Part shown: positions 1-64,000 of the stretch, one piece after another
How the letters are laid out: every line of letters begins with the position of its first letter
Position numbering within the stretch: position 1 is the first letter of the stretch
Assembly: GCA_019637755.1 (NCBI GenBank)
Contig: JAHBVC010000001.1
Span: 1,206,480 to 1,270,479, forward strand
Origin: Anaerolineales bacterium
Lineage (GTDB): Bacteria > Chloroflexota > Anaerolineae > Anaerolineales > UBA11579
Reading direction: 5' to 3'
Length of the DNA: 64,000 nt
Translations under genes and position numbers: made by a program
The notes under the pieces: model-generated
Seen by the model: the letters and a program-made list of their open reading frames with translations, nothing else
Database searches by the model: none
Told to the model about the DNA's origin: nothing

Positions 1-342
1 GTCTACGAACCGGCCAAGGCGCGTAAATTTTTGCAGATGTTGGCCGACAGCGGCCAGCCGCTGCAAAAACCGCTATTGGTGGGCGTGCTACCTTTGTTTA
101 GCGCGCGCCACAGCACCTTCTTGAACAATGAAGTGCCAGGCATCTCCATTCCAGAAAGCATCCATGCGCGCATTGAGAAAGCCGGCGATAAGGAGCAGAC
201 CGCGGCGGAAGGCATCAAGATCGCGGCCGAGATCATCGAAGAAATTAAAGAATGGGGACAGGGCGTGTACCTGATGCCACCCTTCAGCCGCTACGACCTG
301 GCGGCCGAGCTGATAGACAAAATAAGAGCTAGCGATCGCTAG
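1..342 (+). CDS. metF: methylenetetrahydrofolate reductase, C-terminal part (5' truncated by window)
   Basis: Only the last 113 codons are present; the reading frame is open from base 1. The residues 'GVLPLFSARHSTFLNNEVPG', then 'ISIPES' and near the end 'GVYLMPPFSRYDL', match the C-terminal part of the TIM-barrel flavoprotein that reduces 5,10-methylene-THF to 5-methyl-THF. In Firmicutes and Chloroflexota this domain is often fused behind a homocysteine S-methyltransferase domain, which would lie outside the window if present. The TAG stop at 340-342 lies inside a palindromic terminator. The gene converges on pheT. Confidence 0.85.
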   Translation, partial: VYEPAKARKFLQMLADSGQPLQKPLLVGVLPLFSARHSTFLNNEVPGISIPESIHARIEKAGDKEQTAAEGIKIAAEIIEEIKEWGQGVYLMPPFSRYDLAAELIDKIRASDR

Positions 343-354
343 CTCTTATTTTTT
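321..354. terminator. bidirectional intrinsic terminator, 30-bp perfect palindrome
   Basis: Bases 321-350 form a perfect 30-bp palindrome (15 bp per arm, centre GCGATCGC) followed by a T run at 350-355 on the plus strand. An A-rich stretch precedes it, giving U residues for the minus transcript. It separates the converging metF and pheT genes, and the metF stop codon is inside the right arm. Confidence 0.85.
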
Positions 355-378
355 ATACGTGTGATGTATTGTTTCGCG

Positions 379-2907
379 TCAGGCACGCAACTGGGCGCCC
401 AGCTCCTGCGTGATGCGGCGGATGATGCGATCACGCAGCTTGGCCACTTCATCATCAGTGAGCGTGCGCTCCGCATGCTGGTAGGTGAGCTGATAGGCCA
501 GGCTCTTCTTGCCCGCACCGATCTTATCACCACGGAAGACGTCAAACAGCGTCACCGCGGCCAGCAGGCTGCCACCCGTTTGGGCGATCATCGCCTCGAC
601 CTTACCGGCCGGCAAACTCTCGTCTACCACCACGGCCAAATCTTCGATCACCGGCGGGTATTGCGGTACGGGGCGCGAGTCGAAGCGCTCGGGCACCAAC
701 TCGCCCAGCACATCGAGATTGAGCGTGATGGCTTGCAGGGTGTGTGCGCCCAGATCGTACTGGCTTTGTACCTGCGGGTGCAGCTCGCCGAAGACGGCCA
801 GCTGGCGCTCGCCGGCCAGCACGCGGGCGCACTTGCCCGGGTGGAAGCTGGGATGCTCGCCCGGTTCATATTTCAGGTTGTGCAGGCCCAGGCCTGCCAA
901 TAGCTCAGTGACAACACCCTTGGCGGCGTAGAAATCATAGGCGGCGCTGTCTGCAGCCTGCCAATCGGCGGGCTGCTGCTGGCCGCCGAGGATCACGACC
1001 AGGCGCTGAAGCTCATCTGGCAGCGTTTCTTCGGAGGCATGGAACACCGGCCCGACTTCAAACAGGGCAATACGCTGGCGCAACCGTGCGTTGCGCTCGG
1101 CAATCTCCAGCACCGAGGCGAGCAGGCTCTTGCGCAGCACGGTACGCTCCTGCGAGATGATGTTGGCGAGCTTGACGTAGGGCTTATCATCCGGCGGGGT
1201 GCCGGGTGGCAAGCGGCGCGCCTCGATCTCGGGAGCGGTCAGGCGATAGGTCATCACTTCCTGAATGCCCATGCGCGCCAGCAGATCCTTGATGCGCTCC
1301 TCCAATTCCAGCTTGGGGTTGCCGTGCTGCGGTGGCAGCGGGTCTGCCAGGCGCGTGGCGGGGATGTTGTCGTAGCCGTAGATACGCGCCACTTCTTCCA
1401 TCACGTTAGCCTTGCCCACTACGCCCGTTTCAATGTCGAGACGGTGATCGGGCACGGTGACCTGCAAGCCATCGCCTTGCGGCGCAACCTCAAAGCCGAG
1501 CTGAGTGAGGATCTTGCTCATCGCTTCATTGCTGAGCGCAACACCCAGCCAACGCTTGGCATCCGCGGGGCTGATCTGGACCTGCACCACTTCAGCGGGC
1601 TGGGGGTATTCGTCTACTAAGCCAGCATCCACCACCCCACCCGACCATTGGCGCATGAGCTCTAGGCCGCGGCTGACGCCGCGCGGCGCCATGGCAGGGT
1701 GCACACCGCGCGAGAAACGATAGGCGGCCTCAGACGACATGCGCTGGGCGACCAGCGTCTTGCGCACATTGATGAAGTTCCACGCCGCGCCTTCCAGCAG
1801 CACGTTACGTGTGGTTTCGGTGACTTCGGATTCGAGGCCGCCCATGATGCCGCCGATGGACAGCGAGCCGGCGGTATCGCACACCAGCACGGTGAAATCA
1901 TCCAGCCTGTGTTCCACGCCATCCAGCGTGGTGAGCGTTTCGCCCTGTTTAGCTGGGCGCGTGATGATGGTGGGCGGCTTGCCGCCGGCGCGCTGCACGA
2001 GCACGTCGTAATCGAAGGCGTGCAATGGCTCGCCGAGCTCGAGCATGGCGTAATTGGTGGCATCCACAATGTTGTTGATCGGGCGCATGCCCGCCAGGCG
2101 CAGGCGCTGCTGCACCCAATCTGGGCTAGGCTTGATCTCTACGTTGCGCAGCATACCGAGCACAAAGCGCGGGTTGAGCTCACTGTCCTGGATGTCAATC
2201 TTGACCGCGCCATCGATCTTAGGGCCATCCGCCTGCACATCAGTGGGCATGGGCTTGAGAGCGCGGCCGGTGAGGGCAGCAATCTCGCGCGCCACGCCGT
2301 AGATATTGGCATCACGCGCAATGTTGGGCGTGATAGCAATGGTGAGCACCGCATCGCCGAGCAGGTCAGCCAGCGGCGCACCGGGCTTGGCATCCGCGGG
2401 CAGGAAGATGATGCCCTCATGTTCCTCGGAAATGCCCAGCTCTTTGGCGGAGCACACCATCGAGTACGAATCCACGCCGCGGATCTTGGTGCGCTTCAGC
2501 ACCGTCTTGTGCATGCCTTCCTGGTGGCCGTCATAGATCTCAGCGCCTTCTTTGGCATAGGCCACTTTGAGGGGCGGCTTGAGCTCGCCTTTGTCTTTGT
2601 AGTCATACAGGTTCGGCGCACCCGTGAGCACGGTGTGCTCCTGCTCGCCATCGAAGAGACGGCACAACACGAGGCGATCGGCGTTGGGGTGTGGGCCGAC
2701 CTCGCGAACCTCGGCGACCACCAGCTTCTCAGGATCCCAGGAAAGGCCGCTGACCTTGGTCTGCTGCAAGCCACTGGGCATAGGCAGGCCGATGTAGTGA
2801 ATCTCTTCGACCTCGAGGCCGGCCACCGTTAAGGTGTGAGCTAATTCCTCGAGATTAATGCCCTCAAGATCAACAAAATCTTTGAGCCAGGAAAGGGGCG
2901 TTTTCAT
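379..2907 (-). CDS. pheT: phenylalanine--tRNA ligase beta subunit
   Basis: An 842-residue protein with the full PheT layout. It has the N-terminal 'MKTPLSWLKDFVDLE' segment and an EMAP/OB tRNA-binding region around residues 60-190 ('PHPNADRLVLCRL'). The B3/B4 editing region around 280-310 includes 'NNIVDATNYAMLELGEPLHA', and the C-terminal anticodon-binding (FDX-ACB) domain ends in 'RTLTDDEVAKLRDRII'. It forms the heterotetramer with PheS. Its ATG directly follows the TAA of pheS with no gap, so the two are translationally coupled under the upstream T-box. Length is in the normal range (about 800 aa). Confidence 0.97.
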   Translation of the reverse strand: MKTPLSWLKDFVDLEGINLEELAHTLTVAGLEVEEIHYIGLPMPSGLQQTKVSGLSWDPEKLVVAEVREVGPHPNADRLVLCRLFDGEQEHTVLTGAPNLYDYKDKGELKPPLKVAYAKEGAEIYDGHQEGMHKTVLKRTKIRGVDSYSMVCSAKELGISEEHEGIIFLPADAKPGAPLADLLGDAVLTIAITPNIARDANIYGVAREIAALTGRALKPMPTDVQADGPKIDGAVKIDIQDSELNPRFVLGMLRNVEIKPSPDWVQQRLRLAGMRPINNIVDATNYAMLELGEPLHAFDYDVLVQRAGGKPPTIITRPAKQGETLTTLDGVEHRLDDFTVLVCDTAGSLSIGGIMGGLESEVTETTRNVLLEGAAWNFINVRKTLVAQRMSSEAAYRFSRGVHPAMAPRGVSRGLELMRQWSGGVVDAGLVDEYPQPAEVVQVQISPADAKRWLGVALSNEAMSKILTQLGFEVAPQGDGLQVTVPDHRLDIETGVVGKANVMEEVARIYGYDNIPATRLADPLPPQHGNPKLELEERIKDLLARMGIQEVMTYRLTAPEIEARRLPPGTPPDDKPYVKLANIISQERTVLRKSLLASVLEIAERNARLRQRIALFEVGPVFHASEETLPDELQRLVVILGGQQQPADWQAADSAAYDFYAAKGVVTELLAGLGLHNLKYEPGEHPSFHPGKCARVLAGERQLAVFGELHPQVQSQYDLGAHTLQAITLNLDVLGELVPERFDSRPVPQYPPVIEDLAVVVDESLPAGKVEAMIAQTGGSLLAAVTLFDVFRGDKIGAGKKSLAYQLTYQHAERTLTDDEVAKLRDRIIRRITQELGAQLRA

Positions 2908-3960
2908 TTAGAACTGCTCCAAAAAGCGCATGTCATTGCGCCAGAAATAGCGAATGTCTTCAATACGGTAGCGCAGCATCGTCAGGCGTTCTGGCCCCAT
3001 GCCGAAGGCGAAGCCAGAATACTTCTCAGGGTCGTAACCGCCGTTGCGCAGCACGTTGGGGTGCACCATGCCGCTGCCCAAGATCTCGAGCCAGCCGCTG
3101 TGCTTGCACACCGAGCAGCCTTTGCCGCCACACACGAAGCACTCCACATCCATCTCGGCGCTGGGCTCAGTGAAGGGGAAGTGCGACGCGCGGAAGCGCG
3201 TGCGCACATTGGCGTTGAAGAAGCGCTGGGCAAAATCGGTGAGCGTACCCTTGAGATCACCAAAGGTGATGTTCTCGCCCACGGCCAACCCTTCCACCTG
3301 GGTGAATTGCACCTCGGAACGCGAGGAGACCTGCTCAAAGCGATAGCACATGCCCGGCAGCACGATACGGATCGGCGGCGGGCTGGCAGGGTCCTTGGCG
3401 GCGTATTCACGCATGGCGTGAATTTGCCCAGCGGAGGTGTGGGTGCGCATCAGGGTCGGGTTATCCGGCGCGCCGCCCTCTACATAGAAAGAGTCTTGCA
3501 TTTCACGCGCCGGATGGTTGGGCGGAAAGTTGAGCAGCAGGAAGTTGTACTCATCCGTCTCTACGTCGCGCGAGCGGTAAACCTGAAAGCCCATTTGGGC
3601 AAAGATGGCATTGATGCGGCGCAGGGTCTGCGTGATCGGGTGCAGGCGGCCCAGCGCAATCGAGCGGCCTGGCAGGGTCACGTCCAACTTCTCACTACTG
3701 AGCGCTTGGCGCAGGCGCGCGCCTTCCAGCGCGCTGCGCTTTTCGTCAAAGGCGGCTTCGAGCGCCAGCTTGACCTCGTTGGCTTGTTTGCCGGCCAGCG
3801 GGCGCTCCTCAGCGCTGAGTTGGCCCAGGCCTTTCAGCGCCTGGGTGAGCGCAGCGTTGCGGCCGAGCTGGGCCACCTTCCACTGCTCCAGCGCGTCCAG
3901 ATCCTGCACGGCATTGAGCGCCGCCAGCGCCTGCTCACGTATTGTTTGCAAATTCTCCAT
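2908..3960 (-). CDS. pheS: phenylalanine--tRNA ligase alpha subunit
   Basis: A 350-residue catalytic subunit. The N-terminal coiled coil (about 1-90) is followed by the class II core with motif 2 'FRASHFPFTEPSAEMDV', a CxxC-type insert 'CFVCGGKGCSVCKHSGW' and the motif 3 end 'FAFGMGPERLTMLRY', closing with the family-typical 'NDMRFLEQF'. The start at 3960 was chosen over an upstream in-frame one (4056) because GGAGGA sits 6-7 bases before it. The longer form would run through the terminator of the T-box leader. It activates Phe and charges tRNA-Phe together with PheT. Confidence 0.97.
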   Translation of the reverse strand: MENLQTIREQALAALNAVQDLDALEQWKVAQLGRNAALTQALKGLGQLSAEERPLAGKQANEVKLALEAAFDEKRSALEGARLRQALSSEKLDVTLPGRSIALGRLHPITQTLRRINAIFAQMGFQVYRSRDVETDEYNFLLLNFPPNHPAREMQDSFYVEGGAPDNPTLMRTHTSAGQIHAMREYAAKDPASPPPIRIVLPGMCYRFEQVSSRSEVQFTQVEGLAVGENITFGDLKGTLTDFAQRFFNANVRTRFRASHFPFTEPSAEMDVECFVCGGKGCSVCKHSGWLEILGSGMVHPNVLRNGGYDPEKYSGFAFGMGPERLTMLRYRIEDIRYFWRNDMRFLEQF

Positions 3961-3972
3961 GCGTCTTCCTCC

Positions 3973-4275
3973 AAAAAAAACAAAAAGCTCCAGTCCACTC
4001 AAAGGGACGGGAGCTCCGCGGTACCACCCAAATTGCAGCCGCCGTGCGGCTACCACTCAACCAACGGCCACACAGTGGCCCATGGTTTTCCCGGTATCGT
4101 GGGAGTACGGCTGGCTCTAGTAGCGGCTGCCGGCGGCAGTAGCATTCAAGCGAGCAACTCGAGAGGGAACTTCAGCGCAGGATACTGGGCGGGCTTGCAG
4201 TCTGGGCCACGCCTCCCTGAACAGTACGGAACTACGCTTACTTTCCTCTGTCAACGTTGTGTATTCGTGATGTGC
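3973..4275 (-). ncRNA. T-box leader RNA of pheST
   Basis: This is the roughly 300-nt untranslated leader between the promoter and pheS. The diagnostic T-box sequence AATTTGGGTGGTACCGCGG is read on the minus strand at 4034-4016. It is followed immediately by a terminator: AGCTCC/GGAGCT with inner GTCC/GGAC pairs (4015-3986), then runs of T. A TTC (Phe) triplet lies at 4169-4167 in a stem-I-like context and is the likely specifier codon. In the T-box family, uncharged tRNA-Phe stabilises the antiterminator and allows read-through into pheS-pheT. The exact stem I boundary is a guess. Confidence 0.93.
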
Positions 4276-4279
4276 GCCT

Positions 4280-4307
4280 ATTATGCGCCAAAGAAACGCA
4301 ATGTCAA
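4280..4307 (-). promoter_or_regulatory. sigma-70-type promoter of the pheST T-box operon
   Basis: A consensus TTGACA (minus strand, 4307-4302) is followed after 16 bases by CATAAT (4285-4280). The -35 box overlaps the end of the upstream plsC gene. The predicted +1 near 4273 places the whole T-box in the transcript. Confidence 0.8.
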
Positions 4308-5008
4308 GCCACCGCCGCGGCGGGCTGTTCGGCCGCCGGCTGAGCCGCCTGCTCGGCGAGCAGCTCTTTCAAGCGCGGGTGATCGGCATAGTAGCCGCGG
4401 TACTTCTCGGGCAGCATCACCGCAATGCGGCACATGATCTCATCCGTGCCACGTGCCAACTCTTCCTGGCGATTGCCCGGGGTGAAGGGCGGCAAGGTGA
4501 AAGGATCGCCGATGGTGGCGGTGAGCACCGGCTTGCGCAGGTGCAGCCACTCGTTGGCCGAATCCTCGGTGCCGGTGACCGCCATCGGGTAGATCGGCGC
4601 GCCGCTGGAGATCGCCAGGTACGAGGCGCCCTCCTTGGCTTTGAGCATAGCGTGGGTGGGGCTGCGCGTACCTTCAGGGGCCAGGCCAAAGATGCGGCCT
4701 TCCTTCAATGCCTGCAGCGCTTTGCGTAGCGCGTTCATATCCACATGCTCACGGTCAAGCCAGATGCCATCGGCGGCTTTGATGAAGAAGGAGTACAGTG
4801 GATTCTTCTTGTGCTTATCGGCCACCCAACCGGTCAGGTCCGGGCGGCGGATGCACACCAGGCCTAGGGCGGGATCCAGGAAGCCGAGGTGATTAATGGC
4901 AACGATGGCGGCGCCGCGGCGCGGCAGCTTCTCCACCCCCTTGAGGGTGACATCGCACAGGTGCTTGAGCGCAAAATCCACAAAACGAAGTAATCGTGAG
5001 TAATCCAT
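4304..5008 (-). CDS. plsC: 1-acyl-sn-glycerol-3-phosphate acyltransferase (PlsC family)
   Basis: A 234-residue membrane-associated acyltransferase of phospholipid synthesis, transferring an acyl group to the sn-2 position of lysophosphatidic acid. The catalytic NHxxxxD motif is at 39-45 ('NHLGFLD') and the glycerol-phosphate-binding 'PEGTR' block at 111-115. The C-terminus is Ala/Gln-rich and probably disordered. It is divergent from the parvulin gene and ends at the -35 box of the pheS promoter, so it is a single-gene unit. The acyl donor (ACP or CoA) cannot be told from the sequence. Confidence 0.9.
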   Translation of the reverse strand: MDYSRLLRFVDFALKHLCDVTLKGVEKLPRRGAAIVAINHLGFLDPALGLVCIRRPDLTGWVADKHKKNPLYSFFIKAADGIWLDREHVDMNALRKALQALKEGRIFGLAPEGTRSPTHAMLKAKEGASYLAISSGAPIYPMAVTGTEDSANEWLHLRKPVLTATIGDPFTLPPFTPGNRQEELARGTDEIMCRIAVMLPEKYRGYYADHPRLKELLAEQAAQPAAEQPAAAVA

Positions 5009-5077
5009 AGGGAATGTGAGCGCATTTTATCAAGGAAACCACCGCTCACCGAGCCGTTCGTGATAGCGGCGGGCTTG

Positions 5078-5083
5078 TATAAT
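5078..5083 (+). promoter_or_regulatory. -10 box (TATAAT) for the parvulin gene, short or absent leader
   Basis: A perfect TATAAT ends 10 bases before the ATG at 5093, so the predicted transcript starts within a few bases of the start codon. No good -35 is seen (TTCGTG lies at a short 15-base spacing). No Shine-Dalgarno could fit. Confidence 0.45.
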
Positions 5084-5092
5084 CGATGCCTC

Positions 5093-5953
5093 ATGCGAAA
5101 ACTTGTCTTTCTCAGTCTCCTGCTCCTGGCAGCCTGCACCCCCAAATCTCCCACCCCGCAAGCCAGCCTACCAGTTCCCGAAACCGCCACAGCCACCCCG
5201 CAACACAACGTGGCCGTGGTGAATGGCGAAGGCATTCTGGCTGAGAGTTACAACCTCAATATGCGCATGTTCCAGGAAGCGCAGAGCGAAACTGGCACGC
5301 TTCTGGCAACGCAAGAAGCCAAGCAGACGGTGCTGGATGCGCTGGTTGACCGCATGCTGTTGGCCCAGGCCGCCCGCACCGCAGGCTTTGTAGCCGATGA
5401 TGCGCTGCTGGATGAGCGCATCGCCAGCATCACCGAGCAGGCCGGCGGGGCCGACGCCTTTGCCGGCTGGCTGGCTACCTTTGGGCTGACCGAGGCGCAA
5501 TACCGCCAGGAATTGCGCCTGGAGCTGGAAGCCGCGCAACAGGTGGCAGCCCTCAGCGCCGCCGTGCCGGCCAGCGCCGAACAAGTGGAGGCGCGCCAGG
5601 TGCTGTTGCCCGATCAGGCCTCAGCAGAGCGTTTGCTGGCGCAACTGGAAGGCGGGGCCAGCTTTGAGAGCGTGGTGCAGAATAACGACCCACGCCGCCT
5701 GGGCACCTTAGGTTGGTTTCCGCGCGGCTATCTGCTGCAGCCCGAAGTGGAAGACGCCGCCTTTGCGCTGCAGCCCGGGCAGTACAGCCAGGTGATCGAG
5801 AGCGCCCTGGGCTTTCACCTCATCGAGGTGCTGGCCCACGAGCCCGCTCGCCCGCTTAGCCCGCAGGCCTACCGTGTGCTGCAAAGCCAGGCGGTGGCCG
5901 CCTGGCTGGCCGCACAGCGGGCCAACGCGGCGATTGAACTGAGCCTGCCCTAA
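5093..5953 (+). CDS. parvulin-type peptidylprolyl isomerase lipoprotein (PpiC/SurA-like)
   Basis: A 286-residue secreted lipoprotein. The signal peptide 'MRKLVFLSLLLLAAC' carries a lipobox (LAAC) with lipidated Cys15. A SurA/PrsA-like N-terminal helical part follows ('VAVVNGEGILAESYN' and the helices to about 150). A rotamase domain spans about 170-265 ('GASFESVVQ', 'LGWFPRGYL', 'SALGFHLIEVL'). It probably assists folding of exported proteins at the outer face of the membrane, like PrsA. The start at 5093 was chosen over 5060 because the signal peptide begins there and the -10 box lies between them. The usual His at the start of the rotamase domain is replaced ('ARQVLL'). Confidence 0.85.
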   Translation: MRKLVFLSLLLLAACTPKSPTPQASLPVPETATATPQHNVAVVNGEGILAESYNLNMRMFQEAQSETGTLLATQEAKQTVLDALVDRMLLAQAARTAGFVADDALLDERIASITEQAGGADAFAGWLATFGLTEAQYRQELRLELEAAQQVAALSAAVPASAEQVEARQVLLPDQASAERLLAQLEGGASFESVVQNNDPRRLGTLGWFPRGYLLQPEVEDAAFALQPGQYSQVIESALGFHLIEVLAHEPARPLSPQAYRVLQSQAVAAWLAAQRANAAIELSLP

Positions 5954-5988
5954 ACACCCTGCGGGCCGCAGGCGCATATAGAATGCAG

Positions 5989-6005
5989 AGGTGGCCGTGC
6001 CACCT
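5989..6005 (+). promoter_or_regulatory. small hairpin in the leader of the stalk-protein gene
   Basis: AGGTGGC-CGT-GCCACCT is a perfect 7-bp inverted repeat just before the AGGAG of the gene at 6022. A second GC-rich palindrome (CCTGCGG-G-CCGCAGG, 5959-5973) follows the parvulin stop. A TATAGAAT box lies between them. Neither has a T run, so they are not standard terminators; a role in mRNA stability or weak termination is possible. Confidence 0.35.
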
Positions 6006-6021
6006 TGCACCAGGAGCGAAA

Positions 6022-6696
6022 ATGGACGAGTTCGATTTCAAAGAAGAGAAGCCCAAGGGCAGCACACGCACGCTGAGCTCCGCCTTATTGAATCTTGGCA
6101 GCCTGGTAGCCCTACTGGCTACGCTGTGCTCCGGGGGCTTCTTTTGGGAGATCTTCAACAATCCCGATAGCGATTGGAACCCGCTGCCGCCGCTCACCGC
6201 TACCGTAGCCCCCAGCAGCACCGCGGAGCTACCCACCGCCACGCTACAGCCCACGTTGGCGCCGACGCTAGCCCCCAGTGCGACCCCGCAGCCCAGCGCT
6301 ACGCTGCCAGCGCTGATCTACCAATTGCAGGAAGGCAGCCCGGCCTATCTGGAGGCGGCCTTGTTCCGCCCAGAGCAAGCCTGCAACTTCCTGGGCGTGT
6401 TCGGCCTGGTGTTCGGGCTCGACGATAGCTCGCGGCCGGGGATCCGCGTGCAAGTGAGCGGCACGCTGAACGGCCAGCCAGTAGATAAGCTCGGCTTGAC
6501 CGGCGCGGCGATGCAATATGGCGCCGGGGCCTATTACGAAATCCAACTGGCGGATAAGGCGCTGGCTTCAGACAACAGCTTGCAAATCGTCTTGCTGAAC
6601 GAAGCAGGGCTGCCGCTTTCAGCGCCGGTGAGCTTCAGCACGCGCAGTGAATGCAATCAGAATCTGATCATGATCAATTTCCGCGAGCAGCCCTAG
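6022..6696 (+). CDS. single-pass membrane protein with Thr/Pro stalk and external domain, function unknown
   Basis: A 224-residue protein. A short acidic/basic cytoplasmic N-terminus (about 1-22) is followed by a transmembrane helix (about 23-45, 'LNLGSLVALLATLCSGGFF'). A low-complexity Thr/Pro/Ala stalk (about 56-97) leads to a C-terminal domain of about 120 residues with a Cys pair ('EQACNFLGVFG', 'TRSECNQN') that could form a disulfide. The C-terminal domain is probably beta-rich and may bind ligand. The start at 6022 is supported by AGGAGCGAAA before it. The stalk composition is typical of surface proteins in Chloroflexota. No function is assigned. Confidence 0.75.
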   Translation: MDEFDFKEEKPKGSTRTLSSALLNLGSLVALLATLCSGGFFWEIFNNPDSDWNPLPPLTATVAPSSTAELPTATLQPTLAPTLAPSATPQPSATLPALIYQLQEGSPAYLEAALFRPEQACNFLGVFGLVFGLDDSSRPGIRVQVSGTLNGQPVDKLGLTGAAMQYGAGAYYEIQLADKALASDNSLQIVLLNEAGLPLSAPVSFSTRSECNQNLIMINFREQP

Positions 6697-6714
6697 AGGC
6701 TGGTCTGCGAGAGT

Positions 6715-6744
6715 AAAAAAGCCCGGCGTTGCCGGGCTTTTTTT
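6715..6744. terminator. bidirectional intrinsic terminator
   Basis: A-run, GCCCGGC-GTT-GCCGGGC stem-loop and T-run lie between the converging genes ending at 6696 (plus) and 6756 (minus). Confidence 0.92.
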
Positions 6745-6755
6745 GTTGAGGGGGA

Positions 6756-7937
6756 TCAGGCCAGCACGGCGCGCTGCAGCGCGGCGCACACCTGGCTCAC
6801 CTGCGCTTCGGTCATCACGCTGGAGAAGGGCAGCGCCAGGCTGCGCGCCCCCAAGTCCTCGGTGATCGGGAAATCGCCGGGCTGGTAACCAAAACGTTCA
6901 CGCATGTATTTTTGCAAATGGATCGGGGCGAAGTACGGGCGCACCGGGATGTTGGCTTCGGCCAGGCGGGCGATCACGGCCTGGCGGTCGATCTGCGCGG
7001 CCAGGCGCACCACATAGACGAACCAGCTCATGCGCGTGGTGGCTGGCACCACCTGCGGGGTTTCCACCAGTTCAAATTCGCTGAGCTGCTGGGTATACCA
7101 CGCGGCCACCTGGGCACGGCGTGCCATCATTTCATCCAGGCGCTGCAATTGCACCTGGCCGAGGGCGGCGCTCATTTCATTGATGCGATAGTTGTAGCCC
7201 AGGTGGGTGTGCTCCAGCCAGGTATCGCCGACGGCACGGCCCTGATTGCGCAGAGCGCGCATCAGATCCGCAGCGGCGGCGTCATCGGTGACGATCATGC
7301 CGCCTTCGCCGGTGGTCATTTGCTTATTGGGGTAAAAGGCGAACACCGCGCTATGGCCCAAGCGGCCGGCGGAGCGCTGCTTGTACTCGGCGCCTAGCGC
7401 CTCACACGAATCTTCAATGATGTGCAGCTGCTGCGCATCGGCCAGCGCCTGAATGGCATCGTAATCCGCAGGCTGGCCAAACACGTCCACGGCCAGGATC
7501 GCTTTCAGCGGGCGGGCGTTGGCGGCGCCGTGGCGCGGCAACCAGCGCGCCGCAGCCGCGCCGCCCTGCGCCAGATCCTGGGCGGCGGCCTGCAATTGGT
7601 GCACATCGATATTGCCCGTCTGCGGGTCCACATCGACAAAAACGGGAATGGCCTGCTCGAACAGGAGCACGTTGGTGGAGGCTACGAAGGAGAACGGCGT
7701 AGTCAGCACGACATCGGCCGCGCCGATGCCGGCAGCACGCACGCACAGGTGCAGGCCGGCGGTGCCGGAATTCACGGCGATGGCGTGCTGGCTGCCCACA
7801 TAGCTGCGCATGGCCTCTTCAAAGGCGCTGGTATGGGCGCCCATGCTCAGCACGGGCGATTCGAGCACCTGGCGCACCGCCTCGCGTTCAGCCGCGGTCA
7901 GGTCAGGCGAAGACATGGGAATGTGTGGTTGGTTCAT
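6756..7937 (-). CDS. DegT/DnrJ/EryC1/StrS family PLP-dependent sugar aminotransferase
   Basis: A 393-residue fold-type I aminotransferase that adds an amino group to a keto-sugar nucleotide. The PLP lysine is Lys205 in 'FYPNKQMTTGEGG'; the family hallmarks 'AVNSGTAGLHL' (54-64) and 'IIEDSCEALGAEY' (173-185) are present. It is the only aminotransferase in the window and lies 19 kb from the glycan cluster, so it could supply the C4 amino step (PseC-like) that the cluster lacks; that is inference. It is the last gene of a three-gene minus-strand unit. The start at 7937 was chosen over 7997, which would overlap the upstream gene. Confidence 0.88.
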   Translation of the reverse strand: MNQPHIPMSSPDLTAAEREAVRQVLESPVLSMGAHTSAFEEAMRSYVGSQHAIAVNSGTAGLHLCVRAAGIGAADVVLTTPFSFVASTNVLLFEQAIPVFVDVDPQTGNIDVHQLQAAAQDLAQGGAAAARWLPRHGAANARPLKAILAVDVFGQPADYDAIQALADAQQLHIIEDSCEALGAEYKQRSAGRLGHSAVFAFYPNKQMTTGEGGMIVTDDAAAADLMRALRNQGRAVGDTWLEHTHLGYNYRINEMSAALGQVQLQRLDEMMARRAQVAAWYTQQLSEFELVETPQVVPATTRMSWFVYVVRLAAQIDRQAVIARLAEANIPVRPYFAPIHLQKYMRERFGYQPGDFPITEDLGARSLALPFSSVMTEAQVSQVCAALQRAVLA

Positions 7938-7953
7938 CGGCGCGGCGATTATC

Positions 7954-8781
7954 TCACAGCCAGAAATGGGTTGTAGCCAACAATACCAGCAGCGCACACA
8001 GGGCGCTGAGCAGGTTCACCCAGTCGTTATTGAGCCAGGCCCAGCCGCGCTGCAAACGCGTGGGCGTGCCACAGGTGTGCTGCGGATGCTGCTCGGTCTC
8101 TTTTTTGCAGTTGGGGCAATAGTAGATCGCCTGCCGGGTGGCACCCAGGAGGGAATCGAAGAAGGCGCCCAGCCTGCCCGCCAGCGCAATGCTGGCGATC
8201 ACCCGCCCGCCGCCGGCGCCAAGCAGCCCGGCCAGGCCGGCGATGAACACTGCCCCGGCGGCAGCCGCCAGGCTGCCCACCGCCGACACCGCCCCAGAGC
8301 TGCCCTTGGGAACCCGCCGGCCGGTGGTGATCAGCCGCGGCTGGCTGCGGCTCAATACACCCAGCTCAGTAGCCCAGGTATCGGCGGTGACGCTGGCCAA
8401 GACAGCGGCAAACGCCGGCCAGGCCAGCCGGGCGGGCCAGCCCAGCAGGGCACTGAGTAATAGGACCAGCAGCGCCGGGCCACCGTTGGCCAACACCTGG
8501 GCAGCATCGCGCTGCCCACCCTTTGAGTACGTTCCGGCCACCACGCGTTTGCGGCGGGTGAACAAACGCGTCAGCAAGCTGGAGGAGACGAAAAAGGCCA
8601 CCAGCAGAATCGCCGCGGGCAAGCCGCCCAGTGCATAGACGGCCCCGCCCAGCAGGCAGGCGGCAATCGCACCGCTGCGGGCCAGGAGGCCCAGGCGCCA
8701 GGCTACCCCAGCCACCAGCGCGGCCAGAAGCAACCCAATACCCAACTGGAGCGCACTCAATTGCAAGGAAATCGGGAACAT
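7954..8781 (-). CDS. DUF92 family integral membrane protein
   Basis: A 275-residue multi-span protein (about 6 helices) matching the DUF92/TIGR00297 family. Typical blocks are 'GGLPAAILLVAFFVSSSLLT' (about 50-70) and 'ASVTADTWATELGVLS'. The family includes plant VTE6 phytyl-phosphate kinase, so a lipid or prenyl-phosphate substrate is conceivable. A CPxC...HxCG cluster near the C-terminus ('YYCPNCKKETEQ') may bind zinc. The ATG overlaps a DnaA-box sequence. It sits between a PH-like membrane protein and DegT with gaps of 31 and 16 bases. Confidence 0.82.
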   Translation of the reverse strand: MFPISLQLSALQLGIGLLLAALVAGVAWRLGLLARSGAIAACLLGGAVYALGGLPAAILLVAFFVSSSLLTRLFTRRKRVVAGTYSKGGQRDAAQVLANGGPALLVLLLSALLGWPARLAWPAFAAVLASVTADTWATELGVLSRSQPRLITTGRRVPKGSSGAVSAVGSLAAAAGAVFIAGLAGLLGAGGGRVIASIALAGRLGAFFDSLLGATRQAIYYCPNCKKETEQHPQHTCGTPTRLQRGWAWLNNDWVNLLSALCALLVLLATTHFWL

Positions 8782-8810
8782 GTGGATAACTTACCTGATT
8801 GTGTGGATAA
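8781..8810 (-). promoter_or_regulatory. two perfect DnaA boxes (TTATCCACA on the minus strand)
   Basis: TGTGGATAA is read on the plus strand at 8781-8789 and again at 8802-8810. Both are exact complements of the consensus DnaA box, in the same orientation, 21 bp start to start, filling the 31-base gap between two minus-strand genes. The first overlaps the DUF92 start codon. Confidence 0.6.
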
Positions 8811-8812
8811 CC

Positions 8813-9727
8813 CTAGAGGATGCTCACAATAACCGCCCCCAGAAAGAGGGCACTGCTCGCCAGGCTGCTGCCCCACAGCAGCGTGGAGAGGTTTTCGCCC
8901 TGCGGCTCACGAAAGAACAACAGCCCCAGTAGCAGATTGCCCACATAGAAGAGCAAATTGAGCGCCGGTAGCAGCAAAAGCTGGCTACCCGCTACCGCGG
9001 GCAGCGGCGACCCATCGCCGGCGAAGCCCAGGTTGACCGCAGGCAGCCCCGGGGCCAGGAAGCCCACCAGCAGCAGCAGCGCCAGGGCCAGGGCGGCTCC
9101 GCTGGCAATTAGGCGGCGGGCGTGGCGCTGGCCCCAGGCCTCCACCAGCACGAAGCTGGGGGCGAAGGAACGCGCCGCCAGCGGCCGCAGGCTGCCGCGC
9201 AAGGCCTCGCGCTTCAAGGCGGCCACAAACTGGGCCTCGCGCTCGGGGGAGAGCACATACACGCGCTCGGCGGTGCCCAGTAGCACCAGGCGGGTTTTGT
9301 CGGCGGCGAGGTATTCCACCGTGCCCAGCTCAGCATCGCGCACCTGGCCCACTACGGCCCCGGGCCAGATGGCGCGTGGCAAGGCCGGCGGGGCTTCGAG
9401 CTCACTCCAGCGGGCAATATCCACGATGGCACTGTAGGGCAAATCCACCGCGCGCAAGCCCCAGCGCAGGCGCAAACCATCGCGGCTGATCCAGTAGCCA
9501 GATTTATGCAGGCAATACAGCTTATAGAAGAGGAACGGCAGGGCCAGCGCCACCAGCGAGGCCAGGACCACCAGTACGATAGCCGCCAAGCCTGGCGGCT
9601 GAGCCAGTGCCAGCAAATAGAGCACGGCGACGATGCTGGCAACTAAGGCAGCCGCAGAGAGATGCAGCCCCGTGCCGCGGCGACGCGGAGGCTCGAACAA
9701 CAAGCTGGCGGGCTCAGCAGAGGCCAT
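8813..9727 (-). CDS. membrane protein with bacterial PH-like domain, function unknown
   Basis: A 304-residue protein. Two N-terminal helices (about 22-70) are followed by a soluble PH-like/DUF304-type segment ('YWISRDGLRLRWGLRAVDLP' then 'YSAIVDI', about 78-170). A helical pair or triple lies at the C-terminus (about 207-300). The pattern 'DGLRLRWG...VDLPYSAIVDIAR' is typical of bacterial PH/YdbT-type proteins. Role unknown. It is the first gene of the PH-DUF92-DegT unit and divergent from the large plus-strand operon. A TAATATA box lies just upstream of the ATG. Confidence 0.6.
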   Translation of the reverse strand: MASAEPASLLFEPPRRRGTGLHLSAAALVASIVAVLYLLALAQPPGLAAIVLVVLASLVALALPFLFYKLYCLHKSGYWISRDGLRLRWGLRAVDLPYSAIVDIARWSELEAPPALPRAIWPGAVVGQVRDAELGTVEYLAADKTRLVLLGTAERVYVLSPEREAQFVAALKREALRGSLRPLAARSFAPSFVLVEAWGQRHARRLIASGAALALALLLLVGFLAPGLPAVNLGFAGDGSPLPAVAGSQLLLLPALNLLFYVGNLLLGLLFFREPQGENLSTLLWGSSLASSALFLGAVIVSIL

Positions 9728-9781
9728 GCCTCTATATTAATCCAAGCCGGGCACAGTTTGCAGATCAAGGTGCTGTCTCGC

Positions 9782-9810
9782 TTGACCCTGCGAATTGCGA
9801 CATATACAAT
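9782..9810 (+). promoter_or_regulatory. strong promoter of the GlmL-type operon, apparently leaderless
   Basis: TTGACC (9782-9787), a 17-base spacer and TACAAT (9805-9810) form a near-consensus sigma-70 promoter. The next gene starts with GTG at 9817, seven bases after the -10 box, exactly where +1 is expected. Confidence 0.8.
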
Positions 9811-9816
9811 CCACCT

Positions 9817-10074
9817 GTGCCATCCTCCATCTCGCCTGCACCTCCTCACAATCCGGTGGTTCAAAAAATTCAGCAGCTAGGCCTGGGCTCACTGGCCGCG
9901 GCCGTGCTGGAAACCCACGCTGTGTTTGCGTTGCTGGCCGCACAAGGCCTCTACCTGGCCGAGCCACTGCTGGCCAGTTGGTGGCCGCGCCCCAGCCTGC
10001 AGGTGCTGGCGCGCCAACTGGAAGACCCGCAGCAACGCCACACCCTGGCGCGGGCTTTGCGAGCGGCCCAATGA
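9817..10074 (+). CDS. small hydrophobic protein, first gene of the GlmL-type operon
   Basis: An 85-residue protein with a GTG start placed by the promoter at 9782-9810. It has one amphipathic/hydrophobic helix ('LGSLAAAVLETHAVFALLAA', about 24-43) and a short basic C-terminal helix ('LARQLEDPQQRHTLARALRA'). Its stop overlaps the ATG of the next gene (ATGA), so translation is coupled. No family is recognised. If the leaderless start is right the ribosome enters the operon here. Confidence 0.6.
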   Translation: MPSSISPAPPHNPVVQKIQQLGLGSLAAAVLETHAVFALLAAQGLYLAEPLLASWWPRPSLQVLARQLEDPQQRHTLARALRAAQ

Positions 10075-10814
10075 ACTCCCCCTCCCCATTGGCCATCCTG
10101 GGCTTGATCGCCGCCCTGATCGTGCTGTTCTCTGTATGGAAGGGCGGTAAAAAGCGCGCCCTGCGCCAAATCCCCGCTTTCCAACGTTTGCAGCGCAGCA
10201 TTGAGCTCTCGGTGGAAGACGGCTCGCGCCTGCAGGTCAACCTGGGTCACGGCGGCCTGCTGAGTGCGCACAGCGCGGCTGGCCTGGCCGGGCTGACCCT
10301 GCTGCAACAACTGGCCGAAGTGGCCGCCGATAGCGACCAGCCCCCGGTGGCCACCAGCGGCGATGGCACCTTGATGGTGCTGGCACAGGATACGCTGCGC
10401 AGCACCTACCGGCGCCTGGGAATCAGTGAGCACTTCACGCTGGAGCTGGCGCAAACCACCGGGCTGACGCCGTTTGCCTACGCTGCCAGCGCATTGCCCT
10501 CGGTGCTGGATCGCACGGCGCTCTCCAGCGCCATGCTGGGCTTGTTCGGCCCTGAAGCCGGGCTGATCGCCGATGCCGCTCAGCGCCGCGCCGGCTTCAG
10601 CCTGGGCGGCAGCCCAGCGTTGAGCGCCCAGGCGGTGCTGTTCGCCGCGGCGCACGAGCCGTTGCTGGGTGAAGAAGTCTACGCCGCGGGCGCATATACG
10701 CAAGCCAACGCGGCCCACGCCGCCAGCCTGCACACGCAAGATGTGTTGCGCTGGGTGATCATTGTGCTGATCGTGATCCTGGCGCTGGCACCCCTGTTCG
10801 GAGGCGGGCAATGA
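10071..10814 (+). CDS. membrane-anchored protein of unknown family, GlmL-type operon
   Basis: A 247-residue protein with one N-terminal helix (about 6-23, 'PLAILGLIAALIVLFSVW') and one C-terminal helix (about 224-243, 'VLRWVIIVLIVILALAPLF'). Between them is an about 200-residue domain beginning 'LSVEDGSRLQVNLGHGGLLS' and rich in small residues ('GLFGPEAGLIADAAQRRAGF'). It may belong to an existing domain of unknown function, but I cannot confirm which. ATGA overlaps link it to the genes on both sides. Likely part of a membrane complex with the downstream ATPase (inference from coupling). Confidence 0.7.
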   Translation: MNSPSPLAILGLIAALIVLFSVWKGGKKRALRQIPAFQRLQRSIELSVEDGSRLQVNLGHGGLLSAHSAAGLAGLTLLQQLAEVAADSDQPPVATSGDGTLMVLAQDTLRSTYRRLGISEHFTLELAQTTGLTPFAYAASALPSVLDRTALSSAMLGLFGPEAGLIADAAQRRAGFSLGGSPALSAQAVLFAAAHEPLLGEEVYAAGAYTQANAAHAASLHTQDVLRWVIIVLIVILALAPLFGGGQ

Positions 10815-11425
10815 AAATGCGTGCGCCGCTATCCACCGCGCTGGCGATCGCCTTTGGCTTGCTGGTGCTGGTGGGCCTGTTCGTGCCGGATCTGGCCGAT
10901 CTGCGTAATCGCATTCTCAACTGGGCGATGTTGCTGGCCGCTACTGCACTGCTGTTGGGCCTGCTCAATTTACTGCAAGTGCATTACCAGCGCATCCGCA
11001 ACCGAGAGCATGGGCTTTACAGCGCGGTGCTGATCGCCGCGCTGGTGATCACGTTTGTGATCACGCTGCTGCAAGGCAGCGACAGCCAAACCGCCGAATG
11101 GATCTTCAATTATTTGATCGTGCCGGTGGAAACCAGCTTGCTGGCAGTGCTGGCGATCAGCTTGACCTTGGCAGCGGCACGCAGCCTGCAGCAACGCACT
11201 GATTTGATGAACATGGTCTTCATTGCTACTCTGGTGGTCTTATTGCTGGGCGCCGGGCCACTGTTTGGCATGGAGCTACCCTACTTCACGCGGGTGCTGG
11301 CGCCCTACATCAACAACGTGCTGGCCCTGGGGGCGATGCGCGGTTTGTTGATCGGCGTGGCCTTGGGCACGATCACCACCGGCGTGCGCATCCTGCTGGG
11401 GGCCGACCGCCCCTATGGCGCTTAA
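10811..11425 (+). CDS. polytopic membrane protein, GlmL-type operon
   Basis: A 204-residue protein that is almost all hydrophobic helices, about six spans (7-26, 36-55, 70-88, 98-122, 132-152, 165-195). Short basic loops occur ('HYQRIRNREHG', 'RSLQQRTDLM'). No enzyme or transporter signature is visible. Its ATG overlaps the stop of the preceding gene. The small size and operon position fit a structural membrane subunit. Function unknown. Confidence 0.7.
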   Translation: MKMRAPLSTALAIAFGLLVLVGLFVPDLADLRNRILNWAMLLAATALLLGLLNLLQVHYQRIRNREHGLYSAVLIAALVITFVITLLQGSDSQTAEWIFNYLIVPVETSLLAVLAISLTLAAARSLQQRTDLMNMVFIATLVVLLLGAGPLFGMELPYFTRVLAPYINNVLALGAMRGLLIGVALGTITTGVRILLGADRPYGA

Positions 11426-11434
11426 CGGCTGACG

Positions 11435-12970
11435 ATGAGTACCCCGCATCACGACCCCGACGAGAATCTGCCCGAGTGGCTTAAGGACCTGCGCCGCAAG
11501 CAGAATGACCCTGAGCCGCCCGCCGCGCCGGAGGATGCCGCTGCTCACGCTGCCGCAGAGCCCGAGGCTGAGCCCGATTGGCTGGCTGATATTCGCCGCC
11601 GCCATCGCGAAGAGGGCGGCCTGGACGCCGAGCGCTCCCTCTCCGATACGCAGCCCAACAAACCCTTCCGGCTGGAGAGCCGGCGCTTGCAAACACCTGA
11701 AGCCGAAGCCGCTGCCTTCGCAGCCGAGCCAGAAACGCACGGCGAAGTGCCTGACTGGCTGGAAGACGACGAACCGCCCGCGCCGGCCACAACGCCCGCA
11801 TTTAGTGAGTTGCCTGACGACGAGGAGGCCCCGCTGGAGCTGCCCAGCTGGCTGCAAGCACCCGCCAGCAGCACGCCAGCCTTTTACGCGGGCGAAGAAG
11901 ACGACCTGCTGCCCCCCGCAGACATGGAAAATGCCGGGCCGCTGGCCGGTCTGAGCGGCATCCTGCCTGCCGAGCCCGAAGTAGCCAAGATCGGCAAAGC
12001 GCCGGTGTTCTCCACGCGGCTGGAAGTGAGCGAGGCGCAGCAGCGCCACGCCACGGTTCTGCAGGCGCTGATCGCCAGTGAAGCACAGCCAGCCAGCGAT
12101 AGCGCGGCGCAGCAACGCCGCCCGGCGCGGCTACTCACCCTGCTGCTTTCCGCCGGATTGCTGTTGGCGGCGCTGTGGCCGCTGCTGGGCCGCGGCCTGC
12201 AAGCGCCGCGCCCGGAGCCGGAGGCGCTGCCCGAAGGCACGGCGATGTTCAACAGCATCGATGTATTGCCCAGCGGAGCCGCGGTGCTAGTGATCTTTGA
12301 TGTACAGCCCGCCTTTTACGGCGAAGTGCGCGCCGCGGCCAGCCCGGTGATCGGCCACCTGCTTGATCGCCAGGCACGCCTGGTATTTGTTTCCACGCAG
12401 CCCAGTGGCCCGGCGCTGGCCGAGCGCTTATTGCAGCAGGATTTTGCACAGTTGCCGCTGATCGCCACGCAGGATTACATCTCACTGGGGTATTTACCAG
12501 GGGGTATGGCCGGCATGCGCAGCTTTGCCAGCAACCCAGCCCTCACCTTGCTCTCCGCCCCGGCTATGTTTGTCAACCCCTGGAGCCGCCCGGCGCTGCA
12601 GAACATTACTACGCTGGATGATTTCGCATTGGTGTTGCTGGTGGTGAGCGAAGCTGAAGATGGCCGCGCCTGGGTGGAGCAAGCCACGCCGGAATTGAGT
12701 GAAGGTTTATACGTGGTCAGCAGCGCCCAGGCCGCGCCGCTATTGCATGCCTATCTGGATACGCAGCCAGCCCAGATCGCCGCGCTGGTGGCCGGGGTGC
12801 GCGGTGGGGCGCATTACGAACGCTTGCGCGCCCGCGATAGCTTGAGCCAGCGCTACTGGGATTCGTATAGCTACCAATTGGGCGCCGCCCTGATGGTGAT
12901 CGTACTCGGCGGGCTGTATGGGCGCGTAATCCACAGCCAGGCCGAGAAACCGCAGGGGAGCAGCGTATGA
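11435..12970 (+). CDS. bitopic protein with four P-x-W-L motifs and external domain, GlmL-type operon
   Basis: A 511-residue protein. Residues 1-225 are acidic, Pro/Ala-rich and probably disordered, and carry four copies of a short motif: LPEWL (Trp15), EPDWL (Trp49), VPDWL (Trp108) and LPSWL (Trp139). The first two are followed by D-L/I-R-R. A transmembrane helix lies at about 229-248, then a folded domain (about 255-475; 'VLVIFDVQPAFYGEVRAA' looks like a beta-alpha unit) and a second helix (about 481-500). The repeated motif suggests multivalent docking of a cytoplasmic partner, for example the ATPase encoded two genes downstream. No family is assigned. Confidence 0.72.
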   Translation: MSTPHHDPDENLPEWLKDLRRKQNDPEPPAAPEDAAAHAAAEPEAEPDWLADIRRRHREEGGLDAERSLSDTQPNKPFRLESRRLQTPEAEAAAFAAEPETHGEVPDWLEDDEPPAPATTPAFSELPDDEEAPLELPSWLQAPASSTPAFYAGEEDDLLPPADMENAGPLAGLSGILPAEPEVAKIGKAPVFSTRLEVSEAQQRHATVLQALIASEAQPASDSAAQQRRPARLLTLLLSAGLLLAALWPLLGRGLQAPRPEPEALPEGTAMFNSIDVLPSGAAVLVIFDVQPAFYGEVRAAASPVIGHLLDRQARLVFVSTQPSGPALAERLLQQDFAQLPLIATQDYISLGYLPGGMAGMRSFASNPALTLLSAPAMFVNPWSRPALQNITTLDDFALVLLVVSEAEDGRAWVEQATPELSEGLYVVSSAQAAPLLHAYLDTQPAQIAALVAGVRGGAHYERLRARDSLSQRYWDSYSYQLGAALMVIVLGGLYGRVIHSQAEKPQGSSV

Positions 12971-13689
12971 GCGGCGAGTGGCTTGGATTGACGGGCAGCC
13001 TATTGGCCGGGGTACTAACCCTGGTGACCCTCTCTTACATTTTTGGCGATCATCCCGTCTTTCGCATCGCGCTCAATCTCTTCATCGGTGCCGCCGCCGG
13101 CTATGCCGGTGCACTGGTGGTCCAAGATGTGCTGTTGCCCCAGCTGGTCTTCCCCCTGGTGGAATTGGCCAGTGGCGTCACCCCCAGCATCGATGGGCTC
13201 GAACTTGGCATTCGCCTGGGGCTCACGCTACTGCTGCTCACCAAGCTCTCGCCGCGCACTGCGCGCCTGGGCAACCCGGCCAGCGCCATCCTGGTCGGCG
13301 TGGGCGCGGCGCTGGCGATCGCCGGCGCGCTGCAAGGCACATTACTGCCGCAGATCAACGCCAGCGCCACCATTTTTGACGTGAGTAATTTTGATCTGGC
13401 TTTGCAAGGCGGCTACTACGGCGAAAGCCTGAGCATCATTCTGCAAGGCATGCTGACCCTGCTGGCCATCGCCAGCACCTTGGCCTATTTCCACTTCGGG
13501 GCGCGCGGGCGCGGCAAACAGGCGCCGCAGCGCAACATTCTGGTGGACGTGCTGGCCTGGGCGGGCAGTGTGTTCATCGCCATTACGCTGGCCACGCTGT
13601 TCAGTGGGGTTCTGCTGGCGGCGATGGGCGCGCTGACCGAACGGCTGGATTTCTTGTACACCCTATTCACGCAATGGGTGGCACGGTGA
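12967..13689 (+). CDS. polytopic membrane protein, GlmL-type operon
   Basis: A 240-residue protein with about six to seven spans (9-28, 32-52, 60-75, 82-95, 105-125, 155-175, 195-222). A loop with 'YYGESL' lies in the middle. The ATG overlaps the stop of the P-x-W-L protein gene (ATGA). It has no recognised transport or enzymatic motif. Second polytopic subunit of the operon; function unknown. Confidence 0.7.
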   Translation: MSGEWLGLTGSLLAGVLTLVTLSYIFGDHPVFRIALNLFIGAAAGYAGALVVQDVLLPQLVFPLVELASGVTPSIDGLELGIRLGLTLLLLTKLSPRTARLGNPASAILVGVGAALAIAGALQGTLLPQINASATIFDVSNFDLALQGGYYGESLSIILQGMLTLLAIASTLAYFHFGARGRGKQAPQRNILVDVLAWAGSVFIAITLATLFSGVLLAAMGALTERLDFLYTLFTQWVAR

Positions 13690-13691
13690 AC

Positions 13692-15443
13692 ATGACCCCC
13701 GGTTCGCACCCCATGGTTACGATCGATCTAGGCAGCGTGAACACACGCGCCCAGTTTTTTGATGTGGTGGAAGGGCGCTATCGTTTCATCGCCGCCGGCG
13801 AAGCGCTGACCACCGCCGGCGCACCCGCGTTTGACGTCAACCGCGGCGTGCAAGACGCGCTGGCGCAATTGCAAGAGATCACCGGGCGGCCGCTGCTCAG
13901 CACCCGGGGCCAACTGCTGGCCGCGGACGCGGAGGCTAACGCCGGCGCGCACGCACTAACCGCCACTTTCTCCGCGGGGCCGGCACTACGCGTCGTCACC
14001 GTGGGCCTGCTGGATGCGGTTTCACTGCGCAGCGTCAACAACCTGGTTGATTCCTTCCACTGCGAGATCGTAGAAAGCTTCAGCCTGAGCGACCGGCGCC
14101 GGCCCGAAAACATCGTAGACGCGATCTCACAAACCCTGCCGGATCTCATCGTCATCGCCGGCGGCACCGATCGCGGCGCTTCGCGCTCAGTGGTGCGCCT
14201 GGCAAACTATTTAGCGTTGGCGCTCAAACTCCTGCCTGCCAGCGCGCGCCCGCCGGTGTTGTTCGTAGGCAATGAGACCCTGCACAGCGAGATGGATGCT
14301 TTGCTGGCGCCGCTGACCTCGCTCTACAAGAGCGCCAACATTCGCCCCAGCCTGGATGAGGAGAATCTCGGCCCGGCTGAGGCGGCGCTAACGCAATTGT
14401 TGTTTGAAATTCAAGCCCGCAAGCTCAACGGGCTGGCGGCGCTCAATCAACTGGCCGAAACCCGGCTGATGCCCAGCGCCCAGGCGTTCGGGCGCACCGT
14501 GCGCTTCCTCAGCACCGTGATCGATGCGCCCAAGGGGATGCTCGGCGTAGACCTCGGCGCGGCGAGCACGACGGTGGCCGCGGCCTTCAGTGGCCAGTTG
14601 GAGGTGCGCAACTTTGCGCACATCGGGATGGGCAGCGGCTTGAAGGGCATGCTGGCCGAGACACAACTGCAGCAGATCACGCGCTGGCTGGCGCACGACG
14701 TGCCCGATGAGTTCGTGCTCGATTATCTCTACAACAAGCCGTTGCACCCGCAGACCCTGCCCGCCACGCCCCACGAACTGGATATTGAGTTGGCCGCAGC
14801 ACGGCAAGCGCTCCGCCTGGCAATCGGCAAGAGCTTGCCGATGTTCCCTAGCGATGCGATCTACCCGCTGAGTGGTACGGTGCCGTGGTTTGATCGCATC
14901 CTGGCGGCGGGCAGCACCCTGGCACAGCACCCCCGCCCTGAGCAAAGCCTGCTGGCAATTTTGGATGCGGTGCAGCCGGTGGGCATCGTCACCATCATTC
15001 TGGATCAGAACAATGTAGCCAGCTCGCTGGGCGCCGCCGCGGCGATCGACCCGCTGCTGGCAGTGCAGGTGCTGGAATCCAACGCGTTCATGAACCTGGG
15101 CACGGTGATCGTGCCGGTGGGCGCAGCGCGCAGCGGCAGCACGGTGCTGCGGGTGCAAATGGTGCGCGAGGGGCAGAAGGATGCTGTGGTGGAGATCAGC
15201 GAGGGCGGCATTCTTACCTTGCCATTGGCACCAGGCAAAGCCGCCGATATTTACGTGCAGCCACTGCAGAACATGAACATCGGGTTGGGGCCGGGGCGCG
15301 GCGGTTGGATCCGCCGCGTGGTGGGCGGCGCCTTCGGTTTGATCTTTGATACGCGCGGCCGCCCAGTGCAAATGCCGATGTCGTTCAACAAGCGCCAGGA
15401 GCAATTACGCGCCTGGGAAGCGGCCCTGACAGGAGCGGCATAA
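13692..15443 (+). CDS. GlmL/MutL-type ASKHA ATPase (duplicated actin-like fold)
   Basis: A 583-residue protein with two phosphate-binding loops: 'TIDLGSVNTRAQFF' (about 10-23) and 'GVDLGAASTTVAAAF' (about 285-299). It also has the family segment 'IVIAGGTDRGASRS' (about 152-165). This architecture is that of GlmL/MutL, a protein encoded beside adenosylcobalamin-dependent glutamate mutase in clostridia and thought to help maintain or reactivate it. Here no mutase subunit is nearby and the neighbours are membrane proteins, so a different client is likely. The C-terminal 150 residues ('AGKAADIYVQPLQNMNIGLG') may be an extra domain. The start at 13692, 3 bases after the upstream stop, is preferred over overlapping starts at 13674 and 13713. 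Confidence 0.8.
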   Translation: MTPGSHPMVTIDLGSVNTRAQFFDVVEGRYRFIAAGEALTTAGAPAFDVNRGVQDALAQLQEITGRPLLSTRGQLLAADAEANAGAHALTATFSAGPALRVVTVGLLDAVSLRSVNNLVDSFHCEIVESFSLSDRRRPENIVDAISQTLPDLIVIAGGTDRGASRSVVRLANYLALALKLLPASARPPVLFVGNETLHSEMDALLAPLTSLYKSANIRPSLDEENLGPAEAALTQLLFEIQARKLNGLAALNQLAETRLMPSAQAFGRTVRFLSTVIDAPKGMLGVDLGAASTTVAAAFSGQLEVRNFAHIGMGSGLKGMLAETQLQQITRWLAHDVPDEFVLDYLYNKPLHPQTLPATPHELDIELAAARQALRLAIGKSLPMFPSDAIYPLSGTVPWFDRILAAGSTLAQHPRPEQSLLAILDAVQPVGIVTIILDQNNVASSLGAAAAIDPLLAVQVLESNAFMNLGTVIVPVGAARSGSTVLRVQMVREGQKDAVVEISEGGILTLPLAPGKAADIYVQPLQNMNIGLGPGRGGWIRRVVGGAFGLIFDTRGRPVQMPMSFNKRQEQLRAWEAALTGAA

Positions 15444-16498
15444 TGCTAGCCCCGATCACCTACATCCAGCCGCTCACCACCCTGCGGCGCACGCGCCAAC
15501 TGCCGGTAGAGGGCACGATCAGTGTTGGCCTGGGTGACCGCCTGCGTGCCAGTGATGTGATTGGCAAGACCGAGCTGCACAAGCAGCACCTGATGCTGGA
15601 TGCGGCGCGCGCCCTGGGGGTGGCGGCCAACCGGGCCGATAAATTCATCCGGCGTGAAATCGGCGAAGAAGTGGAAGAGGGCGCCATTCTGGCGGGCAGC
15701 CGCGGCCTGGCGCAGCGCCAACTACGCGCCCCGGCGGCAGGCCGCATCGCGGCGATCAGCGAAGGCCACATCCTGCTGCAAGTCAGCGATGAGGCGCATT
15801 CCCAGGTGTTGGCACGCGTGCCCGGCCAGGTCATCGATATTGACCCGGGCCTAAGTGTCACCATCGAATGCGTGTGTGCCTGGATGCAAGGGGTGTGGGG
15901 CAACGGCCTCAGCGGTGAGGGTCACCTGCAAATGGTAGCCGACAGCCCGCAACACCAATTGACCGCCGACCAAATTGATATGAGCTTGCGCGGCGCGATC
16001 TTGATTGCCGGGCACTGCAGCCAACGCCAGGCACTCGAACTCGCCGGCCAGGTGCCGATCCGTGGCCTGCTGCTGGGCAGCCTGGCCACGCGGCTGCTGC
16101 CCCTGGCTGAGGCGATGGAGTATCCCATCGTGGTGCTGGAAGGCTTTGGCCAACTGGCGATCAATGCGGATGCATACAAATTGCTGAGTTTGCACGCGGG
16201 CGCCGCGGCAGCGATCAATGCTCAGACCAATGATCCCTATCGTGGGGAGCGGCCCGAGCTGATAATCCCGCTGACCGAAGCCGGGCGCCCCCCTCTCCCC
16301 GTGGAAATGCAAAGTTTTCGCATCGGGCAAACCGTGCGGGTGCTCTCCGGGCGCTATAAAGGTGCGCTGGGCGAGATCCTCGAGTTGCGCCAAAATGTGA
16401 TCTATGAAAGCCAGCTGCGCGGCCCGGCCGCCGAACTAGCGCTCAGCAGCGGCGGGCAGGCGCGCGTGCCGCTGGCAAACCTGGAACTTCTGGGGTAA
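15443..16498 (+). CDS. barrel-sandwich plus KOW-domain protein, partner of the GlmL-type ATPase
   Basis: A 351-residue soluble protein. An N-terminal region (1-80) leads to a biotinyl/RnfC-like barrel-sandwich segment ('RQLRAPAAGRIAAISEGHIL', about 92-112). A central alpha/beta domain follows (about 170-270, 'GLLLGSLATRLLPLAEAMEY'). The C-terminal KOW-like segment is 'FRIGQTVRVLSGRYKGALGE' (about 292-311). No Lys in an MKM-type site is visible, so it is not a biotin or lipoyl carrier. Its ATG overlaps the ATPase stop (TAATG), which suggests stoichiometric expression with it. Function unknown. Confidence 0.68.
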   Translation: MLAPITYIQPLTTLRRTRQLPVEGTISVGLGDRLRASDVIGKTELHKQHLMLDAARALGVAANRADKFIRREIGEEVEEGAILAGSRGLAQRQLRAPAAGRIAAISEGHILLQVSDEAHSQVLARVPGQVIDIDPGLSVTIECVCAWMQGVWGNGLSGEGHLQMVADSPQHQLTADQIDMSLRGAILIAGHCSQRQALELAGQVPIRGLLLGSLATRLLPLAEAMEYPIVVLEGFGQLAINADAYKLLSLHAGAAAAINAQTNDPYRGERPELIIPLTEAGRPPLPVEMQSFRIGQTVRVLSGRYKGALGEILELRQNVIYESQLRGPAAELALSSGGQARVPLANLELLG

Positions 16499-16510
16499 AA
16501 ATAAGCGTTA

Positions 16511-17089
16511 ATGTTAGACGACGCCGATCTCGATTTGCCTTCTGAGCCGAATTCTGGCCCACCCAAGCGCTCGGGCAGCCCATTCTTGCTGGTTGCCGGC
16601 CTGCTGGGCGGATTAATGCTGCTGGCGCTGATCGCGCTTGCGGTGTACGCCCTGGTGATCCTGCCGCAGCAGCAACGCGCCGCGGCCGAAGACGGCGCAG
16701 CGCAGGCCACCGCCACGCAAGCCTTTACCGCCACCTCCAGCCTGGCGCCAACAAATACGATAGCCCCGACACGCACGGCCACGGCCACGCGCACTCCCGT
16801 GCCGGCCACCGCTACCCATACACCGGTGACACCGCTGTTTACCACCAACCCCGAGGCCACGCAAACCGTGGAAGCGCTGCTGACGCAGGCTGCACTGGCG
16901 CAAGCGCAGGCCGCGGCTACCACTGACCCCAACGCCACGCCCACCTCGGCGCCGACGGCAACACCCAGCGCCCTGCCGCAAAGCGGCCTGGCGGATGATC
17001 TTGGCGGCCCCGGCCTGCTGACGCTCGGCGCGGCGCTGTTACTGGCGATCATCATCACCGCACGCAGATTGCGTAACGCACACGAATAA
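16511..17089 (+). CDS. Thr-rich stalk protein with LPQSG (LPxTG-like) C-terminal sorting signal
   Basis: A 192-residue protein with a cytoplasmic N-terminus, a first membrane helix (about 26-49) and a long Thr/Ala/Pro stalk (about 60-150, T-x-T and TP repeats). It closes with a C-terminal signal 'LPQSGLADDLGGPG', hydrophobic helix and basic tail 'RRLRNAHE'. This tripartite end resembles sortase substrates, with Ser in place of Thr. No sortase gene lies in the window. It is the last gene of the operon, 12 bases after the KOW gene and ending in a terminator. It could anchor the complex to the cell surface or wall (inference). Confidence 0.7.
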   Translation: MLDDADLDLPSEPNSGPPKRSGSPFLLVAGLLGGLMLLALIALAVYALVILPQQQRAAAEDGAAQATATQAFTATSSLAPTNTIAPTRTATATRTPVPATATHTPVTPLFTTNPEATQTVEALLTQAALAQAQAAATTDPNATPTSAPTATPSALPQSGLADDLGGPGLLTLGAALLLAIIITARRLRNAHE

Positions 17090-17120
17090 AAAAAGCCCCG
17101 CAAAATTGCGGGGCTTTTTT
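17087..17120. terminator. bidirectional intrinsic terminator
   Basis: A-run, GCCCCGCAA-AA-TTGCGGGGC stem-loop and T-run lie between the convergent stalk-protein gene and coaBC. The stop of the former is in the A-run. Confidence 0.93.
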
Positions 17121-18321
17121 ACTTTAACAGTGCGGCTACTTTTTCGAGCACCTTGTATGCCACTTCGTATTTGCTCATCAGCGGCAGCTCGTCTTGCGCG
17201 CCGTCTTTGCTCAGCAAGATCACACGGTTGGTATCCACTTCAAAGCCGGCATCTTGTGCGCTGACATCATTGGCCACGATCATATCCAGGCCCTTGCTGG
17301 CGAGCTTACCCTGCGCGTTGGAGAGCAGATCGTTGCTTTCGGCGGCAAAGCCCACCAGTACGCGCGGCTTCTGCGCTAGCTGGCCAACCTCTTTCAGAAT
17401 ATCCGGATTGGCAGCCAGCTCCACCGTGGGCACGCCTTCGGCGCGCTTGATCTTTTTATCGGAGGCGTTGCTGGGGCGGAAGTCTGCCACGGCGGCGGCC
17501 ATCAGCAGCGCGTCGGTTGCACCGGCGCGGGCCAGCACGGCATCGCGCATCTCGACGGCGGTCTGCACGCGCAGCAGCTCAGCGCCAACTGGCGCGCTGA
17601 GCGCGCTTGGGCCAGAGACTAACGTCACCTCTGCACCCAGATCCAGCGCGGCTTGAGCCAACGCATACCCCTGCTTGCCCGAGGAGCGGTTGGCGATGAC
17701 GCGCACCGGGTCAATCGGCTCTTGCGTGCCGCCGGCCGTCACCAGTATGCGACGGCCTGATAGCGCACCGCCCGCACCCAACGCTACACGCGCGTAGCCG
17801 GCCAGCTCAGCCGGTTCCAGCATGCGGCCCACGCCGCTCAGGCCGGAGGCCAGGTGGCCGCTGACGGGGCCGTGAATATACGCTCCGCGTGCATGTAAGG
17901 TCTCCAAGCTGGCCTGGGTGGCCGGATGGTCATACATGCCGCCGTCCATCGCCGGGGCGAGCATCAGCGGTGCAGTGGCGGCCAGGATGGTGAGGGTGAG
18001 CAGGTTATCGGCCTGCCCGGCGGCCAGCTTGGCAAGCGTATTGGCCGTAGCGGGCGCAACCAGCACCAAGTCTGCGTCTTTGCCCAGTTTCACGTGTAAC
18101 ACGTGCCCTTCCGGCCCCCACAGGTCTTGGTCCACATAGGCGCGGCGGCCAGTCACCGATTGGAAGGTGAGCGGCTTGATGAAATGCTCGGCGGCAGTGG
18201 TGAGAATGACATCCACCTCGGCACCGAGTTGCGTGAGCTTGGAGGCCAGATCAGCGGCTTTATAGCAAGCAATCGACCCCGTGACGCCAAGGACGATACG
18301 TTTGGATGCGAGTGGTAGCAC
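17119..18321 (-). CDS. coaBC: bifunctional phosphopantothenoylcysteine decarboxylase / phosphopantothenate--cysteine ligase
   Basis: A 400-residue fusion that makes 4'-phosphopantetheine from phosphopantothenate and Cys. The N-terminal FMN-binding HFCD domain (about 1-175) has 'GVTGSIACYKAADLASKL' and 'PAMDGGMYDHPATQ'. In the latter the Asn of the classical PxMNxxMx motif reads Asp. The C-terminal CoaB domain (about 185-400) has 'ILVTAGGTQEPIDPVRVIA', 'NRSSGKQG' and 'MAAAVADFRPSN'. The GTG start at 18321 overlaps the upstream stop (TAGTG) and has GGAGGG upstream, which is why it was chosen over a longer ATG start at 18381. Last gene of the CoA operon. Confidence 0.95.
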   Translation of the reverse strand: MLPLASKRIVLGVTGSIACYKAADLASKLTQLGAEVDVILTTAAEHFIKPLTFQSVTGRRAYVDQDLWGPEGHVLHVKLGKDADLVLVAPATANTLAKLAAGQADNLLTLTILAATAPLMLAPAMDGGMYDHPATQASLETLHARGAYIHGPVSGHLASGLSGVGRMLEPAELAGYARVALGAGGALSGRRILVTAGGTQEPIDPVRVIANRSSGKQGYALAQAALDLGAEVTLVSGPSALSAPVGAELLRVQTAVEMRDAVLARAGATDALLMAAAVADFRPSNASDKKIKRAEGVPTVELAANPDILKEVGQLAQKPRVLVGFAAESNDLLSNAQGKLASKGLDMIVANDVSAQDAGFEVDTNRVILLSKDGAQDELPLMSKYEVAYKVLEKVAALLK

Positions 18322-19178
18322 TATCCCTCCAGACACGCCAGCAGGGCGCGGGCAAACTGTTGTGCCGAGCCCGGGCTGCATTCCAAGAACAAGTGGGGCT
18401 CAATGAGCTCCAACTCCATTAAGTAAAACAGGCCATCACGCAGAATGCCATCTACCCGCGCATAGGCCAGGCGTTGGTCCACCGCCGCCAGCACCTGCTG
18501 CGCCTGAGCGATCCAGCCCGGCTCAGCCTCTACGGCGCGGGCGGTGGCGCCGTAGCCTGCCTGCGTGCGAAAATCGCCATCCTTGGGCGTTTTCAGCACG
18601 CAATGGCTGAACTGGCCATCAAAGAAGATAAACGAGTGCTCGCCTGCCGTTTGCACCTCAGGCATGAAAGCTTGCACCACACCGTCTGTCTCTGCCAGCA
18701 CTTCGGGCTGGTATGTATCCCAGGCCTGCTGGTTGTCAATGATCCAGGTCTTGTACGAATCAGCCGATACCAGCGGCTTCAGCACGGCGCGCTCCCAGCC
18801 TTGCGCCTGCACATCGGCATAGGGGATGGGCTGGCCCTGCTTCAGCCATAGCGAGGGCACGATGCGCACGCCTTTGGCTTCAAGTTCAGCCAGATAGCCC
18901 TTGTGCATGTTCCAGCGCTGAATTGCAATCGGATTCCAGACTGCTACACCCGCCGCCTCCAACCCATCGAGCCAAGCGCTGTATTCAGCGGCGCGCACAT
19001 GGTAATCCCAGGGGGAGCGGATGACGACGGCGCGGTACTGCGCCCAGTCCTGCGGCACATCCCAGCGGGCGGGTTGCACGCGGACGCCTAGCTCAGCGAG
19101 GGCGGCAGCAGCCAGCTGGTCTGATGGTGTGAGTTGCGGCCACTCGGCATCTGTAGCAAAAGCGATGGGTTTGGTCAT
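18321..19178 (-). CDS. ATP-grasp ligase, DcsG-like, of unknown substrate
   Basis: A 285-residue ATP-grasp protein. 'VVIRSPWDYHVRAAEYSAWL' (about 50-70), 'WNPIAIQRWNMHKGYL' (about 80-96) and 'YARVDGILRDGLFYLMELEL' (about 240-260, Mg-binding end) match the ATP-grasp group that contains the cycloserine cyclo-ligase DcsG and many unknown proteins. It would couple ATP hydrolysis to an amide-type bond. It lies inside a pantothenate/CoA operon between coaX and coaBC (1-base gap and 1-base overlap), which is unusual. A step on pantothenate, beta-alanine or a CoA precursor is possible but unproven. No panD is seen nearby. Confidence 0.75.
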   Translation of the reverse strand: MTKPIAFATDAEWPQLTPSDQLAAAALAELGVRVQPARWDVPQDWAQYRAVVIRSPWDYHVRAAEYSAWLDGLEAAGVAVWNPIAIQRWNMHKGYLAELEAKGVRIVPSLWLKQGQPIPYADVQAQGWERAVLKPLVSADSYKTWIIDNQQAWDTYQPEVLAETDGVVQAFMPEVQTAGEHSFIFFDGQFSHCVLKTPKDGDFRTQAGYGATARAVEAEPGWIAQAQQVLAAVDQRLAYARVDGILRDGLFYLMELELIEPHLFLECSPGSAQQFARALLACLEG

Positions 19179-19179
19179 C

Positions 19180-19944
19180 TTAGTTGTTCAGCCCCCAAAT
19201 GATACGCAAACCATCCAACGTCAGCCAGGGCGCAAGGAACTGGATTACATCCGTCTCTTTGGCAATGATCTCGGCCAGGCCACCGGTACCGATGACTTTC
19301 ATGTCTGGCCCAAGCTCGGCACGGAAACGCGCCACCAGGCCTTCTACCAGGCCCACATAGCCAAACAACAGGCCGGATTGCATAGCATGCGTGGTGTTGC
19401 GGCCAATGGGGCCGGGCGGGCGCTGCAGGTCAACACGCGAGAGCTTGGCGGCACGCGAGAACAGCGCCTCGGCGGCAATGCCGATGCCGGGGGCAATAGC
19501 CCCGCCAAGGTATTCGCCGTTGGCGGTGATGGCGTCAAACGTGGTGCCCGTGCCGAAGTCCACTACGCAGGCGGGGCCGCCATAGAGATGCTGCACGGCG
19601 GCCGCATCTACAATGCGGTCTGCACCTACGGCACGCGGGTCTTCGTAGAGCACGCGCACGCCAGTCTTCACGCCAGCATCCACCACCAGCGGGTCTTTCT
19701 GTAGATAGGTACGGCAGGCTTCAACGATCTTGCCGGTGAGCGGCGGCACCACGGAAGCCAGGCAGATGCCAGTGAGCTGCTCTACCGGGATGCCCGCATG
19801 GCGGAACATGCCGATGAATTGCAAACCGTACTCATCCGGCATGCTGCTGTGGTTGGTGGCCACACGCCAGCGCGGGCCGAGCGTATCGCCATCGTACAGA
19901 CCTAAGGTGACGTTGGTGTTACCAATATCTACGGCGAGTAGCAT
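19180..19944 (-). CDS. coaX: type III pantothenate kinase
   Basis: A 254-residue ASKHA-fold kinase, the first committed step of CoA synthesis (pantothenate to 4'-phosphopantothenate). N-terminal 'LLAVDIGNTNVTLGLYDGD' is the phosphate-1 motif. 'GADRIVDAAAVQHL' and 'CVVDFGTGTTFDAI' (about 105-140) hold the pantothenate and ATP contacts. Length matches CoaX (about 255). It needs a monovalent cation and is usually insensitive to CoA feedback (family knowledge). Eleven bases separate it from panC. Confidence 0.95.
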   Translation of the reverse strand: MLLAVDIGNTNVTLGLYDGDTLGPRWRVATNHSSMPDEYGLQFIGMFRHAGIPVEQLTGICLASVVPPLTGKIVEACRTYLQKDPLVVDAGVKTGVRVLYEDPRAVGADRIVDAAAVQHLYGGPACVVDFGTGTTFDAITANGEYLGGAIAPGIGIAAEALFSRAAKLSRVDLQRPPGPIGRNTTHAMQSGLLFGYVGLVEGLVARFRAELGPDMKVIGTGGLAEIIAKETDVIQFLAPWLTLDGLRIIWGLNN

Positions 19945-19955
19945 AGATGCCCTTT

Positions 19956-20789
19956 CTATTCCAGAACCATGTTATCGATCAAACGTGTTTTGCCAAAATA
20001 CACAGCCATTGAGAGCAATGCGCCCTCAGTGATGGTGTCGAGCTCTTGCAGGGTCAGCGGATGGGCGCAGGAGACGTATTGAAGGCGCGCTAGCGGCTCC
20101 GCTTCAATGGTGCGCTGCATGAGGGAGCGCAAGGCAGCCGCGCTGCGCTCGCCAGCGGCATACGCAGCTTGCGCTGCCTGCAAAGCGCGTTGCAACACGG
20201 GGGCGGCGGCGCGTTCGGCATCGTTCAAATATTTGTTGCGGCTGGACAGCGCCAGGCCATCTGCCTCGCGCTGCGTGGGGCCAACCACAACCTCGAGCGG
20301 GAAGTTAAGATCGAGCGCCATGCGCTTGATGACGGCGACCTGCTGGGCATCCTTCTGCCCGAAGTAGGCTTTATCTGGCCCCACGGCGTTGAACAGCTTG
20401 GCCACTACGGTGGCGACACCGCGGAAGTGGCCCGGGCGCATGCCGCCCTCAAGCGGCTGGGTGATCTCTTCGAGATCGATCCAGGTTTGAAAGCCGGGCG
20501 GATACATCACCTCCGGCGTGGGCAGCCAGACCAGATCCACGCCGGCTTCTTCCAGCATGTGCAAATCACGCGGAATATCGCGCGGATAGGCAGCCAAGTC
20601 TTCGTTGGGGCCAAACTGCGCCGGATTGACGAAGATGCTGACGATGACTGAGGCGCAGTCTCGCTTGGCGAGTTGCACCAGAGAGATGTGCCCGGCGTGC
20701 AGATAGCCCATGGTGGGCACGAAGCCCAGCGTGCCGGGCAACTCGGCGCGGGCGGCACGCAGCTCGCTAAGCGTGGTGACGGTTTTCAT
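19956..20789 (-). CDS. panC: pantothenate synthetase (pantoate--beta-alanine ligase)
   Basis: A 277-residue nucleotidyltransferase-fold ligase joining pantoate and beta-alanine. HIGH-type motif 'MGYLHAGH' is at 27-34; 'FGQKDAQQVAVIKRM' and the KMSKS-like 'LSSRNKYL' are present. The start at 20789 was chosen because it overlaps the panE stop as ATGA; a longer frame would begin inside panE. The source of beta-alanine is unclear, since no panD is visible. Confidence 0.95.
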   Translation of the reverse strand: MKTVTTLSELRAARAELPGTLGFVPTMGYLHAGHISLVQLAKRDCASVIVSIFVNPAQFGPNEDLAAYPRDIPRDLHMLEEAGVDLVWLPTPEVMYPPGFQTWIDLEEITQPLEGGMRPGHFRGVATVVAKLFNAVGPDKAYFGQKDAQQVAVIKRMALDLNFPLEVVVGPTQREADGLALSSRNKYLNDAERAAAPVLQRALQAAQAAYAAGERSAAALRSLMQRTIEAEPLARLQYVSCAHPLTLQELDTITEGALLSMAVYFGKTRLIDNMVLE

Positions 20790-21682
20790 GCAGGGGTCAG
20801 AGCCTCCACTAGTTTCCATAGGGTTTCATTGGCGGGCGTGGGTACACCCAGCGGCAGCCCGGCACGCACGATAGCGCCGCAAATGGCCTCAATCTCGGTA
20901 GGCGCGCCGCGCAACACATCTTGCAGCATCGAGGAGTGGTTGGCCGCCGTGCGACGTGCCACGTCTTGGGCCGCAGCGACGGGGTCGGCAAAGGTAAGCG
21001 GAACATCGAGAGCAGCGGCAACAGCTGCTGCTTCCTGCGCCAGTTGGGCACTGAGTGCCGCGGCGGCCGGGCGGGTGAGCAGCTCCCCGTTGGGGATATT
21101 GAGCAGCGCGGTGAGCGGATTGATGGCAGCGTTGATGACCAGCTTGCTCCACTGTACCGCGGCAACGCTTTCTGCCAGATGGACCTGAAAGCCAGCCTGC
21201 TCAAAGAGCGCGGCAAAACTGGCCTGCTGGGCATGCGCGCCGAGGGTGATGATGCCATCCCCACCCCAGCGCACCACGCCCGGCCCCAGCAGCGTGGCAC
21301 CCGTTGTGATGACCCCCACGGCGACGCGCGGCGCGCCTAGCGCTGCTTCCAGCGTTTCCTGATTGCCGAGGCCATTTTGTAATGTGAGCGCTACGCCACC
21401 CGGCGCCAGGCAGGCTTGCAGCTGCTCAGCGGCGCGCGCCGTCTGCCAGCTTTTGACCAGCACGAGCGCACGCGCCGCGCCGGCAAAATCTTGGGGGTTG
21501 CTGCTGGCGCGCACAGGAAAGATACTGCGCGTGCCGTCGTGCTCCAGCGTGACGCCAGTCTCCTGCAGGGCGCGCAGCCCCTCAGGCCACGTGGCGAGCA
21601 TGTTCACCGGCTCGCCGATGGCGGCCAGGCGGGCGGCGAACAGACAGGCCAGCGCGCCGCTGCCGACGATGAGCGTGGACAC
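20786..21682 (-). CDS. panE: 2-dehydropantoate 2-reductase
   Basis: A 298-residue NADPH-dependent ketopantoate reductase. The nucleotide-binding 'IVGSGALACLFAARLAAIGE' opens the protein. 'LVKSWQT' (Lys of the catalytic region), 'LQNGLGN' and 'WSKLVINAAINPLTAL' (catalytic Lys and Asn helix) follow the PanE/ApbA family pattern. It converts 2-dehydropantoate from PanB to pantoate. The start follows the panB stop directly, without a gap. Confidence 0.95.
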   Translation of the reverse strand: MSTLIVGSGALACLFAARLAAIGEPVNMLATWPEGLRALQETGVTLEHDGTRSIFPVRASSNPQDFAGAARALVLVKSWQTARAAEQLQACLAPGGVALTLQNGLGNQETLEAALGAPRVAVGVITTGATLLGPGVVRWGGDGIITLGAHAQQASFAALFEQAGFQVHLAESVAAVQWSKLVINAAINPLTALLNIPNGELLTRPAAAALSAQLAQEAAAVAAALDVPLTFADPVAAAQDVARRTAANHSSMLQDVLRGAPTEIEAICGAIVRAGLPLGVPTPANETLWKLVEALTPA

Positions 21683-22570
21683 TTAGTCTCCCAGCTCCTT
21701 GAGCAAGGCGTCCCACGCTTCGTCTTTGATACTTACGCTGTGTTCATCGGTGGGGAAGCTGCGCGCTTGCACTTCCTGAATGTAGATGCCAAAAGCATCC
21801 ACCATGGTGGTGTGCAGGTCTGCATATTTTTTGACAAATTTGGGGGTGAAGCGGTCAAACAAACCGAGCAGGTCATGCGTGACGAGCACCTGACCATCAC
21901 ACCCTACCCCGGCGCCAATCCCAATCGTAGGGATACTGAGCTTTTTGGAGATCCATTCGGCCAGGCGGTCTGGCACCGATTCGAGCACCACACTGAAGGC
22001 GCCGGCGTCTTGCAGGGCCAGGGCATCATCGATCAGCTTGCGCGCCGCAGACTTGGTGCGCGCTTGCGGGCGAAAGCCGCCGAGCGTGTTCACGCTCTGC
22101 GGGGTGAGCCCCAGGTGGCCCATGACGGGAATACCGGCGGCCACGATCTGGCGTACGGCTTCGGCGCGCTCCTGGCCGCCTTCGAGCTTGACGGCATCCA
22201 TGCCAGCTTCTTGCAAAAAGCGGCCGGCATTGCTCACGGCTTGTTGCACCGAGACCTGATACGACATGAAGGGTAAGTCACCAATCAGCATGGGGGTCTG
22301 CGCGCCGCGCGAGACAGCCTTGCAATGGTGCAGCATATCCTCCATGGTGACCGGCAGCGTGTTGGGATAACCCAACACCACCATGCCGAGCGAATCGCCC
22401 ACGAGAATCGCATCCACACCGGCACGCTCCTGGGCCAGTGCAGTCGGATAGTCATAGGCGGTCAGCATGGTGATGGGCTGGCCGTCTTTCTTCATTTGCC
22501 GGAAGGTGCGCGTGGTGACTTTGGGGCGCGCCGCAGTAGCGCTGTTGGGTTTAGGTGCTTCTGTGGACAT
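21683..22570 (-). CDS. panB: 3-methyl-2-oxobutanoate hydroxymethyltransferase
   Basis: A 295-residue TIM-barrel enzyme that transfers a hydroxymethyl group from methylene-THF to 2-oxoisovalerate. 'MLTAYDYPTALAQERAGVDA' (about 38-57), 'LVGDSLGMVVLG' and 'MGHLGLTPQSVN' are canonical. Upstream of 'VTTRTFRQMKKDGQPI' is a short Ala/Pro-rich N-terminal tail (about 20 aa). First gene of the CoA operon, preceded by a structured leader with a terminator. Confidence 0.96.
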   Translation of the reverse strand: MSTEAPKPNSATAARPKVTTRTFRQMKKDGQPITMLTAYDYPTALAQERAGVDAILVGDSLGMVVLGYPNTLPVTMEDMLHHCKAVSRGAQTPMLIGDLPFMSYQVSVQQAVSNAGRFLQEAGMDAVKLEGGQERAEAVRQIVAAGIPVMGHLGLTPQSVNTLGGFRPQARTKSAARKLIDDALALQDAGAFSVVLESVPDRLAEWISKKLSIPTIGIGAGVGCDGQVLVTHDLLGLFDRFTPKFVKKYADLHTTMVDAFGIYIQEVQARSFPTDEHSVSIKDEAWDALLKELGD

Positions 22571-22599
22571 TCAACCTCCGCACAGTAACAGCCGGGCAC

Positions 22600-22629
22600 A
22601 AAAAATGCCGCCCAGCGTGGAAAGGCGGC
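22600..22629 (-). terminator. intrinsic terminator inside the panB leader (attenuator candidate)
   Basis: On the minus strand GCCGCC-loop-GGGCGGC is followed by ATTTTTTG, about 30 bases before the panB ATG. A small hairpin GCTGC-ATAGC-GCAGC lies just upstream. Termination here would stop transcription before panB, so it is a candidate for regulated read-through. Confidence 0.65.
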
Positions 22630-22664
22630 AGACAGCTGCGCTATGCAGCATCGTGTGAATTTAT

Positions 22665-22700
22665 CTACCGTCTCGGCCCCGAAAGGGGTCCAAGCAGTAG
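22665..22700 (-). ncRNA. pan-motif-like hairpin RNA in the panB leader
   Basis: The minus-strand RNA folds as CUAC, internal loop UG/ACG, CUUGG/CCGAG, a bulged A, then CCCC-UUUC-GGGG. A long hairpin interrupted by unpaired adenosines in the 5' UTR of pantothenate genes is what I remember of the pan RNA motif (Weinberg and colleagues, 2010). The hairpin begins at the predicted transcription start. The match was judged by eye, with no covariance search. Confidence 0.5.
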
Positions 22701-22704
22701 CTTA

Positions 22705-22731
22705 ATTATAGCGTGAGAGCGGCTTACGCAA
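22705..22731 (-). promoter_or_regulatory. promoter of the panB-coaBC operon
   Basis: A perfect TATAAT is read on the minus strand at 22710-22705. A weak TTGCGT lies 15 bases upstream. Predicted +1 is near 22698, at the base of the pan-like hairpin. Confidence 0.55.
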
Positions 22732-22755
22732 GTAGTAGCACCACCCGTGGCTCGT

Positions 22756-22761
22756 TATAAT
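22756..22761 (+). promoter_or_regulatory. -10 box of the YtxH-like gene
   Basis: A perfect TATAAT with an AAGGAG Shine-Dalgarno (about 22776-22781) before the ATG at 22790. No clear -35 is visible at 17 bases. It is divergent from and close to the panB promoter. Confidence 0.5.
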
Positions 22762-22789
22762 TAGTCAAGGTGAAACAAGGAGACGGACG

Positions 22790-23026
22790 ATGAGGCAATT
22801 TTTTGCTTTTCTTTTGGGTGTGGTGAGCGGCGCGTTGATCGGCAGCAGCATTGCCATTCTGGCGGCGCCGAGCTCTGGCGAGGACCTGCGCGGGCAACTG
22901 CGTGACCGCTGGAGCCGGGTACGCGATGAGCTCAGCGAGGCCGCCGGCGAGCGCCGCGAAGAGCTGGAACGCCAACTGAGTAGCATGCGCAACCCAGTGC
23001 GCGAGATCCCATTGGAAGACCGCTAA
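22790..23026 (+). CDS. small YtxH-like membrane protein
   Basis: A 78-residue protein with an N-terminal glycine-containing helix ('FFAFLLGVVSGALIGSSIAI', about 4-23), the 'LAAPSSGEDLRGQLRD' turn and a charged amphipathic helix. This is the layout of YtxH/gas-vesicle-like small proteins often linked to envelope stress. It stands alone with its own promoter and terminator. Function unknown. Confidence 0.75.
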   Translation: MRQFFAFLLGVVSGALIGSSIAILAAPSSGEDLRGQLRDRWSRVRDELSEAAGERREELERQLSSMRNPVREIPLEDR

Positions 23027-23043
23027 ACGCTTGCATGTAAAAC

Positions 23044-23073
23044 AAAAAGGCCGCCCCTATGGGCGGCCTTTTT
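23044..23073. terminator. bidirectional intrinsic terminator
   Basis: A-run, GGCCGCCC-CTAT-GGGCGGCC and T-run. It ends both the YtxH-like gene and the long minus-strand glycan operon. Confidence 0.92.
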
Positions 23074-23089
23074 AGTTTGTAGCGCAGGC

Positions 23090-25087
23090 TTACTCGAACC
23101 AGAAGCGGTAGACCGCAGTCTGGCGGGTGAAGCGTGTGGTGCCCAGCACCACCAGGGTGACATCGTCGTCCCCGGCAATGTCAATCGCCAGGCGGTTATC
23201 GGCGGGCACATCGAGGATCTCAACAGTGGTGTCAGCCCCGTGGCGAATGAGCGCCAGGCGGAAGTTCTGCGGCAGCAGATTCTCCACACGGGCAAAGCCG
23301 TCGGCTACCCAGCCGCCATCACCCTGCTCAAAGTCTTCGAAGTAGTCGATCGCCGGGATGGCAATGTCATCCACCATGAAGCCTTCGCCGTTGACGGCGG
23401 CATCGGTGATGTATTCGAAGCGCAGTTGCACTTCCTGCCCGGCATAGGCGGAGAGGTCCACGCGCTCCTGGATCCAGTTGCCCGGCTCCGCGCCACCAGA
23501 AAAACCGGTATAGCCCCAGCCAAAGTTGCCGCCGGTGGGATTGCTATCGGTGCCATTGGCGGTCTGCAAAAAGTCCCAAGTGACGCCATTGGTGGAGGCG
23601 AGCAGGTAACCGTAATCCCAATCTTCTTCGATGTTGTACCAAATCGAATATTCCAGACTTAGCGGGGCGCTCACGCCGCGCAGATCGAAGCTGCGCGTCA
23701 GGGTCATGTCCGATTCGTCGCCCTTGTTGGACCAGAAGGCATACTCGCCGGAGTAGGCATCCTGCGGGATGAGTTTGGTAGAGGTGGCACCCTCAAACAC
23801 CAGGGTGCTACCGGGGCAGCTCAGGTTGATGTAATCCACGCCATATTGGTTGACATCACGGGTTTGCTTCTCCGTGGAGCAGGTGGAGACGTATTCCGTG
23901 GGATAGGTCTGCACATAGATCTGGTCACCATACTGCGGGAAGCTATAGCGGCCATCGGCAATGTTGGCATCGTCCCCCAGGTAGTTGGTGATCACCCAGT
24001 CCAGCACCACATCATCGGCCAGCACCGGGGCACCGCTGAGCCCATCCGTGGCGGCCTCAGCCCGCAAGACATTGTCCACCGAGTCGAGCCCGTTGGCCGG
24101 GTCAGCCACCAGCGCCTGGGTAGCCTCGGGGCCGAAGCGTTCGAGGAAGTAGGTGACGAAGGAGAAGGCCGCGCCGTAGTAGGGTGTGGTGTTGTCGTGA
24201 TTGGGCCAGTCATTCAACTGATGGTCAGGATTGCTGGCGTATTGGTAGATAAAGCCCGTGTGTACGTAGCCATTGAGCAGGGTAGCCAATTCCGACAGGC
24301 CTTCGTTGATCCAACTCGATTCGTTGCGATCGGTGTTCCAGTGGATCATGTGCTGGAATTCATGCGCCAGCACACCATAGGTGTACTCATCATCCAACGG
24401 GCTGTTGTCGGCGTTGATCAGGAACATCTCGTGCGCGTTGGAATCGGCGCGGGCGATGGGGTGGATCTCATCGGCGGAGGAGAAGTAGCCGGCGACATTG
24501 AAACCCATACCGGTGGTGTAGAGGATGTAGATGTGCGGATCGTTGTCGATGCCCGGGCTCCACTCGCTGCCGAAGAAATTGCGGTTGATCGGGTACATCT
24601 CATTCTCAAACGCTTTCGCCAGGCGCTCCAGATCGGCCTGATCGTAGCTGACGCCGTTCTCGATCCAGAAGTAGACCACCTCACCCGCGTAGCGCAGGGT
24701 GGCATTGTGCAAGGCACTTTCGTCCGTATCGCTGTTGGTTACCCAAAAGCTCTTTTGGTCACCCACGCGGGCCGGGCCAGCATAGGGCACCGATTCGGGG
24801 ATGTTGAGAATGCCCTGCAAACGTGTGGCAATCTCGGCCGGGTTGTTCTCGGGCACGATGGTTTGCTCCAGCACGCGCAGCGTGGCGTCACTGACCGTGG
24901 TGACGCTTTCGATGAACTGCGGCGTGGGTTGCGAGCTGCCGCCTGAGCCGTTCAGGCTGGAGGGGTAGTCCTGGCCGTTCTCCCAAAACCACAGGAAGCC
25001 CAGACCGCCGATGGCAAAACAGGCGATGCAGGCGATCAGCAGTGTGACGGCCACAATGGCGAGGATGAGGAGGGTTCGTTTATTCAT
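23090..25087 (-). CDS. secreted zinc metalloprotease with C-terminal beta-sandwich domains
   Basis: A 665-residue protein with an N-terminal signal anchor (about 6-34) and a metallopeptidase domain (about 60-400). The zinc motif is 'HEFQHMIHW' (His242, Glu243, His246), with a likely third ligand in 'NEGLSELA' (Glu262 or Glu266). After residue about 420 come one or two beta domains ('WSNKGDESDMTL', 'VQLRFEYITDAAVNGEGFMV') as in immune inhibitor A-type and related peptidases. It probably acts outside the cell. Its start overlaps the preceding O-antigen-ligase-like gene by 8 bases, so it is expressed with the glycan cluster. The exact peptidase family (M6 or M30-like) is not settled. Confidence 0.82.
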   Translation of the reverse strand: MNKRTLLILAIVAVTLLIACIACFAIGGLGFLWFWENGQDYPSSLNGSGGSSQPTPQFIESVTTVSDATLRVLEQTIVPENNPAEIATRLQGILNIPESVPYAGPARVGDQKSFWVTNSDTDESALHNATLRYAGEVVYFWIENGVSYDQADLERLAKAFENEMYPINRNFFGSEWSPGIDNDPHIYILYTTGMGFNVAGYFSSADEIHPIARADSNAHEMFLINADNSPLDDEYTYGVLAHEFQHMIHWNTDRNESSWINEGLSELATLLNGYVHTGFIYQYASNPDHQLNDWPNHDNTTPYYGAAFSFVTYFLERFGPEATQALVADPANGLDSVDNVLRAEAATDGLSGAPVLADDVVLDWVITNYLGDDANIADGRYSFPQYGDQIYVQTYPTEYVSTCSTEKQTRDVNQYGVDYINLSCPGSTLVFEGATSTKLIPQDAYSGEYAFWSNKGDESDMTLTRSFDLRGVSAPLSLEYSIWYNIEEDWDYGYLLASTNGVTWDFLQTANGTDSNPTGGNFGWGYTGFSGGAEPGNWIQERVDLSAYAGQEVQLRFEYITDAAVNGEGFMVDDIAIPAIDYFEDFEQGDGGWVADGFARVENLLPQNFRLALIRHGADTTVEILDVPADNRLAIDIAGDDDVTLVVLGTTRFTRQTAVYRFWFE

Positions 25088-26561
25088 GTAGACCTTTCAA
25101 GTGCGTGGCTTGGGAAGGAAGCATCCCAGCCAAGATGCCAAATAGTACCCACATTAGCGGGAAGGTAAATGAATCCTGGGTAAAGTTGCGCAGCAGGGTT
25201 GCCAGCCAGGCAAATAACCCTGCCACAGCCACAAAACGATAAAACCCATCTTTTGCTACCCACAGTTGGCGCACAAAGGCCAAATGGGAGAGGAAGAATA
25301 CGCTGAAGAACCAAAACCCGGGCAAGCCGGTTTCGGCCAGCAGGCGTACATGCAAATTCTTGATATTGGGGATGATGTCCGAATCCGGGCTGAGCTGACG
25401 AGCGATCTCCGGGATGGTGTAGGACCAATCCGGGAAGTGCGCAAAGAGATACAGGCCGCTGCCACCCAGCCCCACCCCGGTAAGCGGGGCCGCTTCAAAC
25501 ACCTGATAGCCCGCCACGGCGTAGGCCAGGCGCGGCCCGGCGCTGATGTCGATGACGTATTCGACGAGATTGCGCTCTTCGTTTTCGCTAGGCTCCCATA
25601 ACTTGGTGATGTAATCGTAGCTGGCCAGGAAACGGCCCGCGGCAGCCAGCACCAGCAGCGCGCCCAGCGCCAACCCCAGCCGCACGGCGATGGCCGCGGG
25701 CTGCGGCAGGCCCGAACGGCGGGTGCACTTGTGTGCAAACGGCTGGCGATACCAGCCCCAGGCGCGCCCCAGCGCACCACGGCCCGCCAGCACGGTCACC
25801 AGGCCAGCACACACCAGCGCCATCGCCAGGCCACCCCGCGAATAGGTGAGCAGCAAGACGCCCAGGCTGAGCAGCAAGAGCAGTGGCTCCAGCCAGCGCC
25901 AGCGCGTAAGGGCGCTGCGGGTGAGCACGGCGGCAAACAGCCACGGCAGATACAGGCCAACGAGTTGGTCAGCCAGCCAGGAAGGCTCATAGGCTAGGCC
26001 ACTAACACGGCGGTCAAACAGCGGGTGCTCAGACACTAGGCGCTGCAGCGCATTGACCCAACTGGTGTTGACCAGCTCGGTATGGATCGCCAGGGCCTGC
26101 ACCAGGCTCCATAGCAGCGTGAGCACCAAGCCGACATACAACCAGCGCAGCGTGAAGTGCAGCGCGGGGCGGTTGCGGTTCATCCAGAAGGTGGCGAAGA
26201 AGAAGGCCAGACCGACAGATAAGGATACCCAGCCGCGCAAGAGGCGCCCTGCCAGCCCGGCGCCGCGCAACGGCTCCGGCGCATACAGGAGGGCGATGGC
26301 GCCACTGGCGGCGGCAAACAGCAGGAAGACCAGCAGAGGGCGCAGATTGGCGGGCAGCTCCAGACGCTTCTGGCGTACCTGCCGCCACAACAACAAGGGC
26401 AACAAAATGGCCAGCGGCAGCATGGAGAAGGGCTTGATCTGCGCTGAGCCTAATGGCCCGGGGATGTAAGGGAAACTGGTGATCGGCAGGCCGACCAAGG
26501 CGATCGCCCACAACAGCTTGGTGAGGCGCGCAATGGCGCGGTCTACTGCGGGGGCCTTCAT
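25080..26561 (-). CDS. O-antigen ligase/polymerase-like membrane protein (Wzy/WaaL superfamily)
   Basis: A 493-residue protein with 10-12 membrane helices and a large periplasmic-side loop (about 310-400, 'NEERNLVEYVIDISAGPRLA'). It has the RxxxxxxW/His-rich layout of the Wzy_C family ('TGVGLGGSGLYLFAHFPDWS', 'NLHVRLLAETGLPGF'). The conserved 'NLHVRLLAETGLPG' corresponds to the H-N-x-x-L-x-x-x-x-E-x-G-L motif. It would polymerise glycan repeats or transfer them to an acceptor. It follows the Wzz-like gene with an ATGA overlap. Confidence 0.82.
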   Translation of the reverse strand: MKAPAVDRAIARLTKLLWAIALVGLPITSFPYIPGPLGSAQIKPFSMLPLAILLPLLLWRQVRQKRLELPANLRPLLVFLLFAAASGAIALLYAPEPLRGAGLAGRLLRGWVSLSVGLAFFFATFWMNRNRPALHFTLRWLYVGLVLTLLWSLVQALAIHTELVNTSWVNALQRLVSEHPLFDRRVSGLAYEPSWLADQLVGLYLPWLFAAVLTRSALTRWRWLEPLLLLLSLGVLLLTYSRGGLAMALVCAGLVTVLAGRGALGRAWGWYRQPFAHKCTRRSGLPQPAAIAVRLGLALGALLVLAAAGRFLASYDYITKLWEPSENEERNLVEYVIDISAGPRLAYAVAGYQVFEAAPLTGVGLGGSGLYLFAHFPDWSYTIPEIARQLSPDSDIIPNIKNLHVRLLAETGLPGFWFFSVFFLSHLAFVRQLWVAKDGFYRFVAVAGLFAWLATLLRNFTQDSFTFPLMWVLFGILAGMLPSQATHLKGLHE

Positions 26562-27307
26562 GCGCGGGCACGGCGCAAGCGCGCCGGGATCAGGAGCACG
26601 TACAAGGGTGCCGCCAGCGCGCCAACCAGTGAGCCAACCAGCATGTAGCTGGCGGTGCTGACCGCATGCTGCACGGGCAATTCCGCGGCCTGGCTGACGT
26701 ATAGCTCGGTATACATGGAGATGCCCTGCGTGTGCTCGGCTAAGTATTCGAGTTCGCTCATGATGGCGTACAACTCAGCGGGGTCTGGCTCGCCCTCCGC
26801 CAGCAGCGCGGCGCTCATGCGCGCCCGGGCGGCCTGCAGCTCCGGTGCGGCGCTGGCGGCGGCCTGCACGGCGCTGACGAAAGCTTGCGCCCAACTGGAG
26901 GCCAGCGCCTGGGCTACGCCCGGCTCGCTGGCGTTGGCATAAAAGTGCCAGCCGCCATCCGAGGGGTGGCTGAGGCGCAGGGCGCCGCGGCGCAACGCGT
27001 GCACGTTATAAGCCGGCACACGTTCGGCGACAACACGCAACACGCCATCAGACCAGGCCAGCTCTTCCATACGTTCCGTTTCGCGGAACAGAAAGTGGAA
27101 CAGGTCGCGCTCAGGGAAGTATTGCCAGGCTTCTTCGAGGTTTGCGTCCACCACCACGGTGGCGCGTGCTCGGTAAGCGGGCGGGAAGAGTTGATAGACG
27201 CCCCAAGCCAGCAGCGCGCCCAGCAGGGCGCCCAGCAGCCACAGGCGCCAGGCGGCCAGAATTTCGGCCAGCGGGTCAGCGGGAAGGGATGCTCGTTTTT
27301 GGGTCAT
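26558..27307 (-). CDS. Wzz-like polysaccharide chain-length protein (no kinase domain)
   Basis: A 249-residue protein with two membrane helices (about 18-38 and 220-242) enclosing an external coiled-coil domain. The N-terminal 'ILAAWRLWLLGALLGALLAW' then 'YQLFPPAYRARATVVVDA' matches Wzz/Wzc N-terminal regions. There is no Walker A or tyrosine cluster, so no BY-kinase. It probably sets chain length for the neighbouring Wzy-like protein. Coupled to that gene by ATGA. Confidence 0.78.
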   Translation of the reverse strand: MTQKRASLPADPLAEILAAWRLWLLGALLGALLAWGVYQLFPPAYRARATVVVDANLEEAWQYFPERDLFHFLFRETERMEELAWSDGVLRVVAERVPAYNVHALRRGALRLSHPSDGGWHFYANASEPGVAQALASSWAQAFVSAVQAAASAAPELQAARARMSAALLAEGEPDPAELYAIMSELEYLAEHTQGISMYTELYVSQAAELPVQHAVSTASYMLVGSLVGALAAPLYVLLIPARLRRARA

Positions 27308-27313
27308 AGATGA

Positions 27314-28084
27314 TTAGTCAGCAAGGCCCGCCTGGCGTTGGCGGCGGGCGCGGATCAGAGGAAATAATAGCTTACGCAGCCAGTATTTGAGGCGCATCGC
27401 CGAGAGGTAGCTGCCGCCCTGGCGCTGGTGCACGCGCAGCATATCCTCCCAGGCGCGCATGTCGTTCTGCAGGGTCTTGGAATCGGCGTGCAGGCGGAAC
27501 TGCGCCCACAGCCGCGGCAAGTAGTGCAACTGGCTCACCTTGGCGATATGCACCCATAGGTCGTAATCCATGGCAAATTGCAAGCCCGCATCCAGCGGGC
27601 GCCACAGATCCGCGCGCCACACGGTGGCCTGCTGCGGAATGTGCACGTAGCCGCGCAGCATGCGCGCATAGTCTGTTTGGGCGGCAGGGAAGCGGCCACG
27701 TGGGCGGCCCTGCGCGTCGATGAATTCGGTGTCGCCATACACCAAGCCCACCGCAGGGTGCTGCTCCAAAAACTCCACCGCTTCACGGATGGCGTGCGGC
27801 AGCAAAATATCATCGGCATTGATCCAGGCCTGGTGCATGCCGCGGGCGCGGGCGAAACCTTTGTTGATCGCATCTGCCTGGCCGGCATCAGGCTCTGACA
27901 CCCACCAGTCCAGCTTGGCTGCGTATCTCTTGATGATGTCTACGCTGCCGTCAGTAGAACCGCCATCCACAATGATGTACTGGATGTTGGCATACTCCTG
28001 CGCCAGCACGGATTCAATTGTGCGCTCCAGGTATTGCGCCTGGTTGTACGAGGGTGTGACGATGGTGACGAGTGGTTGGGCCAA
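27314..28084 (-). CDS. family 2 glycosyltransferase
   Basis: A 256-residue GT-A enzyme: 'VTIVTPSYNQAQYLERTIES' (about 6-25), 'IIVDGGSTDGSVDIIKRY' and the DxD-type 'INADDILLP' (about 90-98). It is closely similar to the next upstream gene over the first 110 residues, so the pair probably arose by tandem duplication. Adds a sugar to the lipid-linked glycan at the cytoplasmic face; donor and acceptor unknown. Confidence 0.88.
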   Translation of the reverse strand: MAQPLVTIVTPSYNQAQYLERTIESVLAQEYANIQYIIVDGGSTDGSVDIIKRYAAKLDWWVSEPDAGQADAINKGFARARGMHQAWINADDILLPHAIREAVEFLEQHPAVGLVYGDTEFIDAQGRPRGRFPAAQTDYARMLRGYVHIPQQATVWRADLWRPLDAGLQFAMDYDLWVHIAKVSQLHYLPRLWAQFRLHADSKTLQNDMRAWEDMLRVHQRQGGSYLSAMRLKYWLRKLLFPLIRARRQRQAGLAD

Positions 28085-28085
28085 C

Positions 28086-29006
28086 TCAATACTCCCGGCG
28101 TTGCAGCCAACGGCGCAAACCGCCCAACCCCAGCAGGCTGAGCAGCGCGAAGAGGATACGCGGCAGGTGGCGCAGCAAGCGCTGCGGCTGCAAGCTGGCT
28201 ACGCGCCCATAGGCGCGCAGGGCCGCTGCCGGCTGGCCACCATCCAGCAGGTAGCGTGCATCGAAAAGATGGGCGCCCGCCAGCACCTGGCGGTGGTGCG
28301 CGGCGATCAGCTTACGCATGGCCGGCTGCGTGCCGGCCCAGGCGAGGATACGCATCGCCTCGCGGCCGAAGCCGGCCGCCTCGCCCACGTTTTTGGCGCT
28401 GGCGTGGTGGCGGGCGGCGGCCCACACCCGCGGCACATACACCGCCGGGGCGAGCTGGAACATACGCAACCACAGCTGGTGATCCAGCAGGTAGCGGTAC
28501 TCAGCATCCAGCACGCCGGCCTGCTGTAGCACGGCGCGGCGCATGAACACGGTAGGCTGGCCGATAATCTCGAATGAAAGTAGATCCAGTAAAGAAAACT
28601 GGCGATAGTGGATGGTGTTGAAGACGCGACCGGTGCGGTCGACCGAATCAAGATCGGCATAGACTAGCCCGGCGTCAGGCTGCTGGTGTAGCGTAGACAC
28701 GGCTTGCTGGATGGCTCCGGGGCGATAGAGGTCATCCGAATTGAGCCAGGCCACGATCTCGCCGTTGGCGCGCGCCAAGCCCTTGTTGATCGCATCGGCC
28801 TGGCCAGCATCAGGCTCGGATACCCACCAAGCGAGCTTATCGGCATATTTTTTGATGATCTCAACGCTGCCATCCGTCGAGCCCCCATCCACCACAATGT
28901 ATTCGAGGTTGGGATAGCCCTGGGCGAACACGGAGCGCAGCGTATCTTCCAGAAAGGCGGCCTGGTTATAGGACGGCGTGATGATCGATACCAGTGGTGG
29001 CTGCAT
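28086..29006 (-). CDS. family 2 glycosyltransferase
   Basis: A 306-residue GT-A enzyme: 'SIITPSYNQAAFLEDTLRSV', 'IVVDGGSTDGSVEIIKKYAD' and 'WLNSDDLYRPGAI'. It is a paralogue of the downstream gene but has a longer C-terminal helical tail (about 250-306) ending in basic residues that may associate with the membrane. ATG at 29006 was taken as start; GTG codons at 29018 and 29015 are in-frame alternatives. Confidence 0.88.
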   Translation of the reverse strand: MQPPLVSIITPSYNQAAFLEDTLRSVFAQGYPNLEYIVVDGGSTDGSVEIIKKYADKLAWWVSEPDAGQADAINKGLARANGEIVAWLNSDDLYRPGAIQQAVSTLHQQPDAGLVYADLDSVDRTGRVFNTIHYRQFSLLDLLSFEIIGQPTVFMRRAVLQQAGVLDAEYRYLLDHQLWLRMFQLAPAVYVPRVWAAARHHASAKNVGEAAGFGREAMRILAWAGTQPAMRKLIAAHHRQVLAGAHLFDARYLLDGGQPAAALRAYGRVASLQPQRLLRHLPRILFALLSLLGLGGLRRWLQRREY

Positions 29007-29035
29007 GCTAACCACCACTGGGAGCTTTCGCAGAG

Positions 29036-29848
29036 TTAGAACAGCGAAGCATAGTCAACCTTAGGGAAGACGGTGAGCTTACCGCCGATGGTGGCGTCCA
29101 GCACCTGGCGGCCGTCGGCTTCGTAGGCCTGGCGCGCCATGGCGTACGAGATTTCAGAGGTGTCCAGGTCGGGCAACTGCCAGCGGAACCCGGCGCCGAA
29201 GTAGCCCGCATTGAAATGATCTTTGTCTTCGCCTTGGGAAACCACCGTCGTGTTGGGGGAGCCCTTGGCGCTGAAGTTGTGATCTACGCCAATCAGGATC
29301 ACGGTTTCAAAGCCCATGTAGTAGGCCAACTGCAAACTAACGTAGGTGACCGTGGCGCCTTCCCATATACGGCGGCGCGCATCGGTGGCGAAGGTTGGCC
29401 CGTCATAGGTGCTGTGCAGGAACATGGTGTGCTGGTCTGGCTCAATAAAGCGGCGCGAGCGCCACGAGAGGAACTTGGGCATCTGCAATGCCTGAATTTC
29501 AGGCACGGTTTGTTCGATGACCAAGTCATTGACGCATACAAAGTAGCTAGTGGCAAAACCCCACTCTGGAAAGGCCAGATAAACGCGGTTCATGCCAAAG
29601 GTGAGCTCATCTTTGAGCTTGCTGACATCTGTGGTGCGCAGACTAGGCCCATTGCCGAGGATAAAAGCGCGTTTGCCGCGCTGGCTGTCTTTGAGGGCCG
29701 CCAAACGGGCCATGCTCTCGCGGCGCCAGGGATGCAAGTACGCGGCCGGCCACGCTGCGGCATGGCGCATGGCCAATAGGCCGGCGCTACCCGCCTGCCA
29801 CAGCGGCTGCGGAGTCAGTTGTTTGATGCGCTGTTTGAGGGAGCTCAT
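29036..29848 (-). CDS. DUF115/MptE-like protein, probable glycan transferase
   Basis: A 270-residue protein. 'KRAFILGNGPSLRTTDVSKL' (about 58-77) and 'LTFGMNRVYLAFPEWGF' are the signature of the DUF115/Maf/CST-like Rossmann superfamily. These are frequently found in nonulosonate and flagellin glycosylation loci and include transferases of sialic-acid-like sugars. 'VILIGVDHNFSAKG' (about 185-198) is the second conserved block. Location in a NeuB/NeuA cluster supports transfer of a nonulosonate. The exact activity is not determinable here. Confidence 0.75.
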   Translation of the reverse strand: MSSLKQRIKQLTPQPLWQAGSAGLLAMRHAAAWPAAYLHPWRRESMARLAALKDSQRGKRAFILGNGPSLRTTDVSKLKDELTFGMNRVYLAFPEWGFATSYFVCVNDLVIEQTVPEIQALQMPKFLSWRSRRFIEPDQHTMFLHSTYDGPTFATDARRRIWEGATVTYVSLQLAYYMGFETVILIGVDHNFSAKGSPNTTVVSQGEDKDHFNAGYFGAGFRWQLPDLDTSEISYAMARQAYEADGRQVLDATIGGKLTVFPKVDYASLF

Positions 29849-30606
29849 TCTGTGCTGAGGCGCGCCAACGCGCCGCCATCCACCACCAGAGATTGCCCCG
29901 TGATATAGCCTGAGGCTTCGCCATCCCCCAGGAAATAGATGCTGCGCGCAATCTCGTGCGGCGTGGCCAGGCGCTTCAGCACCACCTTGCTGGCCAGGTC
30001 ATCCTTGCGATGCTGCACACCCTCGCCCTGCACATGGCCGCGGCTGAGCCCAGCTTGCAGCATAGGCGTATCGGTAGCGCCGGGCAGGATGGCATTGGCG
30101 CGCACACCGTCCTTGGCGAACTCGATCGCCATGGCACGCGTCAGCGCCAGCAAACCGCCTTTGGAGCTGGCATAGGCGCCAATATCCGCGGAGGTGGCGA
30201 GTGCGTGCACTGAGCTGACGTTGACCACCGCCCCCTGGGCTGCAGCCAACGCGGCATACAAGCCGCGCGCCAGCAGGAAGGGTGCGCGCAGGTTGATGGC
30301 ATGCACGCGGTCCCACTCGTCTACGCTGGTGTCCTGCAGGGACTTGGCTACTTGCAGTGCGGCGTTATTGACCAGCACATGCAGCTGGCCGCCCAGTTGC
30401 TGGGTGAGCTCATCCACAACGGCATCCACTTCGCCAGCGGCGGCGAGGTCAGCTTGAATAAAGGTCACACCGTCTGGCAAAGGAGATTCAGGCTGAGCCT
30501 GGTCTATAGCCCAGACGCGGTAGCCCTGCTGGTGGTAAAGCTCTACACAGGCGCGGCCGATACCGCCTGCAGCCCCAGTGATTACGACGTTACGAGTGCT
30601 TGCCAT
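29845..30606 (-). CDS. SDR family NAD(P)-dependent oxidoreductase
   Basis: A 253-residue classical SDR: TGxxxGxG as 'TGAAGGIG' (10-17), 'NNAA', the catalytic Ser in 'VNVSSVHAL', YxxxK as 'YASSK' (about 149-153) and the C-terminal 'SGYITGQSLVVDGG'. It probably oxidises or reduces a hydroxyl on a sugar or sugar acid. It is coupled to the DUF115 gene (ATGA), and a dehydrogenase and a cytidylyltransferase gene lie upstream. Those three may handle one sugar (inference). Confidence 0.88.
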   Translation of the reverse strand: MASTRNVVITGAAGGIGRACVELYHQQGYRVWAIDQAQPESPLPDGVTFIQADLAAAGEVDAVVDELTQQLGGQLHVLVNNAALQVAKSLQDTSVDEWDRVHAINLRAPFLLARGLYAALAAAQGAVVNVSSVHALATSADIGAYASSKGGLLALTRAMAIEFAKDGVRANAILPGATDTPMLQAGLSRGHVQGEGVQHRKDDLASKVVLKRLATPHEIARSIYFLGDGEASGYITGQSLVVDGGALARLSTE

Positions 30607-30615
30607 AGCGTGATT

Positions 30616-31593
30616 TTAGCGGGGCGGATAGTCTGCCGGGTCTAAATCAGCGGCGGGAATTCCCAGCCCATCTAGGAGATTGCGAATGGTATTCCAGTGC
30701 ACGCGTTCCCAGGAGAAGGGGCTGGCGTTGGAGTTATGCGGGGCGAGGAGCACATTGTCCATTGTGCGCAGCGGGCTGTCAGCGGGCAGCGGTTCATACT
30801 CGAAGACATCCAGCATGGCGCCGGCCAGCCTGCCCGCCTGCAGGGCCGCCACGAGGGCCGGCTCATCCACCAGCGGGCCGCGCGCGGTGTTGATCACCAC
30901 GGCATGCGGCTGCAGTTGAGCAATCGTCTCAGCGTTGAGGATGTGATAGCTGGTGGGGTTGAGATCAGCATTCAAGCTGACAAAATCAGCTTGGGCCAGC
31001 AGTTCCTCCAGCGAGACCATGTCTACACCGGTCTCTGCCAGGAAGCTGGCGGGCACCTCGGCAGTATCGTAGCCCAGCAGGCGCATGCCGAAGCCACGCG
31101 CACGGCGGATGACGGCTTTGCCGATGCGCCCGACGCCGATGACGCCCAGTGTGCACTCGAACAGCGAGCGGCCGGGCAGCTTGCGCCATTCGCCGGCCTT
31201 GATGGCCTTGTCTAGCCAGGGGGTCTGGCGCGCAAAGCTGAGCACACCAGCCATCACTGAATCGGCCACCGGGTCGGTGAAGGCATCCGGTGTGTTGCGG
31301 ATCTGGATACCCAGTTCGGCCGCGGCCACCCGGTCGAGCGAATCAATGCCGGTGCCCCACTTGGAGATCACTTTCAGACGCGGGGCGCAGGCGGCCAGTA
31401 CCTCGGCGGTGTAGCGGTCATCGCCGCACACCGCGCCATCAAACTGGCCGGCGTACAGCAGAATCTGCTCGGCTTCCATGCGCTCTTCAACCTCGGGCAC
31501 GATGAGCTCCAGGCCGTACTTGGCGAAGACGGGGCGAAAGCGCTCCACGGTGGGGAGCATGTAGGGGGCGGAAAGCAAAATGGTTTTGGTCAT
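30616..31593 (-). CDS. D-isomer-specific 2-hydroxyacid dehydrogenase (SerA-like)
   Basis: A 325-residue protein. Rossmann motif 'GVIGVGRIGKAVIRRARGFG' (about 145-164), catalytic Arg in 'NTARGPLVDEPA' (about 233-244) and catalytic His in 'APHNSNASPFS' (about 285-295) are all present. It interconverts a 2-hydroxy and a 2-oxo acid with NAD(H). In a nonulosonate cluster a sugar-acid substrate is likely; a serine-pathway role cannot be excluded but the neighbours argue against it. Overlaps the cytidylyltransferase gene by 4 bases. Confidence 0.85.
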   Translation of the reverse strand: MTKTILLSAPYMLPTVERFRPVFAKYGLELIVPEVEERMEAEQILLYAGQFDGAVCGDDRYTAEVLAACAPRLKVISKWGTGIDSLDRVAAAELGIQIRNTPDAFTDPVADSVMAGVLSFARQTPWLDKAIKAGEWRKLPGRSLFECTLGVIGVGRIGKAVIRRARGFGMRLLGYDTAEVPASFLAETGVDMVSLEELLAQADFVSLNADLNPTSYHILNAETIAQLQPHAVVINTARGPLVDEPALVAALQAGRLAGAMLDVFEYEPLPADSPLRTMDNVLLAPHNSNASPFSWERVHWNTIRNLLDGLGIPAADLDPADYPPR

Positions 31594-32270
31594 GACGTCT
31601 TTTGTCTCTGTTGCATCAAAAAGTCAGCAATTTGGAAATCCAGCTCTTCGTCAATATCCCAGGCTTCATTGCGCGGGATGGGGAACATCAGCGGGGCTGC
31701 GCCAATGCGGTGGCCGTGCTCGGCCAGGCTGGCGCGGCTGAAGATGTAGATGCACGAATTCTCTTCGTAGATGGGCGGCAGGTCTTGCGTACGCAGCAGC
31801 TCTTTAGGATTGTGATTGACCGCCTTGCCATCGGCATCGTAGAAACGCGTCTGCAAACCGGTGACACTGAACAGTGAGTCTACGCCCGGCAAGGCTTTCA
31901 CGAAAGCATCTATGGCGCGGTCGATCGTCTCGGCGCGTAGCAGCGGATTGGTGCTGTGGGTCTGCAAGTAATACTCGGCAGGAATCTGGGCCGTGTCATG
32001 CAACAAAATTTCGTTCATGGGCACTTCGCCAGCGCGCAGATGTTCCGGGCGCTCGATAACGCGTACCGCGGGGAAATACTCGGCCAGCCCAGCTTTAATG
32101 CTGGGGCTGTCCGTATCCACGGCGATCTCGGCAATGCCAGTGCAAGCTTGCAGTGCGTGCAGGATGTGATGGAAGAGCGGCGCGCCAGCCAGCGTGCGGT
32201 AGTTCTTACCGGGCACGCGCTCAGACTGGTCACGCATGGGAACGAGGGCAACGATTCGGGGTGTGCTCAT
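31590..32270 (-). CDS. acylneuraminate cytidylyltransferase-like protein
   Basis: A 226-residue NeuA/KdsB-type nucleotidyltransferase. The N-terminal CTP-binding loop reads 'VALVPMRDQSERVPGKNYR' (about 6-24), a variant of IPARGGSKRIPxKN; 'HSTNPLLRAETIDRAI' and the C-terminal acidic 'NEAWDIDEELDFQIAD' are family-typical. It would make a CMP-activated sugar acid. It differs clearly from the HAD-fused enzyme at 39743 and the SpsF-like one at 47078, suggesting separate substrates. Confidence 0.85.
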   Translation of the reverse strand: MSTPRIVALVPMRDQSERVPGKNYRTLAGAPLFHHILHALQACTGIAEIAVDTDSPSIKAGLAEYFPAVRVIERPEHLRAGEVPMNEILLHDTAQIPAEYYLQTHSTNPLLRAETIDRAIDAFVKALPGVDSLFSVTGLQTRFYDADGKAVNHNPKELLRTQDLPPIYEENSCIYIFSRASLAEHGHRIGAAPLMFPIPRNEAWDIDEELDFQIADFLMQQRQKTS

Positions 32271-32273
32271 AGG

Positions 32274-33245
32274 CTAGGCTGACTTATTGCGGGCTTTGTG
32301 GCGGCCCGTTGGAGCTGGCTGCGGCTCCAACGAATCTGGTGGATAGTAGAAGACTCGCTTGAGCTGGCTGCTGGGCTGAGCCGGGTCACGGTAGCCGCGG
32401 TAGGTGCCCCAGTATTGCAGAAAACGAAAGCGCGGAATGTTGATGAGCTGGCGCAAAAACTGGCCTTGGCGCAGCGCAGCGGCGTAATCCGAGAGCGTGG
32501 TGCGCACGAAGAGGCTCAAGAAGTTGAGGAAGCTGAAGGTACTCGCAGGCAGGATTTGGCGCAGGGCTATCGCCTCACGGCGGTGACGATTGATGATCTG
32601 GGCGGCGGTCTCATTGTGGATGTGATACACGCCCGCTTCGGCCACATAGGCAATCGTGTAGCCTTCGGCGTGCGCCCAACTGGCCCAGGCCAGGTCTTCC
32701 AGCCCGGTCAGCTCTTCATCAAAGGGCATGGCGCGCCATAGGCTCTTGCGCACGGCGGAGTTGGCGTTGTTGGCAAAGCCATGCGGCTGCTGCAAGTTGG
32801 AGTGTTCGGGGAACCATTTGCGGAAGTGCTGGTTCTCAGAAAATTGGCTCTCATCGGTGCCGCGCTGCTTGCCATAGGTCATCGCCACCTGCTTATCGGC
32901 AAAGGGAGCGACGAGCTTGGCGAGCCAATCATCATGTTCAGGAAAGACATGTGCGCTGGCCAGCACCATCACATCCCCGCTGGCCTTGCTAATACCCAAA
33001 TTGAGCGAGCGGCCAAAAGTGAAATCCTGCGGCTTGATGTGCACAATTTTGGCCTTATGCTGGCGCGCAATCGCCAGCGTGCGGTCTGTGGAACCAGAAT
33101 CGACCAGGATCACTTCGGGATTACGCAGGCTTTGGCGCGCAATGGCGCTCAGCAGGCGGCCGAGGTGCTTCTCTTCATTGAGGGCACGGATGATGATGGA
33201 GACGCGCAGCGTCTTTGAGTTGCCTTTGGGTTTGCCTGAGGGCAT
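32274..33245 (-). CDS. family 2 glycosyltransferase
   Basis: A 323-residue GT-A enzyme: 'VSIIIRALNEEKHLGRLLSA' (about 15-34), 'VILVDSGSTDRTLAIARQ', 'FTFGRSLNLGI' and 'LTGLEDLAWASWAHAEGY' (acidic ED motif, about 185-200). Lys/Arg-rich at both ends. The two flanking gaps are 3 and 21 bases. Sugar specificity unknown. Confidence 0.88.
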   Translation of the reverse strand: MPSGKPKGNSKTLRVSIIIRALNEEKHLGRLLSAIARQSLRNPEVILVDSGSTDRTLAIARQHKAKIVHIKPQDFTFGRSLNLGISKASGDVMVLASAHVFPEHDDWLAKLVAPFADKQVAMTYGKQRGTDESQFSENQHFRKWFPEHSNLQQPHGFANNANSAVRKSLWRAMPFDEELTGLEDLAWASWAHAEGYTIAYVAEAGVYHIHNETAAQIINRHRREAIALRQILPASTFSFLNFLSLFVRTTLSDYAAALRQGQFLRQLINIPRFRFLQYWGTYRGYRDPAQPSSQLKRVFYYPPDSLEPQPAPTGRHKARNKSA

Positions 33246-33266
33246 TTAAGAATCTTACCAGCGCAC

Positions 33267-34610
33267 TCAGGGTAGATGCGAGCCGCCAGAGTGCGGGTCT
33301 GTGGGCTGCGGCGTATCGCTGAGGGATACCAGCCCTTTTTCAATCAACAAGGCAATCACCTGCCACACATCCTGAAAACTGATGTGCAGCTCATCGGCAA
33401 TATCGGCTACACGGCGTGTGCCGTCACAGCGATCCATGATCTCAAAACGGCGCTTATGCCCGGCGGCATCGCTCTTGTAGTCCACCCACAAGCCGTAGCC
33501 GGAGGCGAAGACCTCGCCCTTGAAATGATTGACTACGTAGCGATTGTGTTGGAAGGCCTGAATGAGCTCCAGCACCAACTCCACGGACTGCTCCAGACGC
33601 GTGTGCGAAACAATGGCAGGTGTATCCAGGCTGGAGTGGTATTCGGGGTACGGGGCAAAGCGCGAGGTGGGCAAATGCGGATTGACCACGCGCGAAAGTG
33701 ACAACATGGGCACGCGCACGCCGGGGGCGTTGAACTGGCGCTCGTCATTGTCAATCACGGTGCGGAAGCCGCCCACATAAGCGCCGGGCTCGTGCCCTGC
33801 CAGCGCATTCACCAGCGCGCGGTCGGGCGCGCTGAGCGGCTGGAAGGATTGCTGCAGCGCGTGGGGTGCATCATTGCCCAGCATCTCCAGGAACAGGCCG
33901 CCGAGCATGTTGGGGATTTCGTCCTCGTGTTGGCTGAGGTAGGCAATGGAGCCTTGCGTCTCCGGGAAGATGAGTAGGCGCACGCCGTAATATGGCTTTT
34001 CGCCGCCAGCCGCGGCCGCCAACAGGCGGCGGGCCACTTCGACGCCAACCACCACGCCGCTGAGGTCATCATTCACCATAGCGGGATGGTCAAGATGCGC
34101 CGCCAGCACAAAGTTCTCCGGGCGCTGGCCGGGAATATATACTTCGCCAATTTTTAGAGAGCCGGGCGTAAATTCTGAACGAATAACGACGCGGTACTTC
34201 TCATCCGTCAGCGCATCGCGCAGAGTCTGGGTAGCACACAGGCCCCAGTCACGTTGGTAATACTTGAAGACATAGGGAATCGCGTCGGGGTTGGTTGCAT
34301 GCACATGCAAGTGCGCCAGCAATTCATCACGGCTGACCTCGCCTTCAAATGGCAACGAATACGAGACAACGTGCAAGGGGTGGTTTGCGTAATCCAGCAG
34401 GCGGCGGCCATCCAGCGTTTCGATGTAGGCCTCGTGACAGGTCCACTTCTCGGGCACGGTCCAGCTCCACACCTTGGTGCCGCTGGGCACGGCGTGGATG
34501 GTCATGGGCACTTCCTGCGCCAGGCGCTCCAGGGCGCGGTCGTAATCATCCGAGAGGAGATCACGCTTGAGGAACCACAGCTCCTCGATGAGCTGCATCA
34601 TGCTGGCCAT
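33267..34610 (-). CDS. DUF4910/DUF2172 aminopeptidase-like protein with C-terminal winged helix
   Basis: A 447-residue protein. An N-terminal swivel domain (about 50-150) sits in an M28-like zinc peptidase fold. Metal-ligand segments are 'AAHLDHPAMVNDDLSGVVVG' (His and Asp, about 190-209) and 'FPETQGSIAYLSQHE' (Glu, about 230-245). The last 50 residues ('DGTRRVADIADELHISFQDV') form a winged helix typical of this family. Such proteins recur in polysaccharide loci with unknown function. Here it may trim an aminoacyl or acyl group from an amino sugar (inference from the ACP and ligase genes). The start at 34610 overlaps the upstream stop by one base (TAATG). Confidence 0.82.
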   Translation of the reverse strand: MASMMQLIEELWFLKRDLLSDDYDRALERLAQEVPMTIHAVPSGTKVWSWTVPEKWTCHEAYIETLDGRRLLDYANHPLHVVSYSLPFEGEVSRDELLAHLHVHATNPDAIPYVFKYYQRDWGLCATQTLRDALTDEKYRVVIRSEFTPGSLKIGEVYIPGQRPENFVLAAHLDHPAMVNDDLSGVVVGVEVARRLLAAAAGGEKPYYGVRLLIFPETQGSIAYLSQHEDEIPNMLGGLFLEMLGNDAPHALQQSFQPLSAPDRALVNALAGHEPGAYVGGFRTVIDNDERQFNAPGVRVPMLSLSRVVNPHLPTSRFAPYPEYHSSLDTPAIVSHTRLEQSVELVLELIQAFQHNRYVVNHFKGEVFASGYGLWVDYKSDAAGHKRRFEIMDRCDGTRRVADIADELHISFQDVWQVIALLIEKGLVSLSDTPQPTDPHSGGSHLP

Positions 34611-35380
34611 TAAACTGTCTCCGGGCGGTTGGCTACCAGCGCCCACGGGTCAACACGCAGCAGCGCGTCAGTAGCGGTGACGAAATCCTGCAGGCGGCAA
34701 ACAGCAAGCGAACCGTGATTGAGCTGCACAGACTGCCAATCCGCCGAAGCCTGCAAGGCGGCCTGAATAGGTGCCAGATGCAACTGCGGATTGATGTCCA
34801 TATCGCGCACAAACATGCGGTAGCTGCGCGGCTGCCATTCGCCACCCACATTGACCTGGCCAGGGAACTCTTTCCAGTAGCGATACGGCACCGCGGCGCG
34901 TTGCTCGCTGTAGTGCACCATTGAAGCAGCCTGAATATCGGCGCCGAGCAACAGCAGCTTGAAGTCCGCCTGCAGCATGTGGTCAAAGGCTGAGCCATCG
35001 TCAAAGGCGGAGGGTGTATCGCGGTCAGCCAGTGTATCGGCGGCAGCGCCCAGCGCGGCTAACGATTGCATCGGGTGCAGCGTGCGGCGGGCAGCGGGTT
35101 GCTGGCGCACGAATTCGGAGAACACGCCCATGCCTTGCGAGGGGGTGCTGGCAGGGTCGTATTGGCCAGTCTTGGCGAATTCAAACGAGAAGGTGGGGAC
35201 TACTAACGTGCCGTGCGGGCCAATCAGCGCCTGCAACGAATCGAGATATAGGCTCAAGCCGCCATCAGGCTTACCGAGGAACTGCACGGCGGAGTGCACC
35301 AGCACGCCGTCTCCGGCTTGCACGCCAAGCGCATGCAGCGCGCCATCGAGCTGCTGGCGGTTAAGCGTAGCCAGCGCCAT
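34610..35380 (-). CDS. AAC(3)-fold N-acyltransferase, probably sugar-modifying
   Basis: A 256-residue protein of the aminoglycoside 3-N-acetyltransferase family: 'DGVLVHSAVQFLGKPDGG' (about 22-40), 'GPHGTLVVPTFSFEFAKTGQ' (about 52-72), 'HPMQSLAALG' with the conserved catalytic-site His. Family members in surface-glycan clusters acylate amino sugars rather than drugs. Next to an ACP and aminoacyl-ACP ligase it is a candidate to transfer the activated group onto a sugar amine. ATG at 35380 (TGATG with the upstream stop) is taken; GTG at 35383 is possible. Confidence 0.8.
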   Translation of the reverse strand: MALATLNRQQLDGALHALGVQAGDGVLVHSAVQFLGKPDGGLSLYLDSLQALIGPHGTLVVPTFSFEFAKTGQYDPASTPSQGMGVFSEFVRQQPAARRTLHPMQSLAALGAAADTLADRDTPSAFDDGSAFDHMLQADFKLLLLGADIQAASMVHYSEQRAAVPYRYWKEFPGQVNVGGEWQPRSYRMFVRDMDINPQLHLAPIQAALQASADWQSVQLNHGSLAVCRLQDFVTATDALLRVDPWALVANRPETV

Positions 35381-35847
35381 CACAGCCTCTTGCGCACCAG
35401 AGTGAGGTCGGTAGCGAAGCCTTGTTTGTGCCAGAAGGCCAGCCCGTCATCATTGCCGGCCTGCACCTGCACTTCTACCGAATGCACCTGCAGCTCGGCA
35501 AATTTTTGCATGGCGGCCTGTACCAATTGTGCTGCCGCTCCCGCACCGCGGGCGGCGGGCTGTACGAAAAGGTCGCTGATCTCGCCGATTTGCTTGCCAC
35601 CCAAATAGGCCGGGCTTTGCTTAACACGCGCCATCAGGAAGCCCACTGCGTCACTACCCTGCTCCGCCAGCCATAGAAAACTAAAACGCCCTAGGGTGCG
35701 CTGAAAATTCTCAGCCCACAACTGTGGCGCATTATCTACTTCAGGAAACATGAGCCCCAAGCTGCGGTGATACGCATCCAGCTGCTGCCACAGGGCGGCG
35801 GCGGCGGGCAGGTCTTCTGCGCCCGCGTGGCGGATGCCTACTCCCAT
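35380..35847 (-). CDS. GNAT family N-acyltransferase
   Basis: A 155-residue protein with the GNAT fold: 'IRHAGAEDLPAAAALWQQ', 'ISDLFVQPAARGAGAAAQLV' (motif A, acyl-CoA/pantetheine pyrophosphate loop R-x-x-G-x-A, about 95-115) and 'NDDGLAFWHKQGF' (motif B). It overlaps the aminoacyl-ACP ligase gene by 10 bases. Its donor could be acetyl-CoA or the aminoacyl-ACP made by its neighbours; GNAT enzymes are known to use acyl-ACP in some cases. The start at 35847 was chosen because longer frames run into the ligase gene. Confidence 0.85.
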   Translation of the reverse strand: MGVGIRHAGAEDLPAAAALWQQLDAYHRSLGLMFPEVDNAPQLWAENFQRTLGRFSFLWLAEQGSDAVGFLMARVKQSPAYLGGKQIGEISDLFVQPAARGAGAAAQLVQAAMQKFAELQVHSVEVQVQAGNDDGLAFWHKQGFATDLTLVRKRL

Positions 35848-37019
35848 GCACGCGCCTCGCGCACGATGGCGGGCCACTGCGCCGGGTCAAGGCCGTATTG
35901 CGCCAGGAAGGCGTAGGCCATGCGCTCCAAGCCGAAAGCCACGCAGCCGGTGTGCGCCGGCTTGCCATCCGGCAGCGTGATGTTCAGGTGGCGGCCGAAG
36001 AAATCCTGGTGATAGTTGTACGAGCCCACGGCCAGCGTGCTGTCTTTGAACGGCAGGCGGGCGCGAATTTCATATTTCAGTTGGAAGGCATTTTGGAAGG
36101 CGGCTTGCTTGCGGAATTCGCCAACAAAGAAGGGGTCATTGGCGCTCTCTACCATGTAGGCCAAGCCCAGCTCTTGCAGCCAGGGGGTTACTTTCTTGCG
36201 TGCCGCCTCGCGGTTATCGAGCACGTATTCCCGCGGGCCAACAAAGATCACTTCACGCATGGTGAAGTCCCACAGGCGCTCCAGGCTATTGAGGTTGCTC
36301 GACTCGTAACGGAAGCAGTGGCCCACGGCGGTAGCGGCCAACTGGCCGCCCGGCAACGGCTTATCCGCCAGGCCGAAGTAGAGGTGGTAGCACACGGCGG
36401 GTGAGAGTAATGCCTGAATTTTGGAGAACGACTCCAGCGAGGCGCTCAGGCCGGCCGGTTCGTAGACGGTGTTCTCAGCAAAGTCACTGATGATGTGCAG
36501 GTCTTCGCGCAAATGGGTGGCAAAAGTAAGTGAGTGCGGGAAGGCGCGGAAGTAATTCACGCGCCCCAGCATCTGCGCCGAAATCAGGGTCGGGAAACGC
36601 TGCGGCTGGGCGCCAAATTCGGCAGCCAGCTCCAGAAAATAGTCTTCAAAGACGCCAATTAGGTTGGCCAACAGCGGGCCAAAACTATAGACGCCGTTGG
36701 TCTGCTGGTGCACCTCGCCGCGCTGCTCCAGCTCAGGCATGGGGTCGGCCGCATAGGGCACGGCGCGCTGCAAGTGATCCTCCAGCACCTCCACTTTGGG
36801 CTTGGAGGCGCCGCTGGCCATGTCTTGCACCACGCTCTGCACTTTGGCTTCCAGGTCAGCGGGGGCCGTCGCACGCAGCTGCAGGTCAATGCGGCTGCCA
36901 TCGGCGGCAATGCTGGCCGAGGCGATGGCTTCATCTACATAGGCCAGCTTGGCCTGCACCTGACCCACGAGATGGGCGGGGATGGGAATGACCGGTGTAA
37001 GGGTCAGTTGCTCAGCCAT
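35838..37019 (-). CDS. amino acid:[carrier protein] ligase (class II aaRS-like)
   Basis: A 393-residue homologue of the catalytic core of atypical (archaeal-type) seryl-tRNA synthetase, without a tRNA-binding domain. Class II motif 2 is 'CFRYESSNLNSLERLW' plus 'DFTMREVIFVG' (235-261). Motif 3 is 'GCVAFGLERMAYAF' (358-371). Cys210, Glu256 and Cys359 have the spacing of the Cys-Glu-Cys zinc site of aSerRS and characterised aa:CP ligases. Those enzymes (shown in Bradyrhizobium by Mocibob and colleagues) adenylate Gly or Ala and load it on the phosphopantetheine of a small carrier protein. An ACP gene immediately precedes it (8-base overlap). The about 100-residue N-terminus is an extra alpha/beta region. 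Start at 37019. Confidence 0.87.
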   Translation of the reverse strand: MAEQLTLTPVIPIPAHLVGQVQAKLAYVDEAIASASIAADGSRIDLQLRATAPADLEAKVQSVVQDMASGASKPKVEVLEDHLQRAVPYAADPMPELEQRGEVHQQTNGVYSFGPLLANLIGVFEDYFLELAAEFGAQPQRFPTLISAQMLGRVNYFRAFPHSLTFATHLREDLHIISDFAENTVYEPAGLSASLESFSKIQALLSPAVCYHLYFGLADKPLPGGQLAATAVGHCFRYESSNLNSLERLWDFTMREVIFVGPREYVLDNREAARKKVTPWLQELGLAYMVESANDPFFVGEFRKQAAFQNAFQLKYEIRARLPFKDSTLAVGSYNYHQDFFGRHLNITLPDGKPAHTGCVAFGLERMAYAFLAQYGLDPAQWPAIVREARAWE

Positions 37020-37251
37020 GCTTGCTCTGGATGTGCTCGAGGATGGCCGGCACGCTGATGAGGGCACTGATGGTCTCGGCGGTGATCTCGATACCGAAGG
37101 CGGTTTCGAGCGCCACCATGAGGTCCATATGCCCCATCGAATCCCAGGCGGGCAACTCGCCAAACTGGGTGTCTGCGGTCACCTCTTCAGGCGCTAGCTT
37201 GAAAACATCCGCAAAAACGGATTGAAGTTTTGTGAAATGTGCGTCTTGCAT
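37012..37251 (-). CDS. acyl (aminoacyl) carrier protein
   Basis: A 79-residue stand-alone carrier: a four-helix acidic protein with the phosphopantetheine attachment site Ser38 in 'WDSMGHMDLMVALE'. The preceding 'TADTQFGELPAW' is typical of ACP loop 1. It overlaps the aa:CP ligase gene and is therefore its likely substrate. No fatty-acid synthase genes are nearby. The start at 37251 is set by the length of the family and the 7-base gap to the upstream stop. Confidence 0.92.
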   Translation of the reverse strand: MQDAHFTKLQSVFADVFKLAPEEVTADTQFGELPAWDSMGHMDLMVALETAFGIEITAETISALISVPAILEHIQSKHG

Positions 37252-37258
37252 GCCTGTC

Positions 37259-38863
37259 TTATACCAGAAAGGGCTTGTGTTCCACCACGCCCTCATAGAT
37301 GGCGCGGATGGCAGGTACATTGGCCGCGCGCAGCGCATCCACATCAAAGTCAGCCAGGTTCACATAGCCCATGCTGGTGGGCTGCACGAAGCGCTCAAAG
37401 GGCAGGCTGGTTTTGAAGAGCTGGAAATACAGCACACGCCGTGCCTCGTGCACAAAAGCGGCTGGCTGCGGCACTTCGGCGGCGGCCAGGAAGCGCTGTG
37501 CCTGCTGCTGGTACTCGGCCAGGCTGGCCGGGAAATACAGCGTGGGGTATTGCGTGTAACGCGCCGCCCCCGCGCACAGCGCGGCCTTGCCCATGATGGA
37601 GGCTTCCAAGCCGATCGAGGAGTTGTACAGCATCACGAAGTGGGCCTTCTCGATTAACGCGTACGAGTCAACAAATTCTGTAGGCGGAATGAAGACCACA
37701 TTGGGCAGCGCTTCCAAACCGCGGGCGGCCACCCACTCGGCTACGCTCTGGCGGCTCTGCTTGGTGGAGCCGGGGCGCATTTCGTCTGGGTGAGCGCGCA
37801 GGACGAACAGGGTGCGCGGGTTGGCACGGATCAGCTCTTCTACATAGGCCAACCAGGCGAACATGTCTGCGAACAGCACATTGGCATGCACCTGGCTGGT
37901 GTCAAAGATCACATTGGTAAAGACCGGCACCAGCTTATCAAACTGCGCCGCTTTAGCGAGAAAGCTTTCGTCGAGGGCCTGAATATCACGCCAGAAACGG
38001 ATGCCTGCCATGCTGAAGTCGCCCTTGAAGCGGCGGCTGAGATACGCATCCAATTTTTGATTTTCAGCATCGCTGAGCTGGAACTCAGCAGGGATATCCA
38101 TCGGGTAGGCAGTGGCTTCGCCATCGGTGAAGAAGGCGGTCAGTGGCTGCAGGCCCACCTCATGGGTGATGACGCGCAAACCGCGGCGTATGGCTATCTG
38201 GCGCGCCACGGCCTCGGGGAACATGATGCCGTTGAACACCACCGCTGCTTGTAAGTCCTTGCCTTTGATAAAAGCGCTGAATTCACGCGCTACGTTGTTA
38301 GCCGAAAGGATGTACTCGCGCAGCAAAGTGCGCGTGGTGTCATCGTCTACCAGATCGTGTCTACGCAGCGCCCAGCGCAGCGAAGGCAACACCAGCTGCC
38401 CCAGCGGCAAACCGCCGTGCTCCACGACTAGCAACTCTTCGAGGGTCAGGCTTTGCAAGTGTGCGTGCAACTGACTGTCTGCTGCGTACCCAAACCAGCG
38501 TGCATCGGCACCAGCGTACATGCGGCGAGACTGCGCCACGCAGGCCGCGCACGGCGGCGCCTGCCCTGCATTATCTGGATCAGTGCCCAGCACGCAGCGG
38601 CTCATGCCGGCGTTGCACACAAAATGCAGAATGGGCACACCTTCCAGACGCAAGCCCCATGAAGCCAACAGCGAGAAAGCCGCATTCTGGCTGAGGTGGC
38701 CTAAACGTGTAGAAGCGTTGAAGAATACGACGGGTTTGTGGGCGCGGTGCTCCGCCGCAGCCACGGCGCGCGCGCTACGCGCCAAGCGCACTCGGCTGTT
38801 TAGCGTGTGGAGTTTGTTGACTATTCGCTTGAGCACAATGAACCCAGCCGCCACTGGCGGCAC
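37259..38863 (-). CDS. capsule-polysaccharide-type (GT-B) glycosyltransferase
   Basis: A 534-residue protein with a capsule-polysaccharide-biosynthesis-like layout: 'VVFFNASTRLGHLSQNAAFS' near the N-terminus, a Cys cluster ('CNAGMSRCVLG', 'PPCAACVAQ', about 85-120), 'VFNGIMFPEAVARQIA' and the C-terminal donor half with 'FVLRAHPDEMRP' and 'MLYNSSIGLEASIMGKAAL'. The latter is characteristic of this superfamily (KpsC/S-, CMP-sugar-using GTs among them). Candidate nonulosonate transferase. The GTG start at 38863 is uncertain; GTG at 38836 is also possible. Paralogues lie at 43766 and 52740. Confidence 0.78.
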   Translation of the reverse strand: MPPVAAGFIVLKRIVNKLHTLNSRVRLARSARAVAAAEHRAHKPVVFFNASTRLGHLSQNAAFSLLASWGLRLEGVPILHFVCNAGMSRCVLGTDPDNAGQAPPCAACVAQSRRMYAGADARWFGYAADSQLHAHLQSLTLEELLVVEHGGLPLGQLVLPSLRWALRRHDLVDDDTTRTLLREYILSANNVAREFSAFIKGKDLQAAVVFNGIMFPEAVARQIAIRRGLRVITHEVGLQPLTAFFTDGEATAYPMDIPAEFQLSDAENQKLDAYLSRRFKGDFSMAGIRFWRDIQALDESFLAKAAQFDKLVPVFTNVIFDTSQVHANVLFADMFAWLAYVEELIRANPRTLFVLRAHPDEMRPGSTKQSRQSVAEWVAARGLEALPNVVFIPPTEFVDSYALIEKAHFVMLYNSSIGLEASIMGKAALCAGAARYTQYPTLYFPASLAEYQQQAQRFLAAAEVPQPAAFVHEARRVLYFQLFKTSLPFERFVQPTSMGYVNLADFDVDALRAANVPAIRAIYEGVVEHKPFLV

Positions 38864-38866
38864 ATG

Positions 38867-39739
38867 CTATTTGGCGCGGCGTAGCTTCTCGCGTGAGGGT
38901 AATTCACTATCGTACACACGCTTGACGCCATCACCCAGCGCCTGCTCGGTGACACGGATGTACTTCACCAGCTTCTGCAGCCCACCGGGCTCCACCGAGG
39001 CGGCCTGGTCGCTGCCCCACATGGCACGGTCAAGGGTGATGTGGCGTTCAATGAAGCAGGAGCCCAGCGCCACGGCCACGGCGGAGAGCACCAGGCCCAC
39101 TTCGTGGCCGGAGTAGCCTACCGGGCACGGGAACTTGCTGCGCAGGGTTTCAATCATGCGCAGGTTGAGCTCTTCTGGCTCGCATGGGTAGGTGCTGGTG
39201 GTGTGGGTGAGCATCGTATTGCTCATGTCCACATGGGGAATGGCCTTGTCAATCTCTTCCATGGTGGACATGCCAGTTGAGAGCACCACCGGGCGGCCAG
39301 TCTTGCGCACATGGTCGAGCAGCGCATGGTCGGTCAGTGAGGCTGAGGGAATCTTGTAGCAGGGCGTGTCAAACTTCTCCATGAAGTCAACGGCTGGCTC
39401 ATCCCACACGGACACGAACCAGTCAATGCCTTTTTCCTTGCAGTGAGCATCGATTTCAGCATACTCTTTCTCGCCGAACTCGACCTTGTTGCGGTACTCC
39501 ATGTAGCTGATATACCCCCAGGGGGTCTCACGCATCTTGTCGCGCTGGTCTGGCGGCACGGCCAATTCAGGCGTGCGTTTTTGGAACTTGATGGCATCCG
39601 CACCGGCCCATTTGGCCAGGTCGATCAACTGCTTGGCCGCTTCCAGGCTGCCGTTGTGGTTGATGCCAATTTCACCGACGATATACACCGGGTGGCCATC
39701 CCCCACCATGCGATTGCCAAGCTTCAATTCTCGAGTCAT
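38867..39739 (-). CDS. NeuB-type nonulosonate synthase, short form without SAF domain
   Basis: A 290-residue TIM-barrel enzyme condensing phosphoenolpyruvate with an aldose (ManNAc-like or its phosphate). 'YIVGEIGINHNGSLEAAKQL' (about 19-38), 'DAIKFQKRTPEL' and 'ERHITLDRAMWGSDQAASVE' (about 233-252) are signature segments. The C-terminal antifreeze-like SAF domain present in classical NeuB (about 345 aa) is missing, unlike the enzyme at 48893. Directly followed by the CMP-sugar synthetase-HAD gene upstream on the transcript, forming a synthase/activation pair. Confidence 0.88.
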   Translation of the reverse strand: MTRELKLGNRMVGDGHPVYIVGEIGINHNGSLEAAKQLIDLAKWAGADAIKFQKRTPELAVPPDQRDKMRETPWGYISYMEYRNKVEFGEKEYAEIDAHCKEKGIDWFVSVWDEPAVDFMEKFDTPCYKIPSASLTDHALLDHVRKTGRPVVLSTGMSTMEEIDKAIPHVDMSNTMLTHTTSTYPCEPEELNLRMIETLRSKFPCPVGYSGHEVGLVLSAVAVALGSCFIERHITLDRAMWGSDQAASVEPGGLQKLVKYIRVTEQALGDGVKRVYDSELPSREKLRRAK

Positions 39740-39742
39740 TCG

Positions 39743-40978
39743 TTAGTCCTTTTTGGCGTTTATCGCCATGATTAAATCACAAAGCTCACGCACTGCGCCA
39801 TGCCCGCCTTGCTGGCTCAGGCGTTGGTCAGCCTGCTGCAGCACCGCCGGGTGCGAATCGGCTACGGCCACCGCACAGCCGGCGATGGGGAAGCATGGCA
39901 GGTCATTGGTGTCATTGCCGAGGAACACCGTGTGCTCGGCAGCAATATTGAGTTCGGATAGCAGTTGGCGCAGGGCCTCACCTTTTGCTTTGATGCCCTG
40001 GCGGTGGGCGATGCCCAGCTTCTCGCAGCGGCGCGCCACCACCGGGTTTTCCTCACGCGAGAGCACAAACACTTTCACGCCGGTCTCTTGCAGTTGGCGC
40101 AGGCCCAAACCGTCGCTGCGGTTGGCGGCAATCGATTCTTTGCCGTTCTCATCCACCCAGACGCGATTATCGCTGAGCACACCGTCAAAATCCAGCACCA
40201 GCAGCTTGACCTGCTTGGGGTACGGGCGCGGCAACGGGCCGGGCCACACGGCATCCAGCTCGCCGGAGGTAGCCAGCCACTCGCCGCGCTGCCAGTCACT
40301 CATCGTGTCAATATCCACGGTGTAGGCCGGGTCTACCATCACAGGCAAGATCACATCCCCACTCATGGAGTGCTTCTTGAGGATGACCGAGCTGCGAATG
40401 GCATCCACATGGCCGGTCTGCCAGTAGGTGGCCGGCAGCTGTTGGCGCGGCGCGTTGTAAGGCTCAGCGATGCCCCTGACCTTCAGCAGTGGCTGCATCA
40501 CGCCATCGGCATCCACGCGCCACATCTTGTGGGGGTTTTGTCCGCTGGGCACTACGCCGCGGGCCGAATCGGCCTTGGGATTCTTGAGCAGCAACTGCAC
40601 GGCCTCATCCACTAGGCCACGCGGGCGCAATGGGGATGTGGGGCGCAGCTGCACAACGATGTCTGGCTTATAGCCCTCGTTCTTGGCGAGCCAGGTCAGG
40701 GCATGCTCAAACACGGGCAGGTCTAGCGTATTGTCCTGGGCGTGCTCTGCGGGGCGGATGAAAGGTGCCTCGGCGCCTAAGCCGCGCGCAATCGCCGCCA
40801 TCTCTTCATCATCAGTAGAGATGATCGTACGTGTGACGGTTTCTGCCTGCAGGGCGGCGGCGATGCTGAAGGCCAGCAACGGGTGCCCAGCGAACAAGCG
40901 CACATTCTTGCGCGGGATGCTCTTGGAGCCGCCGCGGGCGGGAATGATGGCAAGGACTTGAGGCTTCTTGGATTTCAT
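39743..40978 (-). CDS. acylneuraminate cytidylyltransferase fused to HAD phosphatase
   Basis: A 411-residue two-domain protein. The N-terminal NeuA-like domain (1-230) has 'VLAIIPARGGSKSIPRKNVR' and 'VVQLRPTSPLRP'. The C-terminal KdsC-like HAD domain (about 245-400) has 'LLVLDFDGVLSDNRVW' (nucleophile and acid Asp), 'VFVLSREENP' (Ser/Thr motif) and 'FLGNDTNDLPCF' (Asp pair). It could dephosphorylate a 9- or 8-phosphate product and then form the CMP-sugar, as in vertebrate CMAS-like architectures. Pairs with the short NeuB. ATG at 40978 chosen, after the upstream stop at 40981. Confidence 0.88.
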   Translation of the reverse strand: MKSKKPQVLAIIPARGGSKSIPRKNVRLFAGHPLLAFSIAAALQAETVTRTIISTDDEEMAAIARGLGAEAPFIRPAEHAQDNTLDLPVFEHALTWLAKNEGYKPDIVVQLRPTSPLRPRGLVDEAVQLLLKNPKADSARGVVPSGQNPHKMWRVDADGVMQPLLKVRGIAEPYNAPRQQLPATYWQTGHVDAIRSSVILKKHSMSGDVILPVMVDPAYTVDIDTMSDWQRGEWLATSGELDAVWPGPLPRPYPKQVKLLVLDFDGVLSDNRVWVDENGKESIAANRSDGLGLRQLQETGVKVFVLSREENPVVARRCEKLGIAHRQGIKAKGEALRQLLSELNIAAEHTVFLGNDTNDLPCFPIAGCAVAVADSHPAVLQQADQRLSQQGGHGAVRELCDLIMAINAKKD

Positions 40979-40980
40979 AC

Positions 40981-41799
40981 TTACCACGCCGTCCAGCCAC
41001 CATCTACAACCAGATTGGCGCCCGTCATGTAGCTGGAGGCATCCGAAGCCAGGAACAGCAGCGCGCCGTTCATTTCATCCTGATTGGCCATGCGGCCCAT
41101 GGCGGCGCGAGCGGAATAGGCTTTGACGAATTCTTCATCTTGCGTGTTGCGTACCCCACCGGGGGTGAGGGCATTGACGCGGATATTTTGTGTGCCGTAA
41201 TACGTAGCCAGGTATTTGGTGAGCCCGAGGATGCCCGCCTTGGTGACGGTGTAATCCACCGGCTTGAAGGAAGGCGGCTGGCCCTCGCGCTGGTAAATGC
41301 GCTGGTCTGGCCCACCCAGGCCATAGGTGGAGCAGATATTGATGATGGCGCCGCGGCCCTGCGAGAGCATGTGCGGCACGCTGGCCTGGCTGAATAGGAA
41401 GGCCCCGGTCAGATTGACGGAGAGCGAATTGTTCCAATTTTCCAGGCTGTAGTCTTCAAACGATGAGCTGTGCTTGCCCGCTTCGCCCGCATCAAACTTG
41501 GGGTCCAGTGCGGCGCTATTGACCAAGATATCCAGGCGGCCAAATGTATCGAGGGTGGTTTGTACGGCGGCTTGCACCGCGGCCTTATCGCTCACATTGC
41601 ACTGCACCGCCAGGCTGCGTTCGCCGAGCTCGGCCTGCAAAGCAGCCAGCGCGGCGGGGTTGAGGTCTACAAGGGCTACAGAGGCGCCAGCCTGCACCAG
41701 AGTGCGGCAAAACTGCTTACCCAACAAACCGGCAGCGCCAGTGACCAGAGCCACGCGGCCAGTGAGATCAAATGCAGATTGAATCATCGTGGTGGGCAT
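40981..41799 (-). CDS. SDR family NAD(P)-dependent oxidoreductase
   Basis: A 272-residue classical SDR: 'VALVTGAAGLLGKQF' (TGxxxGxG), 'NSAALDP', Ser in 'NICSTYGLGG', YxxxK as 'YTVTK' and 'YMTGANLVVDGGWTAW'. Between the catalytic Ser and Tyr it has an insertion ('QRIYQREGQPPSFKPVD') seen in sugar-cluster SDRs. An AGAGG sequence precedes the ATG at 41799. Substrate unknown, probably a nonulosonate precursor. Confidence 0.87.
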   Translation of the reverse strand: MPTTMIQSAFDLTGRVALVTGAAGLLGKQFCRTLVQAGASVALVDLNPAALAALQAELGERSLAVQCNVSDKAAVQAAVQTTLDTFGRLDILVNSAALDPKFDAGEAGKHSSSFEDYSLENWNNSLSVNLTGAFLFSQASVPHMLSQGRGAIINICSTYGLGGPDQRIYQREGQPPSFKPVDYTVTKAGILGLTKYLATYYGTQNIRVNALTPGGVRNTQDEEFVKAYSARAAMGRMANQDEMNGALLFLASDASSYMTGANLVVDGGWTAW

Positions 41800-41862
41800 A
41801 GGGCCTCTACGTATTACCCCTGCAAACAAAGCGGCCTGTTTTGCAGGCCAAGCGGGATTCTA

Positions 41863-42855
41863 TCATGCCCGCTCCAGCTGCACGCGTGCCCCGGCATCAT
41901 GGGCGTGGTGCGCGGCCAGAGCAATCTCCAGAGCGCTGATACCGTCTTCCAGGCTGCACAGCGGCTGCGCCGACCCTTGTGTCACCTCCAAAAAGTGGCG
42001 CGTCTGGTCAATAAACAGGTGATTGCGCTCAAAACCTGCTTCAAGGGCAAACTCGCGCTGCTCACCAGTGGCACTGATTTGCACGAGAGCACCGCTGGCG
42101 GCGTTCCATTCCAGGCGGCCCTGGCTACACACGATCTGCAGCGTGTGGCTGGGCGGCTGCTGTACGTAATCCAGGTGTACACTGCCTAGCGCCCCGTTGG
42201 CAAACTGCAGGCCCACTTCGGCCTGATCTTCCACAGCAATCTCCAGCTCACCGCTGCGCGCCAGCGTGGCCCATACGGAATCCACTTCGCCGAGCAGCCA
42301 GCGCAGATAATCAAACGGATGGCACAAGGTGAGCACCACCCCACCACCCAGGTCGGCGCGGGCACTGTAACTCTTGCGATAGTCTTCGTAGGGGTGCCAA
42401 TTGGGCAGGTATTCGCCCCAATGGGCGCGCGCCGAGAGCACGCGGCCGAGCTGGCCGGATTGCAGGATCTCGGCTGCTTTTTGCAGTGTGGGGTGGAAGC
42501 GCCACTGGAAGCCCACCAGGATGCGGCTGCCGCCGGCTGCGGCGGCCTGGCGCAGCTCATCTAAGCGCGCCAGGCTGTGGCTGATGGGCTTCTCCATCAG
42601 CAGGCTGCAGCCCTGGGCCGCGGCAGGAATGGCCACGTCCAGATGCAGCGCGGTGGGATTGGAGATCACCACAGCATCGGGTTTATATGCCAGCGCAGCT
42701 TCTACGCTGTGTTCCACGGGATATTCAGCCAGCTCACTAACATCCAGCGTGCTGTTGTTGCTGCGTAGGAAGACAAAATCCTTCACGCCGAGGGCGCGTA
42801 GATTATTGAAATGGCGTTTGCCGATCGAGCCATAGCCGGCAATAAGGATCTTCAT
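41863..42855 (-). CDS. Gfo/Idh/MocA family oxidoreductase
   Basis: A 330-residue protein with an N-terminal Rossmann domain ('KILIAGYGSIGKRHFNNLRA') and the family catalytic 'EKPISHSLA' (Lys97-region). A C-terminal alpha/beta domain ('FQWRFHPTLQKA', 'HPFDYLRWLLGEV') holds the conserved His. It oxidises or reduces a sugar (often a UDP- or inositol-type) with NAD(P). The start overlaps the sulfotransferase stop by ATGA; a longer frame was discarded. Confidence 0.9.
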   Translation of the reverse strand: MKILIAGYGSIGKRHFNNLRALGVKDFVFLRSNNSTLDVSELAEYPVEHSVEAALAYKPDAVVISNPTALHLDVAIPAAAQGCSLLMEKPISHSLARLDELRQAAAAGGSRILVGFQWRFHPTLQKAAEILQSGQLGRVLSARAHWGEYLPNWHPYEDYRKSYSARADLGGGVVLTLCHPFDYLRWLLGEVDSVWATLARSGELEIAVEDQAEVGLQFANGALGSVHLDYVQQPPSHTLQIVCSQGRLEWNAASGALVQISATGEQREFALEAGFERNHLFIDQTRHFLEVTQGSAQPLCSLEDGISALEIALAAHHAHDAGARVQLERA

Positions 42856-43769
42856 CCCCAATCGGTTCCCACTTCGTAGCCCCATTTGAGCAGCGCTTTG
42901 TCAACGTTCTCTTTGAGGATGTTCTTGTCACCGGGGGTGAAGAATTGGCGCCACACCGCTTGTGGGTTTTTGTCGAGAGCCAGCTCTTCGTCTTGAGCGA
43001 TCTCTGCGCTGACCTTGGCTTCGAGGCCATCGGCCTCCAGCCCAAGGAAGGCCCACACCTTGGCCAGCATGTCGAAAGGCCGCGCCAGCAAGTCCTCATA
43101 GCGCAGCGAATAATAGCTCTCGCCATAGAGCTGGTGGCCGAGGCGGTCTGTCTCGCTCACGCCATTAGCCCAGTGACGCGTGGCTTCAGAAAGCCAGCCG
43201 GGGGCAAAGATGGCTACGTTGTCAGCGGGGCGGCTGCGCTCACGGCGCGGGTTGGCGGTAGCGCCGCCGGTGAGCTCTTGCAGGCGTTGCTTGACGAGCA
43301 CATCACGCCCATCGCGCACAATGTGAATGAGACTGGCATCCGGATACAGGTGGTGCATCTCTTGTACCGCGCGTCCGCCGAGCTCATTCTGGCTTTGGTC
43401 ACCGGCCACACGTTTGCCCAGCGGGTGCGCCTGGCGCTCTAGCAGAAAATCGGCCATGGCGCGCAACGCTGCCGGTGAGAGCGCGGCGACCGCCGGCTCT
43501 TCAGATGGGGTGAAGAGCTCACTCAGCACTGGGCGGCGCGTGAAGAAGTGCGCTCCAGTACCGCAATACAGATCAGCATGGAGGTTCAGTAGCCGCGCCA
43601 GCACGCCGCCGCCAGAATGCGGCTGCCCGAGCACGAAGAATTTTTGGAGCGGAAAGAATTCTTTGACCTCAGCCAGCTCGGCTGCAGAAAGCGGCGGCAA
43701 CGTGCTGCCTTTGGCAGCCGCCTCATCGCCCGTGATGGCGCGCAGGGCTTTGCGTAAAGGCGAACTCAT
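42852..43769 (-). CDS. PAPS-dependent sulfotransferase
   Basis: A 305-residue protein. 5'-phosphosulfate loop 'FFVLGQPHSGGGVLARLL' (44-61) and 3'-phosphate motif 'LIHIVRDGRDVLVKQ' (about 150-165) identify the sulfotransferase fold. 'YSLRYEDLLARPFDMLAKVW' is the typical C-terminal block. It probably sulfates a sugar hydroxyl of the glycan. No PAPS synthesis genes are in the window. ATGA overlaps on both sides. Confidence 0.88.
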   Translation of the reverse strand: MSSPLRKALRAITGDEAAAKGSTLPPLSAAELAEVKEFFPLQKFFVLGQPHSGGGVLARLLNLHADLYCGTGAHFFTRRPVLSELFTPSEEPAVAALSPAALRAMADFLLERQAHPLGKRVAGDQSQNELGGRAVQEMHHLYPDASLIHIVRDGRDVLVKQRLQELTGGATANPRRERSRPADNVAIFAPGWLSEATRHWANGVSETDRLGHQLYGESYYSLRYEDLLARPFDMLAKVWAFLGLEADGLEAKVSAEIAQDEELALDKNPQAVWRQFFTPGDKNILKENVDKALLKWGYEVGTDWG

Positions 43770-45211
43770 GCGCGGCCGCCTGCACGCTGGCCCAGGCGCG
43801 AAAGCAAGTAGGCGCCAGTACGCTGGCCGGCGCTGGCATCCGTAAAGGTGCATTCGCGGGCAATGAAGGCAGCGCGCTCGGCCTCATCAGCGCCTGGGTG
43901 CGTGAGATAGAAGTTGAGCGCCTCACGCAACTGTGGCACGTCGTAGGCTACGCGGCCGGCCGATGAGTTGCGGAAGCGCGAATGGGTAGGCCAATCACCA
44001 ATCCGCGAGAGCGGCAGGGTGAACTTGCCCGGCCAGCCCACGGGCGAATCGATGCAGGCGCTCACCACGGGGGTCTTATGGGCCGAGGCCTCGACCACCA
44101 TGGTGGAGTACACGGTAACGAACACATCGGAATGCGCCATCATGGACGATTTCTCGTGCATGTCTTCCCCTGAATAATGGCCTAGCGAGCCGCCCAGCGC
44201 AACCGGCTCCACCACATGAACATGCGGGTACTTTTGTGCCAGGGCGAAGATGGCTTCGCGCTCTTGGGCAAAGCGCGGCACATCCATAAAGTGGTTGGGG
44301 TGCAAGCGCACCAGCAGTTGGCTGGGCGCGGCCAGCTGGTCACCGGAAACCAACTCGGCCAGTGCTTCTACATCTTGAATGTTGGGCGAGAAGGTGATAA
44401 AGCTGCTGGCAAATGAAATCAGCTTGCGCTGCGGGTCAAGCCCGTGCGTCTTGAAATAGTCTGGGCGCGGCAGCACCCACTCCTGCTTGAAGTAGCCATC
44501 GTAAGAGGGAATACCGCCAATGTGCACGCGGGCTGGGTCCCAGTCTGAGCCGTCTATCAATTCTTGCTTCTGGATCTCAGACCAGCAGGTGATCCAATCT
44601 ACCGGCGCCCCGGGCAGGCTGTAGCTGCTGGAGTTATCCCAGCCAACGATGACTGCAGCCGTGGGAATGTTGTGGGCGGCGGCTTCACGCAAAAGGTAGC
44701 GGTCAAAACGCCAACCCGGCGTGCTGGCAACGACCAGACTGGGCTGGTACTTGGCGAACAGGTCGCCATAGATATCTGGCGTAAAGCGTTGCTGCAAACC
44801 GTGCAGCCAACGGCGGGCGGCGCGGCTGCGGCGCAGCACAGCCACAAACAGCTCCATAAAGGGGAAGAGCAGTTTGCGGCGGGCATGCGCCTCGGCCTTG
44901 ACTTGGTGGATGTAGCTGTCCACCGCTTCGAGATTAATGCGGTTAGACGCGCCGGCGCGGCGCAAGAAATCCAGCCACCACTGTTTGCCATAGGAGACCG
45001 TGTGGAAATAATCCTTGGCTTGCTTAAGGCGCAGGCCCTCAATAATCAGGCCGGGCTGAGCAAAGCGCTCGCGGATGCGATCCACGATGTCATCATCGGT
45101 AAGTAGGATGACTTCGGCGCCACCGTCAAGCAGGGTGCGCAACACATCGCTTTGCAAGAAGTAGACGATGGCAAGGCCGTGGTCAGCGCTGATAAAGATA
45201 CGTGGCTTCAT
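43766..45211 (-). CDS. GT-B type glycosyl- or glycerophosphotransferase-like protein
   Basis: A 481-residue cytosolic protein. 'LVVASTPGWRFDRYLLREAA' (about 155-175), 'VIVGWDNSSSYSLPG' and the C-terminal 'LVRLHPNHFMD' and 'VFVTVYSTMVVEASAHKTPV' (about 375-395) recall CDP-glycerol/capsule-type GT-B enzymes. It is related in layout to the proteins at 37259 and 52740. Function in glycan assembly is inferred; the donor is unknown. Confidence 0.7.
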   Translation of the reverse strand: MKPRIFISADHGLAIVYFLQSDVLRTLLDGGAEVILLTDDDIVDRIRERFAQPGLIIEGLRLKQAKDYFHTVSYGKQWWLDFLRRAGASNRINLEAVDSYIHQVKAEAHARRKLLFPFMELFVAVLRRSRAARRWLHGLQQRFTPDIYGDLFAKYQPSLVVASTPGWRFDRYLLREAAAHNIPTAAVIVGWDNSSSYSLPGAPVDWITCWSEIQKQELIDGSDWDPARVHIGGIPSYDGYFKQEWVLPRPDYFKTHGLDPQRKLISFASSFITFSPNIQDVEALAELVSGDQLAAPSQLLVRLHPNHFMDVPRFAQEREAIFALAQKYPHVHVVEPVALGGSLGHYSGEDMHEKSSMMAHSDVFVTVYSTMVVEASAHKTPVVSACIDSPVGWPGKFTLPLSRIGDWPTHSRFRNSSAGRVAYDVPQLREALNFYLTHPGADEAERAAFIARECTFTDASAGQRTGAYLLSRLGQRAGGRA

Positions 45212-46179
45212 TTTTGTGTACGGTGAATGCGGTCAAAGGTCCAGCCGTTGAGCCACTGCAGCAGCTTGCGCAGCGGCGGCCAGGCCCAGAAGCTGGCTGC
45301 ACGCGTGCGGTGGGCTGTTGCTGGCAAGGCCAGCGAGCTATCCAGTAGGTCGCCGGCGGCTGGCAACTGGTTACCCATATGCTGCACGTGCCACTCTGCC
45401 GTAGAGAGGCGCAGGAAGCCGAGGGCGTTGATAGCTTCATCCAGCAGGCGCACGCGGCCCATCGGCTTCTCTGCCGGGATGGGCAGCACCTGCTGCAGGA
45501 TGCGCTTACGCGCCATGAACTGGAAGTGGGCCGCGCCCACCCAATACTGCCGCTTCTTATAGCTCAGGCGCACGGCCTTGTTGTCTTTAAAGAAGGCGCG
45601 GCCATGCTCCTCGCTATTGCCCAGGCTGCGGGCGTGCTTCCAAAAATCATCCCAGCTAAACAGCGCGCCAGTTTCCAGTTTGGCGCCGCGTTGGGCTTTA
45701 GCCCATTTGACCGTAGCGGTGGAGTATTTTTGCGGGGTGAGCATGGGCATGGCTGTCACCATGCCGGCTTGTGGCAGCGTGCGCAACGCATCGAGGCTGC
45801 TAGGCAACCAGCCTTTGTAGAAGTACACATCCGCATCGGCATAGGCGATGAACTCACCCGGGGCGGCGGCGAAGCAAATATTCCAGGCGGCCGGCTTGCC
45901 CAGATTGCGCTCCGACAGGGTCAGGTACTGAATACGGCCAGCCGTCTGTTCGGCCAGCAGATATTCGCGCACCTCGGCGCACGAGCCGTTATCGAAAACC
46001 ATCAGGTCGTAAGCACCTTCGGTGTTGGCATGGAGGCTGCCCAGGCATAGCTTGAGCAATTCCAAGCTATGCGTGTAATAGCCGCTTAGGAAGGGGATAT
46101 AGCTGATGACCACTACCGTCACCGGTGCAGGCGGAGCAATGCTCTCGACCGACTTAATGGGATTCTGGCCGACGCGCAT
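45208..46179 (-). CDS. family 2-like glycosyltransferase
   Basis: A 323-residue GT-A enzyme: 'VTVVVISYIPFLSGYYTHSL' (about 19-38), 'DLMVFDNGSCAEVREYL', 'RNLGKPAAWNICFAAA' and DxD as 'YADADVYFYKGW' (about 112-123). An ATGA overlap couples it to the next gene downstream. Confidence 0.85.
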   Translation of the reverse strand: MRVGQNPIKSVESIAPPAPVTVVVISYIPFLSGYYTHSLELLKLCLGSLHANTEGAYDLMVFDNGSCAEVREYLLAEQTAGRIQYLTLSERNLGKPAAWNICFAAAPGEFIAYADADVYFYKGWLPSSLDALRTLPQAGMVTAMPMLTPQKYSTATVKWAKAQRGAKLETGALFSWDDFWKHARSLGNSEEHGRAFFKDNKAVRLSYKKRQYWVGAAHFQFMARKRILQQVLPIPAEKPMGRVRLLDEAINALGFLRLSTAEWHVQHMGNQLPAAGDLLDSSLALPATAHRTRAASFWAWPPLRKLLQWLNGWTFDRIHRTQK

Positions 46180-46181
46180 GC

Positions 46182-47081
46182 TTAGCGCCCCCCGAGGGCG
46201 AAGCGCAGGTTACGTACCTGGCGCATGATGCGCCAGCGCAGGCTGCGGTCTTCGATGGCATTGGGTTGCAAGGCGCGCTCAATGCTGCGCAAGGCACGGA
46301 TGGCAGAGAACGGCGCGCGGCGCACTTTGCCGTTGACCAACTCATAGGGCACATCCAGCAGCATGTACATGTTGCGCATACCGCCACCGAGGATGGTGTT
46401 CTCGTCTGTCTCTACATGGCGCTGGTGGCCGTGGGCACCTTGCAGGTGCGAGTAATCATGATTTTGATGCACGATGTCTATCTCAGCGGTGCAATCTACC
46501 GCTTGCCAATTGCGCTGGTTGGCTTCGTACATCATCCAATTATCCCAGCCAGCGCGGCCGATAGCGAAGGGCGGCATCTCGCTGTACAGGTGGCGCGGAA
46601 AGGCGAAATAGTCACTGCCGCCACGCGTGTGCAGCGTGCCGCGGGCTTGCATATCCGCGCGCAGGTTTGCATCCCAACCCGCCGAGAACTCCAACGGTCG
46701 GGTGAGATCCAGATCGTAGCGGCGGCCCAGCAAGACAAACTCTGGCGCCTGGGCGGCCACGGTGTGCAGCGTCTCTAGCAAGCCGGGGTAGAAAATAATG
46801 TCAGCATTGACGTAAACCAGATATGGAGCGGCGCTATTCTGGCGCGCGGCGTCAAAAATGGCGCTGACCAGTGGTGTTCCGTGTGCATTGGCGGCCACAC
46901 TGGGTACATGCTTGACGCCAAACTCGGCGGCGGCTTCTGCAATACCTTCGTCATCCCCCACCAGCACGATATCGACAGCATCGCCCAAGGCCAACCACGA
47001 GCCCAGTGCATTGCGCTGGATGGTGGTGATATGCGGGTCACGAAACGGCTTGGGAGCCGTAAAAATACACAGTTGCTTCAT
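46182..47081 (-). CDS. GT-A-like putative glycosyltransferase
   Basis: A 299-residue protein beginning 'LCIFTAPKPFRDPHITTIQR' with a DxD-type 'VYVNADIIFYPGLLE' (about 95-110). 'FALPRHLYSE'-like and 'DNWMMYEANQRNWQAVDCT' segments suit the acceptor side of a GT-A enzyme. Proteins of this kind are common in surface-glycan loci but poorly characterised. The C-terminal 50 residues are basic and may bind membrane. Confidence 0.65.
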   Translation of the reverse strand: MKQLCIFTAPKPFRDPHITTIQRNALGSWLALGDAVDIVLVGDDEGIAEAAAEFGVKHVPSVAANAHGTPLVSAIFDAARQNSAAPYLVYVNADIIFYPGLLETLHTVAAQAPEFVLLGRRYDLDLTRPLEFSAGWDANLRADMQARGTLHTRGGSDYFAFPRHLYSEMPPFAIGRAGWDNWMMYEANQRNWQAVDCTAEIDIVHQNHDYSHLQGAHGHQRHVETDENTILGGGMRNMYMLLDVPYELVNGKVRRAPFSAIRALRSIERALQPNAIEDRSLRWRIMRQVRNLRFALGGR

Positions 47082-47839
47082 CGGCGGTCATCTACCTGGC
47101 GGTAGTCCTTGTGCTGCACGCTGGCATTGATGTTGGCCAGATCTGGATTGGCTTCAAACAAAGCCAAGATGTCTTTCCATGAGAAGGTGTCATCCGCAAA
47201 ATGGCTGGCAATGGCGCGGGCCAGCTCAAGATCCTCGGGTGTGTCTACCGTCCAGCGCAGGTTGCCATAGGCTGGTTGCTGGGTAAATTCAGCGATGCGG
47301 AAGCGCTCGGGATGCTCATAGAAGAAGGGCATGACATGCTCACGCTGGTGCGGTTCTTGCGCCTCACGCCAGGCGGTTTCGAGCGCGGCACGCGTGCACA
47401 ACTCTGCATCCAGACCGATGGGAATGGTGCGCCCTTGCGGCAGGCGGTTGGCAGCAAAATCCAGCGGCGGGTCCGCGCTGACAAATTTTTGCACATACTC
47501 GCCCAACAAGCCGGGGTCAATAAAGGGGCAATCGGCGGTGATACGCACAATGACGTCCGCTTCGGTTTCTCGCGCAGCTTGCATATAGCGGTCGAGTACA
47601 TCGTGCAGGCTACCGCGCACGCAGGGGATGCCCTGCTCGGCGCAATAGGCCGCCAGCGGGTCATCCAGCTCCCCACTGGGTGCGGCGACGGCCACCTGGT
47701 GGATGCCGGCGGCGCGCTGCGTGCGGCGCAGCACCCAGGCCAGTACCGGCTGGCCGTGCAGGTCAGCCAATACTTTGCCGGGCAGGCGGCTGGAGCCCAT
47801 GCGTGCCTGGATAATGGCGACGACTTTGGGCGTGCTCAT
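47078..47839 (-). CDS. SpsF/NeuA-like cytidylyltransferase
   Basis: A 253-residue nucleotidyltransferase: 'VVAIIQARMGSSRLPGKVLA' (about 6-25), 'RITADCPFIDPGLLGEYV' (about 98-115) and 'NLRWTVDTPEDLELARAI'. This is the SpsF-like group often encoded beside NeuB and PseI enzymes; some members are PseF-type CMP-pseudaminic acid synthetases. It lies next to the longer NeuB (48893), separated by one GT gene, so it probably activates that enzyme's product. Confidence 0.85.
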   Translation of the reverse strand: MSTPKVVAIIQARMGSSRLPGKVLADLHGQPVLAWVLRRTQRAAGIHQVAVAAPSGELDDPLAAYCAEQGIPCVRGSLHDVLDRYMQAARETEADVIVRITADCPFIDPGLLGEYVQKFVSADPPLDFAANRLPQGRTIPIGLDAELCTRAALETAWREAQEPHQREHVMPFFYEHPERFRIAEFTQQPAYGNLRWTVDTPEDLELARAIASHFADDTFSWKDILALFEANPDLANINASVQHKDYRQVDDRR

Positions 47840-48873
47840 GCCACCGCCAATTCATAGGCGCGTTGCAGGCCCAGCTTATTTTTTGCCCAGTCGGCACGTT
47901 GTTCGGCACGCTGGCGGGCGCGCTGCCCGATGGCTTGTAAGTCAGTGTTTTGCATCGCAGCCACAATCTTATCGGCAAGTGCGGCTGAGTCACCCACTGG
48001 GAAGAGCCAGCCTTGCTCGCCGGCTTCTACCCATTCGCGGTTGGCGGGAATATCAGACACGAGGGCAGGCAGCCCACAGGCCAACGCTTCCATTAGCGAA
48101 ACTGAAGAACCATCACTGCGTGAGGCACTCAGGTACAGGTCGGCTGCGGCGTAATAGGCAGGCAAGTTGTCTTGAGCAATATAGCCGGGCATGTGGATAC
48201 GATCGGCAAAGCCGGAGGCTTTTACCAGCGCATGAATGCGTGGCGCCAGGCTGCCGCCGCCGGGCAGCAGCAGGCGCAGCTGCGGTTGGCTGGGCGCCAG
48301 CGCCAGGAAAGCGCGCAGCGCGGTCTCGGTATCGTAGACAGGCTCCCAACTGCGCAAGTGCAGCAATACGAAAGCATCCTGCCAGCCCAGTTGCTGGCGC
48401 AGCGGGCTATTTGCCTGCGGCTGGAAACGCTGCAGGTCAATGCCCCACGGGAAGATGACAGCACGCGCCGGGTCGAAGCCCAGCTCTGCGGCAGCATCCA
48501 CCACGGCCTGACAGTCGGCAATCAGCACACGGGCGGCACGCAGAGCGGCGCGCGTTTTGTAACCAGCTAGCCAGTTGCGCTTTGCAGTATAGAGAATGTC
48601 GGAGCCCCAGCTCATGGCCACCAGAGGCTGTGCAGTGCGCGCCTGCCAGGCGCAGGTATGCAGCGGGCCAGCATGCACAACATCCGGCTGGTATTGGCGC
48701 GCTACATCCGCCACACGGCCGCGCACCAGCTGCACGTCAGCGGGCAACTGCTCCGCCTGCACGCGCTCCGGGGCGGTGCACAAAAACACACAGGTGTGTC
48801 CCGCCTCTGCAATTGCAGCAAGGAAGCGGCGGTCATGTGGGCCGTGTTGTTGGCTGACGTACAGGACTTTCAT
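47836..48873 (-). CDS. family 4 glycosyltransferase
   Basis: A 345-residue GT-B enzyme: 'KVLYVSQQHGPHDRRFLAAI' at the start, 'VIFPWGIDLQRFQP' (about 160-173), 'LRSWEPVYDTETALRAFLAL' and E-x7-E as 'MEALACGLPALVSDIPANRE' (about 275-294). Retaining sugar transfer from a nucleotide sugar. The start at 48873 was chosen because upstream in-frame codons overlap the NeuB gene. Confidence 0.88.
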   Translation of the reverse strand: MKVLYVSQQHGPHDRRFLAAIAEAGHTCVFLCTAPERVQAEQLPADVQLVRGRVADVARQYQPDVVHAGPLHTCAWQARTAQPLVAMSWGSDILYTAKRNWLAGYKTRAALRAARVLIADCQAVVDAAAELGFDPARAVIFPWGIDLQRFQPQANSPLRQQLGWQDAFVLLHLRSWEPVYDTETALRAFLALAPSQPQLRLLLPGGGSLAPRIHALVKASGFADRIHMPGYIAQDNLPAYYAAADLYLSASRSDGSSVSLMEALACGLPALVSDIPANREWVEAGEQGWLFPVGDSAALADKIVAAMQNTDLQAIGQRARQRAEQRADWAKNKLGLQRAYELAVA

Positions 48874-48892
48874 GCAAACTACCGTCGGTCTC

Positions 48893-49957
48893 TCAGGCCA
48901 AGTCGCTCTGGCGCACTTCTTTGCCAAAGGGCATATCGGCAGCGGCTTTGCGGCCGAGCACCTGCGGAATATCCCACGACATCAATGCGCCTTCGACCGC
49001 CGGGCGCAGCACTTCGAGCATGTCTTCGGTGAAGACTTCGCCCGCTTTCACATCCCGCGCTACGCGCAAGCAATGGCGCTGCACGATGTAGGTGTCCTTC
49101 TCATTCTCGGCCACAAACTTCTGCTCAGAGCCAAGCGCCCGTTCCAGGATGCGTACTTCGCTCACCATGTGCGCCCAGTTGGCTGGGTTGAGGGCAAATT
49201 TGTGGTCAGGTCCCTCGCGGTCATTGCTATCCGTGAAGTGGCGTTCGATCACACGCGCCCCCAGCGCCACTGCGCCCACTACGGGGGCAGCCCCTTGCGT
49301 GTGGTCTGACAAGCCCAGGATGACATTGGGCCACTTTTGGGCATAGGTCTTGAGCACATTGAGATGCAAATGATCGTAGTTGCTATCGGACGCAGTGTAG
49401 TTGGTGTTGCACTGCATCAGCACAATTTGCTGATTGACCGGCTGCACCATGGCCATGGCACGTTCCACGTCGGCCATGTCGCAATCGCCGGTTGCCATCA
49501 GGATCGGTTTACCAAAGCTGGCCATGCGCACGATGGCTTCGGGCCAGGACATCAGGCTGGAGCCAGCTTTGAAGGCAGGCACATAGGGCACGAGCATGTC
49601 GATGGCGTCATGGTCATAAGGCGAGGAGAAGTAGTGAATATCAAACTCTTCGCAGGCTTCTTTGAGCAGCGGGGTCCATTCGAAGGGAATCGAGGCATCC
49701 TCGTAGACCTCGACCACGCTCTTGGTCCAGGCGGCCTGGTGCGAGAGCTGGCCACCCAGCGAGCGGAAACCGTAGTCAGAGACGATCTTGGGGGCGCGGA
49801 AGTTTTGGAACTTGGCTGCATCGGCGCCAGCTTCTTTGGCTAAACGAATCAGCTCAATGGCGCGGTCTAAATTGCCGTCATGGTTGGCAGCGATATCCGC
49901 AATAAAGTAGGTAGGGTGCTGCAAGCCAACTTTGCGACCTTGAATATCGATTTCCAT
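48893..49957 (-). CDS. NeuB/PseI-type nonulosonate synthase with SAF domain
   Basis: A 354-residue protein. TIM barrel (1-285) with 'YFIADIAANHDGNLDRAIEL', 'AAKFQNFRAPKIVSDYGFRS' and 'ARVIERHFTDSNDREGPDHK'. A C-terminal SAF/antifreeze-like domain (about 300-354) has 'LRVARDVKAGEVFTEDMLEV'. This is the classical sialic/pseudaminic/legionaminic acid synthase layout. It forms a unit with PseB and the SpsF-like enzyme. A GAGG sequence supports the start at 49957. Confidence 0.9.
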   Translation of the reverse strand: MEIDIQGRKVGLQHPTYFIADIAANHDGNLDRAIELIRLAKEAGADAAKFQNFRAPKIVSDYGFRSLGGQLSHQAAWTKSVVEVYEDASIPFEWTPLLKEACEEFDIHYFSSPYDHDAIDMLVPYVPAFKAGSSLMSWPEAIVRMASFGKPILMATGDCDMADVERAMAMVQPVNQQIVLMQCNTNYTASDSNYDHLHLNVLKTYAQKWPNVILGLSDHTQGAAPVVGAVALGARVIERHFTDSNDREGPDHKFALNPANWAHMVSEVRILERALGSEQKFVAENEKDTYIVQRHCLRVARDVKAGEVFTEDMLEVLRPAVEGALMSWDIPQVLGRKAAADMPFGKEVRQSDLA

Positions 49958-49973
49958 CACATCCTCAATCCTT

Positions 49974-50903
49974 CTACAGGCTGGCCAGGCGGCCGGCCAA
50001 GGCACGCACCGTCTGGCGGTGGCCGTTATCTAACTCAGCATGCAAGCGTGCCACGCCTTCGGCCACGCTGGGCAGGCGGCGGCCGAGCGCTTGGCTCAGC
50101 CGACTCACATTCAGGCGCAGGTCCGCTGAACGCGGCGCGCTAGCTTCGGCGTGCAGGGGGCGTACCAGCGCTTCGTCAAAGCCAAACTGCCGCGCAATCA
50201 TCACGCCAAAGTCATACTTGCTCAGGCTGTCGCGGCTGCCGGCGTTGTATATGCCGTGCGCATTGGCAGACAACAGCTCCAGAATAATCTCTGACAAGAA
50301 ACCCACATGCAGCGGAGTGAAGAGACGGTCAGTAAAGCCGTTGACCGCTTCACCCGCGGCGAGCTTGTTGTAAAAGAACTCGGCCAGGCTGTGAGCGCCG
50401 TTGGGGCTCCAGCCGAACAGGTTGGGCCGCAAAATCAGCCACTGCGGATGGGCCGCCTTCACTGCCAACTCCGCCATGCGCTTGGTCTTGGCGTACACGC
50501 TCAGCGGGTTAGGCGCATCGGTCTCTTTGTAGGGTGCCTGGCTGCCGTCAAACACCGCATCCGTGGAAATGTGTACGAAGCGCAGGTTACGGCGCGCCGT
50601 TTCGCGCGCCAGCTCGCCGGGCAGCTCCGTGTTGAGCTTGTGAGCCAACGCTGGCTGGCGTTCGCACGCGTCAATATCGGCCAGGGCGGCGCAGTGCACC
50701 ACCCAATCTGGCTGGGCCTCATCCAGCACGCGTGCCACCGCGCCCGCTGCAAGCAAATCCGCTTGTAGCGTCGCAAAGGGCGCCTGGGCCAGCGGATGCT
50801 GGTTGCTCACGCCCACCACGGTGTAGTGGGCAGCAGCTAGCAGAGCCAGGTTGCTGCCCAGCAGGCCGCTGGCGCCTGTCACCAGGAGGCGCGGTTGGCT
50901 CAC
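49974..50903 (-). CDS. RmlD/CapF-like NAD-dependent sugar reductase
   Basis: A 309-residue extended SDR of the dTDP-4-dehydrorhamnose reductase type: 'LLVTGASGLLGSNLALLAAA', 'HCAALADIDACERQP', 'FVHISTDAVFDG' and YxxxK 'YAKTK'. It could reduce the 4-keto sugar made by the PseB-like enzyme, with which it is coupled by ATGA. No rmlA/B/C genes are present, so rhamnose synthesis is unlikely. Confidence 0.86.
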   Translation of the reverse strand: MSQPRLLVTGASGLLGSNLALLAAAHYTVVGVSNQHPLAQAPFATLQADLLAAGAVARVLDEAQPDWVVHCAALADIDACERQPALAHKLNTELPGELARETARRNLRFVHISTDAVFDGSQAPYKETDAPNPLSVYAKTKRMAELAVKAAHPQWLILRPNLFGWSPNGAHSLAEFFYNKLAAGEAVNGFTDRLFTPLHVGFLSEIILELLSANAHGIYNAGSRDSLSKYDFGVMIARQFGFDEALVRPLHAEASAPRSADLRLNVSRLSQALGRRLPSVAEGVARLHAELDNGHRQTVRALAGRLASL

Positions 50904-51907
50904 GCCAGCTTGCCTGCTTTCATATCCGCCTCAATCGGCGCAATGATGTCACGGATCTCAGCCGGGCTGAGCATTTGCTCGTTCTCATTGCTGACGTAAT
51001 GGAAGCCCTCGGGAAGCGCTTTGCCCTTATCAGCCCAGGTGTGTACAAAGAACGGGCCCTGGGCCGGCTGGATGACGTACATGCTCTCCAGCTCTACCGC
51101 GGAGCGCGCTTCATCTTCGGAGATCAGCACTTCGTGCAGCTTCTCACCGGGGCGGATGCCTACGACTTCGATCTCGGCCTCCGGGGCAATCGCCTGGGCC
51201 AAGTCTGTGATGGTGGTGCTGGGCAGCTTGGGCACAAACACTTCGCCGCCATGCATGATCTCAATGCAATTCAGTACAAAATCAACGCCCTGTTCAAGTG
51301 AGAGCCAGAAGCGCGTCATACGCTCATCGGTGATGGTGAACTTGCCCGCCTCACGCTGGCGCAGGAAGATGGGCACCACGCTGCCGCGGCTGCCGACCAC
51401 GTTGCCGTAGCGCACGCAGGCGAAGCGCGTCGGGCGGTCACCGGAGTAGGCGTTGCTTTGCACGGTGAGCTTCTCGGCGGCCAGCTTGGTGGCGCCATAG
51501 AGGTTGGCCGGGCTGACGGCTTTGTCTGTGCTGAGCGCCAAGACTTTCTCTACGTTGTTCTCCAGCGCGGCTTCAATCACATTGGCCGTGCCGAGGATGT
51601 TGGTCTTGATGGCTTCCATCGGGTTGTACTCACACGCTGGCACCTGCTTGAGCGCGGCAGCGTGGATGACGATGTTGACGCCATCCATGGCGCGCTTGAG
51701 ACGCTGCTCATCACGAATATCGCCAATGAAATAGCGCAAGTTCTCCTGATTGAAGCCCGCCTCGCGCATTTCGTGCTGCTTAAGCTCATCACGGCTGAAG
51801 ACAATGATCTTCTCCGGCTGGTATTTCTCTTGAAGAATGCGAATGCAAGCCTTACCGAAGGAGCCCGTGCCGCCAGTGATGAGGATGGTTTGATTTTTCC
51901 AATTCAT
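50900..51907 (-). CDS. pseB: UDP-N-acetylglucosamine 4,6-dehydratase (inverting), PseB/FlaA1-like
   Basis: A 335-residue protein: 'ILITGGTGSFGKACIRILQE' (about 8-27), 'FSRDELKQHEMREAG', 'GDIRDEQRLKRAMDGVNIVI', 'HAAALKQVPACEYNPMEAIK' and 'SPANLYGATKLAAEKL'. It removes water from UDP-GlcNAc and inverts C5, opening the pseudaminic acid or the L-FucNAc pathway. No PseC aminotransferase follows it; the only one in the window is at 6756. Confidence 0.92.
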   Translation of the reverse strand: MNWKNQTILITGGTGSFGKACIRILQEKYQPEKIIVFSRDELKQHEMREAGFNQENLRYFIGDIRDEQRLKRAMDGVNIVIHAAALKQVPACEYNPMEAIKTNILGTANVIEAALENNVEKVLALSTDKAVSPANLYGATKLAAEKLTVQSNAYSGDRPTRFACVRYGNVVGSRGSVVPIFLRQREAGKFTITDERMTRFWLSLEQGVDFVLNCIEIMHGGEVFVPKLPSTTITDLAQAIAPEAEIEVVGIRPGEKLHEVLISEDEARSAVELESMYVIQPAQGPFFVHTWADKGKALPEGFHYVSNENEQMLSPAEIRDIIAPIEADMKAGKLA

Positions 51908-51919
51908 AGGGTTCTCTCT

Positions 51920-52768
51920 TTACTTACTAAACACAATCAGGGGGTAGCGGCCGTGCTTGCCAAAGAAGCGCGGGAACAATTCTTCCAAACGATACAGCAC
52001 TTTGAGCCAAAAGCGCCCGGCCCACGGCTCACGAATGTAGAAGCGCAAAAAGTGAGTACCCAACGTGCGCCACACGTAAATATCGATGGGGAAGTAACCA
52101 CTCAATGCCTGGCGCAGCTCGCGGTAGCCGCGCTTCTTGACGAAGGTGCCGCGTCCCATGGTCTTCTCCTGCGGCAGATGGTCTTTCTCCGGTGCGGCGC
52201 CGCGCACACGCTTGATGAAATCTGTGAGCTTGACGAAGAACGTGTCCAGCGGGGCATCGCCCCAGCCGTTGACCACGGCGGCGCTGCGGCCCGGCGCCAG
52301 CACGCGGTACAGCTCACGGTAGCCGGTGACCTGCTCACTCTCGGGCACATGGTGGATGGTATGCAGGGACACCACGCCATCAAACACATCGCTGGCAAAC
52401 GGCAAACGGGTCACATCGGAAACGACGAACAAGCCTTTGTCACCAATGCGCTTGCGGGCGGCTTGCAGCGCGGTGATGGAGACATCCGCGCACACGCGCT
52501 TCTGATAGCCGGCCGAATATTCAAGATACTCTGGGTACTGAATTGGGCCAGAGCCAGCATCCAGCAGCAGGCGGCCGCTGGGCGCCAGGTGGCGCTTGAC
52601 GCGTAGGTGGGCGCGGTGAATGTACTCCTGCGAAACCGGGCGCAGGTCTTCGTAGCGCGCGTTTTGGAACAAGCCGTCCGAAATCTCCTGCCAGCCTACG
52701 CGGTCATAAAACTCGCGTACCTGGCGCTTGATCTCGCGCTCATCCAGGTTGGTTTGTGTCCCAGTCAA
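51920..52768 (-). CDS. class I SAM-dependent methyltransferase
   Basis: A 282-residue protein with SAM motif I 'LLLDAGSGPIQYPEYL' (about 72-87), 'VVSDVTRLPFASDVFDGVVS' (about 115-135) and a membrane-proximal hydrophobic C-terminus. It starts with TTG at 52768 inside the end of the upstream GT gene (29-base overlap), with GGGAG at a good distance; no in-frame ATG or GTG lies nearby. It could methylate a sugar, perhaps the chain end recognised by the Wzt cargo domain (inference). Confidence 0.85.
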   Translation of the reverse strand: MTGTQTNLDEREIKRQVREFYDRVGWQEISDGLFQNARYEDLRPVSQEYIHRAHLRVKRHLAPSGRLLLDAGSGPIQYPEYLEYSAGYQKRVCADVSITALQAARKRIGDKGLFVVSDVTRLPFASDVFDGVVSLHTIHHVPESEQVTGYRELYRVLAPGRSAAVVNGWGDAPLDTFFVKLTDFIKRVRGAAPEKDHLPQEKTMGRGTFVKKRGYRELRQALSGYFPIDIYVWRTLGTHFLRFYIREPWAGRFWLKVLYRLEELFPRFFGKHGRYPLIVFSK

Positions 52769-54332
52769 AGGGTTCTCCCATCAAATAGTCAAAGGTGCGT
52801 GCATAGTGGTGCTGGCCTTCAGGGGTAAATAACTGAGCCAGCGGCATCGCCTCCACATCCTTGGCGAAGTGGAGCAAATGCCAAGGGAAGGGCTGCGGAT
52901 AATCGAAAAAGAAGCGGTAGGCATAGTGCCATGCCCGGTCTACCTCGGTTGGCTTGAGCTGCGCGGTGGGCAAATCTGCCAGGCTGCGCTCCAGCATAGC
53001 GAAGTAGTCTTCCCAACTGGCCGGATCTTGCGTAAAGCCCTTGCCGCGGTAGTGTGTGCGGCCAACAACAATCACAGGGCGGCCGCTCATCGCCATCTCT
53101 AGCCCAACCGTGGTGGTGTAGACCAAGCCCAGTTGGGCCGCCTCGACCAAGTCATAGGTATTGACCGGGTCACCTGCGGCCACCAAGTGAATGTTCTGAG
53201 GCAGCTCAGGCATGGCCTGCTTGACCAGATCGGCCACCGAGGGACCATCCAGGTTGCGCTCGCCGGGGTGTACACGCAGCACCAGCTGCACATCTTTGCG
53301 TTCGGCAAAATAGGCCAGCGTGCGGCGCAGCCAGGTGCTCATATCGCCGCTGAAGGTGCTGCGGCCGAGGGTCAGGCTGTCGCCGATGACGTTGGCGGCC
53401 AGCAGTATCACCGGACGCGCATCCAAGCCCAGTTTGGCGCGCACCTGCGCCGCACCTTCGGTGGGCGCGTCTTGCCACTTGCGGTAGAAGTGGCGGAAGA
53501 GCCCGGCGGCCTGGCGCGTGGCGAACAGCTCTTGTACTTCAGCACGCTGTGCATCGGTAAAGGGTTCGCTGCGGCGGGCGGCCCACAGGCTGTCAGTCTC
53601 CTGCAACATGACGGATTGGTTGTGCGCCAGCCAGATGCGACCGCGCTGCTCACCAAATTCGTAGCTCACCACGGGAATGTTGAGGTGACGGGCGGTGTGC
53701 AGAATGGCACCAAATTCAAGAATGAGGCCGTTGGGCAAAATCACCACATCCGGCTGCTCACGCTGCATCCAAGCCAACGCAGCCGAGGCGGCGGCGCGGT
53801 TGGATTGCAGACGTAACTTGAAGAGTTGGCTGCTCTTATCTACTTCTTCCACTTGCTGGGTGTACTGCACATCCATAACGGAAACCTGCTCCACCGCGGC
53901 CTCTAGGGCACTGGGCAACGCGGCTCCCGCTGCATTCAAGAAGGGCTCAACAGGCAGCACAGCTTGCATGGGTGCAAACACGCTGCGCGCATAGGCATCA
54001 CGGCGGCGTAGGTCAAAACGCGGCACATCCGCCTTCCATGTGGCGTGCGGCAAATAGGCGAGGGTGACATCATGCCCCAGGCCGCGCAGCGCCAGCGAAA
54101 GCAGGCTGGCGTGGTGAATCCAGTAGTGCAGCGTGGCAAACACCAGCGCCTTGCGGCCAGTCTGCGTTTTCAGCGGAGAGTTTTGTACGGCACCTATCCA
54201 GCCGGGCAGTTGGGCGCGCAGCTCTTCGAGCTTGAAGCCGTCAATCGGCGCGTCACCGCCGCGCAGCGCCCAGGCGAGCTCTGCAGTGGCTGGCACGTGC
54301 CCCAAGAGATCCTTGAGACGGCTGGCGGCCAT
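52740..54332 (-). CDS. capsule-polysaccharide-type (GT-B) glycosyltransferase
   Basis: A 530-residue protein with 'KALVFATLHYWIHHASLLSL' (about 60-80), 'LPNGLILEFGAILHTARHL', 'LRVHPGERNLDGPSVADL' and 'LGLVYTTTVGLEMAMSGRPV' (about 400-425). This is the same superfamily as the proteins at 37259 and 43766. The start at 54332 follows the wzt stop by one base; a longer frame would lie in wzt. Confidence 0.75.
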   Translation of the reverse strand: MAASRLKDLLGHVPATAELAWALRGGDAPIDGFKLEELRAQLPGWIGAVQNSPLKTQTGRKALVFATLHYWIHHASLLSLALRGLGHDVTLAYLPHATWKADVPRFDLRRRDAYARSVFAPMQAVLPVEPFLNAAGAALPSALEAAVEQVSVMDVQYTQQVEEVDKSSQLFKLRLQSNRAAASAALAWMQREQPDVVILPNGLILEFGAILHTARHLNIPVVSYEFGEQRGRIWLAHNQSVMLQETDSLWAARRSEPFTDAQRAEVQELFATRQAAGLFRHFYRKWQDAPTEGAAQVRAKLGLDARPVILLAANVIGDSLTLGRSTFSGDMSTWLRRTLAYFAERKDVQLVLRVHPGERNLDGPSVADLVKQAMPELPQNIHLVAAGDPVNTYDLVEAAQLGLVYTTTVGLEMAMSGRPVIVVGRTHYRGKGFTQDPASWEDYFAMLERSLADLPTAQLKPTEVDRAWHYAYRFFFDYPQPFPWHLLHFAKDVEAMPLAQLFTPEGQHHYARTFDYLMGEPFDWDTNQPG

Positions 54333-54333
54333 G

Positions 54334-55611
<1,278 letters not shown>

Positions 55612-56469
55612 CTAGACCACATCCGCAAAGGTGCGTTCCATGCTGCGGAAATACATCAGGCCGCTCACCAGCATGACGGAGGCAGAGGCCAGCGAGACCC
55701 ACAGCATGTTCTCGGAATACACAGGCACACCCAACAGCGCCTGGCGGAAACCTTCCACCACGCCCACGAGCGGGTTGAGCGCATACAGCCACTGCCACTG
55801 TTCGGGCAGGCGCTCAAAAATGCTGGAGGCTTCGTAAGCGATAGGGCTGGCCAACATCCAGAATTGCGTCAAGAAAGGGATGATGTATTTGACATCACGA
55901 TAGTGCACATTCAACGCCGCCAGCCACAGGCCTACGCCCAGCGCGGTCAGCAGCGTAATCAGCACATACACCGGCAGCAGAAGCAAGTTGGCCGGTGCAA
56001 ACTTGTAATAGATCATCATGCCGGCCAGGATCAGGAAGGCCACGGCGAAATCGAGCACACCGCTGAGCACGTTGGCCAGCGGCACGATGATGCGCGGAAA
56101 GTAGACCTTGGTGATCATGTTGCGGTTGGCCACCAGCGAACGGCTGGCATCGCTGACCGCATTGGAGAAAAGGTTCCAGGGCAGCAGCGCCGCAAAAGTG
56201 AACAGCGGGCGCGGCACACCGCCGGTGGGCAGGCCAGCCACCTCGCCGAAGAGCAGGTTGAGCAGCAGCATCTGCAGCAGGGGCTGCAAGATGGCCCAGG
56301 CGCCGCCCAGCAGGGTCTGCTTGTAGCGCACAAGGATGTCTCGCCAGGTGAGGAAGACGATCAGCTCACGGAAGCTCCACAGCTCGCGGAAGTTCAGCCC
56401 CACCATGCCGCGTTGTGGGCGGATGAGCACCTTGGTGCTCGGCGCGCTTTTGGTTACGACGCTGCTCAT
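55612..56469 (-). CDS. wzm: Wzm-type ABC exporter permease
   Basis: A 285-residue ABC-2 permease with six membrane helices: '[20 protein letters not shown]' (amphipathic interface helix, about 33-52), '[20 protein letters not shown]', '[20 protein letters not shown]' and '[17 protein letters not shown]' (ABC-2 signature). Translocates the lipid-linked glycan with Wzt. ATGA overlap with the upstream epimerase gene. Confidence 0.93.
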
Positions 56470-57425
56470 TTAATCAGCTCAGCACGATGCTGCAAGTACC
56501 AGTCAATCGTCTTGCGCAACCCTTCTTCAAAGTTCACACGCGCCCGGAAGCCAAACAGCTCCTCGGCGCGGCTGACATCCAGCAGGCGGCGCGGCTGGCC
56601 GTTGGGATAGGCCTCGTTCCATACCAGCTCGCCCTCGAACCCGACCAGGCGGCTAATGAGCTCAGCCAGATTCTTGATGCTGATCTCGTAACCAGAGCCC
56701 AGGTTGACCGGCTCATCGCCATCGTAGCGCTCGGCGGCCAGCACAATGCCTTCGGCGGCATCTTCAACATAGAGGAATTCGCGCGTGGGCGAGCCATCGC
56801 CCCACAGCTCCACCTGCGTATCGCCATTCTCCTTGGCCTCCACAAATTTGCGGATGAGGGCGGGGATGACGTGCGAGGACGCCGGGTCAAAATTGTCCTT
56901 AGGGCCATATAGGTTCACTGGCAGCAAATAGATGGCATTGAAATCATGTTGTTGGCGGTAGGCCTGCGCCTGCACCAGCAGCATCTTCTTGGCCAAGCCA
57001 TAGGGCGCATTGGTCTCCTCAGGATAGCCATCCCACAGCTCATCCTCGCGGAAGGGCGTATGGGCAAACTTGGGATAGGCGCATACCGTACCCAGCGCCA
57101 CAAACTTATCCACGCCCTGCTCCCAGGCCTGGTGCATGAGGGGGATGCCCATCATGATGTTCTTGTAAAACAGGTCAGCCGGCTTCTCACGGTTGAGACC
57201 AATACCGCCGGCCAATGCGGCGATGTGAATGAGCACATCCGGCTTGGCATCCTGCAGCAAGCGCGTGATCTGCTCCGGCTGTACCAGGTCATAGTCTTTG
57301 CTGCGCGGGATAAAAATATCGGTAGCGCCGCGTTGGCGCAACGTCTCCACCACAAAGGAACCGAGGAAGCCGCCGCCACCGGTGACGGTTACCCGTTTGC
57401 CAGCCCAAAAGTTCGTTTCAGTCAT
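56466..57425 (-). CDS. GDP-L-fucose synthase-like NAD-dependent epimerase/reductase
   Basis: A 319-residue extended SDR: '[20 protein letters not shown]', '[20 protein letters not shown]', '[20 protein letters not shown]', YxxxK 'YGLAKK' and '[19 protein letters not shown]'. It follows the Fcl (GMER) pattern, but no GDP-mannose 4,6-dehydratase gene is next to it, so the substrate is open. AAGG precedes the ATG at 57425; an in-frame GTG at 57434 is possible. Confidence 0.87.
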
Positions 57426-57436
57426 TCGTTTCACCT

Positions 57437-58441
57437 TTACTGCACAATGAACTGCGCGTTGCGAAAGCGTGGGTTGTGCGGATCGCGGATCAAGCCTTCC
57501 TGCAAGGCGCGCAGCAACTCGCGGATGCCATCATCCACCGTAAACCGCGTTCGGAAGCCCAGCACGCGGCGTACTTTTTCAAAAGAGACACTGATGTCAC
57601 GCATGTCTCCGCCAAAGGTCAGGTCTTTGTAATTCACTATGATCTCGGGCAGGCGTTTGATGATCAACCCCACAATTTCGTCTTTGCGGTAATTGCCCGA
57701 CTCGTCGCCCAGGTTAAAGATCTCGCCGCGCACCTGATCCTCGGGCGCATCCAGCCCGAGCAAAATGCCCGCCACGATATCGCGCACATGCACAAACGAG
57801 CGCGAGTAGCCGCGCTGGTAGATCAGCAGCTCGCGCTTGGTGAACGCCTCGAGCACAAACTGGTTGACGATCAAATCAAAACGCGTGCGTGGCGAAATGC
57901 CAAACAAGGTCGCAAAGCGGAAGATCACCGGCGTACAGGCGGACTCTTTTTGCGCCAGCAAGTATTCCTCAGCGGCAATCTTGGTTTCGGCATACAAAGA
58001 CTGCGGGTGCAGTGGCGATTGCTCGGTCACCAACTCGCCGTCTTTCGATTGGCCATAATTGCTATAGGTGGAAGAGAAGATAAAGCGCTTGGCGCCCATC
58101 TCGGCCGCCTGTTCAAAGACGCGCTGGGTGGTGTCTACGTTGTAGTGCCAGGCCACGGATTTGCCCACCGCCTGGCACGCCGGAAAGCCGACGATGCCCG
58201 CCAGGTGCACGATGGCATCCGGCTGGGCGCCGGTGCGCAGCAACTGGCGAAAGTTCTGCGCATCGCCCACATCCGCCTTGATAAATTTGAAATTGGGATG
58301 GGCCAGGTATGCCACCAGCGAATCGCCGCCAAACAGCAGCTTATCCATCACGGTGACCTGCTCGCCGCGCTGCAGCAATTCGCCCACCAGCAGCGAGCCG
58401 ATGTAGCCCGCCCCACCTGTTACAACGATATGGCGGCTCAC
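57437..58441 (-). CDS. NAD-dependent nucleotide-sugar epimerase/dehydratase
   Basis: A 334-residue extended SDR: '[20 protein letters not shown]', '[20 protein letters not shown]', '[15 protein letters not shown]', YxxxK 'YAETK' and '[20 protein letters not shown]'. GTG start at 58441 overlapping the regulator stop (GTGA). First biosynthetic gene of the glycan operon. It could make a nucleotide-sugar epimer or reduced sugar; not further assignable. Confidence 0.86.
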
Positions 58442-58935
58442 GCGCGCGACTCCTGGTCCATGATCAGATGCACCTTATGCCCGCTGACGCGTAAGATGGC
58501 AGCCACCGGGCGCTCTGACTCAACCGGCATGCCCTGCTCCATACAGGTCAATTTACAGATATCCAAAATATCACTGGGGCTGCCCGGCGCCACTTCCAGC
58601 GCCACGGCTTTCACGCCGGCGGCACGCGCCTCAGCCAGCAGGCTTTGCACGCGGTCACGCGTGCGGCGATACAGCGCCATGGATTGCTCTACATAATCCA
58701 CCGTCAGGCGGGCGCGCAGGCTGAGGCCTTGCGGCGTGATGATGTAGCGCAGCTTACGGCGCTGGGCACGCGTGACCTTGACGTAGCCTTTGGAGATCAG
58801 GCGCTTGAGGTGCCAGTTGACCGTGCCCACGGCCACGCCCAACTGACCGGCCAGAGACGCCTGGGTGACATCCGGATCAGTTTCGATGTGCTCGAGCAGG
58901 AGGAGATCCCGTGCGGGATCGGCTTGTTGTTCCAT
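58438..58935 (-). CDS. MarR/EPS-type winged-helix regulator of the glycan operon
   Basis: A 165-residue protein. The winged helix (about 8-75, 'DVTQASLAGQLGVAVGTVNW' plus 'HLKRLISKGYVKV') closely resembles the MarR-like regulators found at the head of exopolysaccharide loci. A helical linker (about 75-107) leads to a C-terminal part (108-165) with Cys127 and Cys131 ('DICKLTC'), a possible redox or metal site. First gene of the operon; its promoter overlaps a perfect inverted repeat, so autoregulation is likely. No Shine-Dalgarno is obvious. Confidence 0.85.
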   Translation of the reverse strand: MEQQADPARDLLLLEHIETDPDVTQASLAGQLGVAVGTVNWHLKRLISKGYVKVTRAQRRKLRYIITPQGLSLRARLTVDYVEQSMALYRRTRDRVQSLLAEARAAGVKAVALEVAPGSPSDILDICKLTCMEQGMPVESERPVAAILRVSGHKVHLIMDQESRA

Positions 58936-58950
58936 AGGATGGGTGGCTAA

Positions 58951-58967
58951 AATTCAGCCGCTGAATT
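58951..58967. promoter_or_regulatory. candidate operator: perfect 17-bp inverted repeat
   Basis: AATTCAG-CCG-CTGAATT is an exact 7-bp inverted repeat with a 3-bp centre. It covers the downstream part of the -10 box and the predicted transcription start of the regulator gene, an ideal position for repression. Confidence 0.7.
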
Positions 58968-58992
58968 ATAACGTTGCGAGGGCAAAGGTCAA
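58965..58992 (-). promoter_or_regulatory. promoter of the 36-gene glycan operon
   Basis: TTGACC (minus strand, 58992-58987), 16-base spacer, TATAAT (58970-58965); predicted +1 near 58958, 22 bases before the regulator ATG. The -35 box overlaps the stop of the preceding membrane GT gene. Confidence 0.82.
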
Positions 58993-60533
58993 GTGCGCAG
59001 GCTATCCCACAGCATATACAAGGCACAGCTAGCCAGACCCACCCCCACCACCTGCTGCAGATCCACCAGCGGCCACCATTCCAAGCCCACATAGCGGCGC
59101 AAATACCACGGTACGAACCAGGCACACAAGATCAGCGCCGAAACCAGGCTGCGCCGCAGCCACGGGTCTTCGGTTTCACGCTGCTGCACCCAGGCCCAGG
59201 CAGCCAGCATGACCTGCACGCCAGCAAAGGCGCTGCGATAGCGCGGGCTATCCCACAGATCGCCGCCGCCGCGATAGGAGGCCACCAGGCTCACCGCCCA
59301 CTGGCCCCACATCCACACCCCCGGCAGCCACAGGGCGGCGCGGCTGCGCAGAATGAGGTAGCTGGCATACACCAGTAGGGCCAACACTACCGTCCAGCCC
59401 AGCGCGCGCCACACGCCGATCGCGGTCCACACCAGCGGGCCGCCGGCAAACAAAGCCGCCGGCAACAGCGGCCGCACCAGCCCATAACCCACCAGGAAGG
59501 GCACCTGGCTCCACAAGGGCATGCGCTTAAATTGGCGCGCTACCCAGCCGGAGGAGTTTTTGCTAACGTAGGCCTGCCAATCGGCGGATTGCACCAACCA
59601 AGTATCCGCCGCGCCGCGCACAAAAATAACATACGCCAGCCCCGCCAGCGCCAGCACCCCCAGCGCGATCCACACCCGGCGTTGGCGCAACACAGCCCAA
59701 TCCGTCAACGCCAGCCAGGTAAGCACGGCGAACAATAGCAAGGAGGACATGAACGGCCAGGAGAGGAACGCCGCCACGCCAAAACTAGCCAGTACCAACC
59801 CGCGGCCCGCCGGCCGCGGCCCATGCACCCACTGTTGCACGCCCAACAGCACCATCGGCAGCAAACACACCGTGAAGGCCTCGCGCATTTGTGAAGAGCC
59901 CAATAAGGCTGCCTCGGGATACAGCGCCAGACCCCATGCAGCCAGCCAGGCCACCTTGGGCCCGAAGGCACGCTTGGCCGCCGCCCAGGTGAAGGCCACC
60001 GCCAGGCCTGAGGCCAAGGCGGCCGGCAGCAGGGTCAGGATGGGCATATGGCTGGGGGCGAGCAGATAGCGATAGATCGCCGCGCTCAGAAACAGCAGGC
60101 CACCATATTGATCAGTGCTGCTGTAGCCGGCAAAAGCCTGCCACAGCGGCTCCCCCGCTTGGGCAAACTGCCAGGCCGCCGTATCGCGGTTGAAAGCATC
60201 TTGCATCACGTAGCCCGCCGCCTGCACGTCTGTCGGGTAACCCCAGGCCGGCAGCCCCAACAGCCAGACAAGGCTAAGCGCCACGCGCAAGCTAATCGCG
60301 CCCAGTACCAACCAGACCAACCACCGCGGCGCGTTCTCGGCCTGCAGTACGCGCCACGTCAGCCAGGCCACACCGGCCAGCAGCGCCAGCAAGCCAGCTA
60401 CGGACCACCAGCCCGCGACCGAGCGAAAGTGATTGGAGATCCAAGCCAGCAGGAAGGAAAAGGCCAGCAGGTTCAAGCTCCACACGGCAAAGGATCGAGG
60501 GTGGACAGTGGTTTGGGTTTGCTTCTTGGTCAT
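58989..60533 (-). CDS. multi-span GT-C-like membrane glycosyltransferase
   Basis: A 514-residue protein with about 11-12 membrane helices. An early external loop carries 'WGYPTDVQAAGYVMQDAFNR' (about 95-115), the position where GT-C enzymes (ArnT/PMT type) have their acidic catalytic residue, and 'YSSTDQYGGLLFLSAAIYR' follows. It probably transfers a sugar from a polyprenyl-phosphate donor at the outer face. Three bases separate it from the upstream membrane protein gene. Confidence 0.72.
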   Translation of the reverse strand: MTKKQTQTTVHPRSFAVWSLNLLAFSFLLAWISNHFRSVAGWWSVAGLLALLAGVAWLTWRVLQAENAPRWLVWLVLGAISLRVALSLVWLLGLPAWGYPTDVQAAGYVMQDAFNRDTAAWQFAQAGEPLWQAFAGYSSTDQYGGLLFLSAAIYRYLLAPSHMPILTLLPAALASGLAVAFTWAAAKRAFGPKVAWLAAWGLALYPEAALLGSSQMREAFTVCLLPMVLLGVQQWVHGPRPAGRGLVLASFGVAAFLSWPFMSSLLLFAVLTWLALTDWAVLRQRRVWIALGVLALAGLAYVIFVRGAADTWLVQSADWQAYVSKNSSGWVARQFKRMPLWSQVPFLVGYGLVRPLLPAALFAGGPLVWTAIGVWRALGWTVVLALLVYASYLILRSRAALWLPGVWMWGQWAVSLVASYRGGGDLWDSPRYRSAFAGVQVMLAAWAWVQQRETEDPWLRRSLVSALILCAWFVPWYLRRYVGLEWWPLVDLQQVVGVGLASCALYMLWDSLRT

Positions 60534-60536
60534 ACC

Positions 60537-63035
60537 TTATTCAATCTCCGGGCAGCCATCCGCAAAATGGCTGGATGGCACTATTGTGCCGTATTGCGGC
60601 AGAATGACCGCCAGGGCGCTGGGGGCGTGGCTGCTGCAGCGCAGTACGATGGCATCGCTAGCATGCGGAAACTGCAGCGGGCTATCTGCCAACGGCAAGA
60701 GCACCGGCATGGGTTGCGGCCCGATCAGGTAAAAGCTCAGCCGCGGGAAAGTTTGCACTTCGGTGAGGGCGAAGCCCAGGGTTTCGCCTTCCCCGGCGGC
60801 AAAGAAGCTGGGGTAGAGCGCGCGCCCATTCAGGATATCCAGCTTGCCCTCTTCCAGCAGAGTGAGCAGGGCCGCCGGGGCGTCTGGCAGCGCCTGTACC
60901 TGGCTGATCACCTGTGCCGCGCTCAGCTTGCTGTAGCGCGGCTGCGAAAAGGCTTCGATCAGCGAATAGGAGCAGCCCGCCAAGCCCAATGCCAGCAAGG
61001 TCAGCAGCCAGGCCCGCGCCGTGCTGGGTGCAGGCGCCGCCGGCCGCGGCGCATCTGGAGCGGCTAGCCAGGCACGCCGCGGCCACAGCGCCGCCAACCA
61101 TAAGCACACCTGGGCGATGCCAATCGCGTAATACACCAGCACCGTCCAGTCAGCGGGCAGGTTGTAGCGCCAGCCAGCCACGCGGGCCAGTGCCAGATTC
61201 GCCGTAAAGCCAAGATTGATAAACAGTGGCACCAGGCCAGCCCAGCGCAAGCGCTGCCAACTGGCGGCCAACCCGATGCTTACCAAAATCAAGTTCAGCG
61301 CCACCACCGGCCAGCTCTCCGCGGCCAGGTGGCCATCCCAACTGGGCCAATAAGGCAGCGTGCGCACGTGGCTTTCCAGCTCGCGCAACACGTGGCTCGT
61401 TGGCAGGGTCATGAAGTTGATCAGTTGATTGCGGGCGAAGTTATCGATTACAAAGCCCGCCACGAAGCCCGGATCCTGGCGAATGAAGTCACGCACCGCA
61501 CCCATTTGGCGCGCGTAGTAATCGCCTTCACTTTCACCCTCCAGGAAGGGCAAACCAAAGGTGCCGGCTTCATAGCGATAGCGGTTAGCTAAAAAGCCCG
61601 AGACCACCGAGTCTTCGATAGCCCACTGGCCCATTTCCAAGCGGTTGCGCAGCACCCAGGGCGCCGCCACCAGCAGCACGCCCAAGCCAAACAGCAAGAC
61701 CGCGCGCCAACTGCGCCGCAGCCCCCACACCAGCAGCGCCAGCACTGCAAACACGGGCACCACGGTCAGCATTTGTGAGCGCAGCAAGATGAATGCGCCC
61801 AGCACCCCCCCCAACACCAGGGCGCGCCGCCCATCCGGCGCGGGCGGGCTTAACCAGCGCAGTGCCAGCACCGCCACCAGGGTGATGCTCAAGGCGGCGG
61901 GCAGATCGGCCATCAGCAGCTTGGCATGCGAGAGGTTGATCACATCGCCGAGGGCAATGGCATTGCTCTCGCGGAAGATCATGAGCCCGGCCAGCAACAA
62001 ACCAGAGAGTCGATGGTGCATGCGGCTGGCCAATAGATACAACAAGGCCGGAAACAACGCCAACACGAGCACCTGCAGTTGGATCACCTGCGCATAACTC
62101 GGCAGCACACTTTCGGCGGCCGCCAGAAACATAACGTAGAGCGGCCGGCGGATGGCCACCGTGCCACCAAAGCGAAACCCCTCGCCGATCTGCACATTTT
62201 GTGCGATGACATCATGGTTGAAGGCATCCGAGAGCGGATAGCTCTCGTAATTGGGCGCCGCCGGAACGCTGTTGTAATAGGTGGGCTGGGCTGGCTGCAG
62301 CGTCCAGGCTGCAGCGGCCAGCAGCCACACCAAGGCGGCCAGCGCGGCATCAGCCCGGCGTAGCTGCAGCCGGGCACTGGCGGCCAGTAACGCGATGGCC
62401 AGGCCCAGGGCCAACACACACTGAGTCAGCAAGATCGGCGCGTTGGGGGCGGCCCAGCGGGTTGCATCCTGCCCCAGGCCGACACGCGTGGTCAGGATAA
62501 TGACAATCACCAACACCAACGCCAGGCAAACCCACAGGCTGCTGCGCACCAGGCTGCGGGCGGGTTGCCATGCGGCCCAGTCTGGCCGCTGGGCCACGGC
62601 CCACAGCACCAGCCCCGCGGCGATCCAGGCCACCAGATAGCCAAAAACCGGCTGCAAGCGCTGCAGATACAGCGCCCATGAACCAAAAAATGTAATCAAC
62701 CGCTCCAGCGGCAGCCACGCCAGGCCCAGTAGGCCTAACCCAGCCGCCCCCACCGCGATCCCCAGGCCTGCCGGCTGTGCACCCAGCCAAGCCAGCGCGG
62801 CTTGGCGGCGCGGCTGCATCGCCCGACCGCGCGCCAACACCCACAACACGGCCAGGCCGGGCACGGCCACCAAGCCCGCCAGCAGTAAACGCTCTATAGA
62901 AAAGCCCCACCATACGGCGTTCTCTGCCTGGCTGGGCTGGGCCAGCAAGCCTGCCAGCGCAGCCACCGCGCACAGCAGCAAGGCCAGCGCGAGGATACGC
63001 CAAATGATGTCAAGAATTTGTTGTGGAGTTTTCAT
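60537..63035 (-). CDS. large multi-span GT-C-like membrane protein
   Basis: An 832-residue protein with about 14 membrane helices. A first external loop near 265-300 ('NYESYPLSDAFNHDVIAQNV') has the acidic residues expected of GT39/PMT-type transferases. The C-terminal 140 residues (about 690-832) form an external domain ('SQPRYSKLSAAQVISQVQAL'). It resembles uncharacterised glycosyltransferases common in Chloroflexota. Function is inferred from topology only. Confidence 0.68.
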   Translation of the reverse strand: MKTPQQILDIIWRILALALLLCAVAALAGLLAQPSQAENAVWWGFSIERLLLAGLVAVPGLAVLWVLARGRAMQPRRQAALAWLGAQPAGLGIAVGAAGLGLLGLAWLPLERLITFFGSWALYLQRLQPVFGYLVAWIAAGLVLWAVAQRPDWAAWQPARSLVRSSLWVCLALVLVIVIILTTRVGLGQDATRWAAPNAPILLTQCVLALGLAIALLAASARLQLRRADAALAALVWLLAAAAWTLQPAQPTYYNSVPAAPNYESYPLSDAFNHDVIAQNVQIGEGFRFGGTVAIRRPLYVMFLAAAESVLPSYAQVIQLQVLVLALFPALLYLLASRMHHRLSGLLLAGLMIFRESNAIALGDVINLSHAKLLMADLPAALSITLVAVLALRWLSPPAPDGRRALVLGGVLGAFILLRSQMLTVVPVFAVLALLVWGLRRSWRAVLLFGLGVLLVAAPWVLRNRLEMGQWAIEDSVVSGFLANRYRYEAGTFGLPFLEGESEGDYYARQMGAVRDFIRQDPGFVAGFVIDNFARNQLINFMTLPTSHVLRELESHVRTLPYWPSWDGHLAAESWPVVALNLILVSIGLAASWQRLRWAGLVPLFINLGFTANLALARVAGWRYNLPADWTVLVYYAIGIAQVCLWLAALWPRRAWLAAPDAPRPAAPAPSTARAWLLTLLALGLAGCSYSLIEAFSQPRYSKLSAAQVISQVQALPDAPAALLTLLEEGKLDILNGRALYPSFFAAGEGETLGFALTEVQTFPRLSFYLIGPQPMPVLLPLADSPLQFPHASDAIVLRCSSHAPSALAVILPQYGTIVPSSHFADGCPEIE

Positions 63036-63079
63036 GGGCCAAGGCGCGCCGCTGCTGCGCCCGCACCATCTTATCTTAA

Positions 63080-64000
63080 CTACGGGCAGCTAAAGCTGCG
63101 GCCGATGGGCATGAAGATCTCCACCCCGGCATCGCGAAAATCGTGGATCGATTGGTAATAGCGCAGCAAGGGCAGGCTGACCCAACGCTTCCAGGCATTG
63201 TTTTCCTCAGCCAGGCTGTCGCCGTATTGGGGGTTGCGCCCGCGGAACAGGGTGTCTTCCAGTTCGCCGACGATCAAGCTGTATTTGTGGGCAGCCAGAT
63301 CATCAACAAATGCCTCAAAGTAGGCGCGGTTGCCCGCTAAGGCCTGATCCATCACATATTTCTTTTCATACTCTGGGTTGAGCGCGATGGTTTGCTGGTA
63401 GCGGAAGGTGAGTAATTGGCGCTGATCCAAGAACAGCACCGGACCATAGTGGGCAGCACACAGGATGTTGCTATCCAAACGCTGCATGATGTAAGCCATG
63501 CGCTCATCATCAGGCAGGCTCAGCGGCGCGCCGGAATACAAGGGAAACAACGCCGGCACAACCAAGATCGCCAGCAGGCAGGCTTGTACCGCGGGCGTGG
63601 TCGCCAGCCATTCCCCCAGCCGCTGGTGCAGGCCCGCTTCCCACGCCACGCCGGCCAAGAGCACGCAGCTCACCAGCAGCATATCCAGGTTGTGCAGATC
63701 AGCGCCGCCGCCCACTTTGGCGCTGGCAATCAGGCCCACACCCAGGAAGGCGAGCAACCCGCCAACCACGGCGAAGTGTTGCAACTGCGTGGTCTTCCAA
63801 TAGCCCTTGCGCGCCAAGTAGATGCACAGCCAAGCCAAGGGCCCCACCGCGGCCAGCAGGCCGAGCAGGATGCCGGGCGGAAAAACATCATTGGGCAGCA
63901 TGCGCTGCCAGGCATACGGTTGGCTGGTCACCACCGCCTGCAGCCCCTGCACACTGGTCACCCCTTGGGCACCTGGCGTGCCATCTACCATTGGGCTGCT
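63080..64000 (-). CDS. membrane protein with external C-terminal domain, GT-C-like (5' truncated by window)
   Basis: The frame is open to the window edge (last visible codons AGC AGC CCA before an internal ATG), so about 306 C-terminal residues are seen. Five membrane helices ('ILLGLLAAVGPLAWLCIYLA', 'AVVGGLLAFLGVGLIASAKV', 'VQACLLAILVVPALFPLYSG') are followed by an about 125-residue soluble domain ('ILCAAHYGPVLFLDQRQLLT', 'DDLAAHKYSLIVGELED'). The ending resembles GT-C family proteins (GT83/PMT_2). It stands 44 bases upstream of the 832-residue protein gene. Confidence 0.6.
   Translation of the reverse strand, partial: SSPMVDGTPGAQGVTSVQGLQAVVTSQPYAWQRMLPNDVFPPGILLGLLAAVGPLAWLCIYLARKGYWKTTQLQHFAVVGGLLAFLGVGLIASAKVGGGADLHNLDMLLVSCVLLAGVAWEAGLHQRLGEWLATTPAVQACLLAILVVPALFPLYSGAPLSLPDDERMAYIMQRLDSNILCAAHYGPVLFLDQRQLLTFRYQQTIALNPEYEKKYVMDQALAGNRAYFEAFVDDLAAHKYSLIVGELEDTLFRGRNPQYGDSLAEENNAWKRWVSLPLLRYYQSIHDFRDAGVEIFMPIGRSFSCP

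Follow-up and report, generated by a model that had tools for sequence, protein, structure and literature searches.

Amino acid:[carrier protein] ligases such as Bll0957 are said to be the subject of work by Mocibob in 2010 and 2013. A 2022 review describes the biological role of these enzymes, described in 2010, as still unknown (PMC9437257). Our own search of the literature found no paper linking such ligases with glycans. The passage of an amino acid by way of a small carrier protein to a surface polymer is familiar from Dlt D-alanylation (DltA-DltC-DltB-DltD), where loading falls to DltA, an AMP-binding adenylation enzyme that belongs to another superfamily, and an MBOAT carries out the transfer outside the membrane. 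The cassette described here resembles Dlt in the route that we propose for the amino acid, and differs from it in that no MBOAT turned up among the cassette genes.

In C. jejuni, Cj1295 is required for the 5-N-(2,3-di-O-methylglyceroyl) pseudaminic acid of flagellin, and Cj1296/7 is an N-acetyltransferase gene in the same locus (PMC3068675). The likeness to our locus lies in gene content, as Cj1295-Cj1296/7 likewise place DUF4910-family and N-acetyltransferase genes in a nonulosonate locus; the acyl group there is dimethylglyceric acid, whereas the group proposed for the cassette is an amino acid. We take Cj1298 and Cj1299 to be a GNAT and an ACP, presumably with no class II ligase in that locus. 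Judged by gene content, the combination of DUF4910, N-acyltransferase, ACP and nonulosonate genes occurs both here and in relatives. For DUF4910, Das et al. suggested a role in transacylating or deacylating sugars; among the neighbours of CA_C2195 they listed an ACP and an N-acetyltransferase (PMC4000134). The C. acetobutylicum region CA_C2186-2199 (structure 3k9t) brings together DUF4910, an ACP, an aminosugar N-acetyltransferase and a NeuB-type synthase, with the zinc ligands conserved. It differs from our locus in that the genes listed include an ATP-grasp ligase and a HAD-phosphatase/N-acetyltransferase protein, and no class II ligase (PMC4000134). We read the HAD-phosphatase/N-acetyltransferase protein as probably responsible for FkbH-like glyceryl loading.

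The cassette, its operon and the proposed pathway

Within the window, by which we mean the whole stretch of 64,000 nucleotides analysed, five genes on the minus strand (33267-37251) follow the order ACP-ligase-GNAT-AAC(3)-DUF4910 (Table 1). Neighbouring genes overlap by 8 bases (ACP/ligase), 10 bases (ligase/GNAT) and, at both GNAT/AAC(3) (TGATG) and AAC(3)/DUF4910 (TAATG), a single base. The original prediction had described five coupled genes here, and the genes lie at the coordinates it gave and encode the families it named.

Table 1. Positions of the cassette genes and of selected neighbours in the window.
Feature	Position	Strand	Details
Stand-alone acyl/aminoacyl carrier protein (ACP)	37012..37251	-	79 aa; PF00550 E 5e-8; phosphopantetheine site Ser38
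Class II amino acid:[carrier protein] ligase	35838..37019	-	393 aa counted from its ATG; zinc site C210/E256/C359; N-terminal domain of ~85 aa
GNAT acyltransferase	35380..35847	-	PF00583 E 4e-15
AAC(3)-fold N-acyltransferase	34610..35380	-	PF02522 E 3e-38
DUF4910 with inserted DUF2172 and C-terminal domain, as in CA_C2195/Cj1295	33267..34610	-	PF16254 E 2e-60; PF09940 E 3e-30
GT-B glycosyltransferase, conserved neighbour, resembling CMP-Kdo transferases (KpsC, WbbB)	37259..38863	-	Capsule_synth E 2e-4
NeuB-family nonulosonate synthase, no SAF domain	38867..39739	-	PF03102 E 7e-78
CMP-nonulosonate cytidylyltransferase fused to KdsC-type phosphatase	39743..40987	-	TIGR03584 147 bits, PRK09484 135 bits; both below cut-off
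PseB-type UDP-GlcNAc 4,6-dehydratase, same operon region	50900..51907	-	TIGR03589 478 bits, above 407.75 cut-off

The existence and strict conservation of the cassette are confirmed, and its genes cluster far beyond chance. Across the ligase clade the gene immediately preceding the ligase is the ACP in 42/43 loci, an AAC(3) gene is present in 34/34 and DUF4910 in 30/30, counts that take in only loci on contigs long enough for the given neighbour. Most of these loci come from related Anaerolineales MAGs and are not independent. Ligases outside the clade have AAC(3) nearby in one case out of 24 and DUF4910 in none of 19; the sole AAC(3)-linked example is a Planctomycetota locus with the order ACP-ligase-GNAT-AAC(3) (L113). 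The expectation that ligase and ACP would keep these partners in other genomes is borne out for AAC(3) and DUF4910, and NeuB was found in 25 of the 29 clade loci with a long upstream flank and not in the other 4; at genome level, co-occurrence among 151 relatives has a Fisher p of 6e-12, and the linkage is therefore not peculiar to this genome. Ligase distances track those of DUF4910 (0.91), AAC(3) (0.86) and the ACP (0.82) better than those of NeuB (0.58), and loci that lack the usual DUF4910 have a distant member of the family in its place.

Placement of the cassette in a CMP-nonulosonate/capsule-type operon is supported by its surroundings. The window holds PseB, two NeuB genes and a PseC/LegC-like aminotransferase, the PseC-like gene lying ~25 kb from the cassette and scoring below its cut-off. 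The model of the GT-B neighbour (pLDDT 90.3) finds KpsC as its best Foldseek match with WbbB close behind (E about 1e-8, at a modest TM of 0.3-0.5); the enzyme probably uses the CMP-ulosonate.

From the gene content, motifs, conserved linkage and gene fusion set out here we infer the catalytic steps, the amino acid and the product of the following pathway. The class II ligase would use ATP to activate a small amino acid, then load it onto the phosphopantetheine of its dedicated ACP, from which the AAC(3)-like enzyme would pass it to the amine of an amino sugar, either free or nucleotide-linked. This sugar is most likely the nonulosonic acid that the same operon makes, or the hexosamine from which that acid is built. 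The acceptor would be supplied by DUF4910, through removal or exchange of an N-acyl group already on the sugar. The GNAT would be accessory, acetylating for example the amino acid at its alpha-amine or the sugar at a different amine, and the KpsC-like transferase would then attach the modified sugar to the surface polymer. An N-aminoacyl sugar as the predicted product is well supported by context, and to the whole reading, a carrier-protein-dependent sugar N-acylation cassette in which the acyl group is an amino acid, we assign a probability of about 0.5. We have good confidence that the pathway modifies a sugar, and incline slightly towards a nonulosonate or its precursor as the acceptor; given that the NeuB type differs among cassette loci (plain, or a NeuB-SAF-TIM-barrel fusion) and that some lack a detected NeuB, the acceptor may be of another kind. 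If the pathway is correct, a ligase family of hitherto unknown purpose gains a concrete job in surface-sugar decoration, and DUF4910, a family without a known reaction that C. jejuni needs for modifying its pseudaminic acid, gains a partner in the AAC(3)-like enzyme. A conserved cassette with defined partners also makes the role of the ligase directly assayable in terms of amino acid, ACP and sugar.

Transferase candidates and the fate of the aminoacyl group

The AAC(3)-like enzyme keeps an invariant H156/E159, and its fold matches the FrbF/YokD/AAC(3) acyltransferase structures (3sma, 2nyg, 6mb4), with which it shares the conserved His/Glu; against the resistance model NF033082 it scores 102 bits, short of the cut-off of 270. 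To our knowledge, acyl-CoA is the donor for those AAC(3) enzymes whose activity is established. Known AAC(3)/FrbF members combine this donor with antibiotic or small-molecule acceptors, whereas the cassette AAC(3) is linked to an ACP within a sugar operon. A search of the AAC(3) sequences for an ACP-docking charge signature gave a net charge alike in ACP-linked and ACP-free groups.

It had been proposed that either the GNAT or the AAC(3)-like enzyme transfers the amino acid, and the second half of this proposal has fared better. The GNAT is found in 36/42 clade loci with enough flank and missing in 6/42, and at one locus (L107) a formyltransferase gene occupies the GNAT slot. Since some loci do without the GNAT or have another gene in its stead, whereas AAC(3), at 34/34, is always present, we favour AAC(3), and consider it a reasonably probable candidate for an aminoacyltransferase acting on a sugar amine. 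The same counts speak against a reversed assignment, in which the GNAT would move the amino acid from ACP to sugar while AAC(3) and DUF4910 carry out an unrelated, acetyl-CoA-dependent change; we hold this to be unlikely, even though most loci have the GNAT as the next gene after the ligase, and with AAC(3)-DUF4910 pairs occurring in the absence of ligase and ACP. ACP-free relatives of AAC(3) pair with DUF4910 too, so the cassette enzyme may yet take its acyl group from acetyl-CoA.

The aminoacyl-ACP could also be an intermediate of some other product, peptide-like, lipid-linked or a secreted metabolite, with the glycan link a matter of location or regulation. Other class II ligases do sit with acyl-CoA dehydrogenase, DUF1839 or NRPS/PKS genes; in the plasmid records inspected, the neighbours are acyl-CoA dehydrogenase, DUF1839 or NRPS genes, and plasmid ligases match only from about residue 92 onward. 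An alphaproteobacterial ligase subclade adjoins MBOAT and SGNH-like genes. In the Anaerolineales loci such genes are absent beside the cassette, which lies between the KpsC-like transferase and glycosyltransferases, and we regard a non-glycan product as distinctly unlikely. The position of our ligase in a glycan cassette sets it apart from Bll0957-type ligases in an acyl-CoA dehydrogenase/DUF1839 setting.

The DUF4910 protein

The DUF4910 profile covers 3k9t 19-434 (E 1e-112), and the domain set comprises DUF4910, the DUF2172 insert and a CA_C2195-like C-terminal domain. The single-zinc ligands are kept (H175/D181/H325), and the M28 catalytic positions are occupied by A177 for Asp and P216 for Glu. 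An M28 aminopeptidase was rejected as an assignment on the absence of these two residues, which CA_C2195 lacks as well (PMC4000134).

AAC(3) and DUF4910 lie no more than 5 kb apart in 26/35 loci without the ligase, their pairs occur in genomes that have neither a ligase nor a cassette ACP, and the two are fused in three genomes (e.g. L166). We take this to mean that the pair would form a sugar-modifying core to which ligase and ACP bring an amino-acid supply; if so, the logic is modular, with the acyl supply swapped while the core stays. On plasmids, DUF4910 adjoins other sugar genes with no annotated AAC(3) or ACP beside it, which points to a general sugar-modifying family. That the protein acts on a sugar N-acyl group is a tentative assignment; DUF4910 is a candidate mono-zinc sugar N-deacylase or transacylase, more probably than a trimmer of the product. 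With similar caution, the role of the ligase clade might be one in which tRNA-synthetase-type activation feeds the exchange of N-acyl groups on an amino sugar of the cell surface, independently of tRNA and acyl-CoA, the AAC(3)-like enzyme and DUF4910 being the swap pair. In related clades the same ligase may be plugged into MBOAT-based surface modification.

The original prediction had DUF4910 trim or edit the aminoacyl product, and this part found no support: the protein pairs with AAC(3) where no aminoacyl supply exists, it lacks the M28 Asp and Glu, and its C. jejuni counterpart is needed to install an acyl group, loss of Cj1295 abolishing the unusual group rather than increasing it (PMC3068675, PMC4000134). 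These points also make improbable an arrangement, near to the original prediction for DUF4910, in which the amino acid is esterified to a hydroxyl of the sugar or joined to some other acceptor and DUF4910 serves for hydrolysis or editing. In favour of that arrangement one might cite the M28 fold of the protein and the 8-substituted N-acetylglutaminyl pseudaminic acid that C. jejuni also has (PMC3068675).

The ligase and its carrier protein

The best PDB match of the ligase is Bll0957, a glycine:[carrier protein] ligase (E 2e-41), followed by archaeal-type SerRS (E 4e-25). With the Bll0957-type ligases (PDB 3mey/4h2s) it shares the class II core, the zinc ligands, motifs 2 and 3 and a nearby ACP partner gene, at 32-34% identity in structural alignment; unlike Bll0957, it carries an extra N-terminal domain of ~85 aa, common to some other relatives. 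Its predicted model gives a Z of 22.7 with 3mey (Bll0957; 34% identity over 261 aa) and of 26.2 with aSerRS 2cj9. By sequence the ligase is closer to Bll0957, yet it has the N-terminal domain and a higher model Z for aSerRS. Motifs 2 (FRYE) and 3 (GLER) are both present, and the zinc site formerly read from C210/E256/C359 was confirmed: these residues align with Bll0957 residues 131/176/279 (a 20-residue tag subtracted) and are invariant in 18 ligase family members. At 171.6 bits the ligase falls under the equivalog cut-off of 357 of NCBIfam NF005479, which marks it as a divergent relative and not an equivalog of that model.

Ser38 of the ACP lies within WDSMGHMDL, and W36, D37 and S38 are invariant in 16 sequences. 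The ligase very probably charges the cassette ACP. SerRS itself was ruled out as an identity by the sequence matches, the adjoining ACP and the separate gene for an ordinary SerRS elsewhere in the genome, and the same three observations leave very little room for a tRNA synthetase-like enzyme that charges RNA beside an incidental ACP, even though the core fold of the ligase is slightly nearer to archaeal-type SerRS by Z.

The genome encodes one such ligase, one AcpS and, at another place, a separate second ACP. At residues 330-335 the ligase reads AVGSYN, where Bll0957 has ACMSFN and aSerRS has SVGSFN; it resembles SerRS there, and it would be guesswork to suppose that this motif reflects a roomier amino-acid pocket.

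Layout and conservation of the cassette

The five genes are closely packed, with the end of the ACP gene overlapping the ligase start by 8 bases, the ligase and the ATG of the GNAT overlapping by 10 bases, and the remaining junctions reading TGATG (GNAT/AAC(3)) and TAATG (AAC(3)/DUF4910). In gene order, their products match the Pfam families PP-binding, tRNA-synt_2b, Acetyltransf_1, Antibiotic_NAT and DUF4910 with DUF2172. These parts belong to known families; their combination, judged from sequence, appears to be a new form of carrier-protein-dependent sugar acylation, and its catalytic steps, amino acid and product are predictions only.

Coordinates of the features discussed (L and G handles denote compared loci and relatives' genomes)
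Feature	Location	Strand	Remark
Five-gene cassette	37251-33267	minus	translationally coupled
PseC/LegC-like aminotransferase	6756-7997		scores below cut-off
NeuB	38867-39739		no SAF, no TIM-barrel domain
NeuB, RmlD-like reductase, PseB	48893-51907		side by side
tRNA-Thr call	25695-25787	minus	ARAGORN
ORF containing tRNA-Thr call	25080-26561
Formyltransferase-family gene	L107:6193-7143
NeuB-SAF-TIM-barrel fusions	L043:5489-7372; L046:4787-6694
ACP/MBOAT ligase sets	L105:7206-11236; L106:7035-11239; L111:8175-12882
AAC(3)-DUF4910 fusion frames	L166:9297-11444; G141:C14; G147:C38

The ligase is present in 33 of 151 related genomes, and DUF4910 occurs in 31 of these as compared with 34 of the 118 ligase-free genomes (Fisher p 6e-12). 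The two genomes with the ligase and no DUF4910, G054 and G061, have the ligase close to the end of a contig. Among loci of the cassette-type ligase's own clade with enough flanking sequence, we observe ACP in 42/43, AAC(3) in 34/34, DUF4910 in 30/30 and GNAT in 36/42, counts which are not independent events, as most of the loci come from related MAGs. Among 32 ligases from outside the clade, the figures are 1/24 for AAC(3) and 0/19 for DUF4910. The co-occurrence of the ligase/ACP pair with AAC(3) and DUF4910, a check proposed with the original prediction, extends beyond the source genome. The clade loci cover several families of the order (ligase identity 62-98%), most commonly in the order ACP-ligase-(GNAT)-AAC(3)-DUF4910, and are preceded by a KpsC-like glycosyltransferase and usually also by NeuB and a cytidylyltransferase. 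The single AAC(3) case among the other ligases, a Phycisphaerae contig (L113) with a 45% identical ligase, has the same order ACP-ligase-GNAT-AAC(3), and its ligase branches outside the clade's Chloroflexota and Pseudomonadota members (the rest supported at 99/97). Pairwise ligase distances follow those of DUF4910 (r 0.91), AAC(3) (0.86) and ACP (0.82) more closely than those of NeuB (0.58), which argues for joint evolution of the cassette genes and exchange of the nonulosonate synthase.

No GNAT was found in six of the 42 clade loci (L074, L075, L078, L079, L080 and L107); at L107 a formyltransferase-family gene (PF00551, E 4e-27) occupies its slot, and three f1 loci (L042-L044) carry two GNATs each. 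This absence, replacement or doubling would fit an accessory N-acylation, such as capping the alpha-amine of the amino acid.

The ligase and its carrier protein

The best PDB match of the ligase is the glycine:[carrier protein] ligase Bll0957 (PDB 3mey; E 2e-41), with archaeal-type SerRS (aSerRS) at 4e-25. Its C210, E256 and C359, invariant among 18 ligase relatives, correspond to Bll0957 residues 131, 176 and 279, which we take to be the published zinc ligands of that enzyme. An AlphaFold2 model (pLDDT 80.6) aligns with aSerRS (2cj9) at Z 26.2 and 2.7 Å over 279 residues, and with Bll0957 at Z 22.7 and 3.2 Å over 261 residues (34% identity). As the source genome (2.26 Mb assembly; nearest named relatives Anaerolineales MAGs) encodes one class II amino acid:[carrier protein] ligase, one DUF4910 protein, one AcpS, a normal SerRS besides the ligase and a second ACP away from the cassette, the cassette ACP appears to be a dedicated carrier.

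The nearest ligase relatives (44-52% identity), on Rhodospirillaceae and Magnetococcales contigs, lie near ACP and MBOAT genes, with AlgX/SGNH-like genes alongside in L105 and, by resemblance only, in L106. By analogy these sets would be Dlt-like, the class II ligase replacing DltA.

DUF4910, AAC(3) and the proposed acyl supply

In the pseudaminic acid pathway the 5-N acetyl group originates from GlcNAc, and so its replacement needs a deacylation or exchange step, a need that fits DUF4910 plus AAC(3) better than the trimming role originally assigned to DUF4910. The DUF4910 profile matches CA_C2195 of C. acetobutylicum (3k9t) along its length, and the zinc ligands H189/D195/H324 of that structure are H175/D181/H325 in the window protein. 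Where M28 peptidases have their catalytic Asp and Glu, the window protein has A177 and P216 and CA_C2195 a comparable Ser and Pro, and Das et al. proposed for DUF4910 either transacylation onto an amino sugar or sugar amide deacylation (PMC4000134). Hitchen et al. associated a di-O-methylglyceroyl derivative of pseudaminic acid, which Logan et al. placed as a substituent at 5-N, with the C. jejuni DUF4910-family protein Cj1295, and suggested that Cj1295 takes off the 5-N acetyl group (PMC3068675).

In loci L047, L075, L079 and L126 a distant DUF4910 subfamily stands in place of the usual one, the other cassette genes being kept; the L047 protein (31% identity) is nearer the general PF16254 model, and in L126 the gene lies upstream of the ACP.

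Among ligase-free relatives, a PF02522 gene lies within 5 kb of DUF4910 in 26 of 35 DUF4910 loci, and a single open frame of 708-718 residues fuses AAC(3) to DUF4910 in G058 and, by coordinates, in G141 and G147. A profile search of the ligase-free DUF4910-AAC(3) loci gave no cassette-type ACP. The simplest reading of these gene arrangements is that AAC(3) and DUF4910 would form a two-enzyme sugar-modifying core with an exchangeable acyl supply, of which the ligase/ACP pair would be the amino-acid version. H156/E159 are common to ACP-linked and ACP-free AAC(3), and some 30 positions fixed in the former differ in the latter, differences that would be expected if the donor or acceptor had changed, and that are suggestive only.

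The proposed sugar acceptor

Two NeuB genes lie in the window, as does a gene joining a CMP-nonulosonate cytidylyltransferase to a KdsC-type phosphatase. PseB scores above its cut-off (478 against 407.75 bits); an RmlD-like reductase and a Gfo/Idh oxidoreductase are also encoded, along with genes that resemble sulfotransferases and ABC exporters by sequence. The immediate upstream neighbour of the ACP has a GT-B fold closest to those of KpsC and WbbB, both CMP-Kdo transferases (Foldseek E ~1e-8, modest TM). The acceptor is likely, though not certain, to be an amino nonulosonate, the doubt arising because NeuB was not seen within 10 kb in some cassette loci and is a NeuB-SAF-TIM-barrel fusion in others.

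The fused barrel is xylose-isomerase-like in several cassette loci, L043 and L046 among them. The second NeuB of the window has a SAF domain, and no aminotransferase lies between it, the reductase and PseB; this gene set may represent an unusual nonulosonate route. The tRNA-Thr call, lying within an open frame, is probably false.
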